From Photorhabdus asymbiotica (GTDB lineage Bacteria; Pseudomonadota; Gammaproteobacteria; Enterobacterales; Enterobacteriaceae), in assembly GCF_003634575.1 (NCBI RefSeq), contig NZ_RBLJ01000002.1:1054001-1118000 (forward strand): a DNA stretch of 64,000 nucleotides, given 5' to 3'. Positions 1-64,000 of the stretch are shown here, in pieces. Position numbers and translations under genes: made by a program. The first letter of the stretch is position 1, and each line of letters opens with the position of its first letter. The notes below the pieces were generated by a model. That model saw nothing but the letters and a program-made list of their open reading frames with translations, had not been told where the DNA came from and did not search any database.

Positions 1-251
1 CGGCTCATATATGCAATGTAACTTTCGGTATCATTTTCATTCGGGGGCGCCCAACGAGAAATTATCTGCCGGATACTGTTCAATCCGTATTTTCGTTCAT
101 AATTGCGGATAATCTTGATAATGGCCCGTATGCCGTATTCTGGTGATACAAATTGACAAAATGACGGGTCTGTTTGTATGTCGTGCAATCCCAGCCATTT
201 ATCGCCGTGGCGGATATTGCCCGGATTATGGTTGCGAACACCTCTAGTCAT
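1..251 (-). CDS. Phage muramidase-like/P5-type virion protein, 3' end outside window
   Basis: The gene is cut by the window edge; the first 83 codons read cleanly from the ATG at 251. The product starts MTRGVRNHNPGNIRHGDKW. The RG(V/I)RNxNPGNIR motif is typical of phage proteins annotated as structural protein P5 or a lysozyme-like wall hydrolase. It overlaps the holin stop by 8 bp, as expected of a lysis cassette in which the hydrolase follows the holin. Hydrolase activity is inferred from motif and position; the C-terminal half cannot be seen. Confidence 0.6.
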   Translation of the reverse strand, partial: MTRGVRNHNPGNIRHGDKWLGLHDIQTDPSFCQFVSPEYGIRAIIKIIRNYERKYGLNSIRQIISRWAPPNENDTESYIAYMS

Positions 252-567
252 GTGATTTGTCTCCCAAACGTTTATTGATTGCACGAAGGGCAAATTCACG
301 TAGTTTTTCAACACCAATAAAACCAATGGCGCCCCCCAAAGCCGGTGAAACACTGCTAGGAATGCCAAACAGTTCCAGCCCGCTGGAAACACCCCACGAC
401 AACGCGCCACATAGCAACGGTTCAACCCAGCGTTTTCTCCGCTCTACGCCGTCATAAATCAGACGGCCATAACAGATCAATACAGCCAACAAGGAGCCGG
501 ATATTTGCGGCCATAAATTTCTCAGGCCATTCAATAAATCGGCCCATAAATCCGGTTGTTTGTCCAT
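244..567 (-). CDS. Phage holin, lambda S-type family
   Basis: A 107-residue protein with three hydrophobic stretches (about residues 18-36, 48-66 and 72-86). Charged, basic ends and the motif GGAIGFIGVEKLREF match the lambda-S/P2-type holin family (Pfam Phage_holin_3_1). Holins oligomerise in the inner membrane and open it for the endolysin at a set time. The gene follows the tail X gene and overlaps the muramidase-like gene downstream, as in P2-like phages. The reading frame is intact, which contrasts with several damaged neighbours. The only other reasonable reading would be another small phage membrane protein. Confidence 0.75.
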   Translation of the reverse strand: MDKQPDLWADLLNGLRNLWPQISGSLLAVLICYGRLIYDGVERRKRWVEPLLCGALSWGVSSGLELFGIPSSVSPALGGAIGFIGVEKLREFALRAINKRLGDKSHD

Positions 568-570
568 TTT

Positions 571-773
571 CTAATCCCATAATTGAATGATGGGCATGAC
601 AGGGGAAGGAGTGATTTCAGGCAATTCAACCTCGGTACCATGCGGCAGGATGGCCCCAAAATCGGCCAAACCGGGATGGCTTCTAATACCAGTTCAGTGA
701 CTCCCTGTGTTCGTCCATAGTAGCGCCAGCATAATGAATCCACGGTGTCATACTGTTGTGCCCTTACCCACAT
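571..773 (-). pseudogene. X: Phage tail protein X (P2 gpX), frameshifted
   Basis: The start overlaps the gene L stop (TAATG at 771-775). It reads MWVRAQQYDTVDSLCWRYYG and then GRTQGVTELVLEA, the LysM-like N-terminus of P2 gpX. After LEA the frame is lost. Adding one base near 676-677 (ccgggatggc would become ccgggattggc on the plus strand) restores NPGLADFGAILPHGTEVELP and a stop at 571-573. The restored length of about 67 residues is normal for gpX. A single-base deletion is the simplest reading; a sequencing error is possible, but other genes of this prophage are also broken. gpX is needed for P2 tail assembly. Confidence 0.75.
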
Positions 774-1237
774 TAGATCAACTCCACAATCACATGATTC
801 TGTCCCTGTATCCGGCGCATCGCCCATTGCGCATTTCGCCACAAGTCGTCAATAGTGGTTTCCATCGCCTCAGCCTTTTTACTGCCAGTCTGGGTGGTGT
901 CGATATCGCGGTAATGCTCAGTCAAATTGACTTTGGTCAGGCTAAAGATGGCGCGGTAATACAGATAAACCAGCTCGCTTTCTTCATTAATGCAGGCTGA
1001 GGGAATGGCGTTTAATGTGTGGTATCCCTTAGCAATATTGAGCAATCGCCAACGATTCAGCTCGCGATTGACCTCGACAATAGCGTTGGTGATGGCCTGC
1101 TTTAAGCGCTCTAGTGTTACAGTGCCATCGGTGCGCATCTCGTCACGGTAGCGGCTGATCTTGATCGCGGGGAAAAAGTCATCGCCGGCCATAGTGGTGT
1201 CGGCATCCGTTACGGGTTCGGTTGAAATAAAATCCAT
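773..1237 (-). CDS. L: Head completion/stabilisation protein (P2 gpL)
   Basis: About 154 residues from the ATG at 1237, chosen because AGGGGAA lies just upstream on the coding strand. Conserved blocks match P2 gpL: FFPAIKISRYRDEMRTDGTV, AITNAIVEVNREL, YYRAIFSLTKVNLTEHYRD and the closing TIDDLWRNAQWAMRRIQG. gpL binds filled P2 heads and stabilises packaged DNA before tail joining. It sits between gene M and tail X, the standard P2 order, and is intact. Confidence 0.85.
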   Translation of the reverse strand: MDFISTEPVTDADTTMAGDDFFPAIKISRYRDEMRTDGTVTLERLKQAITNAIVEVNRELNRWRLLNIAKGYHTLNAIPSACINEESELVYLYYRAIFSLTKVNLTEHYRDIDTTQTGSKKAEAMETTIDDLWRNAQWAMRRIQGQNHVIVELI

Positions 1238-1321
1238 ACAGTTCCCCTGAATAGGTGGGCGGTGGACGAAGTTTTGAATGAATCGCCACTCCGTGCCGCC
1301 CCAGCGCGTTGGCACGTCCCG

Positions 1322-1987
1322 TTAACTGTTGGCGTGCTCTTGATTGCGAAGTGCTCTGGCGAGTTGCTCCAAATCTTTCTTCACACCAACATGATTGTTC
1401 AATTCTAAGGCCCGACTCAGTGAACAATAGGCTGGTTGTGGCAGGTCATTATCCCGCTGACTGTAACCGAGCCATTTGTACAACTCGGCGAGTACCTTGT
1501 CGGGCATATCCTGATCGTGAGTCAGGTATATCGCCCGCTCCAGCGTGGCAAGGGGCATCTGTGACTTGGCGGTATAGCAACGCTTGGCTGCATCGGCAAT
1601 TTCCTCGGCAATAGCACAACCTGTTGTACGTGAATGCGTTTCTGGCATGGAGAGCCGATACCGCAAGGCATACTCTGCAATGTCCAGCGCCCCATCGTAA
1701 TCACCGGCATCAATACGCCACAGCAAGATATACATCAGTACATCATCCTGCCCACCACGGCCACCCTGTAAAACGCCCGCTACCCACGGCGCATAACGGG
1801 GCAGAAACTGCCGTTTCAGTTCGGCCTTGCGTTCCATCGACTGAATACGCTTAAGCTGTCGGCGGTCTTGCTCCAACATCAGCAGCATCTGGTTATAACC
1901 ACCGTTATTCTGCAAGCCGGGGCCATTCAGTTGAGCCGCTTCTTTCGCCTGCAAGTGCATCCGGTGACGTTGCCACGGGCTAGCCAT
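1322..1987 (-). CDS. M: Terminase small (endonuclease) subunit (P2 gpM)
   Basis: About 221 residues from MASPWQRHRMH at 1987. Shared P2 gpM features are LPRYAPWVAGVLQGGRGGQD, ILLWRIDAGDYDGALDIAEY, the MPDKVLAELYKWLG block and the final VGVKKDLEQLARAL. It lacks the long basic Lys/Arg/Pro tail of P2 gpM, so the C-terminus is shorter. gpM makes the cos cuts and works with the large subunit gpP, encoded on the other strand at 4089. The start overlaps the gene N stop by 8 bp. Intact. Confidence 0.85.
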   Translation of the reverse strand: MASPWQRHRMHLQAKEAAQLNGPGLQNNGGYNQMLLMLEQDRRQLKRIQSMERKAELKRQFLPRYAPWVAGVLQGGRGGQDDVLMYILLWRIDAGDYDGALDIAEYALRYRLSMPETHSRTTGCAIAEEIADAAKRCYTAKSQMPLATLERAIYLTHDQDMPDKVLAELYKWLGYSQRDNDLPQPAYCSLSRALELNNHVGVKKDLEQLARALRNQEHANS

Positions 1988-3095
1988 TCTGGCTCTCATT
2001 ATCAGAAACTGTGTTTTGCTTGGTCACAATATTGATAGATTGCGGCTGTCCAGTCTGGCTTTTCGCCGCCAGCATTTCGATATTTTCAATCAGGGCCACG
2101 CCGCGATAATCCTCAACGACATATGCTTCATTCACCGATTCGTAGTTTTCGATGCGATCACGTTTGGGGTTATCCAACATCGAACGTCGGCGAGTGCCTT
2201 CCTGATAGTAAATGGACAAATTATCCAGTCGGGAGATAAACAGCGCTTTAGGCGGGAAGTACGGCACCCGCACCGCAGGCAAGTTACCAATGCGTTTCTG
2301 GCTGATAATCACGTCCGCCGCCATTCTCTCGGTGTTAGGCTGTACCTGATTGACCAGCGGGAAATATTTGTCAGCCAGCAATTCACGACCACAGATAACC
2401 ACCAGTTCGGTGTCGTCCTGATATTCCGGATCAATGGCATTGTTGACCGCATCCATGACCAATGCATCAAGATTATTGAAATCGCCGCCATCGCCGACAC
2501 GGATAATTTTGGCAATCACTTTGCCGTTATCGTCGGTGATACTGCTCATCACATGATCGGGGGCATCCTGCCGGACTTTTTGCAACCAGCCGATATTCAC
2601 ATCTTCCAACATCGGATACTGTACCCTGTTTGAGGTCTTGGCGCGCTTCACCCCGTTCCAGCCGATCATAATTCGATCCAGTGCCTGACGTCGGATAATG
2701 GCGTTACGGATACGTAGCTGGAAATTCTTGAACTTCGCCCACAAGTCCAGTTTTTTATAAGTTAGGCTTGTATCAAAGTTCGTCTGTTCGCACTTGTACT
2801 CTATAACGGTCATACGACTGGGATCGGTAGTTTCTCGCTCTTTATCATCGGTGTCGGTGGTACCGGCAATAGTCGAACCCACACCCAACCCAATCGCCTC
2901 ACCCGACTGTTCACTAACGGGAACCATGTTGATTTTTTGCAAGAATTCTGCACTTTGCTGGATTTCATCTTCCAGTGTCTGTGCTACTGAGGGTTCAACT
3001 TGCACTTTGCCACTAAAGGCGCTGGCTTCTACACCGTGAATTTCGCCTAGTCGGGTCAGATAGGCGTTAAATTTCAGGCGGGTTTCGTTCTTCAT
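1980..3095 (-). CDS. N: Major capsid protein (P2 gpN)
   Basis: A 371-residue protein close in length to P2 gpN (357). It aligns throughout: MKNETRLKFNAYLTRLGEIH, VEPSVAQTLEDEIQQSAEFL, KLDLWAKFKNFQLRIRNAII, LDALVMDAVNNAIDPEYQDD, ADVIISQKRIGNLPAVRVPY and NYESVNEAYVVEDY. It forms the T=7 head shell after cleavage by the gpO protease. The C-terminal tail (AKSQTGQPQSINIVTKQ and beyond) is longer than in P2. It lies directly downstream of gene O and the frame is intact. Confidence 0.92.
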   Translation of the reverse strand: MKNETRLKFNAYLTRLGEIHGVEASAFSGKVQVEPSVAQTLEDEIQQSAEFLQKINMVPVSEQSGEAIGLGVGSTIAGTTDTDDKERETTDPSRMTVIEYKCEQTNFDTSLTYKKLDLWAKFKNFQLRIRNAIIRRQALDRIMIGWNGVKRAKTSNRVQYPMLEDVNIGWLQKVRQDAPDHVMSSITDDNGKVIAKIIRVGDGGDFNNLDALVMDAVNNAIDPEYQDDTELVVICGRELLADKYFPLVNQVQPNTERMAADVIISQKRIGNLPAVRVPYFPPKALFISRLDNLSIYYQEGTRRRSMLDNPKRDRIENYESVNEAYVVEDYRGVALIENIEMLAAKSQTGQPQSINIVTKQNTVSDNESQNG

Positions 3096-3109
3096 CGGAT
3101 TTTGCTCCG

Positions 3110-3946
3110 TTAACAGTTAGTCAGGTATTCGCCGGTTGCGGTGTCGTGAGTCTGTGTTCCCAATGAAACTGGGCGCTGTGTTGTCTGACTGTCTTGCTGG
3201 CTTAACTGGATTTTCAAGTTGTTAAGTTGGGTTTCCAGTGCAACCTGTTGTTGTTTCAATGACGCGATTTCACCGATCTGTTGAGACAATTTCGTCACCT
3301 GTTCAGCCGTGTTTTGCTGCTCTTGTGCGCACAGTTCAACGGCCTGATGGATGTCGGTAAAACGTGTATCATCGTTCTGCTGCTTTTTCTGGAAGAACGT
3401 CTGTACACGGGAAAAGAGAGATATTTTTTCGGTTTCCTCTGGCGAATTAAGAAATTCGAACTGAGTTTCTTCCGCAACGGTAAAAACATTGTTTGGGTGC
3501 TGCTTGCGTGAGTTCAATGGGTTATTAGCCGCGTTGGCGCTGAACTGCAACATTTCCGTGCCAAGACTGGCTGGACTGTCTGTAACGGCCAATCCCACCA
3601 GATACGCGCCGCCGAAATCAGCAAAATCCAGGTTGATTTCGGCGGAAGTGTAAACTTTTTGGCGCTGGCGGTTCATTTCCACCAGATCATCAGTAGGTGA
3701 AAGAACCCCATACAGCCCCAACTTACCCGCCAACACACCTTCCTTGATTTCTTCGGTAAAAACTGATTCCACGTCACCAAAGCGCGGACTCCATGAAAAA
3801 TTGTAATGTTCCATGTTGATACGTGCGCCGTAGGTCTGCGGGTCATAGTTGGCGGCAATCTGCGTCAGCCATTCGCGCTGGACCTTGCGCCCGTCTGTGG
3901 TGGCGCCTTCCACACAAATTCGAAAGGGTTTGGATTTTTTCGGCAT
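3110..3946 (-). CDS. O: Capsid scaffold/protease (P2 gpO)
   Basis: A 278-residue protein combining an N-terminal serine protease and a C-terminal coiled-coil scaffold, as in P2 gpO. Protease landmarks are RICVEGATTDGR, the His in GARINMEHYNF and the Ser in LVGLAVTDSPASLGTEML. The C-terminal half is rich in Gln and predicted coiled coil (about residues 195-255) and ends in NC like P2 gpO. The protease trims capsid protein, portal and itself; the scaffold sets head size. It is divergent from the terminase gene P across 143 bp (3947-4088) that probably carry late promoters, which I cannot pin down. Confidence 0.88.
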   Translation of the reverse strand: MPKKSKPFRICVEGATTDGRKVQREWLTQIAANYDPQTYGARINMEHYNFSWSPRFGDVESVFTEEIKEGVLAGKLGLYGVLSPTDDLVEMNRQRQKVYTSAEINLDFADFGGAYLVGLAVTDSPASLGTEMLQFSANAANNPLNSRKQHPNNVFTVAEETQFEFLNSPEETEKISLFSRVQTFFQKKQQNDDTRFTDIHQAVELCAQEQQNTAEQVTKLSQQIGEIASLKQQQVALETQLNNLKIQLSQQDSQTTQRPVSLGTQTHDTATGEYLTNC

Positions 3947-4088
3947 TGTAAGCCCCGGTTATCTATGGGTCAGTCATGACCTACTAGTTTGTATCGTCAG
4001 GTCGAGGAAACAATAAAATGCGGTTGTGTCTGGTCTGGCACATAGGGCAGACACAGAGAAATGACGGGCGGGTCTGTAGTCTGGCAGC

Positions 4089-5846
4089 ATGAAAACAACA
4101 CCTGATTTTGATCCCCGTAAGCACTCAATGTACCTGTATTTTAATGGGTACCGGATTGCACGGATTGCGGAAATGCTCAACGAAAAAGCGGCCACTATCC
4201 ATAGCTGGAAACGCCGTGACAAATGGAATGAGGTGACCCCGTTTGAACGAGTCGAGTTGTCCCTTGAAGCCCGGTTATGTCAGCTCATCGCTAAGGAACA
4301 AAAAGAAGGTAAAGACTTTAAGGAAATTGACCTGCTGCACCGTCAGTTAGAACGACAGGCACGGATCAAGAAGTACAGCAGCGGCGGCAATGAAACCGAT
4401 CTGAACCCCAAAATTGCCAACCGCAATAAGGGCGAGCGCTGGCCACCAGAAAAGAACGTGTTCAGTGAAGAACAAGTCAAAAAGCTGGAAGACATTTTCC
4501 GATCGACCCTGTTCGATTATCAACATGACTGGTATCACGCCGGATTAACACATCGTATCCGCAATATCCTAAAATCCCGTCAAATTGGCGCGACATTCTT
4601 TTTTGCCCGTGAAGCCCTGATCGATGCGTTGACTACCGGACGCAATCAGATTTTTCTCTCTGCCAGTAAGGCTCAGGCCCACGTTTTTAAGCAGTACATT
4701 CTGGAAATGGCACGGGAAGTAAACGTCGAACTAAAAGGCGATCCAATCACCTTAAGCAATGGCGCCACGCTGTATTTTCTCGGTACCAATGCCCGTACAG
4801 CACAAAGCTATCACGGTAATCTTTATCTAGATGAATATTTCTGGATACCTAAATTTCAAGAACTGCGCAAAGTAGCGTCTGGTATGGCGATGCATAAAAA
4901 ATGGCGCCAGACCTATTTCTCTACCCCGTCCAGCCTAACCCACAGCGCTTACCCGTACTGGTCAGGCAAACTGTTTAACCGTGGCCGCGCCAAGGCCAAT
5001 CGTATTGACATTGATATTAGCCATCAAGCATTAGCCAGCGGCCTACTATGTGCCGATGGTCAGTGGCGGCAGATTGTCACGGTTGAAGATGCAGTCAGGG
5101 GCGGCTGTAACCTGTTTGATATTGATCAGTTACGGCTGGAATACAGCCCGGACGAGTACCAGAACCTGCTGATGTGTGAGTTTATGGACGATATCGAATC
5201 CATTTTCTCACTGCAACTGATGCAGGGTTGCATGGTCGATAGCTGGGAAATCTGGAACGATGTGCAACCCCTAATGCTGCGCCCCTATGGTTATAACCCC
5301 GTCTGGATCGGCTATGACCCCGCCAAAGGGGGCAAGAATGGCGACAGTGCCGGCTGTGTCGTGGTCGCGCCTCCGCTGGTACCAGGCGGCAAGTTCCGCA
5401 TCCTTGAACGTCACCAGTGGCGTGGAATGAACTTTCGCGCCCAGTCTGACGCAATCAAACGACTAACGGAACAGTACAACGTCGAATATATCGGCATTGA
5501 CTCGACTGGCGTCGGGCATGGAGTTTACCAAAACGTCAAAGAATTTTTCCCATCCGTGCGGGAATTTGTCTATAACCCATCGGTGAAAAACGCCCTGGTA
5601 CTTAAGGCATGGGACATTATCAACCATCGCCGGCTGGAGTTTGACGCCGGCCAGACTGACATTGCACAAAGTTTTATGGCTATCCGCCGCTCTACTACCG
5701 CCAGCGGCAACCGCCCGACCTATGAAGCCAGCCGCAGTGAGGAAGCCAGTCACGCAGATCTGGCATGGGCCACCATGCACGCCCTGTTTAATGAACCGAT
5801 TACCGGTGACACCCCCCACCATAGAAATATTGTTGAGGTTTACTGA
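4089..5846 (+). CDS. P: Terminase large (ATPase) subunit (P2 gpP)
   Basis: A 585-residue protein. The N-terminal HTH-like segment (RIAEMLNEKAATIHSWKRRD, residues 25-44) recognises DNA. The ATPase core follows, with LKSRQIGATFFFAREAL at about 161-177 and the Walker B-like LYLDEYFW at 245-252. A nuclease-like C-terminal domain with GYDPAKGGKNGDSA and YIGIDSTGVGHG follows. Length and motifs match P2 gpP (590). It packages DNA into the prohead through the portal. The stop overlaps the portal gene start (TGATG). No disruption seen. Confidence 0.9.
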   Translation: MKTTPDFDPRKHSMYLYFNGYRIARIAEMLNEKAATIHSWKRRDKWNEVTPFERVELSLEARLCQLIAKEQKEGKDFKEIDLLHRQLERQARIKKYSSGGNETDLNPKIANRNKGERWPPEKNVFSEEQVKKLEDIFRSTLFDYQHDWYHAGLTHRIRNILKSRQIGATFFFAREALIDALTTGRNQIFLSASKAQAHVFKQYILEMAREVNVELKGDPITLSNGATLYFLGTNARTAQSYHGNLYLDEYFWIPKFQELRKVASGMAMHKKWRQTYFSTPSSLTHSAYPYWSGKLFNRGRAKANRIDIDISHQALASGLLCADGQWRQIVTVEDAVRGGCNLFDIDQLRLEYSPDEYQNLLMCEFMDDIESIFSLQLMQGCMVDSWEIWNDVQPLMLRPYGYNPVWIGYDPAKGGKNGDSAGCVVVAPPLVPGGKFRILERHQWRGMNFRAQSDAIKRLTEQYNVEYIGIDSTGVGHGVYQNVKEFFPSVREFVYNPSVKNALVLKAWDIINHRRLEFDAGQTDIAQSFMAIRRSTTASGNRPTYEASRSEEASHADLAWATMHALFNEPITGDTPHHRNIVEVY

Positions 5847-6899
5847 TGAGCCGTAAAACCAGAAAACGCAATCCGGCGGTGAAAACCACAGCCACCGCCA
5901 GTTCGTCCACATCCATTGAAGCATTTAGCATTTACTTTTGGTGACCCGATCCCCGTCCTTGACCGGCGCGAGGTGTTTGATTATCTGGAATGTGTGCTGG
6001 TCGATAGTTGGTATGAACCCCCGATTAGTTTTAACGGGCTGGCGCTGTTGTTTCGCTCTGCACCGCACCACAGTAGCGCGGTGTATGTGAAACGCAATAT
6101 TTTAACCAGCACGTTTATCCCGCATAGCTTACTGAGTCGGCAGGCGTTCGACTCATGGGCGCTGGACTTTATGCTGTTTGGAAATGCCTACCTTGAACAG
6201 CGCAAGAATCGCCTCGGCCAGCCTTTAAAGCTGAATCACTGCCCGGCCAAGTTCACCCGACGCGGTGAAGATTTGGAAACCTACTGGTTTGTGAAATATG
6301 GCTACAACAGCCAGCCATACCCGTTCCCAACGGGGCAGGTTTTTCATTTGATTGAACCCGATATTAATCAGGAACTCTACGGCCTGCCGGAATATCTAGC
6401 CGCACTGCCGTCGGCATTACTGAATGAATCGGCTACGCTTTTTCGCCGCAAGTATTACCTGAACGGTTCCCATGCAGGTTATATCCTGTATATCAGCGAC
6501 GCGTCGCAAAACCTGTCCGATATCGACAATATCCGCGATGCGCTGAAAAATTCCAAAGGGCCAGGTAATTTCCGTAATCTGTTTCTGTATGCCCCCTGTG
6601 GCAAAAAAGACGGTATCCAAACTATTCCACTGTCTGAAGCAGCAGCTAAGGATGAATTTTTAAATATCAAGAATGCCAGCCGCGACGACATACTGGCCGC
6701 GCACCGCGTACCACCGCAGATGATGGGGATTATTCCACAGAATACCGGTGGCTTTGGCTATGTTGAGAAGGCGGCCAAGGTGTTCGTGCGTAATGAACTA
6801 ATGCCATTGCAAAGTAAGATGAAACAATTAAATGATTGGATAGGGGAAGACGTGATCCGGTTTGAACGGTATTCGTTGGATCTGGATGAAGACGAATAG
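5846..6899 (+). pseudogene. Q: Portal protein (P2 gpQ), broken by a 7-bp tandem duplication
   Basis: Reading from the ATG at 5846 gives MSRKTRKRNPAVKTTATASS and then IEAFSIYFW followed by a stop. The rest of the portal (TFGDPIPVLDRREVFDYLE through FVRNELMPLQSKMKQLNDWI) is in another frame to 6899. The break is exactly two adjacent GCATTTA copies (5921-5927 and 5928-5934). Removing one gives SIEAFTFGDPIPVLD, which matches P2 gpQ, and a normal length of about 348 residues. The remaining frame is clean, so the lesion looks recent. Initiation at the TTG at 5916 could at most give a protein lacking the N-terminal arm. Confidence 0.88.
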
Positions 6900-6917
6900 C
6901 CCGCGTTATTGATTGTG

Positions 6918-6944
6918 AGGCCGCCTACTGAGCAGTCTTTTTTT
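6918..6944 (+). terminator. Possible degraded terminator after portal gene
   Basis: AGGCCGC (6918-6924) can pair imperfectly with GCAGTCT (6932-6938), with one mismatch and one G-T pair, and is followed by an unbroken T run to 6944. It lies 19 bp after the gene Q stop, the right place for the end of the P-Q transcript. The stem is weak. Confidence 0.4.
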
Positions 6945-7214
6945 GTCTGGAAGAAATATAGTTTCAATAAATAATTATTACATTATGAAATTTGAGACCA
7001 GCACAGCTACCAGACGCCACCGCGCACAGTCGTGACCCCGCCGCGCCTGCCTACTAAATATAGTGCTTTTTATGCACCTGTAAGGAATCGTTAAAAGCGC
7101 AGCAGTACTGGTGCTTGGCGGAGCATGAGATCCTTGTTTGATCTTGCGGATTGGTGCGGGGAATGGGGGGATTGTGCACCCTTTGCGCACCCGCAACAAA
7201 AGAATAAAAAACGA
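6945..7214. other. Intergenic stretch, no gene recognised
   Basis: About 270 bp between the portal gene and the toxin-antitoxin pair. It contains an arginine- and proline-rich frame with no start context or family resemblance, which I do not accept as a gene. No repeat, RNA gene or attachment site was recognised. Confidence 0.4.
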
Positions 7215-7520
7215 TCACTTTGTTAATGATAAGGATATTTTGATATCGTTAACACCACAGGCACGCGCATAGCGACTGAGTGTATCAATGGATGCCTTAA
7301 CGATATTTCTTTCTATTTTTGATACAGTCGGTGGTTTGATACCCATTTTTTCAGCAACCTGAGCGCTGGTCAGCCCAGCATGTTTCCGCCATTCAGTCAG
7401 CATATTCTGCATCTCAATCGCTAACTCAAGCTCTTTCTCCTCTTCCGCTAACGTGGCTTTAAATCGGGGGTTTTCTTTGGTTCTTTCCTCAATGTAGAGG
7501 TCTAAGTCATCACGCATCAT
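7215..7520 (-). CDS. HTH antitoxin of a HigBA-like toxin-antitoxin pair
   Basis: A 101-residue protein with an acidic, helical N-terminal half. A Cro/C1-type helix-turn-helix follows at about residues 45-97 (MLTEWRKHAGLTSAQVAEKM, then KPPTVSKIERNIVKASIDTL). It is encoded 8 bp after a Gp49/RelE-type toxin, giving the toxin-first order of HigBA and phage Gp49-type modules. It should neutralise the toxin and repress the pair's promoter. Two adjacent ATG codons (7520 and 7517) are possible starts. The reading frame is intact. Confidence 0.8.
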   Translation of the reverse strand: MMRDDLDLYIEERTKENPRFKATLAEEEKELELAIEMQNMLTEWRKHAGLTSAQVAEKMGIKPPTVSKIERNIVKASIDTLSRYARACGVNDIKISLSLTK

Positions 7521-7528
7521 ATTTCCTC

Positions 7529-7864
7529 TTAATCTCTTGATGGTTCTGTCAGTTCATTTTTCCGCGCAATCGCTATCCTGAGTTCATTCAGGGGAGTAGC
7601 ATTAGTTTTTTTCACAAAGCATCGTAACAGATAGATTTTCTTCCCTGTGGCATAACAAAAAAAACTTCTGGCTATTCCGTCTTTGGCTTTTGCTCTCAGC
7701 TCAAACAGCCCTTTATATCCCTCTATCGGTTTTGAATGCGGCTCTCTCAGGCTGGTTGGGTTTTCCCTCAAACGCTTAATTAACGCGACCATGCGCAATT
7801 CCAGCGAGTCAGGCAGTGATTTTAATTCTTCCTTAAAAGCATCATGAAACTTAATTTCAAACAT
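7529..7864 (-). CDS. Phage-type toxin, RelE/HigB superfamily (Gp49-like)
   Basis: A 111-residue basic protein. Family landmarks are HDAFKEELKSLP, a central GLFELRAKAKDGIARSFFCY strand region and YLLRCFVKKTNATPLNELRI near the end. They match Gp49-like/HigB-type ribosome-dependent mRNA interferases. It is first in a two-gene operon with the antitoxin. Both frames are undamaged although the surrounding prophage is full of lesions, consistent with selection against loss of such a module. The molecular target is inferred from the family only. Confidence 0.8.
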   Translation of the reverse strand: MFEIKFHDAFKEELKSLPDSLELRMVALIKRLRENPTSLREPHSKPIEGYKGLFELRAKAKDGIARSFFCYATGKKIYLLRCFVKKTNATPLNELRIAIARKNELTEPSRD

Positions 7865-7909
7865 TCGGCAATCCCCTATTCATGCCTAAATAATAGTCTT
7901 TTAGCCAAA

Positions 7910-7942
7910 TTAGCGCAAGGGCTAACTTAGCCCTTGCGCTAA
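7910..7942. repeat. Perfect 16-bp inverted repeat upstream of the toxin gene
   Basis: TTAGCGCAAGGGCTAA (7910-7925) and its exact reverse complement (7927-7942) flank one base. It starts 46 bp upstream of the toxin start. It could be an operator for autoregulation of the toxin-antitoxin operon or a hairpin terminator at the end of the methylase transcript. It lacks a clear T run on either strand. The rest of 7865-8111 holds only a short frame ending PGHDPYEVVEYLALLIRIR (stop near 7978), probably a remnant of a phage gene. Confidence 0.6.
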
Positions 7943-8111
7943 TAATCTCTAACCTCGCCAAAGAAGCAGCATTCCGTCACCGGATGCGGATCAGCAACGC
8001 CAGATATTCAACCACCTCATAGGGATCGTGCCCCGGTCGTTTCAGTGAACAATTTCGATTTAACGAGATAATTCGTCATTTCCTAGAGTGATACTCCGTT
8101 GTAGCGCATCA

Positions 8112-9242
8112 TTATTTATTCCTCGCTTGCATTAAAATTCGTTTCCCAATCCATGCTATTACAGGCACAGCCATTGAATTTCCGATTGCCCGGTAACGGT
8201 GACCATCAGGACAATCAGCCGAAGCCTTGCCATTCCACGGAATTTGGGTGTGATTATCGGGAAAACCCTGCAACCACTCGCACTCAATAGTCGTTAAACG
8301 GCGCACGACACCCCGCGTTGCGATCAGGTCAGTGGCGCTTTTATCGTCCCTAGCTCTCAGGGTTGAAGAAATATCATCCGTTCGGTACTCACCAAACGAG
8401 AGCAGACGGTATGTTGATATCAGCCCACTGCCACGCTGAGAAAACAGCTCCTGATTGCTCATTCCAATATCGCTAACGTCGTGGCTCTGGTTTAATGTCG
8501 GATGCGGGTTTAGTCCTGACTCCCAGTGGCTGCCGATAACAACACGGTTTCCAGCATTTCCGGTAATTGCTTTCTCCGCCGTTTCGCGCGGTTCAAAATG
8601 CCGGCGCACGCTGTCCGGCTCAAAAAGTATTTTTGCGGGACAGATGTCTGTTCTAGCACTTGCGACAACAAACACACGGCGACGTCGTTGGGCCACTCCA
8701 AAATATTGAGCGTCCAGCACTCGCCATGCAACAACTCTTTATGGTCCAGACACATAACCTGAGTTCGTCCATTTTTTCCCTGACGGCTGCAATGGTTCAT
8801 CTTCTCCGGCAAGTCCCGCAAGAAAACAACCAAAGGCATTATCTTTACTGGATAGAACTCCGGGGACATTTTCCCAGACGATAATTGAAGGCTGTTCGCC
8901 GTTTGCTGCTCTGACTGAATCAATGACATTTGCCAACTCCACGAATGATAATGTTAGTTTTCCCCGTTCATCGTCCAACCCATTACGCAAACCTGCAATG
9001 CTAAACGCCTGACAGGGTGTACCACCAACCAGAATATCCAGCGCATCGGCTAGATTTTCGGTAATCATGGCGGGGATTTCTGCCATATCCCCCAGATTTC
9101 GGACATAAGGCCAGTGATATTGCAGTACCGCGCTGGGGAATTTTTCGGTTTCACTGAACCATGCCGGAGACATACCCAGCGGTTCCCATGCCACACTGAC
9201 AGCTTCAATACCGGAACAAACCGAGCCGAAACGCATATTCAC
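8112..9242 (-). pseudogene. C5-cytosine DNA methyltransferase (phage Dcm-like), in-frame stop
   Basis: One continuous frame of about 376 codons interrupted by a single TAA at 8741-8739. Before the stop are motif I (FGSVCSGIEAVSVAWEPLG), the catalytic PCQ in GGTPCQAFSIAG and motif VI (ENVPG). After it come motif VIII (GVAQRRRRVF) and the closing RAIGNSMAVPV. Homologues usually have a sense codon at this position, so CAA to TAA is the simplest event. The target-recognition region and closing motifs lie after the stop, so the truncated product should be inactive. The start overlaps the gene A stop by 4 bp. Confidence 0.85.
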
Positions 9243-11367
9243 GATAGGTTTTTCCTCATTTCACCAATATTCTTAATCCGCCGCCGCAACACATCGCAGC
9301 GTTCCTCCTTCTGCCGTTCCGTCTCTATCGGAATAAAGCTGCCATCCGCCCGTAACCTGAACGACTGTTCACCAATGTTAATTTTTCCCCCAATGATTAA
9401 TGATTTCGCCATAGCCCGGCAAAAATCCATCCCGATTGAATCCGCATAATCGATAATTTTTTCGACTAACCGCTCACCCCCGCTGACCGTACCGTAACTC
9501 CCCGTACAGTTATTGACAGAACTCCAAGGGGCAGAAACCCCCAACCCCCTCCCTTTAACATCAGCGTTAACTTTCGGCACAATTTGCCATTTGACCTCAC
9601 GAGTAAGATAAGAAGAAGATTCCCCGATACGGGGTGAGTAGACACCTGAAATACGTTGTACATCCTCACCGTAGTCATTGCCCTGTTCAGTGATTTCATA
9701 GGACAACCGCACGGTTAAATCTTTCCGTGCCACCAATGGCCCACCCTGAAATTCGGTGTAAGCGAACCAATCTCCCACATCCGCAGCAAATCGGACATTA
9801 TCCATATCTGCATCAGACAAGATTTGCTCATCACCACTCAAACGACGCAATTCTCGCCAGACGGAAACCGGCGCACCGCCGATCTGCTGAAACTACCGGA
9901 TACGCCAGCGACTCGCCCAGGCAGAAACAGACCGTGACATATCCTTAAGAAGTTGACCTGTTTCCCCATCCTTTTCACCGTCCAGTGCATAACCGTCGAT
10001 ATTCTTAGAGATGTACTTGGCGATATAGCCCGTGGCCGAGCCTTTTGTCTTATCGATAGGCTTCACATGGAATCGTGCTTTAAGTGCCTTTTGCCCTTGT
10101 AACTCTTCTGAATCTTCCAACCGGGCGTAATAACATATGATGTCACGCATTTCATCGACATGTTCAGGACGCATAAACAGCAACATGTGCCAATGCGGCG
10201 TGCCATCATGGTGAGGTTCAACTACACGAAAACCAAAGGCGCTGATCCCTGCACGGGAATAAGCCGCCCTGATTTTCGCCCAGACGTTGCACAAATATTT
10301 TTGCGTATCGCGGGGACTGGCCCCGTTCCAATTTGAAACAAAGCCACCGACACTATGGACAGCATGATATTTTGATGGAGCCGTAATAGTATAAAATTCA
10401 CCGACATAACCAAGCTCATCAGCCAGATTTTCAAAACCGCGTATTCTTACCATCAATTCACTACGGCGGACAGCGGGATTAACCACACTACCGAGTACCA
10501 TATCTTCCAGCGGCACCCTGTCGCCCTGTTCATTCTCAACATCAAACTGTTTGATAAAATCCCAATTACGGCGCTTCTGTTCTAACCACTCACGCAGCGT
10601 ACTACGGGAAACATAGGGAGAGGCTGATTTCTGTACTTGACCTACCGCAATAGCCATATGCTCGGCGCGAATGTCACGCATTCTTTTCAAACGGGCATAC
10701 CACCATTTATCCGACATCATGCGCAGGAGACCGGCACACAACTGATCGACTGTGGCGCCTTCCCTGCCTTTGGTGAACTGCTGCCAGTAAGGGGCTGTAG
10801 TGCCGACTTGTTGAGTCAGTTTTGCTAATAACTATAGATACGGATCAAACGTTCTCTGGCATCTTGTTCGCTCGCAGGTTGTTGATTGACATACTGAGCC
10901 GATGCATTTTCGTAGTTCTCGGCTATAAAATGGGAAATTCCCCAGGCAAGCTGTCTGATATCCTTACGCTCCAGCGTAACCAATCGCTCTAATTGCTCAA
11001 TAAAGGGGAACGGAGTAACGCCGGATACCCGATTCTTGAACTGATAACGTTCAGTGACTTTATTTAGCCGTGGTAATACATTCTCGCCAAACTGACGCAA
11101 AAACGTATTAGCACAGCGGCGACCATTACACCCTGACTGGGTAAATATTTTTTTGTACCGAGTAGCAAAATAGAGCGCCAAAAAATCGGGCAGATTGCCG
11201 ACAATATTATGGCGCCAGCCATGATCGTCAGGATTCACCTGCCACATAATCTGTTCAGCTAACGTTGATTCGCGGGGCAAACCGGGTTTGAACATCTCAT
11301 ATTGCAGGCGTTTTGACTTCTGGTAATCGCTGTTGTGTTCCTGCAACAAATCGATTAATTCACTCAT
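9239..11367 (-). pseudogene. A: Replication initiator (P2 gpA), one frameshift plus one amber stop
   Basis: Three pieces make one gpA of about 709 codons. Piece 1 (11367 to about 10825) starts MSELIDLLQEHNSDYQKSK. A one-base deletion near 10825-10830 (TATTAGC for TATTTAGC, coding strand) shifts the frame. Piece 2 carries the HUH nickase motif GTPHWHMLLF and the paired catalytic tyrosines of GYIAKYISKNIDGY, then ends at an in-frame TAG (9895-9893) after SRWRIR. Piece 3 continues FQQIGGAPVSVWREL to 9239. gpA nicks ori to start rolling-circle replication, so the prophage cannot replicate this way. Start and stop overlap the neighbouring genes by 4 bp. Confidence 0.88.
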
Positions 11368-11903
11368 GCACTCGCCTCTAACATCGCAATAATCTCTATT
11401 GCTGGCTGACGGTCACCATTAACGGCAATGGTGCTCGGTGCTTCTATTTTATGGATAGTGAACCCCAGATCAGCATAAAGTTCTTTAGCTTCAATGGAAT
11501 TGGAAACGGTGACAGGAACACACAATAATTCATTGAGCTGTTTCAGAGAAGTAGCAAGCTCCTGATGGTCATTATGAGAAAAGCCATTTTTGCAATACTG
11601 CGTGAAATTAACGCCTTTGGTGAAATAGGGAGGATCGCAATAAACCACATCCCCAAAATCAACTATTTTCAGTATTTCGCGCCAATCGGCACAATGGATA
11701 GAGGTAATCTTGGATTTCTTAGCAAACTCCAATATTTTCGTTGCAGGAAAGTAAGTTTTTTTATAGTTCCCAAAAGGTACATTGAATTCACCTCTTGAGT
11801 TATAACGGCACAGGCCATTAAAACAATGCCGGTTTAGAAACAAAAATACCGATGCGTGCCATATCTGTGATTTATATTTTACATCGTCAGAATTAAATAC
11901 ACA
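11364..11903 (-). pseudogene. DNA adenine methyltransferase (D12 class), 5'-truncated
   Basis: Conserved sequence starts at about FLFLNRHCFNGLCRYNSRGE, which in full-length Dam proteins is roughly 90 residues in. It then runs through VVYCDPPYF (catalytic DPPY) to the C-terminus MLEASA. The S-adenosylmethionine-binding motif I and upstream residues are missing. The open frame stops at a TGA at 11906-11904 with no usable ATG. Deletion of the 5' part is the simplest explanation. The stop overlaps gene A by 4 bp, suggesting an original dam-A-dcm operon. Confidence 0.78.
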
Positions 11904-12041
11904 TCATATTGAGTATTCACCATCACTGACCTGATATTGGGTAATGTGAACTACGACGTTCTTGCGTAAAGGCCGAATAAGTAATTTTCCAAATTTTACC
12001 CGCCCCTTTTTGTATTCCTCTGGTGTTAGGATCTGAGTCAT
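11904..12041 (-). CDS. Small hypothetical phage protein
   Basis: A 45-residue frame, MTQILTPEEYKKGRVKFGKL followed by a basic, beta-prone tail ending QVSDGEYSI. It sits between the cox remnant and the dam remnant, where P2-like phages carry small early genes. Its stop codon is the TGA that bounds the dam remnant, so it may abut or partly include a deletion junction. I do not recognise the family. Confidence 0.35.
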   Translation of the reverse strand: MTQILTPEEYKKGRVKFGKLLIRPLRKNVVVHITQYQVSDGEYSI

Positions 12042-12051
12042 AACACGCACC

Positions 12052-12324
12052 TTATAGCCCAATCCACAATAGCCACGCATCACACTATTCTTTTGGCCGG
12101 TTGTAGAATGCCTCGCGCATAGCACGATTAAACTCAGGAACATAAATCCACTTCTCCCCTACCCTAGCTTTTGGTTTACTCGGATCACGCCATTCAATAA
12201 GTGGCAACTTGTTCTGCTTTACCATTTCTTGAACAGCTGCTTCTTTTTTACCGATCAACGCCGCAAATTTTGGATACGGTACTGCATCAACTGGATATTC
12301 AACCTTGTACGCTTCTTCACTCAT
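12052..12324 (-). pseudogene. cox: P2 Cox-like excisionase/repressor, in-frame amber
   Basis: The frame begins MSEEAYKVEYPVDAVPYPKF and matches P2 Cox along its length: AALIGKKEAAVQEMVKQNKL, WRDPSKPKARVGEKWIYVPE and FYNRPKE. A TAG at 12087-12085 follows, after which CDAWLLWIGL continues in frame to a TAA at 12054-12052. P2 Cox has the equivalent tail (PKEIRDGWLMWLGLGEPR). Only about 10 residues are lost, so the 79-residue product might keep some DNA binding. Cox controls the lysis/lysogeny switch and directs excision. Confidence 0.72.
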
Positions 12325-12455
12325 TTGTTAACCTCGTTAGATCAAACACCTTTAAACCCGTTCTAACACTGTTTACAAGGTGTTTTGCTCGTGCTTGATG
12401 GTTCCGACTTTTACACCACCAAGCGAATACTAGATCAATACTCGGAACTAAGTCA
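12325..12455. promoter_or_regulatory. Divergent early switch region between cox and repressor
   Basis: The 131 bp between the cox and repressor starts must hold the two face-to-face promoters of the P2-type switch. An inverted repeat AAACACCTT (12344-12352) / AAGGTGTTT (12377-12385) and a repeated TAGATCAA (12338 and 12432 regions) are candidate operators. Which protein binds which element is not decidable here. Confidence 0.4.
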
Positions 12456-12749
12456 ATGAACATAGGAGAAAAAATAAAGGCCATGCGTAATGCAGAGAAC
12501 CTGAGTCAATCACAATTCTGTGAAATCATGCAGCTCCCCCTTAGCACATTAAAAAAATTAGAGGGAGGACATAACGAACCCGGCTGGAACACACTTTCTA
12601 AATTAACTCAACACCCTAAGTTCAAAAAATATACTCTGTGGCTAATGACTGACACTACAGCACCGGAAGCTGGTCAAGTCTCGCCGGCTATCTCGCACAA
12701 TGGGCCAGAGAACGAAACCTCATTCCACTCAAGCCAGAAAATTGGCTAG
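12456..12749 (+). CDS. P2-family phage repressor (C-like)
   Basis: A 97-residue protein with an N-terminal Cro/C1 helix-turn-helix (residues about 4-60: MNIGEKIKAMRNAENLSQSQ, then LPLSTLKKLEGGHNEPGWNT). KYTLWLMTDTTAPEAGQVSP follows, a pattern I know from short repressors of P2-like prophages. It is divergent from cox and immediately upstream of the integrase, the P2 arrangement. It would maintain lysogeny. The frame is intact. A second open frame overlaps its 3' half and is noted in the findings. Confidence 0.72.
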   Translation: MNIGEKIKAMRNAENLSQSQFCEIMQLPLSTLKKLEGGHNEPGWNTLSKLTQHPKFKKYTLWLMTDTTAPEAGQVSPAISHNGPENETSFHSSQKIG

Positions 12750-12815
12750 ATATTTGTTATGCGTATGCTGACGAGTTGTGGTCACAATCTGTCAGTTTCA
12801 TCGAAGGGCTTACTT

Positions 12816-13801
12816 ATGGCAATTAAGAAGCTCAATGATGGACGCTACGAAGTGGATGTAAGACCCTACGGCAGCACAGGAACAAGACTCCGTAGGAAAT
12901 TTAATAAGAAAAAGTGAAGCAGTTGCCTTTGAACGTTACACGCTCACACAGGCTAGCAATAGTGAACCATCCACCACGAATGATAAGACACAATTTAGTG
13001 ATTTCATCAATATTTGGTGGCTATATTACGGACAAAACACAGACAATGGAGCAATAGAGAAGCGACATCTCACCAAAACAATGAGGCAGCTTAACAACCC
13101 CATAATAGGTCACCTCACAAAGAGAGTCATCATGGAACATAGGGGAAAACGGCTGGCTGATGGAATAAGCGCGAAAACTGTAAATCGAGATATGTACAGA
13201 CTATCCGGTATGTTCTCGACTTTAATAAAAATTGAGGAATTTACTGACACAAATCCTCTACAAGGATTAGAACCATTAAGCGAGAAAAATGTTGCTATGA
13301 CCTATCTCACAACACCAGAGATAGAACTACTGCTTAATTCTCTAAATAAAGAGGAAAAAAAGCTGGCTTTACTTTGCCTTAGCACTGGCGCTCTCTGGGG
13401 GGAAGCGGAAAGTCTGGCAGCTCAACAGGTATTAAAAGGCCGTGTAATTTTTCTAAATACCAAAAATGGAGATCAACGCATCGTTCCCATTTCTGACAAA
13501 TTAGAGAAAGAAATCCGTGGTAAAAAGAAAATGGGCAAGCTGTTCAATGTTGACTACATAAATTTCTGTAAGATCTTACATGTAGTAAAGCCCGACTTAC
13601 CTAAAGGACAAGCAACTCATGTCCTCAGACACACTTTTGCCAGCCACTTCATGATGAAATGGAGGGAATATAATTGCATTACAACAGATATTAGGGCACG
13701 CCAGCATAATCCAAACAATGGTCTATGCACACCTTGCCCCGGACTATCTGCAACATGCTATTACATTAAACCCTCTTAAGGGTGGGATAGACGTAGAATA
13801 A
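12816..13801 (+). pseudogene. int: P2-family tyrosine integrase, two single-base insertions
   Basis: It starts MAIKKLNDGRYEVDVRPYGS at 12816. An extra A in the A run around 12909-12913 shifts the frame. The main body runs SEAVAFERYTLTQ to ATHVLRHTFASHFMM. A second extra A in AAA at 13657-13659 shifts it again. The last part, NGGNIIALQQILGHASIIQT and then MVYAHLAPDYLQ with the catalytic Tyr, ends at the TAA at 13801. Restored, it is about 328 residues with the R-H-R-Y residues of the family. As written, no functional integrase can be made, so the prophage is locked in place unless helped in trans. Confidence 0.88.
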
Positions 13802-13809
13802 AGCTAGAG

Positions 13810-13830
13810 AGTGTGGCGAGCGTCCACACT
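13810..13830. repeat. Inverted repeat just after integrase
   Basis: AGTGTGG (13810-13816) and CCACACT (13824-13830) form a perfect 7-bp stem with a 7-base loop, 9 bp after the integrase stop. It may be a terminator without a good T run or part of the right attachment region. The left attachment site lies outside the window, so the core cannot be defined. Confidence 0.4.
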
Positions 13831-13910
13831 CAAAAACTTTCGTATACTTTCTAACCCTTTAATACTTTTTTATATTGTTGTTTTATAAAGAAATGTATTG
13901 TAAGTGACTG

Positions 13911-13935
13911 AAAAAAAACCCGCCAAATCGGCGGG
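13911..13935 (-). terminator. Rho-independent terminator of cpxP
   Basis: On the minus strand CCCGCC-GATTT-GGCGGG is followed by eight T residues (plus-strand A run 13911-13918, stem 13919-13935). It lies 78 bp after the cpxP stop and is a textbook intrinsic terminator. It also marks the chromosomal side of the prophage junction. Confidence 0.8.
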
Positions 13936-14012
13936 GGAAAAGACAGGGATGGTGTCTATGGCAAGGAAAAATTTTCGTTTACTACTAATTTACTGCTATG
14001 AATACAACAAAA

Positions 14013-14504
14013 TCAGTTCGACAACTGAGACATGTATTGCCGATGCTGCTGCTCCAATTGCACTTGCTGCTCAGGAGTCAACAGTTGATACATTTGGTGA
14101 TGAATACGAGCCATTTCTACCTGACGCTCAATATCATATTTAGCCATCTTTTCAGCCTGAGCTTTGACTGCCGCTTCATCAAAATCTTTCGCGGTCACCA
14201 GCTTACGCATTTCTTCTCGTTCTGCACGATTCATCAACATTGATGAACGCTGCTGATGTTTCTGCGCCATCAAATCACGCATTTGCTGGCGCTGGCGCTC
14301 GGTTAAAGTAATGCCATTAAACAAATGATCATTATCACCAGCTTCATTATTATGATAATGATGACCTTCGGAGCTCTTATAACCACACGATGCACAAATA
14401 CCGGGGGTTGTAGCAGCATGAGTTGTATTTGTTGTTTCAGCTAAAGATGTTGTCGAACCAACAACAAACATTGACGCAAAAACCAACGCTGCTATGTTAC
14501 GCAT
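14013..14504 (-). CDS. cpxP: Periplasmic Cpx regulator CpxP
   Basis: About 163 residues from the ATG at 14504, preferred because GAGGAG precedes it on the coding strand. It has a signal peptide ([20 protein letters not shown], cleavage near SLA|ET) and two LTxxQ motifs, LTERQRQQM and LTPEQQVQL, the hallmark of CpxP/Spy. CpxP binds the CpxA sensor domain and damps signalling, and delivers misfolded pilins to DegP. The His-rich segment [14 protein letters not shown] between signal and first LTxxQ is notable. It is divergent from cpxR with a CpxR box between, so it should be Cpx-induced. Confidence 0.93.
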
Positions 14505-14586
14505 TAAACAACTCCTCGTCCCCAAACGATATTCGATTCAATGTAGACAACTATACCTACGCGGCTGCAAACTAGCGTCAGAGCTT

Positions 14587-14601
14587 GTAAAAGAACGTAA
14601 A
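14587..14601 (+). promoter_or_regulatory. CpxR box GTAAA-N5-GTAAA
   Basis: A perfect match to the CpxR consensus (GTAAA, 5 bp, GTAAA) lies between cpxP and cpxR, 82 bp upstream of the cpxP start and 54 bp upstream of cpxR. It should let phosphorylated CpxR activate cpxP and autoregulate cpxRA. Confidence 0.85.
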
Positions 14602-14655
14602 GTCGTGGAATGGCAAAGTTTGTTATCGTATTTTTGTTCCTGGAGGAAATAATCA

Positions 14656-15351
14656 ATGCATAAAATCCTATTAGTTGATGATGACCGCGAGCTGACATCA
14701 CTATTAAAAGAATTACTTGAAATGGAAGGACTTAACGTTGTTATCGCTCATGACGGAGAGCAAGCATTAAAACTCCTTGACGAATCGATTGACTTACTAT
14801 TACTTGACATTATGATGCCGCGTAAGAATGGCATTGCAACATTAAAAGAACTACGGCTACATCATCAAACGCCAGTAATTATGCTGACAGCACGTGGAAG
14901 TGATTTGGATCGTGTTCTGGGGCTGGAATTAGGTGCCGATGACTATCTTGCCAAACCATTTAATGATCGTGAACTCGTGGCCCGTATCCGTGCTATTCTG
15001 CGCCGCTCAAATTGGAGTGAACAGCAACAAACGGACAACAGTCCTGCCACACTTCAGGTCGATAATCTACAATTAAACCCTGGCCGCCAGGAAGCCAGCT
15101 TCGCTAATCAAATATTAGATTTAACAGGAACTGAATTCACATTGCTCTATTTATTAGCTCAACATTTGGGGCAAGTTGTCTCCCGCGAACATCTAAGCCA
15201 GGAAGTCTTAGGCAAACGACTGACCCCATTTGATCGGGCAATTGATATGCATATCTCTAACCTACGCCGTAAATTACCTGAACGAGAAGATGGCCAGCCC
15301 TGGTTTAAAACTTTACGCGGTCGCGGCTACTTAATGGTTTCCGCAACATGA
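14656..15351 (+). CDS. cpxR: Response regulator CpxR
   Basis: 231 residues in the OmpR/PhoB family. The receiver domain (1-118) has the acidic pocket D8/D9, phospho-acceptor Asp51 in LLLLDIMMP and the conserved Lys in DDYLAKPF. The winged-helix DNA-binding domain follows, with LTGTEFTLLYLLAQHLGQVV and ISNLRRKLP. A strong GGAGGA precedes the start. It answers envelope protein stress through CpxA and overlaps cpxA by 4 bp. Confidence 0.97.
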   Translation: MHKILLVDDDRELTSLLKELLEMEGLNVVIAHDGEQALKLLDESIDLLLLDIMMPRKNGIATLKELRLHHQTPVIMLTARGSDLDRVLGLELGADDYLAKPFNDRELVARIRAILRRSNWSEQQQTDNSPATLQVDNLQLNPGRQEASFANQILDLTGTEFTLLYLLAQHLGQVVSREHLSQEVLGKRLTPFDRAIDMHISNLRRKLPEREDGQPWFKTLRGRGYLMVSAT

Positions 15352-16718
15352 TAAACAGCTTAACGGCCCGCATCTTCGCCATTTTCTGGTTCACTCTGGC
15401 ATTAGTCCTGATGCTGGTATTGATGGTACCGAAACTGGATTCCAGGCAATTAACCTCTCTGCTAGAAAACGAATATCGGCAGGGCGTTATGCTAGAACAA
15501 CATATTGAAGCAGAATTAGCGCAAGACCCTGCAAATGATTTACTTTGGTGGCGCCGTTTATTTCGTGCGATTGAAAAATGGGCTCCACCAGGACAACGCC
15601 TCATATTGGTGACCAGTGAAGGACGGATTATTGGCGCCCAGAGAAATGAAATGCAAGTTGTTCGCAACTTTATCGGACAATCAGATAATGCCGACCACCC
15701 TAAGAAGAAAAAATATGGCCGTTCTGAAATGCTAGGGCCATTTTCTATTCAGGATGGAGAAGATCATTACCAACTTTACTTAGTTCGTCCAGCAAATAGC
15801 CCTCAGTCGGACTTTATTAACCTCATGTTCGACCGACCACTATTGCTATTAATTGCCACTATGTTAATCAGTGCGCCGCTCCTATTATGGCTAGCCTGGA
15901 GTTTGGCTAAACCCGCCCGTAAATTAAAAAATGCCGCAGACGATGTTGCTAAAGGCAATCTACGCCAACATCCAGAGTTAGAAGCTGGCCCACAAGAATT
16001 TCTGGCCGCAGGTAACAGCTTCAATCAGATGATCAGTGTATTGGAGCGAATGGTCACCGCACAGCAACGACTCATCTCCGACATCTCCCATGAACTACGC
16101 ACGCCCCTCACCCGCCTACAACTTGCAACAGCATTACTTCGCCGCCGTCATGGTGAAAGTAAAGAATTGGAAAGAATTGAGACAGAAGCCCAACGGCTAG
16201 ACAGCATGATTAACGATCTGTTAGTACTCTCCCGCAGCCAGCATAAAAATGAGTTGCTGAGAGAAAATATTAAAATGACAGATTTATGGAACGATATTCT
16301 CGATAACGCCAGCTTTGAAGCTGAACAAATGGATAAAACCCTCGAGACAACCTCACCACCGGGTCCCTGGACCATTTACTGCAACCCATCAGCACTTGGC
16401 AGTGCTTTTGAAAATATTGTACGCAATGCCTTACGCTACTCTCACCACCACATTGCGGTGGGTTTCCACGCCGATAATCAAGGGATTACCATCACCGTTG
16501 ACGATGACGGGCCTGGCGTCAACCCGGAAGACCGCGAACATATATTCCGCCCCTTCTACCGTACAGACGAAGCCCGTGACCGAGAATCTGGCGGCACTGG
16601 CCTTGGCTTAGCCATCGTTGAAACCGCAGTTAGTCAGCATCGTGGCTGGGTACGTGCTGAAGACAGCCCACTAGGCGGCTTACGCTTGGTTATTTGGCTA
16701 CCACTTCATGGTCGGTAA
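15348..16718 (+). CDS. cpxA: Sensor histidine kinase CpxA
   Basis: 456 residues. First membrane span about 7-28, periplasmic sensor about 30-162, second span about 163-185, then a HAMP domain and phospho-acceptor His248 in ISDISHELRTPLTR. The ATPase domain has N, G1 and G2 boxes (NIVRNALRYS, DDDGPGV, GGTGLGLAIV). It is an inner-membrane sensor of misfolded envelope proteins that phosphorylates CpxR. Its last codons and downstream DNA are repeated at about 33467, in front of the second O-antigen cluster. Confidence 0.97.
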   Translation: MINSLTARIFAIFWFTLALVLMLVLMVPKLDSRQLTSLLENEYRQGVMLEQHIEAELAQDPANDLLWWRRLFRAIEKWAPPGQRLILVTSEGRIIGAQRNEMQVVRNFIGQSDNADHPKKKKYGRSEMLGPFSIQDGEDHYQLYLVRPANSPQSDFINLMFDRPLLLLIATMLISAPLLLWLAWSLAKPARKLKNAADDVAKGNLRQHPELEAGPQEFLAAGNSFNQMISVLERMVTAQQRLISDISHELRTPLTRLQLATALLRRRHGESKELERIETEAQRLDSMINDLLVLSRSQHKNELLRENIKMTDLWNDILDNASFEAEQMDKTLETTSPPGPWTIYCNPSALGSAFENIVRNALRYSHHHIAVGFHADNQGITITVDDDGPGVNPEDREHIFRPFYRTDEARDRESGGTGLGLAIVETAVSQHRGWVRAEDSPLGGLRLVIWLPLHGR

Positions 16719-16947
16719 TACAGATTCCTTCCAACCTTATTCTACAAATTAATTAAACAGATAAATTTTTATTATGCTTGACCCGGAGAGTCTGACGGTT
16801 TAACCTCCCCTGTTATTCATTAAAAACACTTATATTTTTTGCTTTTTAATTACAGCCGACAAAAACATTGGAAAATCAAAACAATAGGTAAAATCATAAA
16901 ATTCCACGGAATTCTGGGAGCCAATAACCTAGTGCGGTAGCTTTGTT
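16697..16947 (+). repeat. Long direct repeat, copy 1 (cpxA 3' end plus JUMPstart leader)
   Basis: This stretch, from the last codons of cpxA through the JUMPstart, has a recognisable copy at 33467-33714. The two agree at GCTACCACTTCATGG, in several internal blocks (for example TTGGAAAATCAA) and are identical over the last 36 bp. The middle has diverged by substitutions and small indels. This copy is original, since cpxA is complete here. Confidence 0.85.
16912..16947 (+). promoter_or_regulatory. JUMPstart/ops element of O-antigen cluster 1
   Basis: The 36-bp block matches the JUMPstart consensus (CTGGTAGC...AAGCCAGGGGCGGTAGCGT) and ends with the ops core GCGGTAGCTTTG (16934-16945). In enterobacteria ops pauses RNA polymerase and recruits RfaH, allowing transcription of long polysaccharide operons. 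It lies 172 bp upstream of wbpA in a 400-bp gap (16719-17118) that otherwise holds only AT-rich leader; the promoter is probably in 16740-16900 but is not resolved. Confidence 0.85.
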
Positions 16948-17118
16948 ATTACATTATTTATTATTCCAATAATATATCTTAAACAACCTATTTAAAATAG
17001 ATTGTTAAAGTTTCACTTGCCAAATAAAACTTGTAAAAATAGATAGCATTCTATTAAAAACCAAATGTAATTTATTTTCACAATTTCATTTTTAAGTCAT
17101 CATCTTAAAAGGCGAAAT

Positions 17119-18429
17119 ATGTCCTCACTCAGCATTCTTACCGAGAAATTTGATAATAAAACCGCCATCATTGCCATTGTGGGTCTTGGTTATGTGGGTT
17201 TACCTTTAATGCTCCGATATAACGATGTCGGTTTCAAAGTTATTGGTTTTGATATTGACAAAGAAAAAACAGATAAATTAAATCGAGGTCAAAGTTATAT
17301 CGAACATATTCCCTCATCCAACATCACTAAAGCCATCAATACCGGTTTTGAAGCCACAACGGATTTCACCAAAATCACTGAATGCGATGCCATTATTCTT
17401 TGCGTTCCCACACCGTTAAACAAATACCGTGAACCCGATATCAGCTTTGTCATTAACACCACCGACCGGGTAAAACCGTATTTAAGAACCGGGCAAGTCC
17501 TCTCCTTAGAAAGCACCACTTATCCAGGCACCACGGAAGAAGAGTTATTACCCCGGGTTGAAGAAAGTGGGTTAACCGTCGGTGAAGATATTTTCCTGGT
17601 CTATTCCCCCGAACGGGAAGACCCCGGTAACCCTGATTTCGAAACCCGCACCATCCCTAAAGTCATTGGCGGCCACACGGAAAACTGTTTAAAAGCCGGT
17701 ATCGCTGTTTATCAGCCGGCCATTGACCAGGTTGTCCCGGTGAGTTCAACCAAAGCCGCTGAAATGACAAAACTGCTTGAGAATATACACCGGGCGGTCA
17801 ATATTGGCTTAGTCAACGAGATGAAACTCGTTGCCGATAAAATGGGGATTGATATCCATGAAGTCATTCGGGCTGCGGCAACCAAACCCTTCGGCTTTGT
17901 CCCTTATTACCCCGGTCCCGGATTAGGCGGTCACTGTATTCCGATTGATCCCTTCTATTTAACCTGGAAAGCCCGAGAATACGGTATTAATACCCGCTTT
18001 ATTGAACTCTCCGGTGAAGTTAATTCCTCCATGCCAGATTACGTGGTCACCAAAACGGTATTAGCCCTCAACAAGGCGAATAAATCCATTAATGGCAGCC
18101 ACATCTTAATACTCGGCATCGCCTATAAAAAGAATGTGGATGATATGCGAGAAAGCCCCTCGGTACATATTATGGAAAAACTCCGAGAGCTCGGTGCTAA
18201 TATCGAATATTCAGATCCACACGTCTCAGCTTTTCCTAAAATGCGGGAACATCATTTTAATTTAACCAGCCAACCTATCACTGAAAATAACCTCAACACT
18301 TTCGACTGCGTTATTTTAGCTACCGATCACGATAAATTTGATTATGAGCTGATCATCAATAACGCCAAATTAGTCGTCGATACCCGTGGCAAGTATTCTC
18401 CCAATCATAAAAACATCATAAAAGCTTAA
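17119..18429 (+). CDS. wbpA: UDP-N-acetylglucosamine 6-dehydrogenase (WbpA)
   Basis: 436 residues, the same length as Pseudomonas aeruginosa WbpA. It has an NAD-binding Rossmann motif [11 protein letters not shown] (residues 20-30), central helical domain and catalytic Cys273 in [13 protein letters not shown]. The C-terminal UDP-binding domain has [18 protein letters not shown]. It oxidises UDP-GlcNAc to UDP-GlcNAcA, the first step to UDP-GlcNAc3NAcA. It is the first gene after the JUMPstart. This block of four genes is clearly GC-richer than the rest of cluster 1. Confidence 0.92.
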
Positions 18430-18442
18430 CTTAGGATAAGAC

Positions 18443-19492
18443 ATGCTGAACATCATTAAAGACAGAAAGATAAGATTTGCTTTAGTGGGATGTGGGCGGA
18501 TCGCAAAAAATCACTTCCATGCACTGGAAGTCCATCAAGCAGAGGTCGAATTAGTTGCCGTCTGTGATAACGAGCAAAATGCATTAAACGCAGCGGTAGA
18601 AAAAACCGGCGTTCCGGGTTTCAGCGACTTAAACGCGATGCTGGATAATATCACCGCCGATATCATTATCCTGACCACGCCCTCCGGCCTCCATCCAGAG
18701 CAGGCGATGACCTGCTTTGATAAAGGCTTTCATGTCGTCACCGAGAAACCGATGGCCACCCGGCTGGCTGATGGTGAAAATATGGTTAAAGCCGCCGATA
18801 AAGCCGGCAAACACCTCTTTGTTGTCAAACAAAATCGCTTAAATGCCACCTTACAATTACTGAAACGGGCCGTCAGTGAAAAACGTTTTGGCAAAATCCA
18901 TATGGTTCACCTCAATGTTTTCTGGACCCGACCTCAAGCCTATTATGACCAGGCCGCTTGGCGGGGCACCTGGGAATTTGATGGGGGTGCCTTCATGAAT
19001 CAGGCCAGCCACTATGTTGATTTAATTGAATGGTTAATCGGTCCGGTCAAAGATGTTCAAGCCATGACGTCTACCCACTTGGATATCGAAACGGAAGATA
19101 CCGGGGTACTCAATATCCGCTGGCGGGATGGCACCTTAGGCTCGATGGCTGTCACCATGTGTACCTATCCGAAAAACCTTGAAGGCTCCATCACCATTCT
19201 CGGGGAAAAAGGCACAGTTCGGGTGGGGGGCATGGCCGTCAATGAAATCCAGGAATGGCATTTCGCTGACGAACAAGAGTATGACCAACACGTCAAAACC
19301 GCGAGCTATGAAACCACCTCCGTTTATGGATTTGGTCATCCCCTCTATTATAAAAATGTCATTGATGTCATGAAAGGCAAAGCCCAACCCATCACTGATG
19401 GCCGGGAAGGCTTAAAATCCTTAGAGCTGCTTATCGCCGCCTACCTGTCAGCCAGAGATAATAAAACCATCTCCTTGCCTTTAACCTATTAA
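18443..19492 (+). CDS. wlbA: UDP-GlcNAcA 3-dehydrogenase (WlbA/WbpB type)
   Basis: 349 residues of the Gfo/Idh/MocA family. Rossmann motif VGCGRIAKNHFHAL comes first, then the signature VTEKPMA and the catalytic region WRGTWEFDGGAFMNQASHYV with a conserved His. Length and sequence are closer to Bordetella WlbA (about 350) than to the shorter Pseudomonas WbpB (about 316). It oxidises C3 of UDP-GlcNAcA to give the substrate for the aminotransferase at 20113. It follows wbpA by 13 bp. Confidence 0.88.
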   Translation: MLNIIKDRKIRFALVGCGRIAKNHFHALEVHQAEVELVAVCDNEQNALNAAVEKTGVPGFSDLNAMLDNITADIIILTTPSGLHPEQAMTCFDKGFHVVTEKPMATRLADGENMVKAADKAGKHLFVVKQNRLNATLQLLKRAVSEKRFGKIHMVHLNVFWTRPQAYYDQAAWRGTWEFDGGAFMNQASHYVDLIEWLIGPVKDVQAMTSTHLDIETEDTGVLNIRWRDGTLGSMAVTMCTYPKNLEGSITILGEKGTVRVGGMAVNEIQEWHFADEQEYDQHVKTASYETTSVYGFGHPLYYKNVIDVMKGKAQPITDGREGLKSLELLIAAYLSARDNKTISLPLTY

Positions 19493-19510
19493 ACCCATGG
19501 AACTGGTCTC

Positions 19511-20098
19511 ATGTCAGCAGAACAATTAATGATACATCCCAGTGCCATTGTTGATGAAGGAGCACAAATCGGGAAAAACAGCCGTATCTGGCATTTCACC
19601 CATATCTGTTCTGGCGCTCAAATTGGTGAAGGCTGTTCTTTAGGACAAAATGTCTTTATCGGCAATAAAGTCACCATCGGTAATCACTGCAAAATACAAA
19701 ACAACGTCTCTGTTTATGACAATGTTCATCTAGAAGACGGCGTATTTTGTGGCCCCAGCATGGTTTTCACCAATGTTTATAATCCCCGCTCATTGATTGA
19801 AAGAAAAAGTGAATATCAGAATACGCTCGTCAAGAAAGGAGCGACCTTAGGCGCCAACTGTACCATTGTTTGTGGCACCACCATTGGCACTTACGCTTTT
19901 ATTGGTGCCGGCGCGGTGGTCAATAAAGATGTTCCTGATTATGCCCTGATGGTGGGCGTGCCGGCCAAACAGATTGGCTGGATGAGTGAATTTGGTGAAC
20001 AATTAGATTTACCCCTGCACGGACAAGCCACCACCATTTGTCCACACACTCACCATATTTATCAACTCAATGACCATACCGTCGTGCGAATTCAATAA
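19511..20098 (+). CDS. wbpD: UDP-GlcNAc3NA N-acetyltransferase (WbpD/WlbB)
   Basis: 195 residues of left-handed beta-helix hexapeptide repeats (for example [20 protein letters not shown], then [16 protein letters not shown]). The active-site region is [15 protein letters not shown], where WbpD/WlbB enzymes have the catalytic Asn/His face. It acetylates the 3-amino group of UDP-GlcNAc3NA using acetyl-CoA to give UDP-GlcNAc3NAcA. An internal ATG at codon 7 (MIHPSAIV) is an alternative start, since neither has a strong ribosome-binding site. It lies between wlbA and wbpE. Confidence 0.9.
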
Positions 20099-20112
20099 GC
20101 AAGGATAAAGGC

Positions 20113-21183
20113 ATGAAATTTACCGACTTAGCAGCACAACAACACAGAATTAAAGATAAAATTGACGCAAATATCCAAAAAGTCCTCACCCACGGCAAAT
20201 ATATTTTAGGGCCGGAAGTGGCCGAATTAGAAGAAAAGCTGATTGCATACACCGGGGCGCCATACTGTATTACCTGCGCCAATGGCACCGATGCGTTACA
20301 AATTGCCTTGATGGCAATTGGCATCAAACCCGGCGATGAAGTCATTATCCCCGGATTTACCTACATTGCCACCGCTGAAACCGTCGCATTGCTGGGCGGT
20401 ATCCCGGTTTATATTGATGTCAAACCCACGACATATAATCTAGACCCTGCACGACTTGAAGCCGCCATTACGCCGAAAACCAAAGCGATCATTCCGGTCT
20501 CCTTATTTGGTCAATGTGCTGATTTTGACGAAATTAACGCTATCGCCGCAAAACACAACATTCCCGTAATAGAAGACGCAGCCCAAAGTTTTGGCGCCAC
20601 CTATAAAGGGAAACGCTCCTGCAACCTGACCACCATTTCCTGTACCAGTTTCTTCCCCAGTAAACCGTTGGGTTGTTACGGTGATGGCGGGGCTATTTTT
20701 ACCCATGATGAAGAACTGGCGAAAATTATTCGTCAAATTGCCCGTCATGGACAAGACAGACGATACCACCATGTCAGAGTCGGAGTGAATAGCCGTTTAG
20801 ATACCCTGCAAGCCGCCATTTTACTACCTAAACTGGACATATTTGATGAAGAAATGGCATTACGTCAGACAGTTGCCACAAACTACAATCAGGCGTTGAA
20901 TGACATTGGCATCCTGACCACGCCCTATATCGAGCCACACAATCTCTCTGCTTATGCGCAATATACTATCCGGGTTAAAAATCGTGATAAATTGCAACAC
21001 AAATTAAAAGCACAAGGCATTCCCACCGCCGTGCATTACCCCATTCCCTTGAATAAACAACCTGCGGTAGCCAGCAATATTGCTCTACCTGTAGGAGACG
21101 AAATCGCTCAGGAAGTAATTAGTTTACCGATGCATCCATATTTATCCATAGATTTAATTAATAAAATTACCAGCTCCATTTAA
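20113..21183 (+). CDS. wbpE: UDP-3-keto-GlcNAcA aminotransferase (WbpE)
   Basis: 356 residues, DegT/DnrJ fold type I PLP enzyme. Conserved blocks are TCANGTDALQIALMAIGIKP, IPVIEDAAQSFGATYKG and the Schiff-base Lys in TSFFPSKPLGCYGDGG. It transfers an amino group from glutamate to C3 of the keto-sugar made by WlbA. Base composition falls towards its 3' end, where the GC-richer wbp block passes into the AT-rich flippase/polymerase region. Confidence 0.9.
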   Translation: MKFTDLAAQQHRIKDKIDANIQKVLTHGKYILGPEVAELEEKLIAYTGAPYCITCANGTDALQIALMAIGIKPGDEVIIPGFTYIATAETVALLGGIPVYIDVKPTTYNLDPARLEAAITPKTKAIIPVSLFGQCADFDEINAIAAKHNIPVIEDAAQSFGATYKGKRSCNLTTISCTSFFPSKPLGCYGDGGAIFTHDEELAKIIRQIARHGQDRRYHHVRVGVNSRLDTLQAAILLPKLDIFDEEMALRQTVATNYNQALNDIGILTTPYIEPHNLSAYAQYTIRVKNRDKLQHKLKAQGIPTAVHYPIPLNKQPAVASNIALPVGDEIAQEVISLPMHPYLSIDLINKITSSI

Positions 21184-21188
21184 AATCT

Positions 21189-22412
21189 ATGAATTATAAA
21201 TTATTGCGGAATATATCTGGCTTATTACTCTCATCATTAGTCAGCCAGATATTATTATTACTATCAACGCCGGTATTAACACGATTATTTTCACCTGAAG
21301 AATTGGGTACTTACGCTTCATTTTCATCACTATTAAGTGTTTTTGCCGTAGGCGCCTGTCTTCGTTATGAATTTTCAATAAGTTCATCAGAAAAGAATCG
21401 TGAGATTAATTCATTAGTCACATTATCTTGCATCATTCCAATAACCATTAGTTTGATAATTATCGCTATCTTTGCAATATATAATCCATCAGAAAAAATA
21501 GCCATAGGAAACTATATATACTATATCCCGCTGGGTATTATAACTTATGGATTTTACCGAGCTGTCAGTTTCAATAGTATAAGAGAAAAACAATACCGTG
21601 AATTCTCTATCACCAAAATAGCTCAGACAATTGCTATGATTAGCATTCAAATCATTGGTGGTATCGCTAGTTTAGGAGCAAGCAGCCTTATATTAGGCCA
21701 GATATTAGGTCAATCATTAGGTGTTCTATTTTTAGGTAAAAAATCTCAATATCGCTTTATTACAAGCAAAAATGAATTCAAAAAAATAAAACTACTGGCT
21801 AAAAAATATTATAAATTCCCAGTTTATGATTTCCCGGCAGCTTCAATTAATACATTTAGTAATGAACTACCTCAACTATTTATCATGTCCACATATGGGC
21901 TAAAATCAGCAGGATTTTATTTGATTGCATCTAGAATATCAGGCTCCCCAATTACACTATTAAGCCAAACCGTTTCGTCTATATTACAAGGATACTTAAA
22001 AGACCCGACTACATCACCTTTCTTAAAGATCAAAAAAACATTTTATTGCCTAACGCTGATTGCTATTTTATTTGCTATAGTGACATATTTAACGGGTATA
22101 CCCATAATAACCTTTATTTTCGGTGAAGAATGGCGTGAATCAGGTAAATATCTATTATGTTTAATACCTCATTTCTGCGGACAAATAATATATTCATCTT
22201 TATCAATATATCTATCCATTTATGAACACCAGAAAAGCAATTTATTTATTCAAACAACATCTATTACATTAAGATTTATATCCCTCTTCACCGGATATAT
22301 GCTAGGAGATATTTACCTGACCCTTTTATTATTTTCACTCACAAGCTTTATTCTTTATCTAATGAGTACGGCTTATATTTTAAAATTATCTTTCATGCGC
22401 AAAGAAGGTTAA
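21189..22412 (+). CDS. wzx: O-unit flippase Wzx, cluster 1
   Basis: 407 residues with about 11-12 hydrophobic spans. The N-terminal motif SQILLLLSTPVLTRLFSPEE and then GTYASFSSLLSV is typical of polysaccharide flippases of the MOP/Wzx family. It moves the undecaprenyl-PP-linked repeat unit to the periplasmic face of the inner membrane. Wzx sequences are cluster-specific, and the flippase of cluster 2 at 37319 is not visibly closely related. It lies 5 bp after wbpE. Confidence 0.88.
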   Translation: MNYKLLRNISGLLLSSLVSQILLLLSTPVLTRLFSPEELGTYASFSSLLSVFAVGACLRYEFSISSSEKNREINSLVTLSCIIPITISLIIIAIFAIYNPSEKIAIGNYIYYIPLGIITYGFYRAVSFNSIREKQYREFSITKIAQTIAMISIQIIGGIASLGASSLILGQILGQSLGVLFLGKKSQYRFITSKNEFKKIKLLAKKYYKFPVYDFPAASINTFSNELPQLFIMSTYGLKSAGFYLIASRISGSPITLLSQTVSSILQGYLKDPTTSPFLKIKKTFYCLTLIAILFAIVTYLTGIPIITFIFGEEWRESGKYLLCLIPHFCGQIIYSSLSIYLSIYEHQKSNLFIQTTSITLRFISLFTGYMLGDIYLTLLLFSLTSFILYLMSTAYILKLSFMRKEG

Positions 22413-22413
22413 A

Positions 22414-23526
22414 ATGAAGAGAACCAAAAATATAATAAAAATAATCCCCTACATTATTATCGTGATGATTGTAAGTTATACATTCAATAAATACGCTTAT
22501 GAATTAGATGAATTCAATGGTAATGTAAGAAGCTTAGTCATGAAAGGAAAATTTGCTCAACGCGAATTTAATAATAATGGTTTTCCCCTATCACATTCAC
22601 CTCATATTCCCGAGCCATTCTTATCCCCATTTTATGTTGTACACTATGGAATGATATACTCTTCTTTAGCCTTAAATAAAGATAATACCAATATATTATG
22701 GCGGACGGATTCATCCTTATCCGGGTGGAACGTACCACCGCCTAAATTCAATAAAGACCAATTGCTTTCTAATTTTAAATTTTCTGCTGATTGGTTATCA
22801 AGTAATACAAAATTATTTCATGGTGAAAACCATTACTTATATGATTTTGACTGGTCATATAAAGGATATAAAAACAATAAACTCTCTGCCCCTTGGTGGT
22901 CTGGACTAACAGATGCCTATGCCATTATTCTCCTATTAAGGGCTTATGACCATTTTGGTGATGATAAATATCTGTCAACCTCGAAGCTACTATACCAATC
23001 ATCACTAACACCTATCCATAAAGGCGGCAGTTTAACAACATTAGATGATCTGCCCTGGATTGAAGAATATGTTGATCCCCAAGCTAATTCAGATAAATTG
23101 GCTTTTGTATTAAACGGCATGATCTACTCTACTTATGGCATTGAATCCTTTGAAAACTATCTAAATATAGATGAAAGCAAAAGGGTGTCCGAAAGTTTAT
23201 ATCAATCAATCAGTCATAATATATTTAAGTTCGACATAAGAAATGAATGGTCCAGCTATGATTTAATTGGAAATCCAAGTAATATCAAATATCATAGAAT
23301 ACATACTCTACTCCTAAAAGATCTGATAGAGAGAAATCAAAATTTTAAAAATAAAGAAATAATGGATTTATATAATAGTTGGAATAAATCCATCTCTAAT
23401 ATTGGCTATTATTACATAAAACATGGCCCTATTAGTTGGGCATACTATCAATTTATTACAATGTACTTCCTATCTATCTTATTATTATCATCCATTTATT
23501 TCTTTATCAGAAAAAATGCAAAATAA
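22414..23526 (+). CDS. Membrane-anchored glucuronyl C5-epimerase-like protein
   Basis: 370 residues: an N-terminal span (about 7-24), a large soluble domain and a C-terminal span (about 346-365), so the domain should be periplasmic. The domain resembles the C-terminal catalytic domain of animal heparosan D-glucuronyl C5-epimerase: PWWSGLTDAYAIILLLRAY (160-178), WIEEY (215-219), FVLNGMIYSTYGIES (231-245), SSYDL (280-284) and YHRIH (293-297). Tyr219, Tyr282 and Tyr293 line up with tyrosines considered catalytic there. Because the cluster makes N-acetylated uronic acids, I infer C5 epimerisation of a uronic acid in the O-unit or polymer. It lies between wzx and wzy. Substrate unproven. Confidence 0.68.
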   Translation: MKRTKNIIKIIPYIIIVMIVSYTFNKYAYELDEFNGNVRSLVMKGKFAQREFNNNGFPLSHSPHIPEPFLSPFYVVHYGMIYSSLALNKDNTNILWRTDSSLSGWNVPPPKFNKDQLLSNFKFSADWLSSNTKLFHGENHYLYDFDWSYKGYKNNKLSAPWWSGLTDAYAIILLLRAYDHFGDDKYLSTSKLLYQSSLTPIHKGGSLTTLDDLPWIEEYVDPQANSDKLAFVLNGMIYSTYGIESFENYLNIDESKRVSESLYQSISHNIFKFDIRNEWSSYDLIGNPSNIKYHRIHTLLLKDLIERNQNFKNKEIMDLYNSWNKSISNIGYYYIKHGPISWAYYQFITMYFLSILLLSSIYFFIRKNAK

Positions 23527-24745
23527 AATTAAAATAACCCTGAAAATATTTCTATATCAGGTTATTATTTACCTGAATTCGGTGCTTATATTAGACACAT
23601 TCCATGAGGTAAGAGGCTATAATATTACTCCACAAGGTTACTTAAGTATTTTTCTCTGTTGGATATCATTCCTACCTCTCATTTTACTTAATAACAAAAA
23701 AAATCCAGTTATGGTTTTTCTATGGTTAATATATATAACTTACATCATACCAGTATCAATTATATTCCCATTAATTAATTCAGCCTCCCTCAATTCAACA
23801 ATTTTCATACTCACAATAAACATATTATTTTTCTTATCTATATTGTTTTTCCGCATAATAGATAGAATAACGATGCCGAAACTGAAAATTCCATGGGATT
23901 TATATAAAATAATTATAATAGGATGTGGTATTATTGTGCTGTTATTCGTTATTAGCAATCCTGGATTCAGTCTAATACCACCAAATATATTTAGAGTTTA
24001 TGCTGTAAGAGAACACTTTAAAGAAAATACCCCGCTACTCACCATGTACATCATCACAAATGGGGGATATGTTATCTCACCATTGCTATTACTGGCTTCA
24101 CTTTATGTAAGAGGTTCTATTAAATATATCCTCATTACGATAAGCATTGCGATTTCCTATTTAATCTATAGCTCTTCTGGATTAAAAAGCATAGCATTCA
24201 TGAACCTTGCCGTTATCATTCTATTCTTCTATATAAAAGGAACAAGATCGATAAGTAATTCAGTGATAAACATCATTCTCTATTTATTCCTTACCGCCGG
24301 GATATTATATTTTATTTTTGATTTTTATGATCCACTTATACATTGGCTACGTAGAGTATTCTTCACACCCACATTAAATACCTATTACTTCTATGATTAT
24401 ATCTACAACAACAATAGTGAATTTACAAAAGAAGCTCCTCAAATAATTTCTCAAATATATTATGGCACATCAGGATCGGCCAATACAGGCTTTATCGGAG
24501 ACGGTATCGCCCGATATGGCACATTTGGTTTATTAATAAACTTTTTCATATTTAACATATTAATCTTCGCAATGAACCTGAGTTCAAAAAAAGTTCCATT
24601 TGAGTTTTCAACCACATTATATCTACCCTTCGTATATACGATATCAAATTCAGCGATTACAGCGCTGCTACTGACATATGGGCTGCTAGCATTAAGCATA
24701 TTATTATTTTTATTTCCTACAAAAACTAACAAAATACCCTTATGA
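23516..24745 (+). CDS. wzy: O-antigen polymerase Wzy, cluster 1
   Basis: About 409 residues from ATG 23516, overlapping the previous gene by 11 bp; an upstream start would overlap it by over 100 bp. It has 10-12 hydrophobic spans and a large extracytoplasmic loop (about WLRRVFFTPTLNTYYFYDYI onward to the GTSGSANTGFIGDGIARYG motif). The VFFTPG-like and TGFIGDGxARYG pattern occurs in Wzy proteins from other O-antigen loci. It polymerises flipped O-units in the periplasm. It is the only Wzy candidate in cluster 1. Confidence 0.8.
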   Translation: MQNKIKITLKIFLYQVIIYLNSVLILDTFHEVRGYNITPQGYLSIFLCWISFLPLILLNNKKNPVMVFLWLIYITYIIPVSIIFPLINSASLNSTIFILTINILFFLSILFFRIIDRITMPKLKIPWDLYKIIIIGCGIIVLLFVISNPGFSLIPPNIFRVYAVREHFKENTPLLTMYIITNGGYVISPLLLLASLYVRGSIKYILITISIAISYLIYSSSGLKSIAFMNLAVIILFFYIKGTRSISNSVINIILYLFLTAGILYFIFDFYDPLIHWLRRVFFTPTLNTYYFYDYIYNNNSEFTKEAPQIISQIYYGTSGSANTGFIGDGIARYGTFGLLINFFIFNILIFAMNLSSKKVPFEFSTTLYLPFVYTISNSAITALLLTYGLLALSILLFLFPTKTNKIPL

Positions 24746-25845
24746 AAATCACACATATGACTTCGGTACATTCACGCTTCGACATCCGTATTTTCCTGAA
24801 AGAATGTTCTGCCTTACAAAAAAAACATGAAGTCTCCCTTATTGTTGCAGATGGTAAAGGTAATGAAATAAAGAATAACATTGCTATCATTGATGTCGGT
24901 ATATTAACAGGCCGACTAAATAGAATATTTAAAACAACCAATAAAGTTTATAAAAAAGCATTAGAATTAGATGCTGACTTATATCATTTCCATGATCCGG
25001 AACTCATACCTATCGGATTAAAACTCAAAAAGAAAGGTAAAATAGTTATTTTTGATGCCCATGAAGATGTCCCTAAACAAATTTTTAGCAAACCTTATTT
25101 AAATAAATTTAACAAAATTATTATCTCTAAATTATTCGCCCTCTACGAAAAATATGCTGCTGCTAAATTTGACGGAATTATTACGGCTACCCCATCAATA
25201 AGAAATAAATTCTTAAAATTCAATAAAAACACCATAGATATCAATAATTACCCCATATTGGGTGAATTATATAATAAGAACGCCAACTGGCATGAAAAAG
25301 AAAAACAAGTCTGCTATGTCGGCGGTATTTCTGATATCAGAGGTATAGCCGAGATGGTTAAATCCATCTCTCACCTCACAACAAATACAAAAATGAAATT
25401 AGCGGGTAATTTTTCTGACAAAGATTTAGAGAATAAAATAAAAAACATGAAAAATTGGCACAAAATAGATGAACTGGGATTTTTAAATCGAGGAGAAACC
25501 AAAGAACTTTTATCTAAATCTATTGCGGGTATCGTTCTATATCATCCACTACCCAATCATATCGATGCCCAACCCAATAAAATATTCGAATATATGAGTG
25601 CAGGTATTCCTGTCATCGCTTCAAATTTCACATTATGGAAAGATATTGTTGTAAAAAACCATTGTGGCATTTGTATCGATCCATTAAACCCTAAGGAAAT
25701 AGCGAATGCGATAGATTACTTATCAAATAACACTGATATAGCAGAAGAAATGGGTAACAATGGGCTTCTGGCAGTAAATGAAAAATACAATTGGGATATT
25801 GAACAAAATAAACTTAACGAATTTTACCAACAAATTGGACGTTAA
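24742..25845 (+). CDS. Glycosyltransferase, GT4 family
   Basis: 367 residues with two Rossmann-like halves. The GT4 signature is seen in the C-terminal half as QPNKIFEYMSAGIPVIASNF, with the sugar-nucleotide-binding Glu in IFEY. The N-terminal half has YHFHDPELIPIGLKL and FDAHEDVPKQ, common in O-antigen transferases. It overlaps wzy by 4 bp. It should add one sugar of the O-unit on the cytoplasmic face; donor and acceptor cannot be read from sequence. Confidence 0.82.
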   Translation: MKITHMTSVHSRFDIRIFLKECSALQKKHEVSLIVADGKGNEIKNNIAIIDVGILTGRLNRIFKTTNKVYKKALELDADLYHFHDPELIPIGLKLKKKGKIVIFDAHEDVPKQIFSKPYLNKFNKIIISKLFALYEKYAAAKFDGIITATPSIRNKFLKFNKNTIDINNYPILGELYNKNANWHEKEKQVCYVGGISDIRGIAEMVKSISHLTTNTKMKLAGNFSDKDLENKIKNMKNWHKIDELGFLNRGETKELLSKSIAGIVLYHPLPNHIDAQPNKIFEYMSAGIPVIASNFTLWKDIVVKNHCGICIDPLNPKEIANAIDYLSNNTDIAEEMGNNGLLAVNEKYNWDIEQNKLNEFYQQIGR

Positions 25846-25850
25846 TCGAT

Positions 25851-26921
25851 ATGAAAAAAATCATTACTGTATTAGGTGCCAGACCACAATTCATTAAAGC
25901 AAGTCCAGTATCTCACGCTTTAAAAAATCACCATAAATTTAAAGAGATTATCATTCATACCGGCCAACATTTTGATACGAATATGTCTGATATATTTTTT
26001 AATGAATTAGCCATTCCCAAACCGGATTACACACTCAATATTCATGGTGGCTCGCACGGTGAAATGACCGGTAAAATGCTAATCGAGGTTGAAAAAGTCC
26101 TTATCACAGAAAAACCCGATGCAGTCATGGTATATGGAGATACTAACTCAACATTAGCGGGTGCATTAGCCGCATCTAAATTACATATTCCAGTTATCCA
26201 TATTGAAGCCGGTTTACGTAGTTTTAATATCAAAATGCCAGAAGAAATAAACAGAATATTAACAGATAATGTGAGTTCAGTTCTTTTCTGTCCAACAGAC
26301 ACCGCCATCAATAATCTACAAAGAGAAGGATTTGGTTCAAAGCCAGTTACTATAAAAAAAGTCGGCGATGTAATGGAAGATGCAGCTTTATATTTTAGCC
26401 AAATGGCAAAAAAACCTGATGGTCTAGATTCTATCCAACATTTTATATTAACAACCCTCCATCGTGCTGAAAATACCGATAATCCTCAGCGTTTAGCTGA
26501 AATAGTCAATGCATTGAATGACATTCATAAAAGGATTGCTACTGTTTTAATACCGATTCACCCAAGAACTAAAAAAATGTTAGAACAATACAACTTGCAT
26601 TTAGATGTTCATTTAATTGAGCCAGTGGGATATTTAGAAATGATCTGGCTCCTCAAAAACACCTCCCTGATTATTACAGACAGCGGCGGTCTACAAAAAG
26701 AGGCTTTCTTCTTCAGAAAACCTTGTGTAACCGTCAGGGATCAAACTGAATGGGTAGAATTAATCGAAGCCGGCGTGAACAGACTTTCAGCCGCTGAAAG
26801 TAAAAAAATAATCCAATCAGTTCACAACATGATGAATATCAACATAGGCGAAGTTCAATCTATGTACGGCGGCGGTATCGCTGCGACAAGAATTGCTGAC
26901 GAATTAGAAAAATTACTATGA
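25851..26921 (+). CDS. wbpI: UDP-GlcNAc3NAcA 2-epimerase (WbpI type)
   Basis: 356 residues of the WecB/NeuC 2-epimerase family. Landmarks are GARPQFIKASPVSHAL, GDTNSTLAGALAASKLHIPV, the HIEAGLRSFN motif and TDSGGLQKEAFFFRKPCVTV. Length (WbpI is 354) and the neighbouring wbpA-wlbA-wbpD-wbpE make UDP-GlcNAc3NAcA to UDP-ManNAc3NAcA the most likely reaction, rather than WecB-type UDP-GlcNAc epimerisation. The product would feed a glycosyltransferase encoded on either side. Confidence 0.85.
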   Translation: MKKIITVLGARPQFIKASPVSHALKNHHKFKEIIIHTGQHFDTNMSDIFFNELAIPKPDYTLNIHGGSHGEMTGKMLIEVEKVLITEKPDAVMVYGDTNSTLAGALAASKLHIPVIHIEAGLRSFNIKMPEEINRILTDNVSSVLFCPTDTAINNLQREGFGSKPVTIKKVGDVMEDAALYFSQMAKKPDGLDSIQHFILTTLHRAENTDNPQRLAEIVNALNDIHKRIATVLIPIHPRTKKMLEQYNLHLDVHLIEPVGYLEMIWLLKNTSLIITDSGGLQKEAFFFRKPCVTVRDQTEWVELIEAGVNRLSAAESKKIIQSVHNMMNINIGEVQSMYGGGIAATRIADELEKLL

Positions 26922-28156
26922 ATATAGTCTATATAAACCATTATGCGGGTTCACCGGATCTTGGTATGGAGTTTCGTCCATATCATTTAGGCCAAGAATG
27001 GATTAAATCTGGACACAAAATTACCCTACTCGCAGCCTCTTATTCTCATGTCCGGACAAAACAACCTAAACTGACAGACAATAAAAAAACCACCGAAAAT
27101 ATTAACGGGTTAGAATTTATCTGGTACCCAACCCCAAGCTACAACGGAAATGGATTAGCCAGAGTCAAAAATATCTTCTCTTTTTTACGACAAATTTGGC
27201 TCGACAGTAATAACCTGGTCAAAAAATATCAGCCTGACGTGGTCATTGCATCAAGCACATATCCTATGGATATATGGGTAGCAAAACGTATTGCTCAAAA
27301 AGCTAATGCCAAACTGGTCTTTGAACTGCATGATTTATGGCCTCTTTCCCCCATAGAATTAGGTGGAATGTCACCTAGACATCCATTTATCCAATTATGT
27401 CAACTTGCTGAAAACATGGCTTACAAACATGCCGATATCGTTATTTCCATGCTCCCTAACGTAAAAGAGCATATGCAAGCTCATGGATTAGAGCTTAATA
27501 AATTACATATTATTCCTAATGGAGTGGTTGTAGATGATTGGATGAATCAACGCACGCCATTAAACAGCTTACTGGAAACGTTAATCACAGCTGAAAAAAA
27601 TAAAGGGCACAAAATTGTATGTTATTGCGGCGCTCACGGACGACCAAATGCGTTAGAAAAACTACTCAAAACAGCTTCACTGCTTCATAATAAACCCATT
27701 ACTTTTTTATTGGTTGGCACTGGCTTTGAAAAGGACAATTTAATTAAAGAATCTGAATCACTGGGCATAAATAACATTATATTCTTTGATCCCATTCCAA
27801 AATTCCAAATTCCAACACTACTCAATAAAATTGACATTGCCTATATAGGCTTACAAAAGCAATCATTATTCAGATTTGGCATCAGCCCCAATAAACTGAT
27901 TGATTATATGATGGCGGGTAAACCTATTTTATGTGCGATTGATGCAGGTAATGATCCGGTTTCTGACGCTAATTGCGGCATTACAATTAAATCAGGCAAG
28001 CCCGAAGATATTGCACAGAGCCTATTAAAACTCTGTGAATTATCAACTAACGAATTAAGCCAAATAGGGCAAAGAGGTAAAATTTACGCTTTAGAAAATC
28101 ACGCTTATTCCGTATTAGCAGACAATTTCATAAAGGCAATAATAAATCATGAATAA
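26918..28156 (+). CDS. Glycosyltransferase, GT4 WbuB/WbpJ-like
   Basis: 412 residues. The N-terminal NHYAGSPDLGMEFRPYHLGQ and LVFELHDLWPLSPIELGGMS are characteristic of the WbuB-type family. The C-terminal GISPNKLIDYMMAGKPILCA holds the donor-binding Glu/Asp region. It overlaps wbpI by 4 bp, which is why I link it with transfer of the diacetamido-uronic acid. That link is inference. Its last 8 bp overlap the aminotransferase gene. Confidence 0.82.
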   Translation: MNIVYINHYAGSPDLGMEFRPYHLGQEWIKSGHKITLLAASYSHVRTKQPKLTDNKKTTENINGLEFIWYPTPSYNGNGLARVKNIFSFLRQIWLDSNNLVKKYQPDVVIASSTYPMDIWVAKRIAQKANAKLVFELHDLWPLSPIELGGMSPRHPFIQLCQLAENMAYKHADIVISMLPNVKEHMQAHGLELNKLHIIPNGVVVDDWMNQRTPLNSLLETLITAEKNKGHKIVCYCGAHGRPNALEKLLKTASLLHNKPITFLLVGTGFEKDNLIKESESLGINNIIFFDPIPKFQIPTLLNKIDIAYIGLQKQSLFRFGISPNKLIDYMMAGKPILCAIDAGNDPVSDANCGITIKSGKPEDIAQSLLKLCELSTNELSQIGQRGKIYALENHAYSVLADNFIKAIINHE

Positions 28157-29306
28157 TAAATTCCTTCCTTTTGCATTACCTGAAATTGGACAATCTGAAA
28201 TTGACGAAGTCATTGACTCACTTAAAACCGGCTGGATAACGACCGGCCCTAAAGCCAGAAAATTTGAACACGATTTTGCGCAATACTTGGGTTCTGATGT
28301 TGAAGCCATTGCGGTAAACTCAGCCACAGCTGGATTACATTTAGCGCTGGAAGCTATTGGTATTCAACCGGGTGATGAAGTTATTGTGCCTACTTATACC
28401 TTCACGGCAACCGCCGAAGTTGTCCGTTATCTAGGCGCGCATCCTATTTTTGTTGATTCTTTACCTGACAGCCTAAATATTGATCCAACAGCAATAGAAA
28501 AAGCAATAACCGCCAAAACTAAAGCGATTATGCCGGTACATTTTGCTGGTTTATCCTGCGATATGGATGCAATCATTGCTATCGCCAAGAAATTTAATTT
28601 ACGAATCATTGAAGATGCCGCCCATTCATTCCCAACCCTATATAAGGGAAAGAAAATTGGCACACTTGACACCGATGCAACGGTATTCAGCTTCTACGCC
28701 AACAAGACCATGACGACAGCGGAAGGGGGAATACTCGTATCCAGAAATCCAGACATTATAAAAAGAGCCAAAATCATGCGCCTTCACGGTATCAGTAAAG
28801 ATGCTTTTGATCGATACCAATCTAAAACACCGGCCTGGTATTATGAAGTCATTGAACCGGGTTATAAATATAATATGCCAGATATTTGTGCCGCCATTGG
28901 TATTCATCAATTACAGAAAATAGACGCTTTTCAGAAGAAAAGAGAAGCCATGGCCAAATTTTACGATAATGAATTAAAAGATCTACCAATTACCTTACCC
29001 ACTAAACCTAAAGAACCTAATAGTCAGCACGCCTGGCATTTATACACCATTAGACTCAATGACGGAGTCAAAATATCAAGAGATGACTTTATAATAAAAA
29101 TGGCAGAGAAAAATATCGGCTGTTCTGTCCATTTTATCCCACTACATAAACAGCCAATATGGAAAGATACCTATTCTCTGGACAAAAACAATTTTCCTAT
29201 AGCAGAAGAAAACTTTAAAAGAATTGTATCCATTCCTTTATATACAAAGATGACAAAAGATGATCAGATTTATGTCATTAACACAATTAAAGAGATTCTT
29301 GAATAA
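28149..29306 (+). CDS. wbgX: Aminotransferase for UDP-4-keto-6-deoxy-HexNAc (WbgX-like)
   Basis: 385 residues, DegT/DnrJ PLP family. Features are PALPEIGQSEIDEVIDSLKT-like N-terminus (here ALPEIGQSEIDEVIDSLKTG), VNSATAGLHLALEAIGIQPG, EDAAHSFP and catalytic Lys in FSFYANKTMTTAEGG. Length matches WbgX of Shigella sonnei (384), and the next two genes match WbgY and WbgZ in order. It should convert the 4-keto sugar made by WbgZ to UDP-FucNAc4N, or its gluco isomer as in PglE; the C4 stereochemistry cannot be judged. Confidence 0.85.
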   Translation: MNNKFLPFALPEIGQSEIDEVIDSLKTGWITTGPKARKFEHDFAQYLGSDVEAIAVNSATAGLHLALEAIGIQPGDEVIVPTYTFTATAEVVRYLGAHPIFVDSLPDSLNIDPTAIEKAITAKTKAIMPVHFAGLSCDMDAIIAIAKKFNLRIIEDAAHSFPTLYKGKKIGTLDTDATVFSFYANKTMTTAEGGILVSRNPDIIKRAKIMRLHGISKDAFDRYQSKTPAWYYEVIEPGYKYNMPDICAAIGIHQLQKIDAFQKKREAMAKFYDNELKDLPITLPTKPKEPNSQHAWHLYTIRLNDGVKISRDDFIIKMAEKNIGCSVHFIPLHKQPIWKDTYSLDKNNFPIAEENFKRIVSIPLYTKMTKDDQIYVINTIKEILE

Positions 29307-29918
29307 ATGAAAACAACTTATTCAATTATAAAAAGAATTTTTGATCTAATCTCATCTTCGATTGGGTTAATCATCCTTTCACCTCTTTTAATTGTAATCG
29401 CTACTTGGATAAAAATAGACTCAAAAGGACCTATTTTTTTCCGACAAAAACGCGTAGGACGATATAATCAAAATTTCTATATTCATAAATTTAGGAGCAT
29501 GACTACCGGATCAGAGCAAAAAGGACAACTCACTATCGGTCATGATCTGCGTATTACCAACTCTGGAAAATTTATACGCAAATATAAAATTGATGAATTA
29601 GCTCAACTCATTGATGTTATACAGGGAAAAATGAGTTTAGTCGGGCCAAGACCTGAAGTGCCACAATTTATGGACAAATACCCAGATAACGTTAGAAACA
29701 AAATATTATCAGTAAAACCCGGCATAACCGATTTAGCTTCCATAGAAATGATCGATGAAAACCAAATATTAAGCCAATATCAAGATCCTCATCAAGCTTA
29801 TATCGACATTATTATGCCGATAAAAGCCAAGTATTACCTAGAATATATAGATAAAAAGTCATTTTTCTATGACCTGAAGATTATTTTCAAAACAATTTAC
29901 AAAGTAGTTTTTAGGTAA
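29307..29918 (+). CDS. wbgY: Initiating sugar-1-phosphate transferase (WbgY/PglC-like)
   Basis: 203 residues. One N-terminal hydrophobic re-entrant helix (about 15-35) precedes the PglC-type signature: GPIFFRQKRVGRYNQNFYIH, KFRSM, KIDELAQLIDVIQGKMSLVG and PRPEVPQFMDKYP. It transfers a sugar-1-phosphate, probably FucNAc4N or a bacillosamine-type residue, to undecaprenyl phosphate, starting the repeat unit. It is directly after the aminotransferase (ATG right after the TAA). Short PglC-like enzymes lack the extra domains of WbaP. Confidence 0.88.
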   Translation: MKTTYSIIKRIFDLISSSIGLIILSPLLIVIATWIKIDSKGPIFFRQKRVGRYNQNFYIHKFRSMTTGSEQKGQLTIGHDLRITNSGKFIRKYKIDELAQLIDVIQGKMSLVGPRPEVPQFMDKYPDNVRNKILSVKPGITDLASIEMIDENQILSQYQDPHQAYIDIIMPIKAKYYLEYIDKKSFFYDLKIIFKTIYKVVFR

Positions 29919-29927
29919 TTAACCATT

Positions 29928-31802
29928 ATGAACAAGAGAATGTTTTTCAATCAAGATAGATTAATCAAGACCATCGTTCTCCTCATCGTAGATATATTTA
30001 TCATCAGTATTTCATACTGGCTAAGCATGTGGCTACGCCTTGATAGAGAAGTACCCATCTATAGCTTACAACATTGGTTAACGATTATATTAACCATACC
30101 TCTCACCCTATTTATTTTCTTAAGAATCGGCTTTTATAGATCTATATTAAAATACGTTAACATGAGTATATTGAAATGGGCCATTATTGGCTCATTTCTA
30201 TCTACTCTACTATTGACCGCAATCTCCTTATATCAACAGGCATTTCTGCCAAGAACCGTACCAATTATTTATTTCTCTTTTCTGGTGATATCACTCTGCG
30301 GTACCCGATTTTTATATAGAACACTACGTAATCTATTAAGATATAAAGGAGCTCCCGTTATTATATACGGAGCAGGAGAATCCGGTCGGCAACTTTTACC
30401 CATATTAAGAGAGCATCGAGAATTCAATCCTATTGCTTTTGTTGATGATAATACGAAATTACACGATTTATCTATTCATGGGGTTTATGTCTATTCTCCA
30501 GAAAAAATAACACTTTTAGTAGAGAAATACAACATCAAGAAAATATTATTAGCAATACCTAGCGTATCAATATCCAATAGAAAAAAAATACTTGATCGAT
30601 TACAAAAAGAGCATTGTGAAATACTCACTATCCCAAGCTTCAATGATCTGGTTGAAGGAAAAGCCCAAATAAGCTCACTCAAACGCGTTTCTATTAACGA
30701 TCTACTCGGCAGAGAACAAGTTAACCCATTACAAAATTTACTCAGTAAAAATATTAAGAATAAAAACATCCTCGTTACAGGTGCCGGTGGTTCAATTGGA
30801 TCAGAGTTATGTAGGCAAATCATCACTCAGTCTCCCACGCAGCTGATATTATTTGAATTAACCGAGTACTGCCTTTATGCAATAGAAAAAGAGTTACAAA
30901 AGATAAATTCAGAAAACGATTTGAATATCACTATTATTCCAATTTTAGGTGATATAAAAGATTTAGATAAGATAAACAAAATAATAAATAAATTCAACAT
31001 TAATACAATATACCATGCTGCCGCATATAAACACGTCCCTCTGGTAGAAATGAATACCATAGAGGGGGTGAATAATAATATCTTTGGCACACTTTCACTT
31101 GCCAAAGCAGCAATTAATCAAAAAGTTGATAAATTCGTATTAATTTCTACCGATAAAGCTGTCCGCCCAACCAATACCATGGGAGCGACAAAAAGATTTG
31201 CTGAACTGATACTACAAGCTTTTGCTAAAGAAAACAGCGATACAAAATTCTCAATGGTTCGTTTTGGCAACGTTCTGGGTTCATCCGGTTCCGTGGTACC
31301 CCTATTCGAAAAACAAATAGAAAATGGCGGGCCAATAACCCTAACTCACAAAGATATTACCCGTTACTTCATGACGATCCCAGAAGCTGCCCAGTTAGTT
31401 ATCCAAGCAGGTGCACTCGGCAATAATGGCGATGTTTTTGTTCTCGATATGGGAGAATCAGTAAAAATATACGATCTTGCCCGGAAAATGATCAACCTTT
31501 CCGGACTGACAGTTAAAGATGAAATCAACCCTCACGGTGATATCGAAATCAAAATTACCGGATTAAGGCCCGGTGAAAAGCTTTATGAAGAATTATTAAT
31601 TGGTGATAACGTTTCTGGCACAAGTCATCCGAGAATCATGACCGCCAATGAAGTCTTTCTGACTTGGGATAAATTAAATCCGTTATTAAATAACCTAAAA
31701 GCATCGTGTGAAAATTATGATTTTGAGAATATTAGGAAGATCCTTATTAATGCTCCTATTGATTTTCATCCTAAAGACTACATTTACGACCTTTTAAAAT
31801 AA
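29928..31802 (+). CDS. wbgZ: UDP-GlcNAc 4,6-dehydratase, membrane type (WbgZ/WbpM-like)
   Basis: 624 residues. Four N-terminal membrane spans (about 10-130) are followed by a nucleotide-binding-like domain (IIYGAGESGRQLLPILREHR) and the catalytic SDR domain. That domain has TGAGGSIGSELCRQI, YHAAAYKHVPLVEMN, STDKAVRPTNTMGATKR and MVRFGNVLGSSGSVVPLF. In WbpM enzymes the usual SDR tyrosine is replaced by Met and the active-site Lys is kept (TMGATKR), as here. It makes UDP-4-keto-6-deoxy-GlcNAc for the aminotransferase at 28149. Last gene of cluster 1; a second paralogue ends cluster 2. Confidence 0.92.
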   Translation: MNKRMFFNQDRLIKTIVLLIVDIFIISISYWLSMWLRLDREVPIYSLQHWLTIILTIPLTLFIFLRIGFYRSILKYVNMSILKWAIIGSFLSTLLLTAISLYQQAFLPRTVPIIYFSFLVISLCGTRFLYRTLRNLLRYKGAPVIIYGAGESGRQLLPILREHREFNPIAFVDDNTKLHDLSIHGVYVYSPEKITLLVEKYNIKKILLAIPSVSISNRKKILDRLQKEHCEILTIPSFNDLVEGKAQISSLKRVSINDLLGREQVNPLQNLLSKNIKNKNILVTGAGGSIGSELCRQIITQSPTQLILFELTEYCLYAIEKELQKINSENDLNITIIPILGDIKDLDKINKIINKFNINTIYHAAAYKHVPLVEMNTIEGVNNNIFGTLSLAKAAINQKVDKFVLISTDKAVRPTNTMGATKRFAELILQAFAKENSDTKFSMVRFGNVLGSSGSVVPLFEKQIENGGPITLTHKDITRYFMTIPEAAQLVIQAGALGNNGDVFVLDMGESVKIYDLARKMINLSGLTVKDEINPHGDIEIKITGLRPGEKLYEELLIGDNVSGTSHPRIMTANEVFLTWDKLNPLLNNLKASCENYDFENIRKILINAPIDFHPKDYIYDLLK

Positions 31803-31981
31803 CATCTAAATTTTCCAAATAAGTAATCCTACCACTACGCCTTAAACGGCTCCCTATTGATTTCAGAAGAATAGATGGTAGTTTTCATAAAAAATTTATT
31901 TTTGAAGCAACGTAACTCGGAATATATTAAAGAAAATATTATTCTTTAGAAAAGAAAGAAAATAAAAAATGGTGAAATATA

Positions 31982-32098
31982 TATACCCTATGGATTTCAA
32001 GATGCATCGCGACGGCCAGGGAGCAAATCCCCGGGAGCATATGACCGGGGTGAGTGAGTGCAGCCAACAAAGAGGCAACTTGAAAGATAACGGGTATA
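31982..32098. mobile_element. Palindromic MITE-like intergenic repeat
   Basis: An about 117-bp element with inverted ends TATACCC (31982-31988) and GGGTATA (32092-32098) and inner TTCAAG/CTTGAA arms. The body includes GATGCATCGC, CCCCGGGAGCATATGACCGG and GCAGCCAACAAAGAGGCAAC. I recognise this as a repeat scattered through Photorhabdus/Xenorhabdus and relatives. Other copies I remember have a few extra bases in the middle. It lies in the 353-bp gap (31803-32155) between cluster 1 and the EamA gene. No other feature is seen in the gap. Confidence 0.7.
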
Positions 32099-32155
32099 AA
32101 TTATTGTATTTAACCTCTTAGCACAAACCAACAAATCAACGGAACAGTACCAATA

Positions 32156-33115
32156 ATGGCTATATTCATCGATCGTAAAATAACAGCCAATGCCTATGGA
32201 CTGTCCTCTGGTATCTTCTGGGGGCTAAGCGGCGTACTTTTAGCATTATTATTAGAAGATACCGTTCTCTCCTCCTACCTTCTTATTCCCATTGTACTTG
32301 CTTTTCTGAATGACACGATCTCATGTGGATATATGTTTATATATCTTATAGTCAAAGGAAAATACCAAGCAATACGCCTTATCCCCAAGAACAAGAAAAA
32401 TAGAATAATTGTACTAGCGGCTATATTTGGTGGCCCAATAGGCATGTCTTGCTATATTTTAGCTATTCAATACATTGGCATTAGCTACACAGCAACTATT
32501 TCAGCCACTTATCCTGCTATTGGGGCCTTAACTTCTTTTTTCCTACTTAAAGATCGCATTCACCTTATTGGAATATTAGGACTAATATTAGCCGTTGTAT
32601 GCACTATGATACTCGGTTACTCAGCATCAACTCAGACAATATCTGGTTGGACAGGCTTTCTTTTCGCTTTTATATGTGCACTAGGCTGGAGTTCCGAAGT
32701 TGTTATCAGCTCTTACGGGATGAATAAAGATATACCGGCTGACATTGCTTATTTCATAAGGCAACTATCATCCTCTGTGGGCTATTTAATCATTATCATA
32801 TTATTCGTTCATTCTTTTCCTGGTGTCGTACATATTTTCTCAAACATAGAATTATACTCCTTATTATTCTTCACTTCCCTGATCGCCACACTATCGTACC
32901 TCTTCTACTACAAAGCAATCAGCATGCTTCAGCCTATCCGTGCTATGAGTTTAAATATCACTTATGCTATCTGGGCTGTCATCTTCGCTTGTTTACTGGT
33001 AGATGAATCCATCTCTATCAAGCTATTACTCCTATGTATAGGAGTTTCTACCGGCTCATTCCTAACTACTGTAAATCCACTTAACATCAAAAAATTAATT
33101 TTGACACTTAAATGA
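32156..33115 (+). CDS. EamA/DMT-family membrane transporter
   Basis: 319 residues with ten hydrophobic spans in two repeats, as in drug/metabolite exporters. LSSGIFWGLSGVLLALLLED starts repeat 1 and GWTGFLFAFICALGWSSEVV repeat 2. EamA proteins export metabolites, amino acids or drugs; the substrate here is unknown. It stands alone between the two O-antigen clusters, after the palindromic repeat and before the second JUMPstart, so it may be a passenger of the insertion rather than a polysaccharide gene. No ribosome-binding site of note. Confidence 0.78.
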   Translation: MAIFIDRKITANAYGLSSGIFWGLSGVLLALLLEDTVLSSYLLIPIVLAFLNDTISCGYMFIYLIVKGKYQAIRLIPKNKKNRIIVLAAIFGGPIGMSCYILAIQYIGISYTATISATYPAIGALTSFFLLKDRIHLIGILGLILAVVCTMILGYSASTQTISGWTGFLFAFICALGWSSEVVISSYGMNKDIPADIAYFIRQLSSSVGYLIIIILFVHSFPGVVHIFSNIELYSLLFFTSLIATLSYLFYYKAISMLQPIRAMSLNITYAIWAVIFACLLVDESISIKLLLLCIGVSTGSFLTTVNPLNIKKLILTLK

Positions 33116-33275
33116 ATGCGACTCTATATTGCAACAGTTTAAGTACATTTTAATACTACAACTAAAGAAAACCACTAAACTTACTGTCTATCAATAACAT
33201 AACCTACCCCAATCCCGCTCCCATTTTCTAACATTTAGATAACAATCACTGACAGATTTACCGATACCTCCAAAG

Positions 33276-33437
33276 ATGATGGATTGTAGAATTAGAAATA
33301 TTTATTTTTCTAATCAATATCAATCCTTTGTTATCGGATGGATACAAGAAAAAAGTTACCAATCTAAAAAAACAAATGTAAAGCTGAAATACTCCCTACT
33401 AAACGAATGGAATAGAATAAAACTCTTTGAAAAGTAA
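33276..33437 (+). CDS. Small ORF or gene remnant, unknown
   Basis: A 53-codon frame, MMDCRIRNIYFSNQYQSFVI then GWIQEKSYQ, ending LNEWNRIKLFEK. Composition is plausible for a real C-terminus, but there is no good ribosome-binding site. The frame is open upstream only to about 33240. I recognise no family. It is probably the 3' remnant of a larger gene lost when the clusters were joined; the flanking 33116-33275 and 33438-33466 show nothing else. Confidence 0.3.
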   Translation: MMDCRIRNIYFSNQYQSFVIGWIQEKSYQSKKTNVKLKYSLLNEWNRIKLFEK

Positions 33438-33466
33438 GACATCATAGTATGTTATTAACGAATCTA

Positions 33467-33714
33467 GCTACCACTTCATGGGCGATAATACAGATTTCAG
33501 CTAACCGTATTCTACCAATTAGTTAAACAAGTGGTTTGTTAAGCTTGACCAGACAGAATTTACAGTTTAGTCTCCCCCCAATGAGTTACAAAATCTTATC
33601 CCCCATTACTTTTTGTTAAAGCAGACAAAAGTATTGGAAAATCAATACAGTAGGTAAGATTACCGAATTTTGCAGGCGTTCTGGGAGCCAATAACCTAGT
33701 GCGGTAGCTTTGTT
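33467..33714 (+). repeat. Long direct repeat, copy 2 (cpxA tail remnant plus JUMPstart leader)
   Basis: It begins with the last codons of cpxA (GCTACCACTTCATGG) although no cpxA precedes it. It follows copy 1 (16697-16947) through blocks such as AATACAGATT, TATTCTACAAATT versus TATTCTACCAATT, and TTGGAAAATCAA, to the identical 36 bp at the end. Divergence in the middle implies that the two copies came from different lineages or that the event is old. Confidence 0.85.
33679..33714 (+). promoter_or_regulatory. JUMPstart/ops element of O-antigen cluster 2
   Basis: Identical over 36 bp to the element at 16912-16947, including the ops core GCGGTAGCTTTG (33701-33712). It lies 151 bp upstream of rmlA, so cluster 2 has its own RfaH-type antitermination entry and probably its own promoter in the leader just upstream. 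Confidence 0.85.
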
Positions 33715-33865
33715 TAATGGTATTTAAGCATTAGTTCAGATTTTCCATATATACAAATTCCCTATATTTTAAGAAAAAATCATTAAATAAATTCATTTAA
33801 TGATTATCGTAAAATTAATTTAGATTCAGAAACAATATGAATTATTTGGTCAAATTAAAATTAAT

Positions 33866-34726
33866 ATGAAAGGCATTATCTTAGCCGGTGGCTCCGGCAC
33901 CAGATTATACCCTATAACAATGGGTATATCTAAACAGCTCCTTCCAGTATATGATAAGCCAATGATCTATTATCCATTATCAGTACTGATGCTAGCAGGG
34001 ATCAAAGACATTCTTATTATTACGACTCCTGAAGATCAAATAAGCTTCAAACGCCTTTTGAACCACGGAAATAGCTTAGGAATAAAGATTAGTTACGCAA
34101 CTCAGGATAAACCTGAAGGACTGGCCCAAGCATTCATTATCGGTGAAGATTTCATTGGTGATGATTCAGTTTGTTTAGTTCTAGGAGATAACATCTTCTG
34201 GGGGCAAGCTTTCTCACCAAAACTACAAAAAGCATCTTCCCAAAAGACTGGAGCTACCATCTTCGGTTATCAAGTAAAAGACCCTGAACGTTTTGGAATT
34301 GTTGAATTCGATGATCAGATGAAAGCAATTTCTATTGAAGAAAAACCTAAAAAACCCAAATCTGATTATGCTGTCACCGGTCTTTACTTCTATGACAATC
34401 GAATCGTTGATTTCGCAAAGAAAGTCACGCCATCAGATCGTGGTGAATTAGAAATCACATCAATTAACCAGATGTATCTTGATGATGATTCTCTAAATGT
34501 AGAACTTCTTGGCCGTGGTTTTGCATGGCTGGATACCGGCACCCATGAGAGCTTACTAGAAGCCGCCACCTTTGTTGAAACTATTGAAAAACGCCAAGGG
34601 TTTAAAATTGCTTGCTTAGAAGAGATTGCATACAAAAATAACTGGCTAACAAAAGAAGAGGTCAAAGAGAAAGCCAAATTAATTTCAAAAAATAATTATG
34701 GAAAATATTTATACTCTTTATTGTAA
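33866..34726 (+). CDS. rmlA: Glucose-1-phosphate thymidylyltransferase RmlA
   Basis: 286 residues. The nucleotidyltransferase signature [20 protein letters not shown] is at 6-25 and [16 protein letters not shown] follows. VLGDNIFWG carries a metal-binding Asp, and FGIVEFDDQ and [13 protein letters not shown] are RmlA features. It makes dTDP-glucose. The next step (RmlB, dTDP-glucose 4,6-dehydratase) has no gene in this window and must come from elsewhere, for example the enterobacterial common antigen locus. It starts cluster 2. Confidence 0.95.
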
Positions 34727-34871
34727 TAATTATGACAATCACAATTTTAATAGATTTGTAAAAGACTTAATTTCAATTTTATTCGTTCAATAATAATTAC
34801 GACTCCATCTATTATCTCTAATAGATCCTAAATAGGTGGAACAGCAATAATTCTCAACTAAAGAAGTTATT

Positions 34872-35978
34872 ATGGATAACAAAAGTATACCTGTAACACA
34901 ACCATATTTACCCCCTCTAGAAGAATTCATACCATACTTACAAAAGATTTGGAACAACAAATGGTTAACTAATAATGGTCCATTTCATCAAGAGTTAGAA
35001 AAAGAACTTTGCAAATATCTTAACGTTGAGCATATTTCTTTATTTACTAACGCAACTATTGCACTAGTGACAGCATTACAGGCATTACGAATTAGCGGGG
35101 AAGTTATTACAACACCTTATTCGTTTGTTGCTACAGCACACTCAATCCTCTGGAATAATCTCACACCTGTTTTTGTAGATATAGATCAAAAAACTTTTAA
35201 TCTTGATCCAAAAAAAATCGAAGAAGCAATTACACCTCGTACAACAGCAATAATGCCCGTTCATTGTTACTCTAATCCATGCGATGTTGAAGCAATTCAA
35301 AAAATTGCTGATACATACGGTTTACGTGTTATTTATGATGCAGCTCACGCATTTGGTGTTCAATACAAAGATCAAAGCCTATTGAAATATGGTGATTTAT
35401 CCATATTAAGTTTTCATGCCACAAAAGTATTTAATACATTTGAGGGTGGTGCGATTATTTGTCCTGATGCAAAAACCAAACAAAGAATCGATTACTTGAA
35501 AAATTTTGGTTTTGCAGATGAAATCACCGTCACCGCACCTGGTATTAATGGAAAAATGAGTGAAGTCAATGCTGCATTTGGTTTATTACAATTAAAACAT
35601 ATAGATAATTCAATTTCTCAAAGAAGCAATATCGATTTACGTTATAGAGAAAAACTACAAAACATACAAGGAATCACTATTCCTAAGCTATCTGATTCTG
35701 CAACTAGTAATCATTCATATTTTCCTATTCTAGTTGAAAAAGATTATCCATTAACTCGTGATGAACTATATCAAAAATTAAAAGATAATAATATTTTATC
35801 AAGAAGATACTTCTACCCTCTAATTAGTGATATGCCAATGTATCGTGGTTTACATTCATCATCATCCAATCTCAGCAATGCAAAAGAAGCCTCAGAGAAA
35901 GTTTTATGCTTACCAATATTTACATCTTTAGAAAAAAGTCAGCAGGATATCATTATATCCTTAATTAAGGATATCTAA
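34872..35978 (+). CDS. vioA: dTDP-4-keto-6-deoxyglucose aminotransferase (VioA-like)
   Basis: 368 residues, DegT/DnrJ PLP family. The N-terminus IPVTQPYLPPLEEFIPYLQK and NKWLTNNGPFHQELEKELCK is typical of VioA/WbtI-type enzymes. DAAHAFGVQYKDQSLL and catalytic Lys in SFHATKVFNTFEGG follow. It should make dTDP-Qui4N, with RmlA upstream and acylating enzymes downstream. FdtB/QdtB-type 3-amination is the alternative, but those pathways need a ketoisomerase, which is absent. It abuts wbqC. Confidence 0.82.
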   Translation: MDNKSIPVTQPYLPPLEEFIPYLQKIWNNKWLTNNGPFHQELEKELCKYLNVEHISLFTNATIALVTALQALRISGEVITTPYSFVATAHSILWNNLTPVFVDIDQKTFNLDPKKIEEAITPRTTAIMPVHCYSNPCDVEAIQKIADTYGLRVIYDAAHAFGVQYKDQSLLKYGDLSILSFHATKVFNTFEGGAIICPDAKTKQRIDYLKNFGFADEITVTAPGINGKMSEVNAAFGLLQLKHIDNSISQRSNIDLRYREKLQNIQGITIPKLSDSATSNHSYFPILVEKDYPLTRDELYQKLKDNNILSRRYFYPLISDMPMYRGLHSSSSNLSNAKEASEKVLCLPIFTSLEKSQQDIIISLIKDI

Positions 35979-36667
35979 TGAAAATTGCTATCATGCAACC
36001 TTATTTTTTTCCATATTTAGGGTATTATCAATTAGTAAGTAGTGTAGATAATTTCATTTTCTTTGATAATGTAAATTTCATAAAAAAGGGCTTTATAAAC
36101 AGAAATAATATACTAAATAACAATAAAGCTTCTTTATTTACAGTTCCCGTGGAAAAAATCAGTCAAAATAGAAAAATAAACGAACATTTTTATACTGGAA
36201 ATTTTCAACCGTTTCTTAATCAGATTAACTCATCCTATAGCTCATCTCCGTTCTTTAAAGAAATATTTCCAATAATAGAGTTTGTCGTTTCATCAAGTGA
36301 TAAAAATGTATCAATAATCAACAAATCTTCAATAGAAAGTGTATTCAAGTATTTGGAAATAGAAAAGAAATTCAGTAAAGCTTCAGATTTTAATATACCA
36401 AAAGACAAAAAGGGAGTTAAACGCATTATTGATATTTGCCATTTACTGCAAGCTAATACATATATAAATGCTATTGGTGGCAAAGCGCTTTATGATAAAG
36501 AACTTTTTAGTAAAAAAAATATAAAAATTAAATTTTTAAATCCTGATTTACCATTTTATTCACAAAATAATAATATTTTTATTCCAGGATTATCAATTAT
36601 AGATATTTTAATGAATTGTGATAAAAACACTATAAGAAAAATGTTATCAGGAGGAACTCTTGAATAG
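35978..36667 (+). CDS. wbqC: WbqC-family protein
   Basis: 229 residues. The family signature MKIAIMQPYFFPYLGYYQLV opens the protein and FFDNVNFIKKGFINRNNI follows; GGKALYD and PGLSIIDILMNC are near the end. WbqC proteins occur in O-antigen clusters next to 4-amino-sugar aminotransferases, including E. coli O121/S. dysenteriae 7, whose Qui4N carries an N-acetylglycyl group. A role in acylating Qui4N with an amino acid is therefore inferred; to my knowledge it is not firmly established. Its start overlaps the aminotransferase by one base. Confidence 0.8.
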   Translation: MKIAIMQPYFFPYLGYYQLVSSVDNFIFFDNVNFIKKGFINRNNILNNNKASLFTVPVEKISQNRKINEHFYTGNFQPFLNQINSSYSSSPFFKEIFPIIEFVVSSSDKNVSIINKSSIESVFKYLEIEKKFSKASDFNIPKDKKGVKRIIDICHLLQANTYINAIGGKALYDKELFSKKNIKIKFLNPDLPFYSQNNNIFIPGLSIIDILMNCDKNTIRKMLSGGTLE

Positions 36668-37322
36668 TAGAATTGCACTATTAAGCTCTACCGGAGGCTC
36701 TGTTGTAAAAACTTTGCTCAGAAATAACCCTGATATTAACCTCGATTTAATTATTACAGACAGAAAATGTCCAGCTGAAAATCTTTCAGATGAATTTTCA
36801 ATCCCCCATGTAAGAATAGATGAAAAATCTAATATTAAATTTTCGGACAAATTACTAGAAATACTTATTTCAAATGATATAGATTATGTTGTAGTTTTCT
36901 TCTCCCGTCTACTTCAAGGTAATATCTTAAATAATTATAATAATAAACTAATTAATTTTCATCCTGCACTATTACCTGATTTTCCTGGAATGAATGGATT
37001 CGAAAAGGCGATAAGAAATCAGAAAAAATTTATTGGCAGTACAGTCCATTTTATTGATGAAGGAATGGATACTGGTAAGAAAATTATTGAACTCAGATAT
37101 TACCTCAAAAATGAATGTAAAGATAAATTAAGGCACATTGTTTTTTCACAACAGGTAGCATCTTTAAATGAAGTCCTTAAAAATTTAAAAAACAATATTA
37201 CTCTTAATATTTTAAGACCTGAAAATGAAAATGAAAATGAAAATGAAAATGAAAATACTAATCTCGACCTATTATCTAAAGAAAGTTTATTAATATATAA
37301 GAAATTAATACAATCATCATGA
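36660..37322 (+). CDS. Sugar N-formyltransferase (PurN-like)
   Basis: 220 residues beginning at a TTG at 36660. This start is supported by AGGAGG five bases upstream, inside the wbqC 3' end. The formyltransferase core has NFHPALLPDFPG (His101) and GSTVHFIDEGMDTG (Asp133/Asp137), matching the N-H-D catalytic set of PurN/GART. In this operon it should formylate the 4-amino group of dTDP-Qui4N using formyl-tetrahydrofolate, as WbtJ does in Francisella. The C-terminal tail contains six Glu-Asn repeats encoded by six GAAAAT units. Confidence 0.82.
   Translation: MNSRIALLSSTGGSVVKTLLRNNPDINLDLIITDRKCPAENLSDEFSIPHVRIDEKSNIKFSDKLLEILISNDIDYVVVFFSRLLQGNILNNYNNKLINFHPALLPDFPGMNGFEKAIRNQKKFIGSTVHFIDEGMDTGKKIIELRYYLKNECKDKLRHIVFSQQVASLNEVLKNLKNNITLNILRPENENENENENENTNLDLLSKESLLIYKKLIQSS
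37221..37256 (+). repeat. (GAAAAT)6 hexanucleotide repeat
   Basis: Six perfect GAAAAT units within the 3' part of the formyltransferase gene encode six Glu-Asn pairs after ILRP. The unit is a multiple of three, so slippage would change the linker length, not the frame. The repeat lies after the catalytic core. Confidence 0.95.
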
Positions 37323-38794
37323 TCAAAAGAAATATAATTGCTAATTATATTGGTCAGTTCTATCTGGCTATTATTGGATTGGTGGTAATCCCCTTCTATC
37401 TTGAAAAATTAGGTTCAGAAGGCTACGGATTGATAGGCTTTTTTACAATGCTCCAAGGATGGATGCAATTGTTAGATATGGGCATATCAACAACAATAGC
37501 ACGAGAAGCAACAATAGCTAAGAATAATCAACAAAAAGCCATATTTTTTAAGGGATTACAAAAAGCCATAACATATTTTTTTCTCCTCATAGCCATGATG
37601 ATATTCCTATCAGGAATAATGAGTGCAGAATGGATCACTAAAAATTGGCTGACTACATCTCTATCAGTTAGTCTTGTCACTTTCTCAGTTTCATCAATGT
37701 TTGTTACAATAGCTTTTCGATGGCTTTGCGGTCCTTGGAGAAGTACACTAATTGGATTAGAGAAACAAATTCAACTTAATATTATAAATATAATTATCGC
37801 CACATTAAGGTTTCCTGTTTCTGTTATTATATTAATATTAACCCATAATTCACTATATTCTTATTTCATATATCAAATTATTATAGCATTTATAGAATTA
37901 ATTATCTTCTATCTTTCAGCTATATATCACACCCCTTATAAAGATAAATCACCAAGAATAGATAAAAAATTTATTCGTGAGTCGATCCCAATATTAAAAT
38001 TTGCATTAAGCATTGCATTTACATCAGGTGTATGGGTATTAATTACTCAAACAGATAAATTATTATTAAGCTATCTACTTCCACTAAATGAATTTGGATT
38101 TTATTCAATGGGTGTAATTGCTGCATCTGGACTAATGATACTAAGTCAACCTATAGCACAAGCCATTCTCCCCAGATTAACTTCTCTACACGTTGAGCAA
38201 AAAAATAAAGAGCTTATTTTTGTTTATAGAAACTCAAGCCGTATAATGGCATTAATAATATTACCTGTAAGCATATTATTAAGTGGATATGCTTACCATG
38301 CAATTTATATATGGACGGGAAGCCATCAAGTAGCCAAAGAAGTCACGCCAATACTATGTTGGTATGCATTAGGTAATGGTATTTTGGCAATATCTGCATT
38401 CCCCTACTACTTACAATACGCGCATGGAAATATTCGACTACATGTGATAGGAAATATTATATTTCTTATTACATTTATTCCAACAATCTATTTCACCGGA
38501 ATAAATTATGGCGCAACTGGAGTCGCTAAAACTTGGTTTTTTCAAAATCTAATTTACCTAATAATTTGGGCTGGTATTGTCCATAAACGATTTCTACCAA
38601 ATTCACATATTAAGTGGTTGTTCCTCGATATTATGCCATTTATGTTATTCCCTTTATTATTCATTTTTTTCCAGAAAAATATAGAAGCAGTTATCCCTGA
38701 TAGTCGCGTTATTTGGTTTATTTTGCTCATATTACTGGGTGGCACTTGCCTTATGATTAATAAAATAATCTTAAAAACTTTTAAAAATGAATGA
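37319..38794 (+). CDS. wzx: O-unit flippase Wzx, cluster 2
   Basis: 491 residues, about 12-14 hydrophobic spans. IANYIGQFYLAIIGLVVIPF and YLEKLGSEGYGLIGFFTMLQ are typical of MOP-family polysaccharide flippases of about 490 residues. It exports the cluster 2 repeat unit. It overlaps the formyltransferase by 4 bp. A decayed copy of its 3' end lies at 39727-39966, beyond the acetyltransferase gene, showing local rearrangement. Confidence 0.88.
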   Translation: MIKRNIIANYIGQFYLAIIGLVVIPFYLEKLGSEGYGLIGFFTMLQGWMQLLDMGISTTIAREATIAKNNQQKAIFFKGLQKAITYFFLLIAMMIFLSGIMSAEWITKNWLTTSLSVSLVTFSVSSMFVTIAFRWLCGPWRSTLIGLEKQIQLNIINIIIATLRFPVSVIILILTHNSLYSYFIYQIIIAFIELIIFYLSAIYHTPYKDKSPRIDKKFIRESIPILKFALSIAFTSGVWVLITQTDKLLLSYLLPLNEFGFYSMGVIAASGLMILSQPIAQAILPRLTSLHVEQKNKELIFVYRNSSRIMALIILPVSILLSGYAYHAIYIWTGSHQVAKEVTPILCWYALGNGILAISAFPYYLQYAHGNIRLHVIGNIIFLITFIPTIYFTGINYGATGVAKTWFFQNLIYLIIWAGIVHKRFLPNSHIKWLFLDIMPFMLFPLLFIFFQKNIEAVIPDSRVIWFILLILLGGTCLMINKIILKTFKNE

Positions 38795-38873
38795 TCCATT
38801 ATTTTCTGTATACATTGTCACTTATAATCAAGAAAAATACATTATAGAATGCTTAGAAAATATTATTTTATAA
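38787..38873 (+). pseudogene. 5' fragment of a GT2 glycosyltransferase
   Basis: Overlapping the end of wzx, this frame reads MNDPLFSVYIVTYNQEKYII then ECLENIIL and stops. It is plainly related to the start of the intact GT2 gene at 40152 (MNVPLVSVCVVTYNQEEYIT), including at DNA level. Only 28 codons survive; 38874-39109 shows no continuation that I can read. It is the left half of a duplication scar. Confidence 0.82.
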
Positions 38874-39109
38874 AAGGTCGACTCTCGGAATAAAGTCTGT
38901 AACGTAATATATCGAAGAGTTTGTTAAAACAACAAAGTCGAGTGAATATCGTGTTAATACTAAAAGTGCTATTTCTAAGATATGTCCCCTGAAAACTAGA
39001 GAATTATACGCATTTCATTCCAATTATTATAATAGATGCGAAAAAATTAATAGCCTATACGTCAAAATTCAAAAAATAGCCACCCAACCTTAATTATATG
39101 GAGAACAAT

Positions 39110-39661
39110 ATGGTATTTCTACATAAGATATTGAATTTTATATTCAAAACTATTTTTTTTCTATATAGAAAAAATAAATTAAGATTAGCTTTAATTAATG
39201 GAATGAATGTTGGAAAGAATTCTAAATTTATTGGAATACAAGATTTTGGCTCAGAACCTTATCTTATCAAAATTGGTAATCAATGTTTAATTACCGATGG
39301 AGTTAGATTTATAAACCATGATGGTGGGATCCAAGTCCCTTTTATAAAAACAGGTGAAGATATTGATAATATTTATGGAAAAAAGTCTATTTTTGGTAAG
39401 ATAGAAATCGGGGATAATGTCTTTATTGGATCATCATCATTGATATTAATGGATACATATATAGGAGATAATACAATAATTGCCGCAGGATCTATTGTAA
39501 AAGGAACTTTCCCACCAAACTGTATTATAGGTGGTATACCTGCACGTATAATCTCTGACATAGAATCTTATCATGCTAAGAACGATTCAAAATTAATCAT
39601 ATTTAGTGAAAATGAATCATCTCAATTAAGAAAGAAAAAGATAATTAAAATATTAGATTAA
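39110..39661 (+). CDS. Hexapeptide-repeat O-acetyltransferase
   Basis: About 183 residues from ATG 39110, preferred over the ATG at 39098 because GGAG lies six bases before it. LbetaH repeats include IKIGNQCLITDGVRFINHDG (with a WbbJ/maltose-transacetylase-like catalytic His), IEIGDNVFIGSSSLILMDTY and IGDNTIIAAGSIVKG. It likely O-acetylates a sugar of the O-unit. It stands between a GT2 fragment and a flippase fragment, so it appears to be an inserted cassette. Confidence 0.8.
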   Translation: MVFLHKILNFIFKTIFFLYRKNKLRLALINGMNVGKNSKFIGIQDFGSEPYLIKIGNQCLITDGVRFINHDGGIQVPFIKTGEDIDNIYGKKSIFGKIEIGDNVFIGSSSLILMDTYIGDNTIIAAGSIVKGTFPPNCIIGGIPARIISDIESYHAKNDSKLIIFSENESSQLRKKKIIKILD

Positions 39662-39726
39662 ACAATAAGACAAACTATGTTATAAAATTAAAGAATATCA
39701 TAAAAATGAAAACTATTTTCGAGTAA

Positions 39727-39966
39727 TTTCAGTCATCCACTTCGCCGGCATGAATTATGGAGTGGCTAGTGTATTATTAAAATTTTATTTTTTTCAAAAC
39801 CCAGTTTGGTATTATCCATAGAAAATTCCGTCTAATCACATATTATTACTCCTCTATTTTACACTATACCATTTTTATGTTATTCATTCTCTTCCAGAAA
39901 AATACAGAGGCAACCACCCCTGATAGCCGTATTACTTGATTTATTTTACTTACATTCTACTGGGCC
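39727..39966 (+). pseudogene. Decayed copy of the wzx 3' end
   Basis: This non-coding stretch follows 38481-38742 of wzx base for base in long blocks: AATTATGG, TTTTTTTCAAAA, ACCATTTTTATGTTATTC, TTCCAGAAAAATA, CCTGATAGCCG and TTTATTTT. Several stops and indels make it non-functional. With the GT2 fragment at 38787 it shows that a wzx-GT2 junction is present twice. The rest of the 39662-40151 gap holds nothing I can identify. Confidence 0.78.
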
Positions 39967-40151
39967 AGGTAAAAATATGATTGGTCACACAATAGCTTAA
40001 TCTTGATTTATTTCTGGTTGTCCAAAATGTGAGCATTTACTCATAACTCTCGCCAAAAATATATTCGCGCTCCCGTCCTGTATTATTGAGTAATATTTGT
40101 CTTGTCGCCCTTGTAGCCAATAGTTAATTTTAAAGTTTAAGGTTTTTAAGA

Positions 40152-41030
40152 ATGAATGTTCCATTAGTTTCTGTATGTGTTGTCACTTATAATCAAGAGG
40201 AATACATTACAAAATGTCTAGAAAGTATTGTTTCACAAGAAACAGACTTTGATTTTGAAATCATTATCAGTGATGACTGCTCTACAGATAGAACTCCAGA
40301 TATTATAAAAAATTATGCAAATAATTTTTCTTCCATAAAAATAATACAAAGAGATAAAAATTTAGGTGCATTAGAAAATTTCTTAAGCACCCATTCATTT
40401 GCCACAGGAAAATATGTTTGTCATATTGATGGAGATGATTACTGGCTACCCAATAAATTAAAAATACAAGTTGCCTTTATGGAAAAAAATCCAAAATGCA
40501 ATATATCATGGCATAGAGTGAAAGTATCTTATCCAGATAAAAGAATAGTTGATGACTTATTTACTAAAAAAATTATAAATGGAAAATATTATAGAAAAGA
40601 TATACTTCAATATATCGCTATTGGAGTGAATAGCTCAAAAATGTATAGGAGAAATACCTTCTTTTACCCACAAGTAGATATACCCATTACAGATTATTTT
40701 TTGAATGTAGAACAGGTAGGTGATAATTATGCTGCATTTGTCGGAAATGAAATCTTAGGTGTTTACAGAGCAGGAATTGGTATTGCTTCAGATGGCAATA
40801 AGACAAAAATAATGCTTTCTAAAACATTTTCCTATTTTAAAGAAAAATATCCTGACCTAAAGAGTCATATTGTTGCAGCTGCATTAACTCTTTTCTTAGC
40901 CGCATTAAAAAATAAGAGAAAAGAAAACATGAAGATATTTTATAAACATTTGTTCTCAAGAAAAATTCTCATTGCATTATTTATTTTAATAAAAAAATAT
41001 TCTATAATAAAAAATTTCAAACTACCTTAA
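40152..41030 (+). CDS. Glycosyltransferase, GT2 family
   Basis: 292 residues, GT-A fold. PLVSVCVVTYNQEEYITKCL opens the nucleotide-binding half, followed by IIISDDCSTDRTPDII. The DxD motif appears as CHIDGDDYWL (about residues 95-104). The C-terminal part (about 235-292) is basic and hydrophobic, suggesting membrane association. It should add one O-unit sugar; by analogy with WbtK of Francisella, Qui4N is a candidate, but that is inference. Confidence 0.85.
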   Translation: MNVPLVSVCVVTYNQEEYITKCLESIVSQETDFDFEIIISDDCSTDRTPDIIKNYANNFSSIKIIQRDKNLGALENFLSTHSFATGKYVCHIDGDDYWLPNKLKIQVAFMEKNPKCNISWHRVKVSYPDKRIVDDLFTKKIINGKYYRKDILQYIAIGVNSSKMYRRNTFFYPQVDIPITDYFLNVEQVGDNYAAFVGNEILGVYRAGIGIASDGNKTKIMLSKTFSYFKEKYPDLKSHIVAAALTLFLAALKNKRKENMKIFYKHLFSRKILIALFILIKKYSIIKNFKLP

Positions 41031-41042
41031 TGGATATATTTA

Positions 41043-41561
41043 ATGAGCTTAAAATATTTTTATAAAGACCTAGATGCTGTTGTGAATAACAAGAGCATTT
41101 TAATAAAATTAAAATGGCTTATCTGTAGTCATACTCTACATTTAGTCTTTTTTATTAGACTTGGGCAAAGCCTAGCAAAAGTACCTATCTTTGGGATATT
41201 CTTTAAAGTTCTTATCGAGTATTTAATCAGAATTATTTATGCGAGTGATATATCCCTAAAAGCAAAAATTGGATACGGGCTTATAATATCTCATGGACAT
41301 GATATTGTTATAGGTGCAGATGTAACAATAGGAAATAACTGCAAGATATTCAACGGAGTTACATTAGGGAATAAGGACATTACTCTACCCAGCAAAGATA
41401 ATCAACCTAAAATTGGAAATAATGTCGTTATAGCTACAGGAGCAAAAATACTAGGTCCAATATGTGTAGGTAATTCATCTACTATTGGTGCTAATGCTGT
41501 AGTTATAACAGATATTGGTGATGGTAAAACAGCTGTTGGAATACCCGCAAAGTGCAATTAA
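41043..41561 (+). CDS. Serine acetyltransferase-like O-acetyltransferase
   Basis: 172 residues of the CysE/EpsC-like hexapeptide family. ISLKAKIGYGLIISHGHDIV with the catalytic His, IGADVTIGNNCKIFNGVTLG and VGNSSTIGANAVVITDI are typical. The N-terminal CysE serine-binding domain is very short compared with the true CysE at 54922. In a polysaccharide operon a sugar acetyltransferase role is more likely than cysteine synthesis. A second acetyltransferase (39110) is in the same cluster, so two O-acetylations are possible. Confidence 0.8.
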   Translation: MSLKYFYKDLDAVVNNKSILIKLKWLICSHTLHLVFFIRLGQSLAKVPIFGIFFKVLIEYLIRIIYASDISLKAKIGYGLIISHGHDIVIGADVTIGNNCKIFNGVTLGNKDITLPSKDNQPKIGNNVVIATGAKILGPICVGNSSTIGANAVVITDIGDGKTAVGIPAKCN

Positions 41562-41659
41562 ATTAGTAATATTTTTATCTACTAAACCGACACTAACTCA
41601 ATATAATTAAAAAACCTATAAATAGATCACTTTATCTAAATGGATAATAAAAATCAAAT

Positions 41660-42904
41660 ATGAGAGATAAAAATTACAGAACTTTATGGCTATTTATCTA
41701 TATACTAATAAATATAGTTTCGACTATCATAATATTATCCTCTGATAAACTAATGGGGGATGTTAATGGTAAAAAATCACATGATAGCGGCTTAATAATT
41801 ATATCCAGCTTATCTATTATAACATCTTATATTATAATACTTTATTTTATTTTTGAATTATATCTTAAGGTAAAGATTAAGCCACTTTATCCTTTTCTGA
41901 CTCATCCTAATAACTCTAAATATATATCAAATAAAATCGGCTTTCTAATTTTCATTTTACAAGTGTTCTTTTTGATTTATTCTATTTATAATGGACATAA
42001 CTCATCTGAAGTTAATATTGAAAACAATAAAAATATATGGAGAATTTTCTGGATATTTATTCCCATTGACATGTTAGTTTTTATATATTATGGCTACTTC
42101 AGAGGAAGCAAATATTTTAGGCTAAATATCTTTTTATGGTTGATTTCAAATATAATCAGAGGATGGAGTGGCCCTTTACTCATAATTATATTTATGGAAG
42201 GCCTTAACTATTATAAGAAAAAAAACTTTAGCATTATAAAATTATTATTCATAATTTTATTAATAATATTACTATATCCTTTCATTTTTATACTAAAAAT
42301 GAATTTTAGACTTACTACAGAAGGTATACTCTCTATCCATTTTTTTCATGATTTTATATCCTCGCTAACAATAAATAATTACTTTACTATCGTATATGAG
42401 GGATTTTATAATTTAATTGGCCGTATCCAACTCATTAGCATGTTATCTGAAACGATTAGATATTCAGGATATATAGAACACGCAATGGAAAACAATCAAT
42501 TCCGTTCTTTTTGGGCCGATGGATTACATGGAATTATATATGATCACTTAGTATACGGATTTAAACGTGATAACATAGGGACGTATATCACTACCACTGA
42601 TATATTCTCTCACTTCAAAACAGACAGACAATGGAATACTAATATATCTTATCCCGCTTGGTTTTTTATATCCCCAGTATTAAGCATATATTACATCATT
42701 TTTACATTGTCTCTATTATGGTTATCTATGTTTTTAGTAAAGAAAATAAATTTAACATATGATGCTAAAAATATTCTTTGGTTATCATGGTTAATATATG
42801 TTATGCCACCTTGGTGGGGAACATTTACTACATACTGTTATGCCTTATTTCTATTCTTATTCTTACTCGCCATAATAAGAAAATTATCGACTATAGTACT
42901 ATGA
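41660..42904 (+). CDS. wzy: O-antigen polymerase Wzy, cluster 2
   Basis: 414 residues with about 10-12 hydrophobic spans and one large loop between about residues 220 and 340 (WADGLHGIIYDHLVYG, KTDRQWNTNISYPAWFFISP). Only generic Wzy features can be seen, as usual for this family; it is the single polytopic protein besides Wzx in cluster 2, which supports the call. Very AT-rich. The stop overlaps the next start (ATGA). Confidence 0.75.
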   Translation: MRDKNYRTLWLFIYILINIVSTIIILSSDKLMGDVNGKKSHDSGLIIISSLSIITSYIIILYFIFELYLKVKIKPLYPFLTHPNNSKYISNKIGFLIFILQVFFLIYSIYNGHNSSEVNIENNKNIWRIFWIFIPIDMLVFIYYGYFRGSKYFRLNIFLWLISNIIRGWSGPLLIIIFMEGLNYYKKKNFSIIKLLFIILLIILLYPFIFILKMNFRLTTEGILSIHFFHDFISSLTINNYFTIVYEGFYNLIGRIQLISMLSETIRYSGYIEHAMENNQFRSFWADGLHGIIYDHLVYGFKRDNIGTYITTTDIFSHFKTDRQWNTNISYPAWFFISPVLSIYYIIFTLSLLWLSMFLVKKINLTYDAKNILWLSWLIYVMPPWWGTFTTYCYALFLFLFLLAIIRKLSTIVL

Positions 42905-44058
42905 GTAACATGACTATTATTCATCTGATCATTTCCTTGCATCAAGGTGGAGCAGAATCCCAATTAGAAAAATTGATATTACACTCCCATGCTAAAAATA
43001 TAGAACATATTGTTATTTCACTAATAGATAATCAAACACCATTGATGATAAAATTAAAGTCTCATGGAGTTAGTGTATATACAACAAATTTCAGTAGAAA
43101 AGGGGGGTTGACAGGAATTTTTCAACTAAGAAAACTACTAAAAACTCTGGTAAATAAAGATACTATTATTCAATGCTGGATGTATCACGCTAACCTCTTA
43201 GGTTTTCTTATAGCAAAAAGCTTAGGAATTACATCCCAAATTATCTGGAGCATACGCAGAACAGCAATACCAAGTGGAATCACTGGTTTCATCTCTAAGG
43301 TTTGTGCAGCAATATCCAAAAGATACCCTATTCCTATTATTTGTTGCGCAGAATCAGCTAAAGAATCTCATATAAAAGCTGGTTATTCTGGTAAATATAT
43401 GTATGTATTCCATAATGGCATAGATACAAATCTATTTTCACCGGATAAAGAAAAAAGAAATAATACACGCAATAATCTAAAATTAAGCAATGAAAACTTT
43501 ATAATTGGTATGGTGGCTCGATATTCTCCTATTAAAGGACACATTTACCTTCTTCAAGCTCTCCAATACTTGATTGAAAATATTCCAGAAGATAAAATAA
43601 AAAACCTTAGGCTAGTTATGATTGGGCGCAACGTTGAAAAGGCAGCATTATTACAACCATATCTTAATAACTTGTCTCTTAGGAAATACTTAGTAATGAA
43701 ACCCGAAATCAGGAATATATGGGATATAATGCCCGCATTTGATATCTTATGCATGCCGTCAGAAAGTGAAGGTTTTCCTAATGTTGTTGCTGAATCAATG
43801 AGCTGCGGAGTTGTACCTTTAGTGACAGATGTCGGTGAAGCAAAAGTTATTGTTGGTGATACAGGTTATATCGTTCCACCATTTCAACCTGAGTATATAG
43901 CAAAAGCCATCATAAAATTAATAAATATGAATGAAAACGAGTTAAAAAAACTAGCTAATTTAGCCCATCTACGTATTAAAAATAATTTTTCTATCGAAAA
44001 AGCTTGGGCTGACTATAAAAACTTTTATCAAAACCAAATAATTAATAATGGTAATTAA
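42901..44058 (+). CDS. Glycosyltransferase, GT4 family (WbtG-like position)
   Basis: About 385 residues from ATG 42901, chosen for its 4-bp overlap with wzy; an upstream in-frame extension would lie within wzy. IIHLIISLHQGGAESQLEKL is the GT4 N-terminal glycine loop. ARYSPIKGHIYLLQAL and the E-x7-E motif in MPSESEGFPNVVAESMSCGV complete the fold. It lies next to the uronamide genes and may transfer GalNAcA or its amide. Donor specificity is inferred only. Confidence 0.82.
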   Translation: MSNMTIIHLIISLHQGGAESQLEKLILHSHAKNIEHIVISLIDNQTPLMIKLKSHGVSVYTTNFSRKGGLTGIFQLRKLLKTLVNKDTIIQCWMYHANLLGFLIAKSLGITSQIIWSIRRTAIPSGITGFISKVCAAISKRYPIPIICCAESAKESHIKAGYSGKYMYVFHNGIDTNLFSPDKEKRNNTRNNLKLSNENFIIGMVARYSPIKGHIYLLQALQYLIENIPEDKIKNLRLVMIGRNVEKAALLQPYLNNLSLRKYLVMKPEIRNIWDIMPAFDILCMPSESEGFPNVVAESMSCGVVPLVTDVGEAKVIVGDTGYIVPPFQPEYIAKAIIKLINMNENELKKLANLAHLRIKNNFSIEKAWADYKNFYQNQIINNGN

Positions 44059-44060
44059 CT

Positions 44061-45992
44061 ATGTGTGGATTTGCAGGATTTTATTGCCCAAAGGGATTAC
44101 ATTCAGATCCATCGGCTGTTCTTCAAAAGATGGGAGATGCAATATCTCACCGTGGTCCTGATGATAATGGTATATGGTTTAATATAAATACTGGTATTGC
44201 GTTTTCTCATCGTCGATTAGCTATAATTGATCTAACCAAAACAGGGCACCAGCCCATGCATTCTCCTTCCAAACGTTTTACTATTTCTTTTAATGGTGAA
44301 ATATACAATCACCTTAATCTTAGAAGAGATTTAAAAAATATAACCTGGAAAGGAAATTCTGATACTGAAACTTTACTTTGCGCCATTGAGCATTGGGGAT
44401 TAGAAAAAACATTACAAAGATCTACTGGTATGTTTTCCTTTGCTCTCTGGGATAATACTACACATACACTAACTTTGGCACGTGACCGAATTGGAGAAAA
44501 ACCTCTTTACTATGGTTGGCAAGGCAACTCACTTTTATTTGGTTCAGATCTGATATCATTTAAACATCATCCTGAATTTATACCTGAAATAAACAGGCAA
44601 ATTCTAACTGGTTATCTAAAGAAAGGTTATATTGAAGCTCCTAATAGCATTTTCGAAAACATCTTTAAGCTTACTCCAGGTACATTTAAAACTTTCTCCA
44701 ATTATACTCCAAAAGAAGGAGTAGAAAATGTTTACTGGTCGAAAGAAAAGGTTATTTTGAGTAGTATTGAAAATCCTTTTATAGGCACCCATTCTGAAGC
44801 AGTTGAACAATTAGAATCTTTATTATCCAAGGCTATCTCACAACAAATGTTGGCTGATGTTCCATTAGGTGCATTTCTTTCCGGTGGTGTTGACTCTTCT
44901 ACTATCGTTTCTCTGATGCAGAGTCATTCAAAACGCCCCATACAAACGTTTACAATTGGATTTAATGAGGAAAACTATAATGAAGCTGAATATGCAAAGG
45001 CAGTAGCAGAACACTTAGGCACTAATCATACCGAATTATATGTCACCGCACAGGATATATTAAATATAGTACCAAATATCTCAAAAATATACTCTGAACC
45101 ATTTGCCGATTCTAGCCAAATTCCTATGTTCTTAGTTGCGAAAATGGCAAAACAGCATGTCACTGTAGCATTATCTGGTGATGCCGGTGATGAACTTTTC
45201 TATGGATATAGCCGATATAATAATACACTCAGCGCATGGAACAAGATTAATTCTCTTCCTATGTCTTTACGTAAGATAGGGAAAAACTTCATTAATTATA
45301 TTTCACCAAATTTAATTAATAAACTGGGTTTAGTGCTTACATCTGGCAAAAAAGTATACCTTGGCGATAAAATACATAAAGGAGCTGAGTTATTAGAAAT
45401 AAGTAATTTCGAATATTTTTATAAGAATTACTTACTATCTCATTATAACAGCACTGATAAGTTAGTATTGAATGCGTCTACCGATGACAAAAACTCCTTG
45501 GTATCCAGCTTTGACTCGTTAAATAATCAAGAGAAAATGATGGCAATAGACTCATATTCTTATTTACCAGATGATATTTTAGTCAAAGTTGATCGTGCCG
45601 CGATGGGAACCTCTTTGGAAACTAGAGTCCCAATGCTTGATCATCATGTTGTTGAATTTGCTTACTCGTTACCAATTTCCTATAAAGAAAGAGACAATTC
45701 CAGTAAATGGCCATTGAGACAAATTCTATATAAGTATGTTCCACCCTCCCTCATTGAACGCCCTAAAAAGGGCTTTAACATTCCAGTCCGTGACTGGCTT
45801 AGAGGACCATTATATGAATGGGCAAATGACCTTTTAGATGAAAATAGAATAAAACAAGAAGGTTTCTTTGACCCTATTCAAATTCAGAATCTTTGGAAAG
45901 AACATACTGACGGAATTAGGAATTGGAGTAATGTTCTTTGGGCAATACTAATGTTCCAACAATGGTATCAAGATTACAACACTTCTAATTGA
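44061..45992 (+). CDS. Asparagine synthetase-like amidotransferase (WbpS/WbtH type)
   Basis: 643 residues. The N-terminal class II glutaminase has nucleophile Cys2 in MCGFAGFY, SHRRLAIIDL and FNGEIYNH. The C-terminal synthetase domain has the PP-loop PLGAFLSGGVDSSTIVSLMQ and LSGDAGDELFYGY. It is longer than E. coli AsnB (554) but similar in length to O-antigen homologues. In Pseudomonas O6 and Francisella such enzymes are linked to converting a GalNAcA carboxylate to the amide. The adjacent wbpO-wbpP pair supports that role over asparagine synthesis. Confidence 0.85.
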   Translation: MCGFAGFYCPKGLHSDPSAVLQKMGDAISHRGPDDNGIWFNINTGIAFSHRRLAIIDLTKTGHQPMHSPSKRFTISFNGEIYNHLNLRRDLKNITWKGNSDTETLLCAIEHWGLEKTLQRSTGMFSFALWDNTTHTLTLARDRIGEKPLYYGWQGNSLLFGSDLISFKHHPEFIPEINRQILTGYLKKGYIEAPNSIFENIFKLTPGTFKTFSNYTPKEGVENVYWSKEKVILSSIENPFIGTHSEAVEQLESLLSKAISQQMLADVPLGAFLSGGVDSSTIVSLMQSHSKRPIQTFTIGFNEENYNEAEYAKAVAEHLGTNHTELYVTAQDILNIVPNISKIYSEPFADSSQIPMFLVAKMAKQHVTVALSGDAGDELFYGYSRYNNTLSAWNKINSLPMSLRKIGKNFINYISPNLINKLGLVLTSGKKVYLGDKIHKGAELLEISNFEYFYKNYLLSHYNSTDKLVLNASTDDKNSLVSSFDSLNNQEKMMAIDSYSYLPDDILVKVDRAAMGTSLETRVPMLDHHVVEFAYSLPISYKERDNSSKWPLRQILYKYVPPSLIERPKKGFNIPVRDWLRGPLYEWANDLLDENRIKQEGFFDPIQIQNLWKEHTDGIRNWSNVLWAILMFQQWYQDYNTSN

Positions 45993-46083
45993 AGTGTTAT
46001 TCAACATATTAGATATAATAGATTCAAAAAACCCTATTTTTAATTACAGGTAACTATTTTACATATTTTGAGGAACATTAAGG

Positions 46084-47361
46084 ATGAAAATCGCTGTTGT
46101 TGGCTTAGGTTATGTTGGCCTACCTCTTGCTGTCGCGTTTGGTAAACAATTTGATACTATTGGATTTGATCTTTCTAAAAACAAAGTTTCTGCATATAAG
46201 AATCATTATGATCCTACCGGAGAAGTTTCTACAAAAGAATTAAAAGCAGCAACTCGAATAACTTACCATACAGATCCATCCTCTCTCAAAGAGGCTGATT
46301 TCATTATCGTTGCTGTTCCCACTCCTGTAGATGAAGCGCACCGCCCAGATTTCACCCCGCTGATAAAATCTTCAGAAACAGTAGGGAAATATATGAAAAA
46401 AGGAGCAATAGTTGTTTATGAATCAACTGTCTATCCTGGCGCTACAGAAGAGATTTGTATTCCAGTGCTCGAAAAATTTTCAAACCTAAAATGGAAGAAA
46501 GATTTCTATATCGGGTATAGCCCAGAGCGCATTAATCCAGGTGATAAAGAACATACAGTTACAAAAATAATCAAAGTAGTTTCTGGAGATACTCCAGAAA
46601 CTTTAGAAGTCGTAAAAAATACCTATGCAGCAGTTATAACTGCAGGAGTATATCCTGCAAGTTCAATCAAAGTTGCTGAAGCTGCTAAAGTGATTGAAAA
46701 CACTCAACGGGATCTCAATATCGCTTTGATGAATGAACTTGCAATGATATTTGAACTCGTTGGAATTGATACATTAGAAGTACTAGAAGCAGCCGGAACT
46801 AAATGGAACTTCTTACCTTTTAGACCTGGATTGGTTGGCGGTCATTGTATTGGTGTTGATCCATATTATTTAACAAATAAAGCAGAAATGCTAGGTTACC
46901 ATCCCCAAGTTATTTTAGCAGGTAGAAGAATCAATGATGGCATAGGTAAATATATTGCAGAACAAGTTGTTAAAAACCTAATAGCTGCCAGTATTCCAAT
47001 TAAAGGAAGCAACGTTGCAATTTTAGGATTAACATTTAAAGAAAACTGTCCAGATTTACGCAACAGTAAAGTGATTGATGTTATTCATGAGCTAGAAGCC
47101 TATGGTATCAATGTATTGGTTCATGATCCATTAGCTGATAACTCCGAAGCACAGCGTGAATATAATATTTCATTAACAAAATGGGATGACCTGCCAGAAG
47201 TACATGCAATAATAGCTACCGTCAATCATAACAATTATCGCAAAATGGGTTTGAATACTTTGCTATCAAAACTAACTAAAGGAGGTATATTTGCAGATGT
47301 AAAAAGTACCTGGCCGGTTGAAGAAATAAAAGCCAGAGGCGCACATTTATGGAGACTATAA
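46084..47361 (+). CDS. wbpO: UDP-HexNAc 6-dehydrogenase (WbpO/TviB)
   Basis: 425 residues. Rossmann [46 protein letters not shown] and catalytic Cys255 in GLVGGHCIGVDPYYL match WbpO/TviB. It oxidises UDP-GalNAc or UDP-GlcNAc to the uronic acid. It differs clearly from the WbpA of cluster 1. With wbpP 3 bp downstream it should provide UDP-GalNAcA. Confidence 0.92.
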   Translation: MKIAVVGLGYVGLPLAVAFGKQFDTIGFDLSKNKVSAYKNHYDPTGEVSTKELKAATRITYHTDPSSLKEADFIIVAVPTPVDEAHRPDFTPLIKSSETVGKYMKKGAIVVYESTVYPGATEEICIPVLEKFSNLKWKKDFYIGYSPERINPGDKEHTVTKIIKVVSGDTPETLEVVKNTYAAVITAGVYPASSIKVAEAAKVIENTQRDLNIALMNELAMIFELVGIDTLEVLEAAGTKWNFLPFRPGLVGGHCIGVDPYYLTNKAEMLGYHPQVILAGRRINDGIGKYIAEQVVKNLIAASIPIKGSNVAILGLTFKENCPDLRNSKVIDVIHELEAYGINVLVHDPLADNSEAQREYNISLTKWDDLPEVHAIIATVNHNNYRKMGLNTLLSKLTKGGIFADVKSTWPVEEIKARGAHLWRL

Positions 47362-47364
47362 CAA

Positions 47365-48402
47365 ATGATTTCATATGAACAATTAAAGATTCAATTACAA
47401 CAAAAACCAGCAACTTGGCTGATTACAGGTGTTGCTGGGTTTATAGGAAGTAATTTATTAGAAACTTTACTCAAATTAAATCAAAATGTTATTGGGTTAG
47501 ATAACTTTGCTACTGGCCATAAACATAACCTTGAAATTATTAAAAACCTTATTACACCAGAACAATGGCAAAAATTTCATTTTATTGAGGGAGATATACG
47601 AAACCTAGATGATTGCCAAAAGGCAAGTGTCGGTGTTGATTATATTCTTCATCAGGCAGCCCTAGGATCTGTGCCTCGTTCAATAGAAGATCCAATTACA
47701 AGCAATGCTACCAACATTAGTGGCTTTTTAAACATGCTAGTAGCCGCTCGTGATGCAAGAGCTAAACGTTTTGTTTATGCCGCTAGCAGCTCTACTTATG
47801 GAGATCATCCTGAACTTCCAAAAATAGAAGAGCGCATTGGAAACCCACTATCTCCTTATGCAGTTACAAAATATGCCAATGAATTATATGCTAGTGTTTT
47901 TGCAAGGACTTATAATTTACAAAGCATAGGCTTACGCTATTTCAATGTATTTGGCCCACGGCAGGATCCCAATGGATCTTATGCTGCAGTAATTCCAAAA
48001 TGGACAGCCACAATGCTTGCAGGTGAACAAATCTATATAAACGGGGATGGAAAAACTAGCCGTGATTTTTGTTTTGTCGCAAATGCTGTTCAAGCCAATA
48101 TATTAGCTGCCACAACCATAAATCATAATGCAATAAATCAAGTCTACAATGTTGCAATTAGTCAACAGACAACTCTCAATGAACTTTTTGAGATGATTAA
48201 AAGTGAACTGGTCGCCAATAATTTTAATGATGATAATATATTACCTGCTATACATCGTGACTTCCGAAAAGGAGATGTAAGACATTCATTAGCAGATATT
48301 AATAAAGCGTCAAATCTTCTTGGCTATAAACCAACACATACAATACGGCAAGGAATAAAATTAGCTACTCAATGGTATTTGAAAGAATATAAAAATAATT
48401 AG
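47365..48402 (+). CDS. wbpP: UDP-GlcNAc(A) C4-epimerase (WbpP/TviC)
   Basis: 345 residues of the extended SDR family, close to WbpP (341). [20 protein letters not shown] is the NAD site, [15 protein letters not shown] the Ser site and YAVTKYANE the catalytic Tyr-Lys. The N-terminal 15-residue extension before the Rossmann motif is a WbpP/TviC trait. It interconverts gluco and galacto forms of UDP-HexNAc and the uronate. Confidence 0.92.
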
Positions 48403-48472
48403 TATATACTATAAGGGGGACTTAAAATACAAGATTAAGTTCTCCATTTTTATATCTAAGGTGTAATTTAGG

Positions 48473-49594
48473 ATGAAAAAATTACTTTTTGTTGTTAATG
48501 TCGATTGGTTTTTCATTTCACATCGACTTCCTATAGCTTTGTCTGCAATGAATCAAGGCTATGATATTCATTTAGCCTGTGGCATTACAAATCAATATCA
48601 TTACTTAATAGGACTTGGTATTAATGTTCATCCACTCCCATTATCCCGAAGTGGTACATCATGGTTCAATGAACTAAAAACATTTAAAACAATTTTTCAA
48701 GTTATCAAGAATATTAAACCTGATATTATTCATATGGTAACATCTAAACCGGTTATATATGCAGGCATTGCTAGTTTAGTTTTAGGAATTAATAAAAGGG
48801 TAGCATCTATATCAGGTTTAGGTTATATATTTATTGATAACACAATTAAATCGAAGATAATACGATTTTTAGTCATTAAATTTTATAAGTTAGCTTTACA
48901 TAATAACAAAACAAACGTTATATTCCAAAATAAGAATGATCGAGATTTATTCTGTAGTCTAAATATATTAAAAAAAGATAATAGTTTAATAATTAGAGGT
49001 TCAGGAGTAAAAGTTGATAACTACCGTGTAATTCCAGAACCTAATGATATTCCTGTTGTAATGCTAGTCGCTCGATTGCTTTATGATAAAGGTGTTATGG
49101 AATTTGTCAATGCTGCAAAAATTTTGAAGTCAGAAGGTATTCAAATCCGTATGGTCCTCGTTGGGAATACTGACGAAAACCCAAAATCAGTGAAAAAAGA
49201 AGAACTAGATCATTGGGTCAAACAAGGAATTGTTGAATATTGGGGATATAGACACGATATTGATAATATCATGTCAAAAGCAAACATAATTGTATTACCA
49301 TCCTACCGAGAAGGTCTCCCGAAAAGTCTTATTGAAGCTGCGGCTTGTGGTAGAGCTGTAATAACAACCGATGTACCAGGTTGTCGAGATGCAATTATAA
49401 ACAATGTAACTGGTTTACTTGTACCTGTTAAAGATTCATTTGCCTTATCTGAAGCTATTCAAGATCTGATATCTAATAGTGAAAAAAGAAATAATATGGC
49501 AAATGAAGGACGTAAATTAGCTGAACGTGTATTTGATATATCTTTAGTTATTAGTAAACATCTCGAAATATATGATGGAAAAGGATTTTTATAA
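48473..49594 (+). CDS. Glycosyltransferase, GT4 family (WbpU/WbtD-like)
   Basis: 373 residues. NVDWFFISHRLPIALSAMNQ at the N-terminus and RVASISGLGYIFID are typical of the WbpU/CapM-like subgroup that act with GalNAcA- and QuiNAc-containing O-units. The C-terminal donor site is PSYREGLPKSLIEAAACGRA. Position just before the QuiNAc genes suggests transfer of a GalNAcA residue onto the lipid-linked QuiNAc; this is inference from Pseudomonas O6 and Francisella gene order. Confidence 0.82.
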   Translation: MKKLLFVVNVDWFFISHRLPIALSAMNQGYDIHLACGITNQYHYLIGLGINVHPLPLSRSGTSWFNELKTFKTIFQVIKNIKPDIIHMVTSKPVIYAGIASLVLGINKRVASISGLGYIFIDNTIKSKIIRFLVIKFYKLALHNNKTNVIFQNKNDRDLFCSLNILKKDNSLIIRGSGVKVDNYRVIPEPNDIPVVMLVARLLYDKGVMEFVNAAKILKSEGIQIRMVLVGNTDENPKSVKKEELDHWVKQGIVEYWGYRHDIDNIMSKANIIVLPSYREGLPKSLIEAAACGRAVITTDVPGCRDAIINNVTGLLVPVKDSFALSEAIQDLISNSEKRNNMANEGRKLAERVFDISLVISKHLEIYDGKGFL

Positions 49595-50526
49595 TGATTC
49601 TTCTGACTGGTAGCTCAGGGTTCGTTGGCAGAGCCATTCTTGATAAATTATCAGGAAAATTAGTTAAAACTCTTGGTCGTACTCGCCCAACAAACCAATC
49701 CTCTAATTTTTTCAGTGGCACTATCGACTGCGATACTGACTATTCTCTAGCACTAGAAGGTGTTAAAGTTGTTATCCATTCAGCCGCTCGAGTCCATATC
49801 ATAAATGATTCAGTACTGGATCCATTAGCTGCATTCAGAGAAGTCAATGTTGAAGGAACTCTAAATTTAGCACGCCAAGCAATAGTAGCTGGAGTTAAGC
49901 GTTTTATTTTTATTAGTTCTATCAAAGTAAACGGTGAAGAAACAAACCCCAGCACCCCATTCCGATATAATGATATACCAGCACCAAGTGACGCTTACGG
50001 GCAGTCTAAAGCTGAAGCAGAAGAAGAACTAAAAAAATTAGCACATCTTACGGGAATGGAACTAGTAATCATTCGTCCACCTTTAGTCTATGGCCCTGGC
50101 GTTAAAGCTAATTTTAAGTCATTAATGACAGTAGTGAACAAAGGATTACCCCTGCCACTAGGCGCCATTCATAATCAGCGTAGTTTAGTAGCACTAGATA
50201 ACCTAGTTGATTTGATCGTGACCTGTGTCGATCACCCACAAGCGGCAAATCAAACTTTTATAGTCAGCGATGATCAAGATATCTCCACTACCGATCTTCT
50301 AAAAAAAATGGCCAATGCTCTGGATAAACCATCAAGATTAATCCCAATACCAATGAATTGGATTCGTTTCATTGCCGGTTTATTTGGTAAGAAACCCGTT
50401 GCTGACAGATTATGTAGCTCTTTACACGTGGATATTACTCATACTAAGCAAGTTTTAGGTTGGACCCCACCAGTTACAATGGATGAAGAATTAGCCAAAA
50501 TTGCCAGTGCGGAATTTAATAAATAA
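49594..50526 (+). CDS. wbpV: UDP-4-keto-6-deoxy-GlcNAc reductase (WbpV-like)
   Basis: 310-residue extended SDR protein. TGSSGFVGRAILDKL is the NAD(P) motif, FISSIKVNGEET the catalytic Ser/Thr region and YGQSKAEAEEEL the Tyr-Lys pair, a set typical of WbpV-like proteins. It should reduce the product of WbpM to UDP-QuiNAc. A 4-epimeric reductase giving UDP-FucNAc would look similar. It overlaps the glycosyltransferase stop by one base and is followed by the initiating transferase. Confidence 0.82.
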   Translation: MILLTGSSGFVGRAILDKLSGKLVKTLGRTRPTNQSSNFFSGTIDCDTDYSLALEGVKVVIHSAARVHIINDSVLDPLAAFREVNVEGTLNLARQAIVAGVKRFIFISSIKVNGEETNPSTPFRYNDIPAPSDAYGQSKAEAEEELKKLAHLTGMELVIIRPPLVYGPGVKANFKSLMTVVNKGLPLPLGAIHNQRSLVALDNLVDLIVTCVDHPQAANQTFIVSDDQDISTTDLLKKMANALDKPSRLIPIPMNWIRFIAGLFGKKPVADRLCSSLHVDITHTKQVLGWTPPVTMDEELAKIASAEFNK

Positions 50527-50545
50527 ATTGGAACAATTATTACCC

Positions 50546-51109
50546 ATGACCACTTTGATAATTCGTATATTTGATATTATATTTTCCTTAACAGGATTGA
50601 TTATAACTTCCCCGATCTTATTTATCTTAACTATTATCGGATTATTTGACACAGGCTCACCTTTATTCCGACAAACACGTGTGGGGCGATTTCAAAAACC
50701 GTTTACTTTGGTCAAGTTACGTACTATGAAAATAGATACAGCTTCTGTTGCAAGTCATTTAGCCAATTCTTCTTCTATTACCAAATTTGGTAGTTTCTTA
50801 CGTAAAAGTAAGTTAGACGAGCTGCCACAATTATGGAATGTGTTGAAAGGGGAAATGAGCCTTGTCGGACCTCGTCCTTGTCTCTTTAATCAAGAAGAAC
50901 TAATCACTGAAAGAAAACTGCTTAATGTATTTAATGTGAAGCCAGGAATTACAGGGTTAGCACAAGTCAACACCGTAGATATGTCTACACCAAAATTATT
51001 AGCTGAAATGGATGCTCATATGATTAATTCACTCACATTAACTGATTATTTCAAATACATTATACAAACGGTTGCTGGTAAAGGCTCTGGCGATAGGGTC
51101 AAATATTAA
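50546..51109 (+). CDS. Initiating sugar-1-phosphate transferase, cluster 2
   Basis: About 187 residues from ATG 50546, 19 bp after the reductase stop. [20 protein letters not shown] begins the membrane helix, followed by the PglC-type signature [40 protein letters not shown] and VGPRPCLFN. An in-frame TTG at 50501 would overlap the reductase. It links a HexNAc-1-phosphate, probably QuiNAc, to undecaprenyl phosphate to start the cluster 2 unit. It is distinct from the enzyme at 29307. Confidence 0.86.
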
Positions 51110-51197
51110 TAGTTTTTTCTCATGTCTTTGTAATGTTACAACTATTTAAAATAGCAATATTAACCTCAACCATGCAGATTAATAGGCATAAAATATA

Positions 51198-53159
51198 ATG
51201 TTAATTTATTTTCTTGCGCTTCCACGAAAGCTCAAACGAACTATTTCTATTTTAGTGGACATAGGACTATTGAGTATTGCTTTTTGGGGAGGATATTGGG
51301 TTCGTCTTGATGCGCAAATTCCCATTTCTAATTTACCTCAATGGGGACTATTAGCAATACTCACTCCAGTGACTATACTAGTTTTTATAAAATTAGGATT
51401 ATATCGAGCAGTATTGCGCTATGTGGGCTTCAAAGTTTTATGGACAGTAGCCCTAGGAATTTTGGTATCTACTATATTATTAGTAATATCTGCTTTCTTT
51501 TTCAGCATATCTCTGCCACGTACTGTACCTATAATTTATTTCGCATTTGCTATACTGTTAGTTGGTGGCGTTAGGTTATTTTTCCAAATGTTGGTTAATA
51601 GAAATAAAAACAATAGAATTCCTGTATTGATCTATGGAGCAGGGTCATCAGGCCGACAATTACAATTAGCTCTAAACCAAGGGCAAGAGTATTTCCCTGT
51701 TGCATTTGTTGACGATGATATAACCCTACATAAGACAATGATTCAAGGAATTAGTGTCTATCCCGCTGAAAATATCGATGAATTAATTCTTCGTTTTAAC
51801 ATTAAGAAAATATTATTAGCAATACCTAGTGCATCTAGGTCAACACGCCAAAATGTCATCCACAGCTTAGAACATTTTCCGTGTGAAGTTCTCTCTATTC
51901 CAGGGATGACTGACTTAGTAAAAGGGAATGCATTTATTGATGAATTAAAAGAGGTTTCTATAGAAGATCTATTAGGACGTGATCCTGTAGAACCAATACC
52001 TGAACTAATGAATGCGAATATAACAAATAAACATGTCATGGTGACAGGGGCTGGTGGTTCTATTGGTTCTGAACTATGCCGTCAAATATTACGCTGTAAA
52101 CCAGCTAAGTTAGTATTATTTGAATTATCTGAATATAACCTTTACGCAATTGATAAAGAACTTAATGAGCAATGTCATCGTGAAGATATTAAAACTGAGA
52201 TTATACCTCTTCTAGGTTCAGTTCAGCATCAGTGTCGTTTAAGTACTGCAATGGCTAGCTTTCAAATTCAAACTGTCTACCATGCAGCTGCTTATAAGCA
52301 TGTTCCTTTAGTTGAATATAACGTAGTCGAAGGAATACGTAACAATATATTTGGTACTCTTTATAGCGCTCAAGCAGCTATAAAAGCGGGTGTTGAAACC
52401 TTTGTTCTCATTTCAACAGATAAAGCAGTTCGTTCTACCAACACCATGGGAGCTACTAAGCGTTTGGCAGAATTGATTTTGCAAGCTTTAGCTGAAGCAC
52501 AAAACCAAACCCGTTTTTGTATGGTTCGTTTTGGCAATGTATTAGGATCATCAGGTTCTGTCGTTCCACTGTTTCGCAAGCAAATTCTGAATGGTGGTCC
52601 CATCACTGTAACTCATCCCGATATTATTCGTTACTTTATGACAATTCCAGAGGCTTCCCAATTAGTAATTCAAGCTGGGGCCATGGGTACTGGAGGAGAT
52701 GTCTTTGTACTTGATATGGGCAATCCTGTTAAGATCCTTGATTTAGCTCACCGTATGATTAGATTAAGTGGCCTAACATTGAAAAACAAACAGAACCCAG
52801 AAGGAGATATAGAAGTAAAAGTAGTAGGACTTCGTCCAGGTGAAAAATTATTTGAAGAATTATTAATTGGCGATGCAGTAAATAACACGGCCCACCCGCG
52901 TATCATGACTGCTCAAGAAAGCATGTTACCATGGCCGATATTACGTGAACTTTTAATCGAGTTAGCAGATGCATGCCGCAGTTCTGATCATGAAAAAATT
53001 CGCCGATTGCTATTAAAAGCGCCAGCAGCATTCGCACCAACAGATGGGATATGTGATCTAGTTTGGAAAGCCCAAAAAAAGCTTGATTTTGATGTAATCC
53101 AAGCCGAAAAACATGATATTGAATTTTTTATATCCGAATTACATACCCCCTTTCCCTGA
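51198..53159 (+). CDS. wbpM: UDP-GlcNAc 4,6-dehydratase WbpM
   Basis: 653 residues. Four membrane spans in about 15-125, then a CoA-binding-like domain (LIYGAGSSGRQLQLALNQGQ) and the catalytic domain with TGAGGSIGSELCRQI, YHAAAYKHVPLVEYN, STDKAVRSTNTMGATKR and MVRFGNVLGSSGSVVP. It makes UDP-4-keto-6-deoxy-GlcNAc for WbpV. It is paralogous to the 624-residue enzyme at 29928, and both have the WbpM-type Met in place of the SDR Tyr. It closes cluster 2. Confidence 0.93.
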   Translation: MLIYFLALPRKLKRTISILVDIGLLSIAFWGGYWVRLDAQIPISNLPQWGLLAILTPVTILVFIKLGLYRAVLRYVGFKVLWTVALGILVSTILLVISAFFFSISLPRTVPIIYFAFAILLVGGVRLFFQMLVNRNKNNRIPVLIYGAGSSGRQLQLALNQGQEYFPVAFVDDDITLHKTMIQGISVYPAENIDELILRFNIKKILLAIPSASRSTRQNVIHSLEHFPCEVLSIPGMTDLVKGNAFIDELKEVSIEDLLGRDPVEPIPELMNANITNKHVMVTGAGGSIGSELCRQILRCKPAKLVLFELSEYNLYAIDKELNEQCHREDIKTEIIPLLGSVQHQCRLSTAMASFQIQTVYHAAAYKHVPLVEYNVVEGIRNNIFGTLYSAQAAIKAGVETFVLISTDKAVRSTNTMGATKRLAELILQALAEAQNQTRFCMVRFGNVLGSSGSVVPLFRKQILNGGPITVTHPDIIRYFMTIPEASQLVIQAGAMGTGGDVFVLDMGNPVKILDLAHRMIRLSGLTLKNKQNPEGDIEVKVVGLRPGEKLFEELLIGDAVNNTAHPRIMTAQESMLPWPILRELLIELADACRSSDHEKIRRLLLKAPAAFAPTDGICDLVWKAQKKLDFDVIQAEKHDIEFFISELHTPFP

Positions 53160-53230
53160 TCATTAAAATAATTAACTCCCATAATAATTGCATCAATTAT
53201 TTATGTGAGAAAATTTATTAAAGGATTCAA

Positions 53231-54247
53231 ATGATTACTTTAATCACCGGCGGAGCCGGCTACATCGGTTCTCATACCGTATTAGCGCTTCTAGAAAAAG
53301 GAGCAGATGTTGTCGTTATCGATAATCTCTGCAATTCATCACCAGAATCTCTTCGTAGAGTTGAGAATCTCACTGGCAAATCAGTGAAATTCTATCAAGG
53401 TGATATTCTTGACCTAAATTTATTAAATAAAATTTTCCAAGAAAATAAAATAGACACCGTCATCCACTTTGCTGGATTAAAAGCAGTTGGCGAATCCACC
53501 AGAAAGCCTCTTGAATATTATCAGAACAATGTTACTGGCACTCTAGTTCTGTTGCAGGCTATGCGTACCAACGGTGTACATCAACTGATTTTCAGCTCAT
53601 CGGCAACAGTTTATGGCGATCCTGAATCTGTCCCGCTAACTGAAAATGCCAAAGTAGGTGGTACAACTAATCCTTATGGCACTTCTAAGCTGATGGTTGA
53701 GCAAGTTCTAAAAGATTTTGCCGCTGCCGAACCAAATTTCAAGATCACCAGTCTAAGATATTTCAATCCTGTTGGTGCTCATTCATCAGGTATGATCGGC
53801 GAAGACCCTAACGGTATTCCCAATAATCTGCTGCCTTATATCACTCAGGTTGCTATTGGTCGTCTGGAATGTTTATCCGTCTATGGCAATGATTATCCAA
53901 CCAAAGATGGAACCGGTATTCGTGATTATATTCATGTGATGGATTTGGCTGAAGGCCATATTGCCGCTATTGACTACCTGAATAAGCAGCCATCCTATGA
54001 AGTTTTCAATTTAGGAACAGGTGCTGGTTATTCCGTACTTGAACTACTTCATGCTTTTGAAAAAGCAGCAGGTAAAACAATTCCATATAAGATCACAGAC
54101 AGGCGCCCTGGAGATATTGCTGAATGTTGGTCTGATCCATCCAGAGCTCTCAATATTCTTGGCTGGCAAGCAACACGCAATATTGACGATATGATGCGTG
54201 ATAGCTGGAACTGGCAGAAGAATAACCCCAATGGTTTTAGTGGCTGA
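53231..54247 (+). CDS. galE: UDP-glucose 4-epimerase GalE
   Basis: 338 residues, the E. coli GalE length. [20 protein letters not shown] is the NAD motif, [14 protein letters not shown] the Ser site and [12 protein letters not shown] the Tyr-Lys pair. [15 protein letters not shown] and [19 protein letters not shown] are diagnostic. It interconverts UDP-Glc and UDP-Gal for lipopolysaccharide. AGGATTC precedes the start. It lies between the wbpM of cluster 2 and trmL and is probably the last gene of the locus. Confidence 0.95.
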
Positions 54248-54332
54248 GAAACTGTCACCTACTCCTCAATAAAATCTTCCTGAATATCTATCTGATTTCT
54301 GCTAATCTGTGCCCCTCATTTCTGGGGGGCAT

Positions 54333-54821
54333 ATGCTAAACATTGTTTTATTTGAACCTGAAATCCCACCTAATACCGGTAATATTATTCGTCTTTGTGC
54401 TAACACCGGCTTTCAGTTGCATCTGATTCAGCCTCTGGGTTTTACCTGGGATGATAAAAGGCTACGTCGCGCCGGGCTGGATTATCATGAGTTTGCCAAT
54501 ATCAAGCAACATCATGATTATCACTCCTTTTTGGAAAACGAAGGGGTTACAGGAGAATCTTTTGCCCGTTTGTTTGCTCTGACGACAAAAGGAACACCAG
54601 CACACAGTGCAGTTAGTTATCAAGCTGGAGATTATTTGATGTTTGGACCAGAAACCAGAGGGCTACCGTCTTATGTTCTGGATAATATGCCACCACAACA
54701 AAAGATCCGTATTCCAATGCTGGCAGACAGCCGCAGTATGAATCTTTCTAATTCGGTCGCAGTTGTGGTTTTTGAAGCTTGGAGGCAATTGGGTTATTCA
54801 GGCGCTTTATTAAAAGAATAG
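54333..54821 (+). CDS. trmL: tRNA (cytidine/uridine-34-2'-O)-methyltransferase TrmL
   Basis: About 162 residues from ATG 54333, where [20 protein letters not shown] matches the usual TrmL start. It is a SPOUT-fold methylase with [10 protein letters not shown]-like motif (here [15 protein letters not shown]) and [20 protein letters not shown] forming the knotted cofactor site. It methylates the wobble base of tRNA-Leu isoacceptors. It is the chromosomal gene flanking the O-antigen locus, convergent with cysE. Confidence 0.95.
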
Positions 54822-54838
54822 CAGCTATTACCAAAGCT

Positions 54839-54878
54839 AATGCCGTGCATCTGACCTATTAAAAAACACGGCATTTTG
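54839..54878. terminator. Terminator between convergent trmL and cysE
   Basis: AATGCCGTG (54839-54847) pairs perfectly with CACGGCATT (54867-54875), the loop containing an A run and the plus-strand stem being followed by TTTTG. It could terminate trmL, and cysE from the other side through the T run inside the loop region. Confidence 0.6.
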
Positions 54879-54921
54879 AAGTGCTCTGCTTTATAAGCAG
54901 TATATTGCAGCGATTCAAGAA

Positions 54922-55743
54922 TCAAATCCCATCACCATACTCAAAACCATGGTTGATTCCATTAAAGTGCTGGTTCATATCCAGTGATGGCTTTTCGCTT
55001 TCAGGTTTACCAACGATACGGGCAGGCACCCCGGCAGCTGTTGTGTGTGGCGGAACAGAGCGAAGTACAACCGAACCAGCGCCAATTTTTGCCCCACGAC
55101 CAATTTCGATATTGCCAAGTATTTTTGAACCTGCACCAATCATTACCCCTTCCCTGACTTTAGGATGACGATCACCACCTGATTTACCTGTACCACCAAG
55201 GGTTACAGATTGCAGGATGGAAACATCATTCTCCACCACAGCTGTTTCACCAATCACAATACCAGTAGCATGGTCAAGCATAATGCCACAGCCAATCTTT
55301 GCCGCTGGGTGAATATCAACGCCAAAAGACATTGAAATCTGGTTTTGCAGGTAAATCGCTAATGCTTTACGCCCCTCTCCCCATATCCAATGCGCAATAC
55401 GATAGGCTTGCAATGCATGAAATCCTTTAAGGTAAAGCAGAGGAGTCGAGTATTTATCTACCGCAGGATCACGTAAACGTACCGCTATGATGTCTCGAGC
55501 AGCAGAGACAATCATCTGCTGGTCTGAGCCATAGGCTTCTTCTACAATTTCTCTGACAGCAATAGCCGGCATAATCGGTGTGGCCAGTTTATTAGCCAAC
55601 ATATAGCTTAAAGCACTACCAAGATTTTCATGCTTGAGTAACGTCGCATGAAAAAAACTGGCCAACATCGGTTCACATTCAGCCAGTGCTCTCGCCTCTG
55701 TTTTTATGTTCTTCCAAACTTCGTCCAATTCTTCTAGTGACAT
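54922..55743 (-). CDS. cysE: Serine O-acetyltransferase CysE
   Basis: 273 residues from MSLEELDEVWKNIKTEARAL, matching the E. coli length and start. The N-terminal helical domain is followed by hexapeptide repeats with catalytic LDHATGIVIGETAVVENDVS and GGTGKSGGDRHPKVREGVMI. The C-terminal tail ends FEYGDGI, of the type that binds CysK in the cysteine synthase complex. It makes O-acetylserine for cysteine synthesis. Last gene of the yibN-secB-gpsA-cysE run. Confidence 0.97.
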   Translation of the reverse strand: MSLEELDEVWKNIKTEARALAECEPMLASFFHATLLKHENLGSALSYMLANKLATPIMPAIAVREIVEEAYGSDQQMIVSAARDIIAVRLRDPAVDKYSTPLLYLKGFHALQAYRIAHWIWGEGRKALAIYLQNQISMSFGVDIHPAAKIGCGIMLDHATGIVIGETAVVENDVSILQSVTLGGTGKSGGDRHPKVREGVMIGAGSKILGNIEIGRGAKIGAGSVVLRSVPPHTTAAGVPARIVGKPESEKPSLDMNQHFNGINHGFEYGDGI

Positions 55744-55795
55744 AATATTTACTCTCACAATAGAACCTATTTCATTATATTTTTTATGTTTTTAT

Positions 55796-56818
55796 TTAAG
55801 AGCGTACATCATCGCTCTCATCCTTTCTGGCTCTACCTAACAATGCCTGAGCAGCTTCTATCACATTTTTATTGCAATACAGTATCTGATAGATTTGCTC
55901 TGCAATCGGCATTTCTACCCCCGCGCGATTAGCTAACTCACGCACTTCTTTAGTATTGCGATAACCTTCAACAACCTGACCAATCTGGCTCTGGGCTTCT
56001 TCAACACTCACTCCTTGCCCCAACATCATGCCAAAACGGCGGTTACGTGATTGGTTATCAGTACAAGTTAAAACTAAATCACCCAATCCTGCCATGCCCA
56101 TAAAGGTGGAAGGATCAGCGCCGAGCGCTATACCAAGGCGACTCATTTCTGTTAATCCACGGGTAATCAATGCAGTGCGTGCATTAGCACCAAATCCCAT
56201 ACCGTCAGATATTCCGGCACCAATAGCAATGACGTTTTTTACGGCACCACCAAGCTGAACACCAATAAAATCGGGGTTTTTATAAACACGGAAGCTTTTG
56301 CCACAATGGAGTAATTGCTGAAGTTCATCACCAAAAGCCGGTTCAGTCGCTGAGATAGCGATCGCAGTGGGTAAACCCGCCGCAAGTTCTTTAGCAAATG
56401 TAGGACCCGAAAGCACCGCCAACGGTATTTTGTTACCTAATATCTCACGAGCCACATCCTGCAATAATCGGCCAGTATCAGCTTCTAAGCCTTTACTTGC
56501 CCAGACAATACGAGAATCAGGCCGCAAATGGGGTTGTACCTGCTTTAACACTTCACCAAACACATGGCTGGGGACAACAACAAGAATGTTGCGGCTTGCC
56601 GCCAATGCTTTTGTCAGGTTTGCTTCAAGCAATAAACTTTCAGGAAAAGTCACATCCGGCAGAAATCCCTGATTGCAACGTGCTTGCTGCAAAGCTTGAA
56701 TATGCGCTGGATTATGCCCCCAGAGCACAACATCATGACCATTACGTGCTAACGTAATGGCTAATGCGGTGCCGTATGAACCGGCACCGATAACTGTCAT
56801 AGAAGCAGTGTTATTCAT
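55796..56818 (-). CDS. gpsA: Glycerol-3-phosphate dehydrogenase [NAD(P)+] GpsA
   Basis: 340 residues. The nucleotide motif [20 protein letters not shown] is at the N-terminus, then [20 protein letters not shown] and the substrate-site Lys in [40 protein letters not shown] is diagnostic. It makes sn-glycerol-3-phosphate from DHAP for phospholipid synthesis in the cytoplasm. The start overlaps the secB stop by one base (TAATG), implying translational coupling as in E. coli. Confidence 0.97.
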
Positions 56819-57294
56819 TAGGCTTCCTGTTGAGCCTGCTCACCATCCTGAGATTGTTCTGCCTGCTGTTGCAGGTAATTCATGAACAAAGCATCAAAGT
56901 TTACCGGAGCCAGATTAAGTTGTGGAAAAGTACCACGACTCACCAGACTAGTGATGCATTCACGGGCATATGGGAACAGGATATTTGGACAATATGCACC
57001 CAGACAATGAGCCAGCTGGGTCCCTTCGATACCTTCGATAGAGAAAATACCGCCTTGTTGTATTTCACATAAGAATGCAGTCTCTTCACCCAGAGTTGCC
57101 GTCACAGTGACACGCAGAACAACTTCATAAACCCCCTGAGCCAACTCACTGGAAGCCGTATCCAAGTCCAGTTTTACTTCCGGCTGCCATTCCTGTTGAA
57201 ACACCTGTGGCGCGTTTGGTGCTTCAAAAGAGATATCTTTGGTATAAATACGTTGGATCTGGAAAGTCATTTCTGTGTTGTTTTGGTCTGACAT
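56818..57294 (-). CDS. secB: Export chaperone SecB
   Basis: 158 residues. [20 protein letters not shown] is followed by [15 protein letters not shown] and the SecA-contacting acidic strand region. [20 protein letters not shown] is the conserved helix. It forms a homotetramer holding preproteins unfolded for SecA. The Gln-rich end ([17 protein letters not shown]) is typical. In E. coli grxC lies directly upstream, but here only 72 bp separate secB from yibN. Confidence 0.97.
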
Positions 57295-57366
57295 AATAAT
57301 TGCTACCTTTCTTTAGATGTCCTTATTAAATTTTCTATGTGAGTGTAACCACTCACCCCCAAATGA

Positions 57367-57804
57367 TTACTTTTTACCACGCGCCAATGGCAAATTTTCT
57401 CCTGTCCAGCCAGCCAATCCTTCTTTCAGAGAACATACATGCTCAAAACCAGCACGGATAAGACTTTCAGCCGGAGTACGAGATTCAGTACCATTAGCTG
57501 AAACAACAATCACAGGCTGTCCTTTATGTTTTTCCAACTCTGCCAGATTGTTGTCTTTAATTTCAGATGGCGTCAGATTTATTGAACCAATGATATGCCC
57601 TTTGCGGAAATCTTCACGGGAACGCAAATCCACAACGATAGCTTCTTCTTTATTGATCAGGTTAATAGCTTGTGCACGAGTTATCTCTTTGGCTTTAGAG
57701 AAGAAACCTCTCGCTGTAGTCACAATAACGGCAACCAGCAGCGCAATCCAGATGAGGCTGATGATCATGTGCTGATTAATAAATTGCATGATTTCTTGCA
57801 GCAT
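57367..57804 (-). CDS. yibN: Membrane-anchored rhodanese-like protein YibN
   Basis: About 145 residues from ATG 57804 ([12 protein letters not shown]), matching the E. coli N-terminus; longer starts add an unconserved segment. One membrane span (about 13-31, [20 protein letters not shown]) precedes a rhodanese domain with [20 protein letters not shown]. The loop that in E. coli YibN carries the cysteine (GMQCQEPA) reads GTESRTPA, so the catalytic Cys is Ser and sulphurtransferase activity is unlikely. It heads the secB operon. Confidence 0.9.
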
Positions 57805-58154
57805 GAGGGCAAAAACTCCGTTGGTTAATAACAAATATCTAAGGTTCCAGAGTATACCTTTGTGTTGCGTCAATTACAGCCAAATAGCGCAAGCTCAATG
57901 AAATTTTGCGGAGAGTTTCGAGAAAAATAAAAATATCCTGAAGATGTCGGGTTTTAAGTACATACCCAGAATATTCTCTGCCACACTGAATACATACAGG
58001 AATTTCGGCAATAAATAGGCTAAAGTGGCTAATATGTTTATTGTTATCCGATTTCAATGTTAAGACAGCATTATCTGAAAGTGTAAAAAATCAACACAAT
58101 ATCTGGTAAGTAATTGTTCATCATGGAATAATATGGGGTATATTGTAGCAAGGT
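57805..58154. other. Divergent intergenic region yibN/envC, no gene
   Basis: 350 bp between yibN and envC. In E. coli gpmI (phosphoglycerate mutase, 514 codons) starts this position; no trace of it is seen. A 72-codon minus-strand frame (58057-57839) has no family resemblance or start context and is not accepted. The region should hold divergent promoters for yibN and envC. Confidence 0.5.
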
Positions 58155-59474
58155 ATGTCTATAGAAATGGCTGACAACAAAGAAATATATAGCCGTAATT
58201 ATCGGCGCAATCAGAACCTATGGCGGAATAAAATCCATGTCTTATTGTTCTGTGCTTTCTTGTCTGCTGTTTTCAGCTTTAATGCCTTTGCCAACCAGAT
58301 TACCGACAATAAAAACCAGCTTAAAGATCTTCAGCAAAACATCGCAGAAAAAGAGAAGAGTGTGCAACAACAACAACAACAACGCAGCACGTTGTTAGGT
58401 CAACTGAAAGATCAGGAAAATACAATTTCTAATGTTGGCCGCTCCCTATACAGTACCCAAACTCAACTCAATAAGCTGGATAAAGAAATTACTGCTCTCA
58501 ATGCCAATATCAAGAAACTAAGAAAACAGCAAAAAGTGCAACAAGATATGCTGGCACGCCAGTTAGATGCTGCATTTCGTCAGGGACAACATCAAGGGCT
58601 TGAACTTATGTTCAAAGGCGAGGAAGGCAAACGTGGGGAGCGTATCCTCGCTTACTATAGTTATCTTAATCAAGCTCGCCAGGACACGATTGTTACGCTT
58701 GAGCAAACCACCGTTGATTTGACTGAACAGAAAAAACTTGAGCAGCAAAAACAAGAAGAACAGAAACAAATTCTGTCCGAACAACAGCAACAAAAGCAGC
58801 AGATGGAAGTTGCCCGCAACGCCCGGCAGAAAACCCTGACAGAACTGGAGTCTTCCCTGAAGAAAGACCAGCAATACCTTGCTGAATTAAAACAAAATGA
58901 AACCCGTCTGAGAGATAAAATTGCCAAAGCAGAGCGAGAAGCGAAAGCACGTGCTGAACGGGAAGCCAGAGAAGCAGCTCGCGTCCGCGCTCAAATTGCA
59001 GCAAAACAAAAACAAGCACAGCAGAAAGGTTCTAGCTATAAACCCACTGAAGATGAACGTGCATTAATGGCTCGTACCGGTGGCCTTGGACGTCCGGCTG
59101 GTCAGGCAATCTGGCCTGTTCACGGACGAGTGATCCATGGGTTTGGTGAAGCTCTGCAAGGTGAGTTACGCTGGAAAGGTATGGTGATTTCTGCCAAAGA
59201 AGGTACTGAAGTCAAAGCGATATCCGATGGCCGGGTACTACTCGCTGACTGGCTACAAGGCTACGGATTAGTCGTCGTTGTAGAGCACGGCAAAGGCGAT
59301 ATGAGTCTCTATGGCTATAATCAGAGTGCCTTGGTCAGCGTTGGCCAACAAGTTCGTGCTGGGCAACCCATCGCACTGGTCGGTAACAGTGGCGGCCAAA
59401 ACCAACCCGCGCTTTATTTCGAAATCCGCCGTCAGGGGAGAGCCGTAAACCCACAACCATGGCTTGGGAGATAA
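58155..59474 (+). CDS. envC: Murein hydrolase activator EnvC
   Basis: 439 residues. A long basic N-region precedes the signal core (LLFCAFLSAVFSFNAFA, cleavage near residue 47). A long coiled coil follows (about 50-270) with a (CAA)n-encoded Gln run at QQQQQQR, and a LytM domain (about 310-439) with AIWPVHGRVIHGFG and GYGLVVVVEHGKGDMSLYGY. The zinc ligands of active LytM enzymes are degenerate, as in E. coli EnvC, which activates AmiA/AmiB at the septum. The ATG at codon 5 is an alternative start; neither has a well-spaced ribosome-binding site. Confidence 0.95.
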   Translation: MSIEMADNKEIYSRNYRRNQNLWRNKIHVLLFCAFLSAVFSFNAFANQITDNKNQLKDLQQNIAEKEKSVQQQQQQRSTLLGQLKDQENTISNVGRSLYSTQTQLNKLDKEITALNANIKKLRKQQKVQQDMLARQLDAAFRQGQHQGLELMFKGEEGKRGERILAYYSYLNQARQDTIVTLEQTTVDLTEQKKLEQQKQEEQKQILSEQQQQKQQMEVARNARQKTLTELESSLKKDQQYLAELKQNETRLRDKIAKAEREAKARAEREAREAARVRAQIAAKQKQAQQKGSSYKPTEDERALMARTGGLGRPAGQAIWPVHGRVIHGFGEALQGELRWKGMVISAKEGTEVKAISDGRVLLADWLQGYGLVVVVEHGKGDMSLYGYNQSALVSVGQQVRAGQPIALVGNSGGQNQPALYFEIRRQGRAVNPQPWLGR

Positions 59475-59478
59475 TCAG

Positions 59479-60384
59479 ATGAGACAACTCTGGTTCACAA
59501 AATTCATTGCTATCGCTCTGCTATTTTTCAGTCTGCAAACCAGTGCCTCTCGTCTGGCCATTGTTATTGATGACTTTGGCTACCGTCCTCATAATGAAAG
59601 CAAAATATTGCAGATGCCAGTTGCGATTTCTATCGCCATTCTGCCAGATTCCCCATATGGCAGGGAAATGGCAGAAAAAGCATATAAACAAAGACGAGAA
59701 ATTTTAATCCACCTGCCAATGGCTCCTTTGAGTAAACAACGGTTAGAACCAGATACACTCCAGCCAACAATGAGCAGTGAAGAAATTGACCGTATCATCC
59801 AGCAAGCAATACAAAAAGTCCCTTATGCGGTAGGAATGAATAACCATATGGGCAGCGCTATGACTTCAAGCTTGCCAGGAATGCAAAAAGTGATGCACTC
59901 ACTGTCCCGTTATCGTCTCTATTTTCTCGATAGCGTAACAATCGGTAATTCTCAGGCGACAAAGGCAGCTAAAGGTACACCTGTCCGCGTTATCCGCCGT
60001 AATGTTTTTCTAGACGATGTACAATCAGAGGCGGAAACTCGCTATCAGTTAAACCGGGCAATCTCTATTGCCCGTAAGAATGGCTCAGCTATTGCTATCG
60101 GCCATCCTCACCCAACAACTATTCGCGCATTACAAAAGATGCTGCCAACACTTCCCGCTGATATTGAATTAGTCAGCCCAAGCATGCTGCTAAGTGGCAC
60201 ACCTGCTGGTGGCAATCAGCATAAATGGGGTAAGCAGTGTGAAATAAAAGAGGCACCAGATACCGTTACCAGCAAAGACTATCTGGCAATCATTGGCGAT
60301 ACCCTGGTTGGTAACCCTATTGTGAATATGGTGAACCAACATATCCAAAAATTGGCTGAAGATAAATCTCAGCAAGAAGAATAA
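59479..60384 (+). CDS. yibQ: Divergent polysaccharide deacetylase YibQ
   Basis: About 301 residues from ATG 59479, preceded by GGGAG and 4 bp after the envC stop. Signal peptide MRQLWFTKFIAIALLFFSLQ with cleavage near TSA|SRL. The fold motif LAIVIDDFGYRPHNESKILQ, the MNNHMGSAMTSS segment and IAIGHPHPTTIRAL belong to the divergent polysaccharide deacetylase family (DUF610). The protein is periplasmic; its substrate is unknown. Co-transcription with envC is conserved. Confidence 0.92.
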   Translation: MRQLWFTKFIAIALLFFSLQTSASRLAIVIDDFGYRPHNESKILQMPVAISIAILPDSPYGREMAEKAYKQRREILIHLPMAPLSKQRLEPDTLQPTMSSEEIDRIIQQAIQKVPYAVGMNNHMGSAMTSSLPGMQKVMHSLSRYRLYFLDSVTIGNSQATKAAKGTPVRVIRRNVFLDDVQSEAETRYQLNRAISIARKNGSAIAIGHPHPTTIRALQKMLPTLPADIELVSPSMLLSGTPAGGNQHKWGKQCEIKEAPDTVTSKDYLAIIGDTLVGNPIVNMVNQHIQKLAEDKSQQEE

Positions 60385-60514
60385 AAAATTATCCTACAAG
60401 GCAGAATGATAGAGTTCATTCAATGGCGGTATGCAATATCGCCAATGCCTCTCAACTACAACCTGATCACATCTCACTATCAGTTCTGCCCACATATAAT
60501 GTCGAATTTACGAA

Positions 60515-60549
60515 TAAAAAACAGACGCTCAAGAACTGAAAGCGCCTGT
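60515..60549 (-). terminator. Rho-independent terminator of tdh
   Basis: On the minus strand ACAGGCGCT pairs with AGCGTCTGT (one G-T pair; plus-strand positions 60541-60549 and 60521-60529) and is followed by six T residues (60520-60515). It begins 24 bp after the tdh stop. Confidence 0.8.
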
Positions 60550-60572
60550 CAATCTTAGTGGTAATTTACTGA

Positions 60573-61598
60573 TTAATCCCAGTTCAGAATAACTTTGCCA
60601 GATTGACCTGAACGCATAATGTCAAAGCCTTTTTGGAAGTCATCAATAGAGAATCGGTGAGTGATAATGGGTGTCAAATCCAAGCCAGATTGAATCAATG
60701 CCGCCATTTTGTACCAAGTTTCAAACATTTCACGGCCATAAATACCTTTAATAAACAATCCCTTGAAAATAACCTGGTTCCAGTCAATTGCCATATCTGA
60801 CGGTGGAATACCCAACAGTGCGACACGACCACCGTGATTCATGGTATCCAATAAGGTACGGAATGCGGCAGGAGCGCCGGACATTTCCAAACCTACATCA
60901 AAACCTTCGGTCATGCCTAACTCTGCCATGACATCTGTCAGGCTTTCTTGACTGACATTTACCGCACGGCTAACGCCCATTTTACGTGCCAATGCGAGGC
61001 GATATTCGTTAACGTCTGTAATAACAACATGACGCGCACCAACATGCTTACACACTGCCGCAGCCATAATACCAATTGGCCCTGCCCCGGAAACCAGCAC
61101 ATCCTCACCAACCAGATCAAACGAAAGCGCGGTATGAACAGCATTGCCAAATGGGTCAAAAATAGAAGCTAATTCATCGGAGATGTTATCCGGGATTTTG
61201 AATGCATTAAATGCAGGAATAACCAGATATTGGGCAAAACAGCCTGGACGGTTTACCCCCACACCAACTGTATTACGGCATAGGTGAGTTCGACCACCAC
61301 GACAGTTACGGCAATGGCCACAAGTAATATGCCCCTCACCAGACACTCGGTCACCAATTTTAAAACCTTTTACTTCCTGACCAATGGCAACAACTTCACC
61401 AACATATTCATGACCGACAACCATCGGTACAGGAATCGTTTTTTGTGACCAATCATCCCAGTTATAGATGTGTACATCCGTACCACAAATCGCAGTTTTA
61501 CGGATTTTTATCATCACATCATTATGCCCCAGCTCTGGCTCGGGCACATCGGTCATCCAGATGCCTTCTTCTGCCTTTAACTTTGACAATGCTTTCAT
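60573..61598 (-). CDS. tdh: L-threonine 3-dehydrogenase Tdh
   Basis: 341 residues, zinc medium-chain dehydrogenase. [20 protein letters not shown] holds the catalytic zinc Cys, GHEYVGEVV follows, and the structural zinc cluster is [35 protein letters not shown] binds NAD. It oxidises threonine to 2-amino-3-ketobutyrate, which Kbl cleaves. It follows kbl by 9 bp as in E. coli. Confidence 0.97.
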
Positions 61599-61607
61599 AG
61601 AGATACC

Positions 61608-62804
61608 TTATGCAATTACTCTTAATTGCTTACCAATTCGCGTGAACGCTGCAACTGCACGCTCAATTTGCTCTTCCGTATGTGCCGCTGACATTTGAGT
61701 GCGGATACGGGCCTGATTTTTAGGGACTACCGGATAGAAGAAACCTGTAACATAAATGCCTTCTTTCAGTAATTCTGCGGCAAATTCCTGTGCCAATTTT
61801 GCATCGCCTAACATGACAGGGATAATCGCGTGGTCAGCACCTGCCAAAGTGAAACCTGCCGCAGTCATTTTTTCACGGAACAGATTCGCGTTCTTCCACA
61901 GACGATCACGTAGCGCATCCCCCTCTTTTAGCATATCCAGTACTTTAATAGATGCCGCGACAATTGCCGGTGCCAGTGAGTTAGAGAACAGATATGGACG
62001 GGAACGCTGACGCAACCACTCAACAACTTCTTTACGCGCCGCAGTATAGCCACCTGAAGCACCACCCAACGCTTTGCCTAATGTGCCGGTAATGATGTCA
62101 ATACGATCCATTACGTCACAATATTCATGAGTACCGCGACCATGAGCACCAACAAAACCAACAGCATGAGAATCATCCACCATGACCATTGCATCAAATT
62201 CATCAGCCAGATCACAGATAGATTTCAAGTCAGCAATGACACCATCCATCGAAAATACGCCATCTGTTGCAATCACAATATGGCTAGCATTATCCGCTTT
62301 TGCTTTCTCCAACTGTGCTCTCAGTTCCTGCATGTCATTATTAGCATAGCGATAACGCTTCGCTTTACATAAACGGACACCATCAATAATAGAAGCGTGG
62401 TTCAGAGCATCAGAGATAATGGCATCTTCCGGCCCAAATAAGGTTTCAAATAAACCTCCGTTAGCATCAAAACAAGAAGAGTAAAGAATAGCATCTTCCA
62501 TGCCCAAGAATTCTGCCAGCTTTTGCTCCAGCTCTTTATGAGTATCCTGAGTTCCGCAAATAAAGCGAACAGATGCCATGCCAAAACCGTGGCTATCCAT
62601 TCCCGTTTTAGCCGCTGCAATCAGATCGGGATGATTAGCCAAACCTAAGTAGTTATTTGCACAGAAGTTAATAACATGGCTACCATCAGCGACAGCAATG
62701 TCAGCATTCTGTGCAGATGTGATGATACGTTCATTTTTGAATAGCCCTTCAGAATGGGCTTGTTCCAATTGTTCATTAATTTGCTGGTAAAATGATGCTG
62801 ACAT
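61608..62804 (-). CDS. kbl: 2-amino-3-ketobutyrate CoA ligase Kbl
   Basis: 398 residues from ATG 62804 ([20 protein letters not shown]), preceded by AGGAGAAAATC and equal to the E. coli length. It is an alpha-oxoamine synthase family PLP enzyme: [30 protein letters not shown] and the Schiff-base Lys in [15 protein letters not shown]. It cleaves aminoketobutyrate with CoA to glycine and acetyl-CoA. First gene of kbl-tdh, divergent from hldD across 233 bp (62805-63037). Confidence 0.97.
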
Positions 62805-63037
62805 TGATTTTCTCCTGATTAAATAAAGGGGTAGTGACATATTTTACTGATTGATCAGGCTACTGACGACATTACCAGGCAGATAATATTAACTTTGCTG
62901 TGCCCGTCACGTCATGCAAACTGAATTAGCATATTATTTCAGTATATGCCCCTGTTTAAGCTGCTGCCCTCAAAAGTGTTAGATGTTATTATAGGAGCCG
63001 TTTGCTTCGTATAACCCTGTTGATTGAGGTGAGTCCG

Positions 63038-63976
63038 ATGATAGTTGTTACTGGCGGTGCTGGATTTATTGGCAGCAATATTGTTAAGGCACTGAATGAC
63101 GAAGGATATAAAGATATTCTGGTCGTAGATAATCTAAAAGATGGTACTAAGTTCGCCAATTTGGCTGACCTGGATATTGCTGATTACATGGATAAGGAAG
63201 AGTTTCTTATTGGTATCCTGGCCGGTGATGATTTAGGTGATATTGATGCTATTTTTCATGAAGGTGCTTGTTCATCCACAACCGAGTGGGATGGCAAGTA
63301 TATGATGGATAATAACTATCAATATTCAAAGGAATTATTGCACTATTGCCTCGATCGTAAAATTCCTTTCCTTTATGCCTCTTCAGCAGCAACTTATGGC
63401 GGCCGCAGTGATAACTTTATTGAAGAGCGTCAATATGAGAAACCACTTAATGTTTATGGTTACTCTAAGTTTCTGTTCGATCAGTATGTCCGGGAACTTT
63501 TACCTCACGCTGATTCACAGATTTGTGGTTTCCGTTATTTCAATGTGTATGGACCACGAGAAGGACACAAAGGCAGTATGGCCAGTGTTGCATTCCATCT
63601 AAACAATCAAATCAATCAGGGACAAAACCCGAAATTATTCGCGGGCAGTGAAAACTTTCAACGTGATTTTATTTACGTTGGCGATGCCGCTGCGGTTAAC
63701 CTGTGGTTCTGGAAAAATGGCGTTTCTGGTATTTATAACTGTGGGACGGGTCGCGCTGAATCTTTCCAAGCGGTTGCAGATGCAGTGGTTGAATTCCATA
63801 AAGATAAATCGCCAACCGTTGAATATATTGATTTTCCTGAACATTTGAAAGGTCGTTATCAGAGCTTCACTCAAGCAGATCTGACTAACCTCCGCGCAGC
63901 TGGTTATGATAAACCATTCAAAACAGTTGCCGAAGGCGTAACGGAATATATGCATTGGCTCAATCAGGATAAGTAA
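63038..63976 (+). CDS. hldD: ADP-L-glycero-D-manno-heptose 6-epimerase HldD
   Basis: 312 residues from ATG 63038, preceded by GAGGTGAG, with [20 protein letters not shown] matching the usual HldD N-terminus. SSAATYGGR and [12 protein letters not shown] give the catalytic Ser/Tyr/Lys, and [20 protein letters not shown] is diagnostic. It makes ADP-L,D-heptose for the lipopolysaccharide inner core. In E. coli it begins the core cluster and has a heat-shock promoter; the upstream 62990 region is compatible but not proven. Confidence 0.96.
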
Positions 63977-64000
63977 TCTATTCGCTATGAAAATATTGGT

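Follow-up and report, generated by a model that had tools for sequence, protein, structure and literature searches.

A putative uronosyl C5-epimerase in a genus-conserved Wzx/Wzy-type polysaccharide operon of Photorhabdus

Between the flippase and putative polymerase genes of a polysaccharide operon in Photorhabdus asymbiotica lies a gene whose predicted product resembles heparosan D-glucuronyl C5-epimerase (Glce), which raises the question of whether a uronate of the assembled glycan is inverted at C5, and which uronate that would be. The window analysed here is a stretch of 64,000 nucleotides (contig NZ_RBLJ01000002.1, positions 1,054,001 to 1,118,000), and the gene occupies 22414..23526 on its forward strand, encoding 370 aa from an ATG start; the wzx ORF ends (22412) 1 nt before it. 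An earlier note on this DNA had likened the product to the catalytic domain of Glce and proposed a search against Pfam C5-epim_C as a check. The likeness is borne out, with a match to PF06662 (C5-epim_C) at 5.6e-50 and 169.9 bits, well over the cut-off of 23.3, in which residues 139-325 span positions 3-188 of the 188 in the profile; an NCBIfam search at 0.01 assigned the ORF to no family. Among PDB chains, the protein as single query found one sequence at E 1, zebrafish Glce (E 0.0012), and an eight-member family profile found three distinct sequences at 0.01, all of them human or zebrafish Glce (1.3e-31 to 1.1e-30). Human GLCE residues E499, Y500, N510, Y560 and Y578, which passages of PMC13308652 list as catalytic, align in the profile alignment to E218, Y219, N234, Y282 and Y293 (human residue number is chain index plus 90, and alignment positions were counted by hand), and these five are the predicted catalytic residues of the Photorhabdus protein. 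The EEY, YDL and YHxxH segments, with Y219, Y282 and Y293, are found where the earlier note had placed them, and, given the Pfam score, the Glce matches in the PDB and the aligned human residues, that motif reading is, at the level of sequence, correct and well past chance.

The gene belongs to the first of two tandem operons, operon A (17119-31802), all of whose genes lie on the forward strand. It opens with genes for a wbpA-like nucleotide-sugar dehydrogenase (17119..18429, Pfam/NCBIfam), a wbpB/wlbA-like 3-dehydrogenase (18443..19492; PDB 3q2i, 9.5e-166), a wbpD/wlbB-like 3-N-acetyltransferase (19511..20098; PDB 3mqg, 2e-98) and a wbpE-like aminotransferase (20113..21183; P. aeruginosa WbpE 3nu7, 5.6e-176). 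The operon's own wzx flippase (21189..22412, PF13440) and the epimerase gene follow, and then a putative wzy-like polymerase gene (23516..24745) named by its position and 10 hydrophobic segments, for which Pfam and NCBIfam searches gave no family; the ORF list starts it at 23423, and its in-frame ATG at 23516 gives an 11 nt overlap with the end of the epimerase gene. Downstream lie two GT4 glycosyltransferase genes recognised through Pfam, GT4a (24742..25845) and GT4b (26918..28156), on either side of wbpI (25851..26921), followed by genes for a DegT-type sugar aminotransferase (28149..29306) with a presumed priming-sugar role, a priming polyprenyl-phosphate sugar-1-phosphate transferase (29307..29918, PF02397) and a wbpM-like sugar 4,6-dehydratase (29928..31802, PF02719) whose exact reaction is likewise presumed. 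The product of wbpI matches a structurally characterised UDP-GlcNAc3NAcA 2-epimerase (8sxv) at 1.2e-116, and the diagnostic Trp is W301 in the window; according to the part of PMC10622841 drawn on here, this Trp marks UDP-GlcNAc3NAcA 2-epimerases, and UDP-GlcNAc enzymes have Arg in its place. By homology, a 3-dehydrogenase, a 3-aminotransferase, a 3-N-acetyltransferase and a UDP-GlcNAc3NAcA 2-epimerase are thus all found together, and the diacetamido-uronate context that had been proposed for the cluster agrees with these matches to characterised enzymes. On the homology of WbpI (including its Trp), WbpE, WbpB and WbpD, operon A should supply D-ManNAc3NAcA. The C5 epimer of D-ManNAc3NAcA is L-GulNAc3NAcA, the change being from beta-D-manno to alpha-L-gulo, as in alginate.

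We think it reasonably probable that the protein serves operon A as a dedicated uronosyl C5-epimerase anchored in the membrane, converting D-ManNAc3NAcA to L-GulNAc3NAcA on the assembled unit. The wbpA, B, E and D enzymes would make UDP-D-GlcNAc3NAcA, WbpI would convert it to UDP-D-ManNAc3NAcA, the two GT4 enzymes would transfer residues of this kind to an amino sugar carried on undecaprenyl diphosphate, and Wzx would flip the lipid-linked unit. The epimerase, anchored at both ends beside Wzy, would then turn one D-ManNAc3NAcA residue into L-GulNAc3NAcA by inverting its C5, whether the unit is still lipid-linked or already part of the growing polymer. By analogy with Glce, E218, Y219, N234, Y282 and Y293 would abstract the C5 proton next to the carboxylate and reprotonate from the opposite face. 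The reading as a C5-epimerase is founded on family, aligned residues, predicted fold, pathway homology and conservation; the activity, the residue acted on, the GT4 substrates, the timing, the compartment and any linkage to lipopolysaccharide are what we infer. A published Photorhabdus O-polysaccharide structure could contradict this reading, and a literature search for the structure or genetics of such a polysaccharide gave none among the matches listed, which came mostly from non-subscription literature.

Relatives of the epimerase are sparse. A search of genome contigs returned 12 distinct loci, 11 in Photorhabdus and one in a MAG (L013), and the PF06662 family was present in 12 of 58 related genomes, a count that includes the window's own and lies wholly within its genus, and in 0 of the 46 outside it. 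At 0.001, 8 of 369 genomes in a class sample matched, own included, with strong matches besides the window's own in G324 (1.8e-52), G077 (2.5e-38) and G086 (5.7e-33) and four weak ones (3.6e-4 to 9.5e-4), two of which reach the Pfam cut-off; a phylum sample gave 3 of 398, again own included, and viral contigs and plasmids held no relative at the limits used. At L013, L035 (G324) and L037 (G086) the gene again lies between wzx-like and wzy-like genes, so that this arrangement occurs in four of five strong-match lineages (Photorhabdus, L013, L035 and L037; not L036), with identities to the window's protein of 38% over 370, 27% over 146 and 26% over 170 aligned positions, respectively. All three clusters contain wbpD, wbpE and wbpI homologues, with a wbpB match confined to L035 and L037. 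L013 has a Wzx and a Wzy distantly related to the window's, and those of L035 and L037 show no significant match to the window's. Position and hydrophobicity give the names of Wzx in L037 and of Wzy in the window, L013 and L035, none of which matches a Pfam family. MAFFT aligned the catalytic E-Y pair of L035 out of step with the others, though the letters MEY stand close by. Loci L008 and L009 dropped out of alignments A1 and A4 through a literal motif filter and are included in the synteny and dN/dS counts, and from Photorhabdus alignment A2 took four of the proteins, the window's among them.

The fifth strong match (L036 9423-10259, G077) is a 278-aa orphan PF06662 protein with Phe at the Y219 column, possibly of another function, and the stretch read around it has no homologues of the window's polysaccharide genes; nor do the surroundings of two weaker matches, L038 (G776) and L039 (G540), hold a homologue of window genes. 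The PF06662 family is therefore not tied to a ManNAc3NAcA pathway everywhere. Of the 369 class-sample genomes, 33 have WbpD-like genes, and most of these 33 lack a PF06662 match, which is what an optional tailoring enzyme would lead one to expect. With the window left out, two of three genomes with a strong PF06662 match are WbpD-positive (p 0.02) versus 32 of 368 gammaproteobacterial genomes overall, a weak co-occurrence that becomes weaker still at looser cut-offs (2/5 above the Pfam cut-off, p 0.06; 2/7 at E 0.001, p 0.12), and the pathway argument rests on physical linkage.

The earlier note had also assigned the protein two terminal membrane spans and a periplasmic domain, and this probably holds for Photorhabdus but need not be general. 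Hydropathy windows, used without a dedicated topology predictor, put hydrophobic segments at 7-25 and 347-365; there are 4 K/R among the first 12 residues and 3 among the last 12, and no D/E in either stretch. The homologue of L013 is similar, with two hydrophobic ends and K/R-rich tails outside them. Because of these ends and the K/R-rich tail outside each, the Photorhabdus domain is likely to lie in the periplasm. The compartment need not be general, since by the same windows the L035 homologue has an N-terminal hydrophobic segment only and the L037 homologue no terminal segment and no clear signal; the L036 protein also lacks a terminal segment. These relatives with one clear span or none would suit an epimerase that meets the lipid-linked unit at the cytoplasmic face, ahead of the Wzx flip, in the manner of archaeal Agl32, an enzyme of another kind that, in the passages of PMC13308652 at hand, acts on a lipid-linked glycan before it crosses the membrane. 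The K/R-rich tails outside both hydrophobic ends in the window and L013, the usual sign of cytoplasmic ends and a periplasmic domain, argue against this for Photorhabdus, and we regard a cytoplasmic reaction as unlikely.

As to the residue acted on, UDP-D-GlcNAc3NAcA is an intermediate of the operon A pathway, and one GT4 enzyme could use it directly, leaving a D-GlcNAc3NAcA residue to be epimerised to the L-ido form; the substrate of Glce itself, as given in part of PMC13308652, is glucuronic acid. Against this alternative, which we consider quite unlikely, wbpI accompanies PF06662 in four of four clusters, including L037 with one GT4 gene in the stretch read. Conversion of D-ManNAc3NAcA to L-GulNAc3NAcA is favoured over the L-ido product on this ground, a wbpI-type 2-epimerase being encoded in every cluster where the epimerase gene stands between wzx-like and wzy-like genes.

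The epimerase domain is predicted to adopt the (alpha/alpha) barrel of Glce. A model of the whole protein was set aside (pLDDT 57.2, with a Glce match scarcely above other folds) and a domain-only model used instead, which does show the Glce fold whose absence the earlier note had named as grounds for giving up its reading; the structural alignment to Glce starts near human residue about 185. The same barrel is found, at lower Z than Glce, in glycoside hydrolases, sugar 2-epimerases and unsaturated glucuronyl hydrolases, as it might be if a former C5-epimerase domain had turned to other uronate chemistry, such as chain trimming by lyase or hydrolase action, which we hold to be improbable.

Within Photorhabdus, the epimerase gene is stop-free in 11 of 11 loci and has a median pairwise dN/dS of 0.106 (window versus those 11 loci), enclosed by the range of five neighbour genes (0.06 to 0.136). 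That it is an ordinary or non-functional passenger in a polysaccharide locus, leaving the product unaffected, is very improbable in the face of this constraint, although a genome in the same genus-level group as G324 (G795; L048, L049) has its PF06662 gene broken into two reading-frame pieces, with an internal stop in one of them, and so, judged by its frames, is a case of natural loss. In 7 of 11 Photorhabdus loci GT4b and degT stand about 1.2 kb further apart than in the window, a spacing that suggests an insert in those loci and none in the window, and at L003 a GT2-family gene (15863-16873; PF00535, 1.9e-27) lies between the two. These inserts indicate that the repeat unit of operon A probably varies while the epimerase stays constant. 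That every Photorhabdus locus seen keeps the epimerase points to a surface glycan that does not vary, possibly with a role in nematode symbiosis or insect infection.

Whether this glycan is the O-antigen, as the earlier note had it, depends on the surroundings. Two Wzx/Wzy-type operons lie between a CpxA-family kinase gene (15348-16718) and a SpoU-methylase gene (54309-54821), operon A and operon B (33866-54247). Upstream of operon A is a 36-nt repeat (16912..16947, forward strand), located by reading the sequence upstream of wbpA, with an identical copy at the start of operon B (33679..33714, forward strand); we tentatively take both to be JUMPstart/ops-like elements. The core of the element recurs ahead of wbpA in all 11 other Photorhabdus loci, and a search with the canonical ops pattern gives 4 matches with one mismatch, none at the start of either operon. 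Another 60-nt stretch upstream of each element is 78% alike between the copies. A promoter and terminator scan found sites no more numerous than in shuffled sequence. On the far side of the cpx genes lie P2-type genes for capsid, terminase and portal proteins, together with a short ORF of the integrase family (window 1980-6899 and 13081-13779).

Operon B has its own flippase and priming transferase genes, a second wbpM-like ORF, asparagine-synthase-type, WbqC-family and formyltransferase genes, and a hydrophobic wzy-like gene without a Pfam family; by eye, two of its genes look like a GalNAcA pathway. The genome as a whole gave one Wzy_C-family match and three Wzz-family matches, one of these in a 720-aa frame. 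Operon A keeps its synteny in each of the 11 other Photorhabdus loci. The second operon, compared in 16-20 kb stretches of four other Photorhabdus genomes (L041, L043, L045, L046), shares rmlA and galE with the window at 90% or more in one, mainly galE and eamA in another, and galE together with extra copies of operon A-type genes in a third; the fourth had no close homologue of window genes. In L045 (504-15419) the second operon holds further operon A-type wbpA, B, D, E, GT4b, degT, priming transferase and wbpM genes, hinting at exchange between the two operons. Synteny in 11 loci, set against a second operon that largely differs in four genomes, identifies operon A as the conserved one. We reject a role of the epimerase in operon B, as the second operon differs in the four genomes and the epimerase is kept. 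The placement in a Wzx/Wzy-type operon thus stands, but the interval has two such operons and the epimerase is in the genus-conserved one, which for that reason need not encode the serotype O-antigen.

In its widest form the proposal is that a Wzx/Wzy-coupled, anchored C5-epimerase family makes L-gulo diacetamido-uronates on assembled Gram-negative chains, has been recruited repeatedly and was fixed in Photorhabdus in operon A beside a variable O-antigen operon, a generalisation that we put forward tentatively, the balance being close to even. If the Photorhabdus enzyme acts as proposed, it would be a candidate for making bacterial L-sugars whose formation is poorly understood. Were the assembled O-unit epimerised, L-sugars could arise without an L-configured nucleotide sugar, and structures predicted from gene clusters would overlook them. 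Bacterial Glce relatives would also gain a natural substrate, the target of the characterised member being called unknown in part of PMC4432689. Among the matches listed in a literature search, mostly non-subscription literature, none described a glucuronyl-type C5-epimerase encoded within a Wzx/Wzy cluster. Glce (PDB 6hzz, 4pw2) shares PF06662, the barrel fold and the five listed catalytic residues with the Photorhabdus epimerase and has a Golgi type II membrane anchor, whereas the latter is shorter, with two hydrophobic ends, and its operon offers diacetamido-mannuronate rather than glucuronate.

L-GulNAc3NAcA occurs in P. aeruginosa O-antigens, and the wbp operon of that species has two GT4 genes around wbpI; we know of no C5-epimerase gene in its O5-type wbp operon. 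The O5-type UDP-ManNAc3NAcA pathway uses the same wbpA, B, D, E and I set, as set out in passages of PMC10622841. The one bacterial glucuronyl C5-epimerase identified, according to part of PMC13308652, is RED65_08024 of Bermanella marisrubri, which is related to human Glce and in vitro acts on a chain of heparan type (PMC4432689, PMC13308652, in part); its natural polysaccharide is described as uncharacterised in the portion of PMC4432689 consulted, and it is likened here to the Photorhabdus epimerase by description. L-guluronic-type amino sugars are reported in Pseudoalteromonas, Idiomarina and Vibrio polysaccharides, in accounts whose available portions name no enzyme making them and do not report L-GulNAc3NAcA. 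For Vibrio cholerae VPS, the authors of PMC3901696 suggest, in the passages drawn on, that D-ManNAcA becomes L-GulNAcA by C5 inversion; this is a 2-amino uronate, and those passages name no epimerase gene.

AlgG and AlgE of alginate have a beta-helix fold, and the alginate pathway is synthase-dependent, not Wzx/Wzy. In the partial accounts used here they perform the same step as that proposed, D-manno to L-gulo uronate after polymerisation. The route to L-uronic acids that the earlier note called new is not a new chemistry, since C5 inversion on an assembled chain is already present in alginate and heparan sulfate and has been proposed for Vibrio VPS (PMC3901696, in part). What would be new in Photorhabdus is the proposed substrate and the pathway stage, with a fold and a chemistry already known from these systems.
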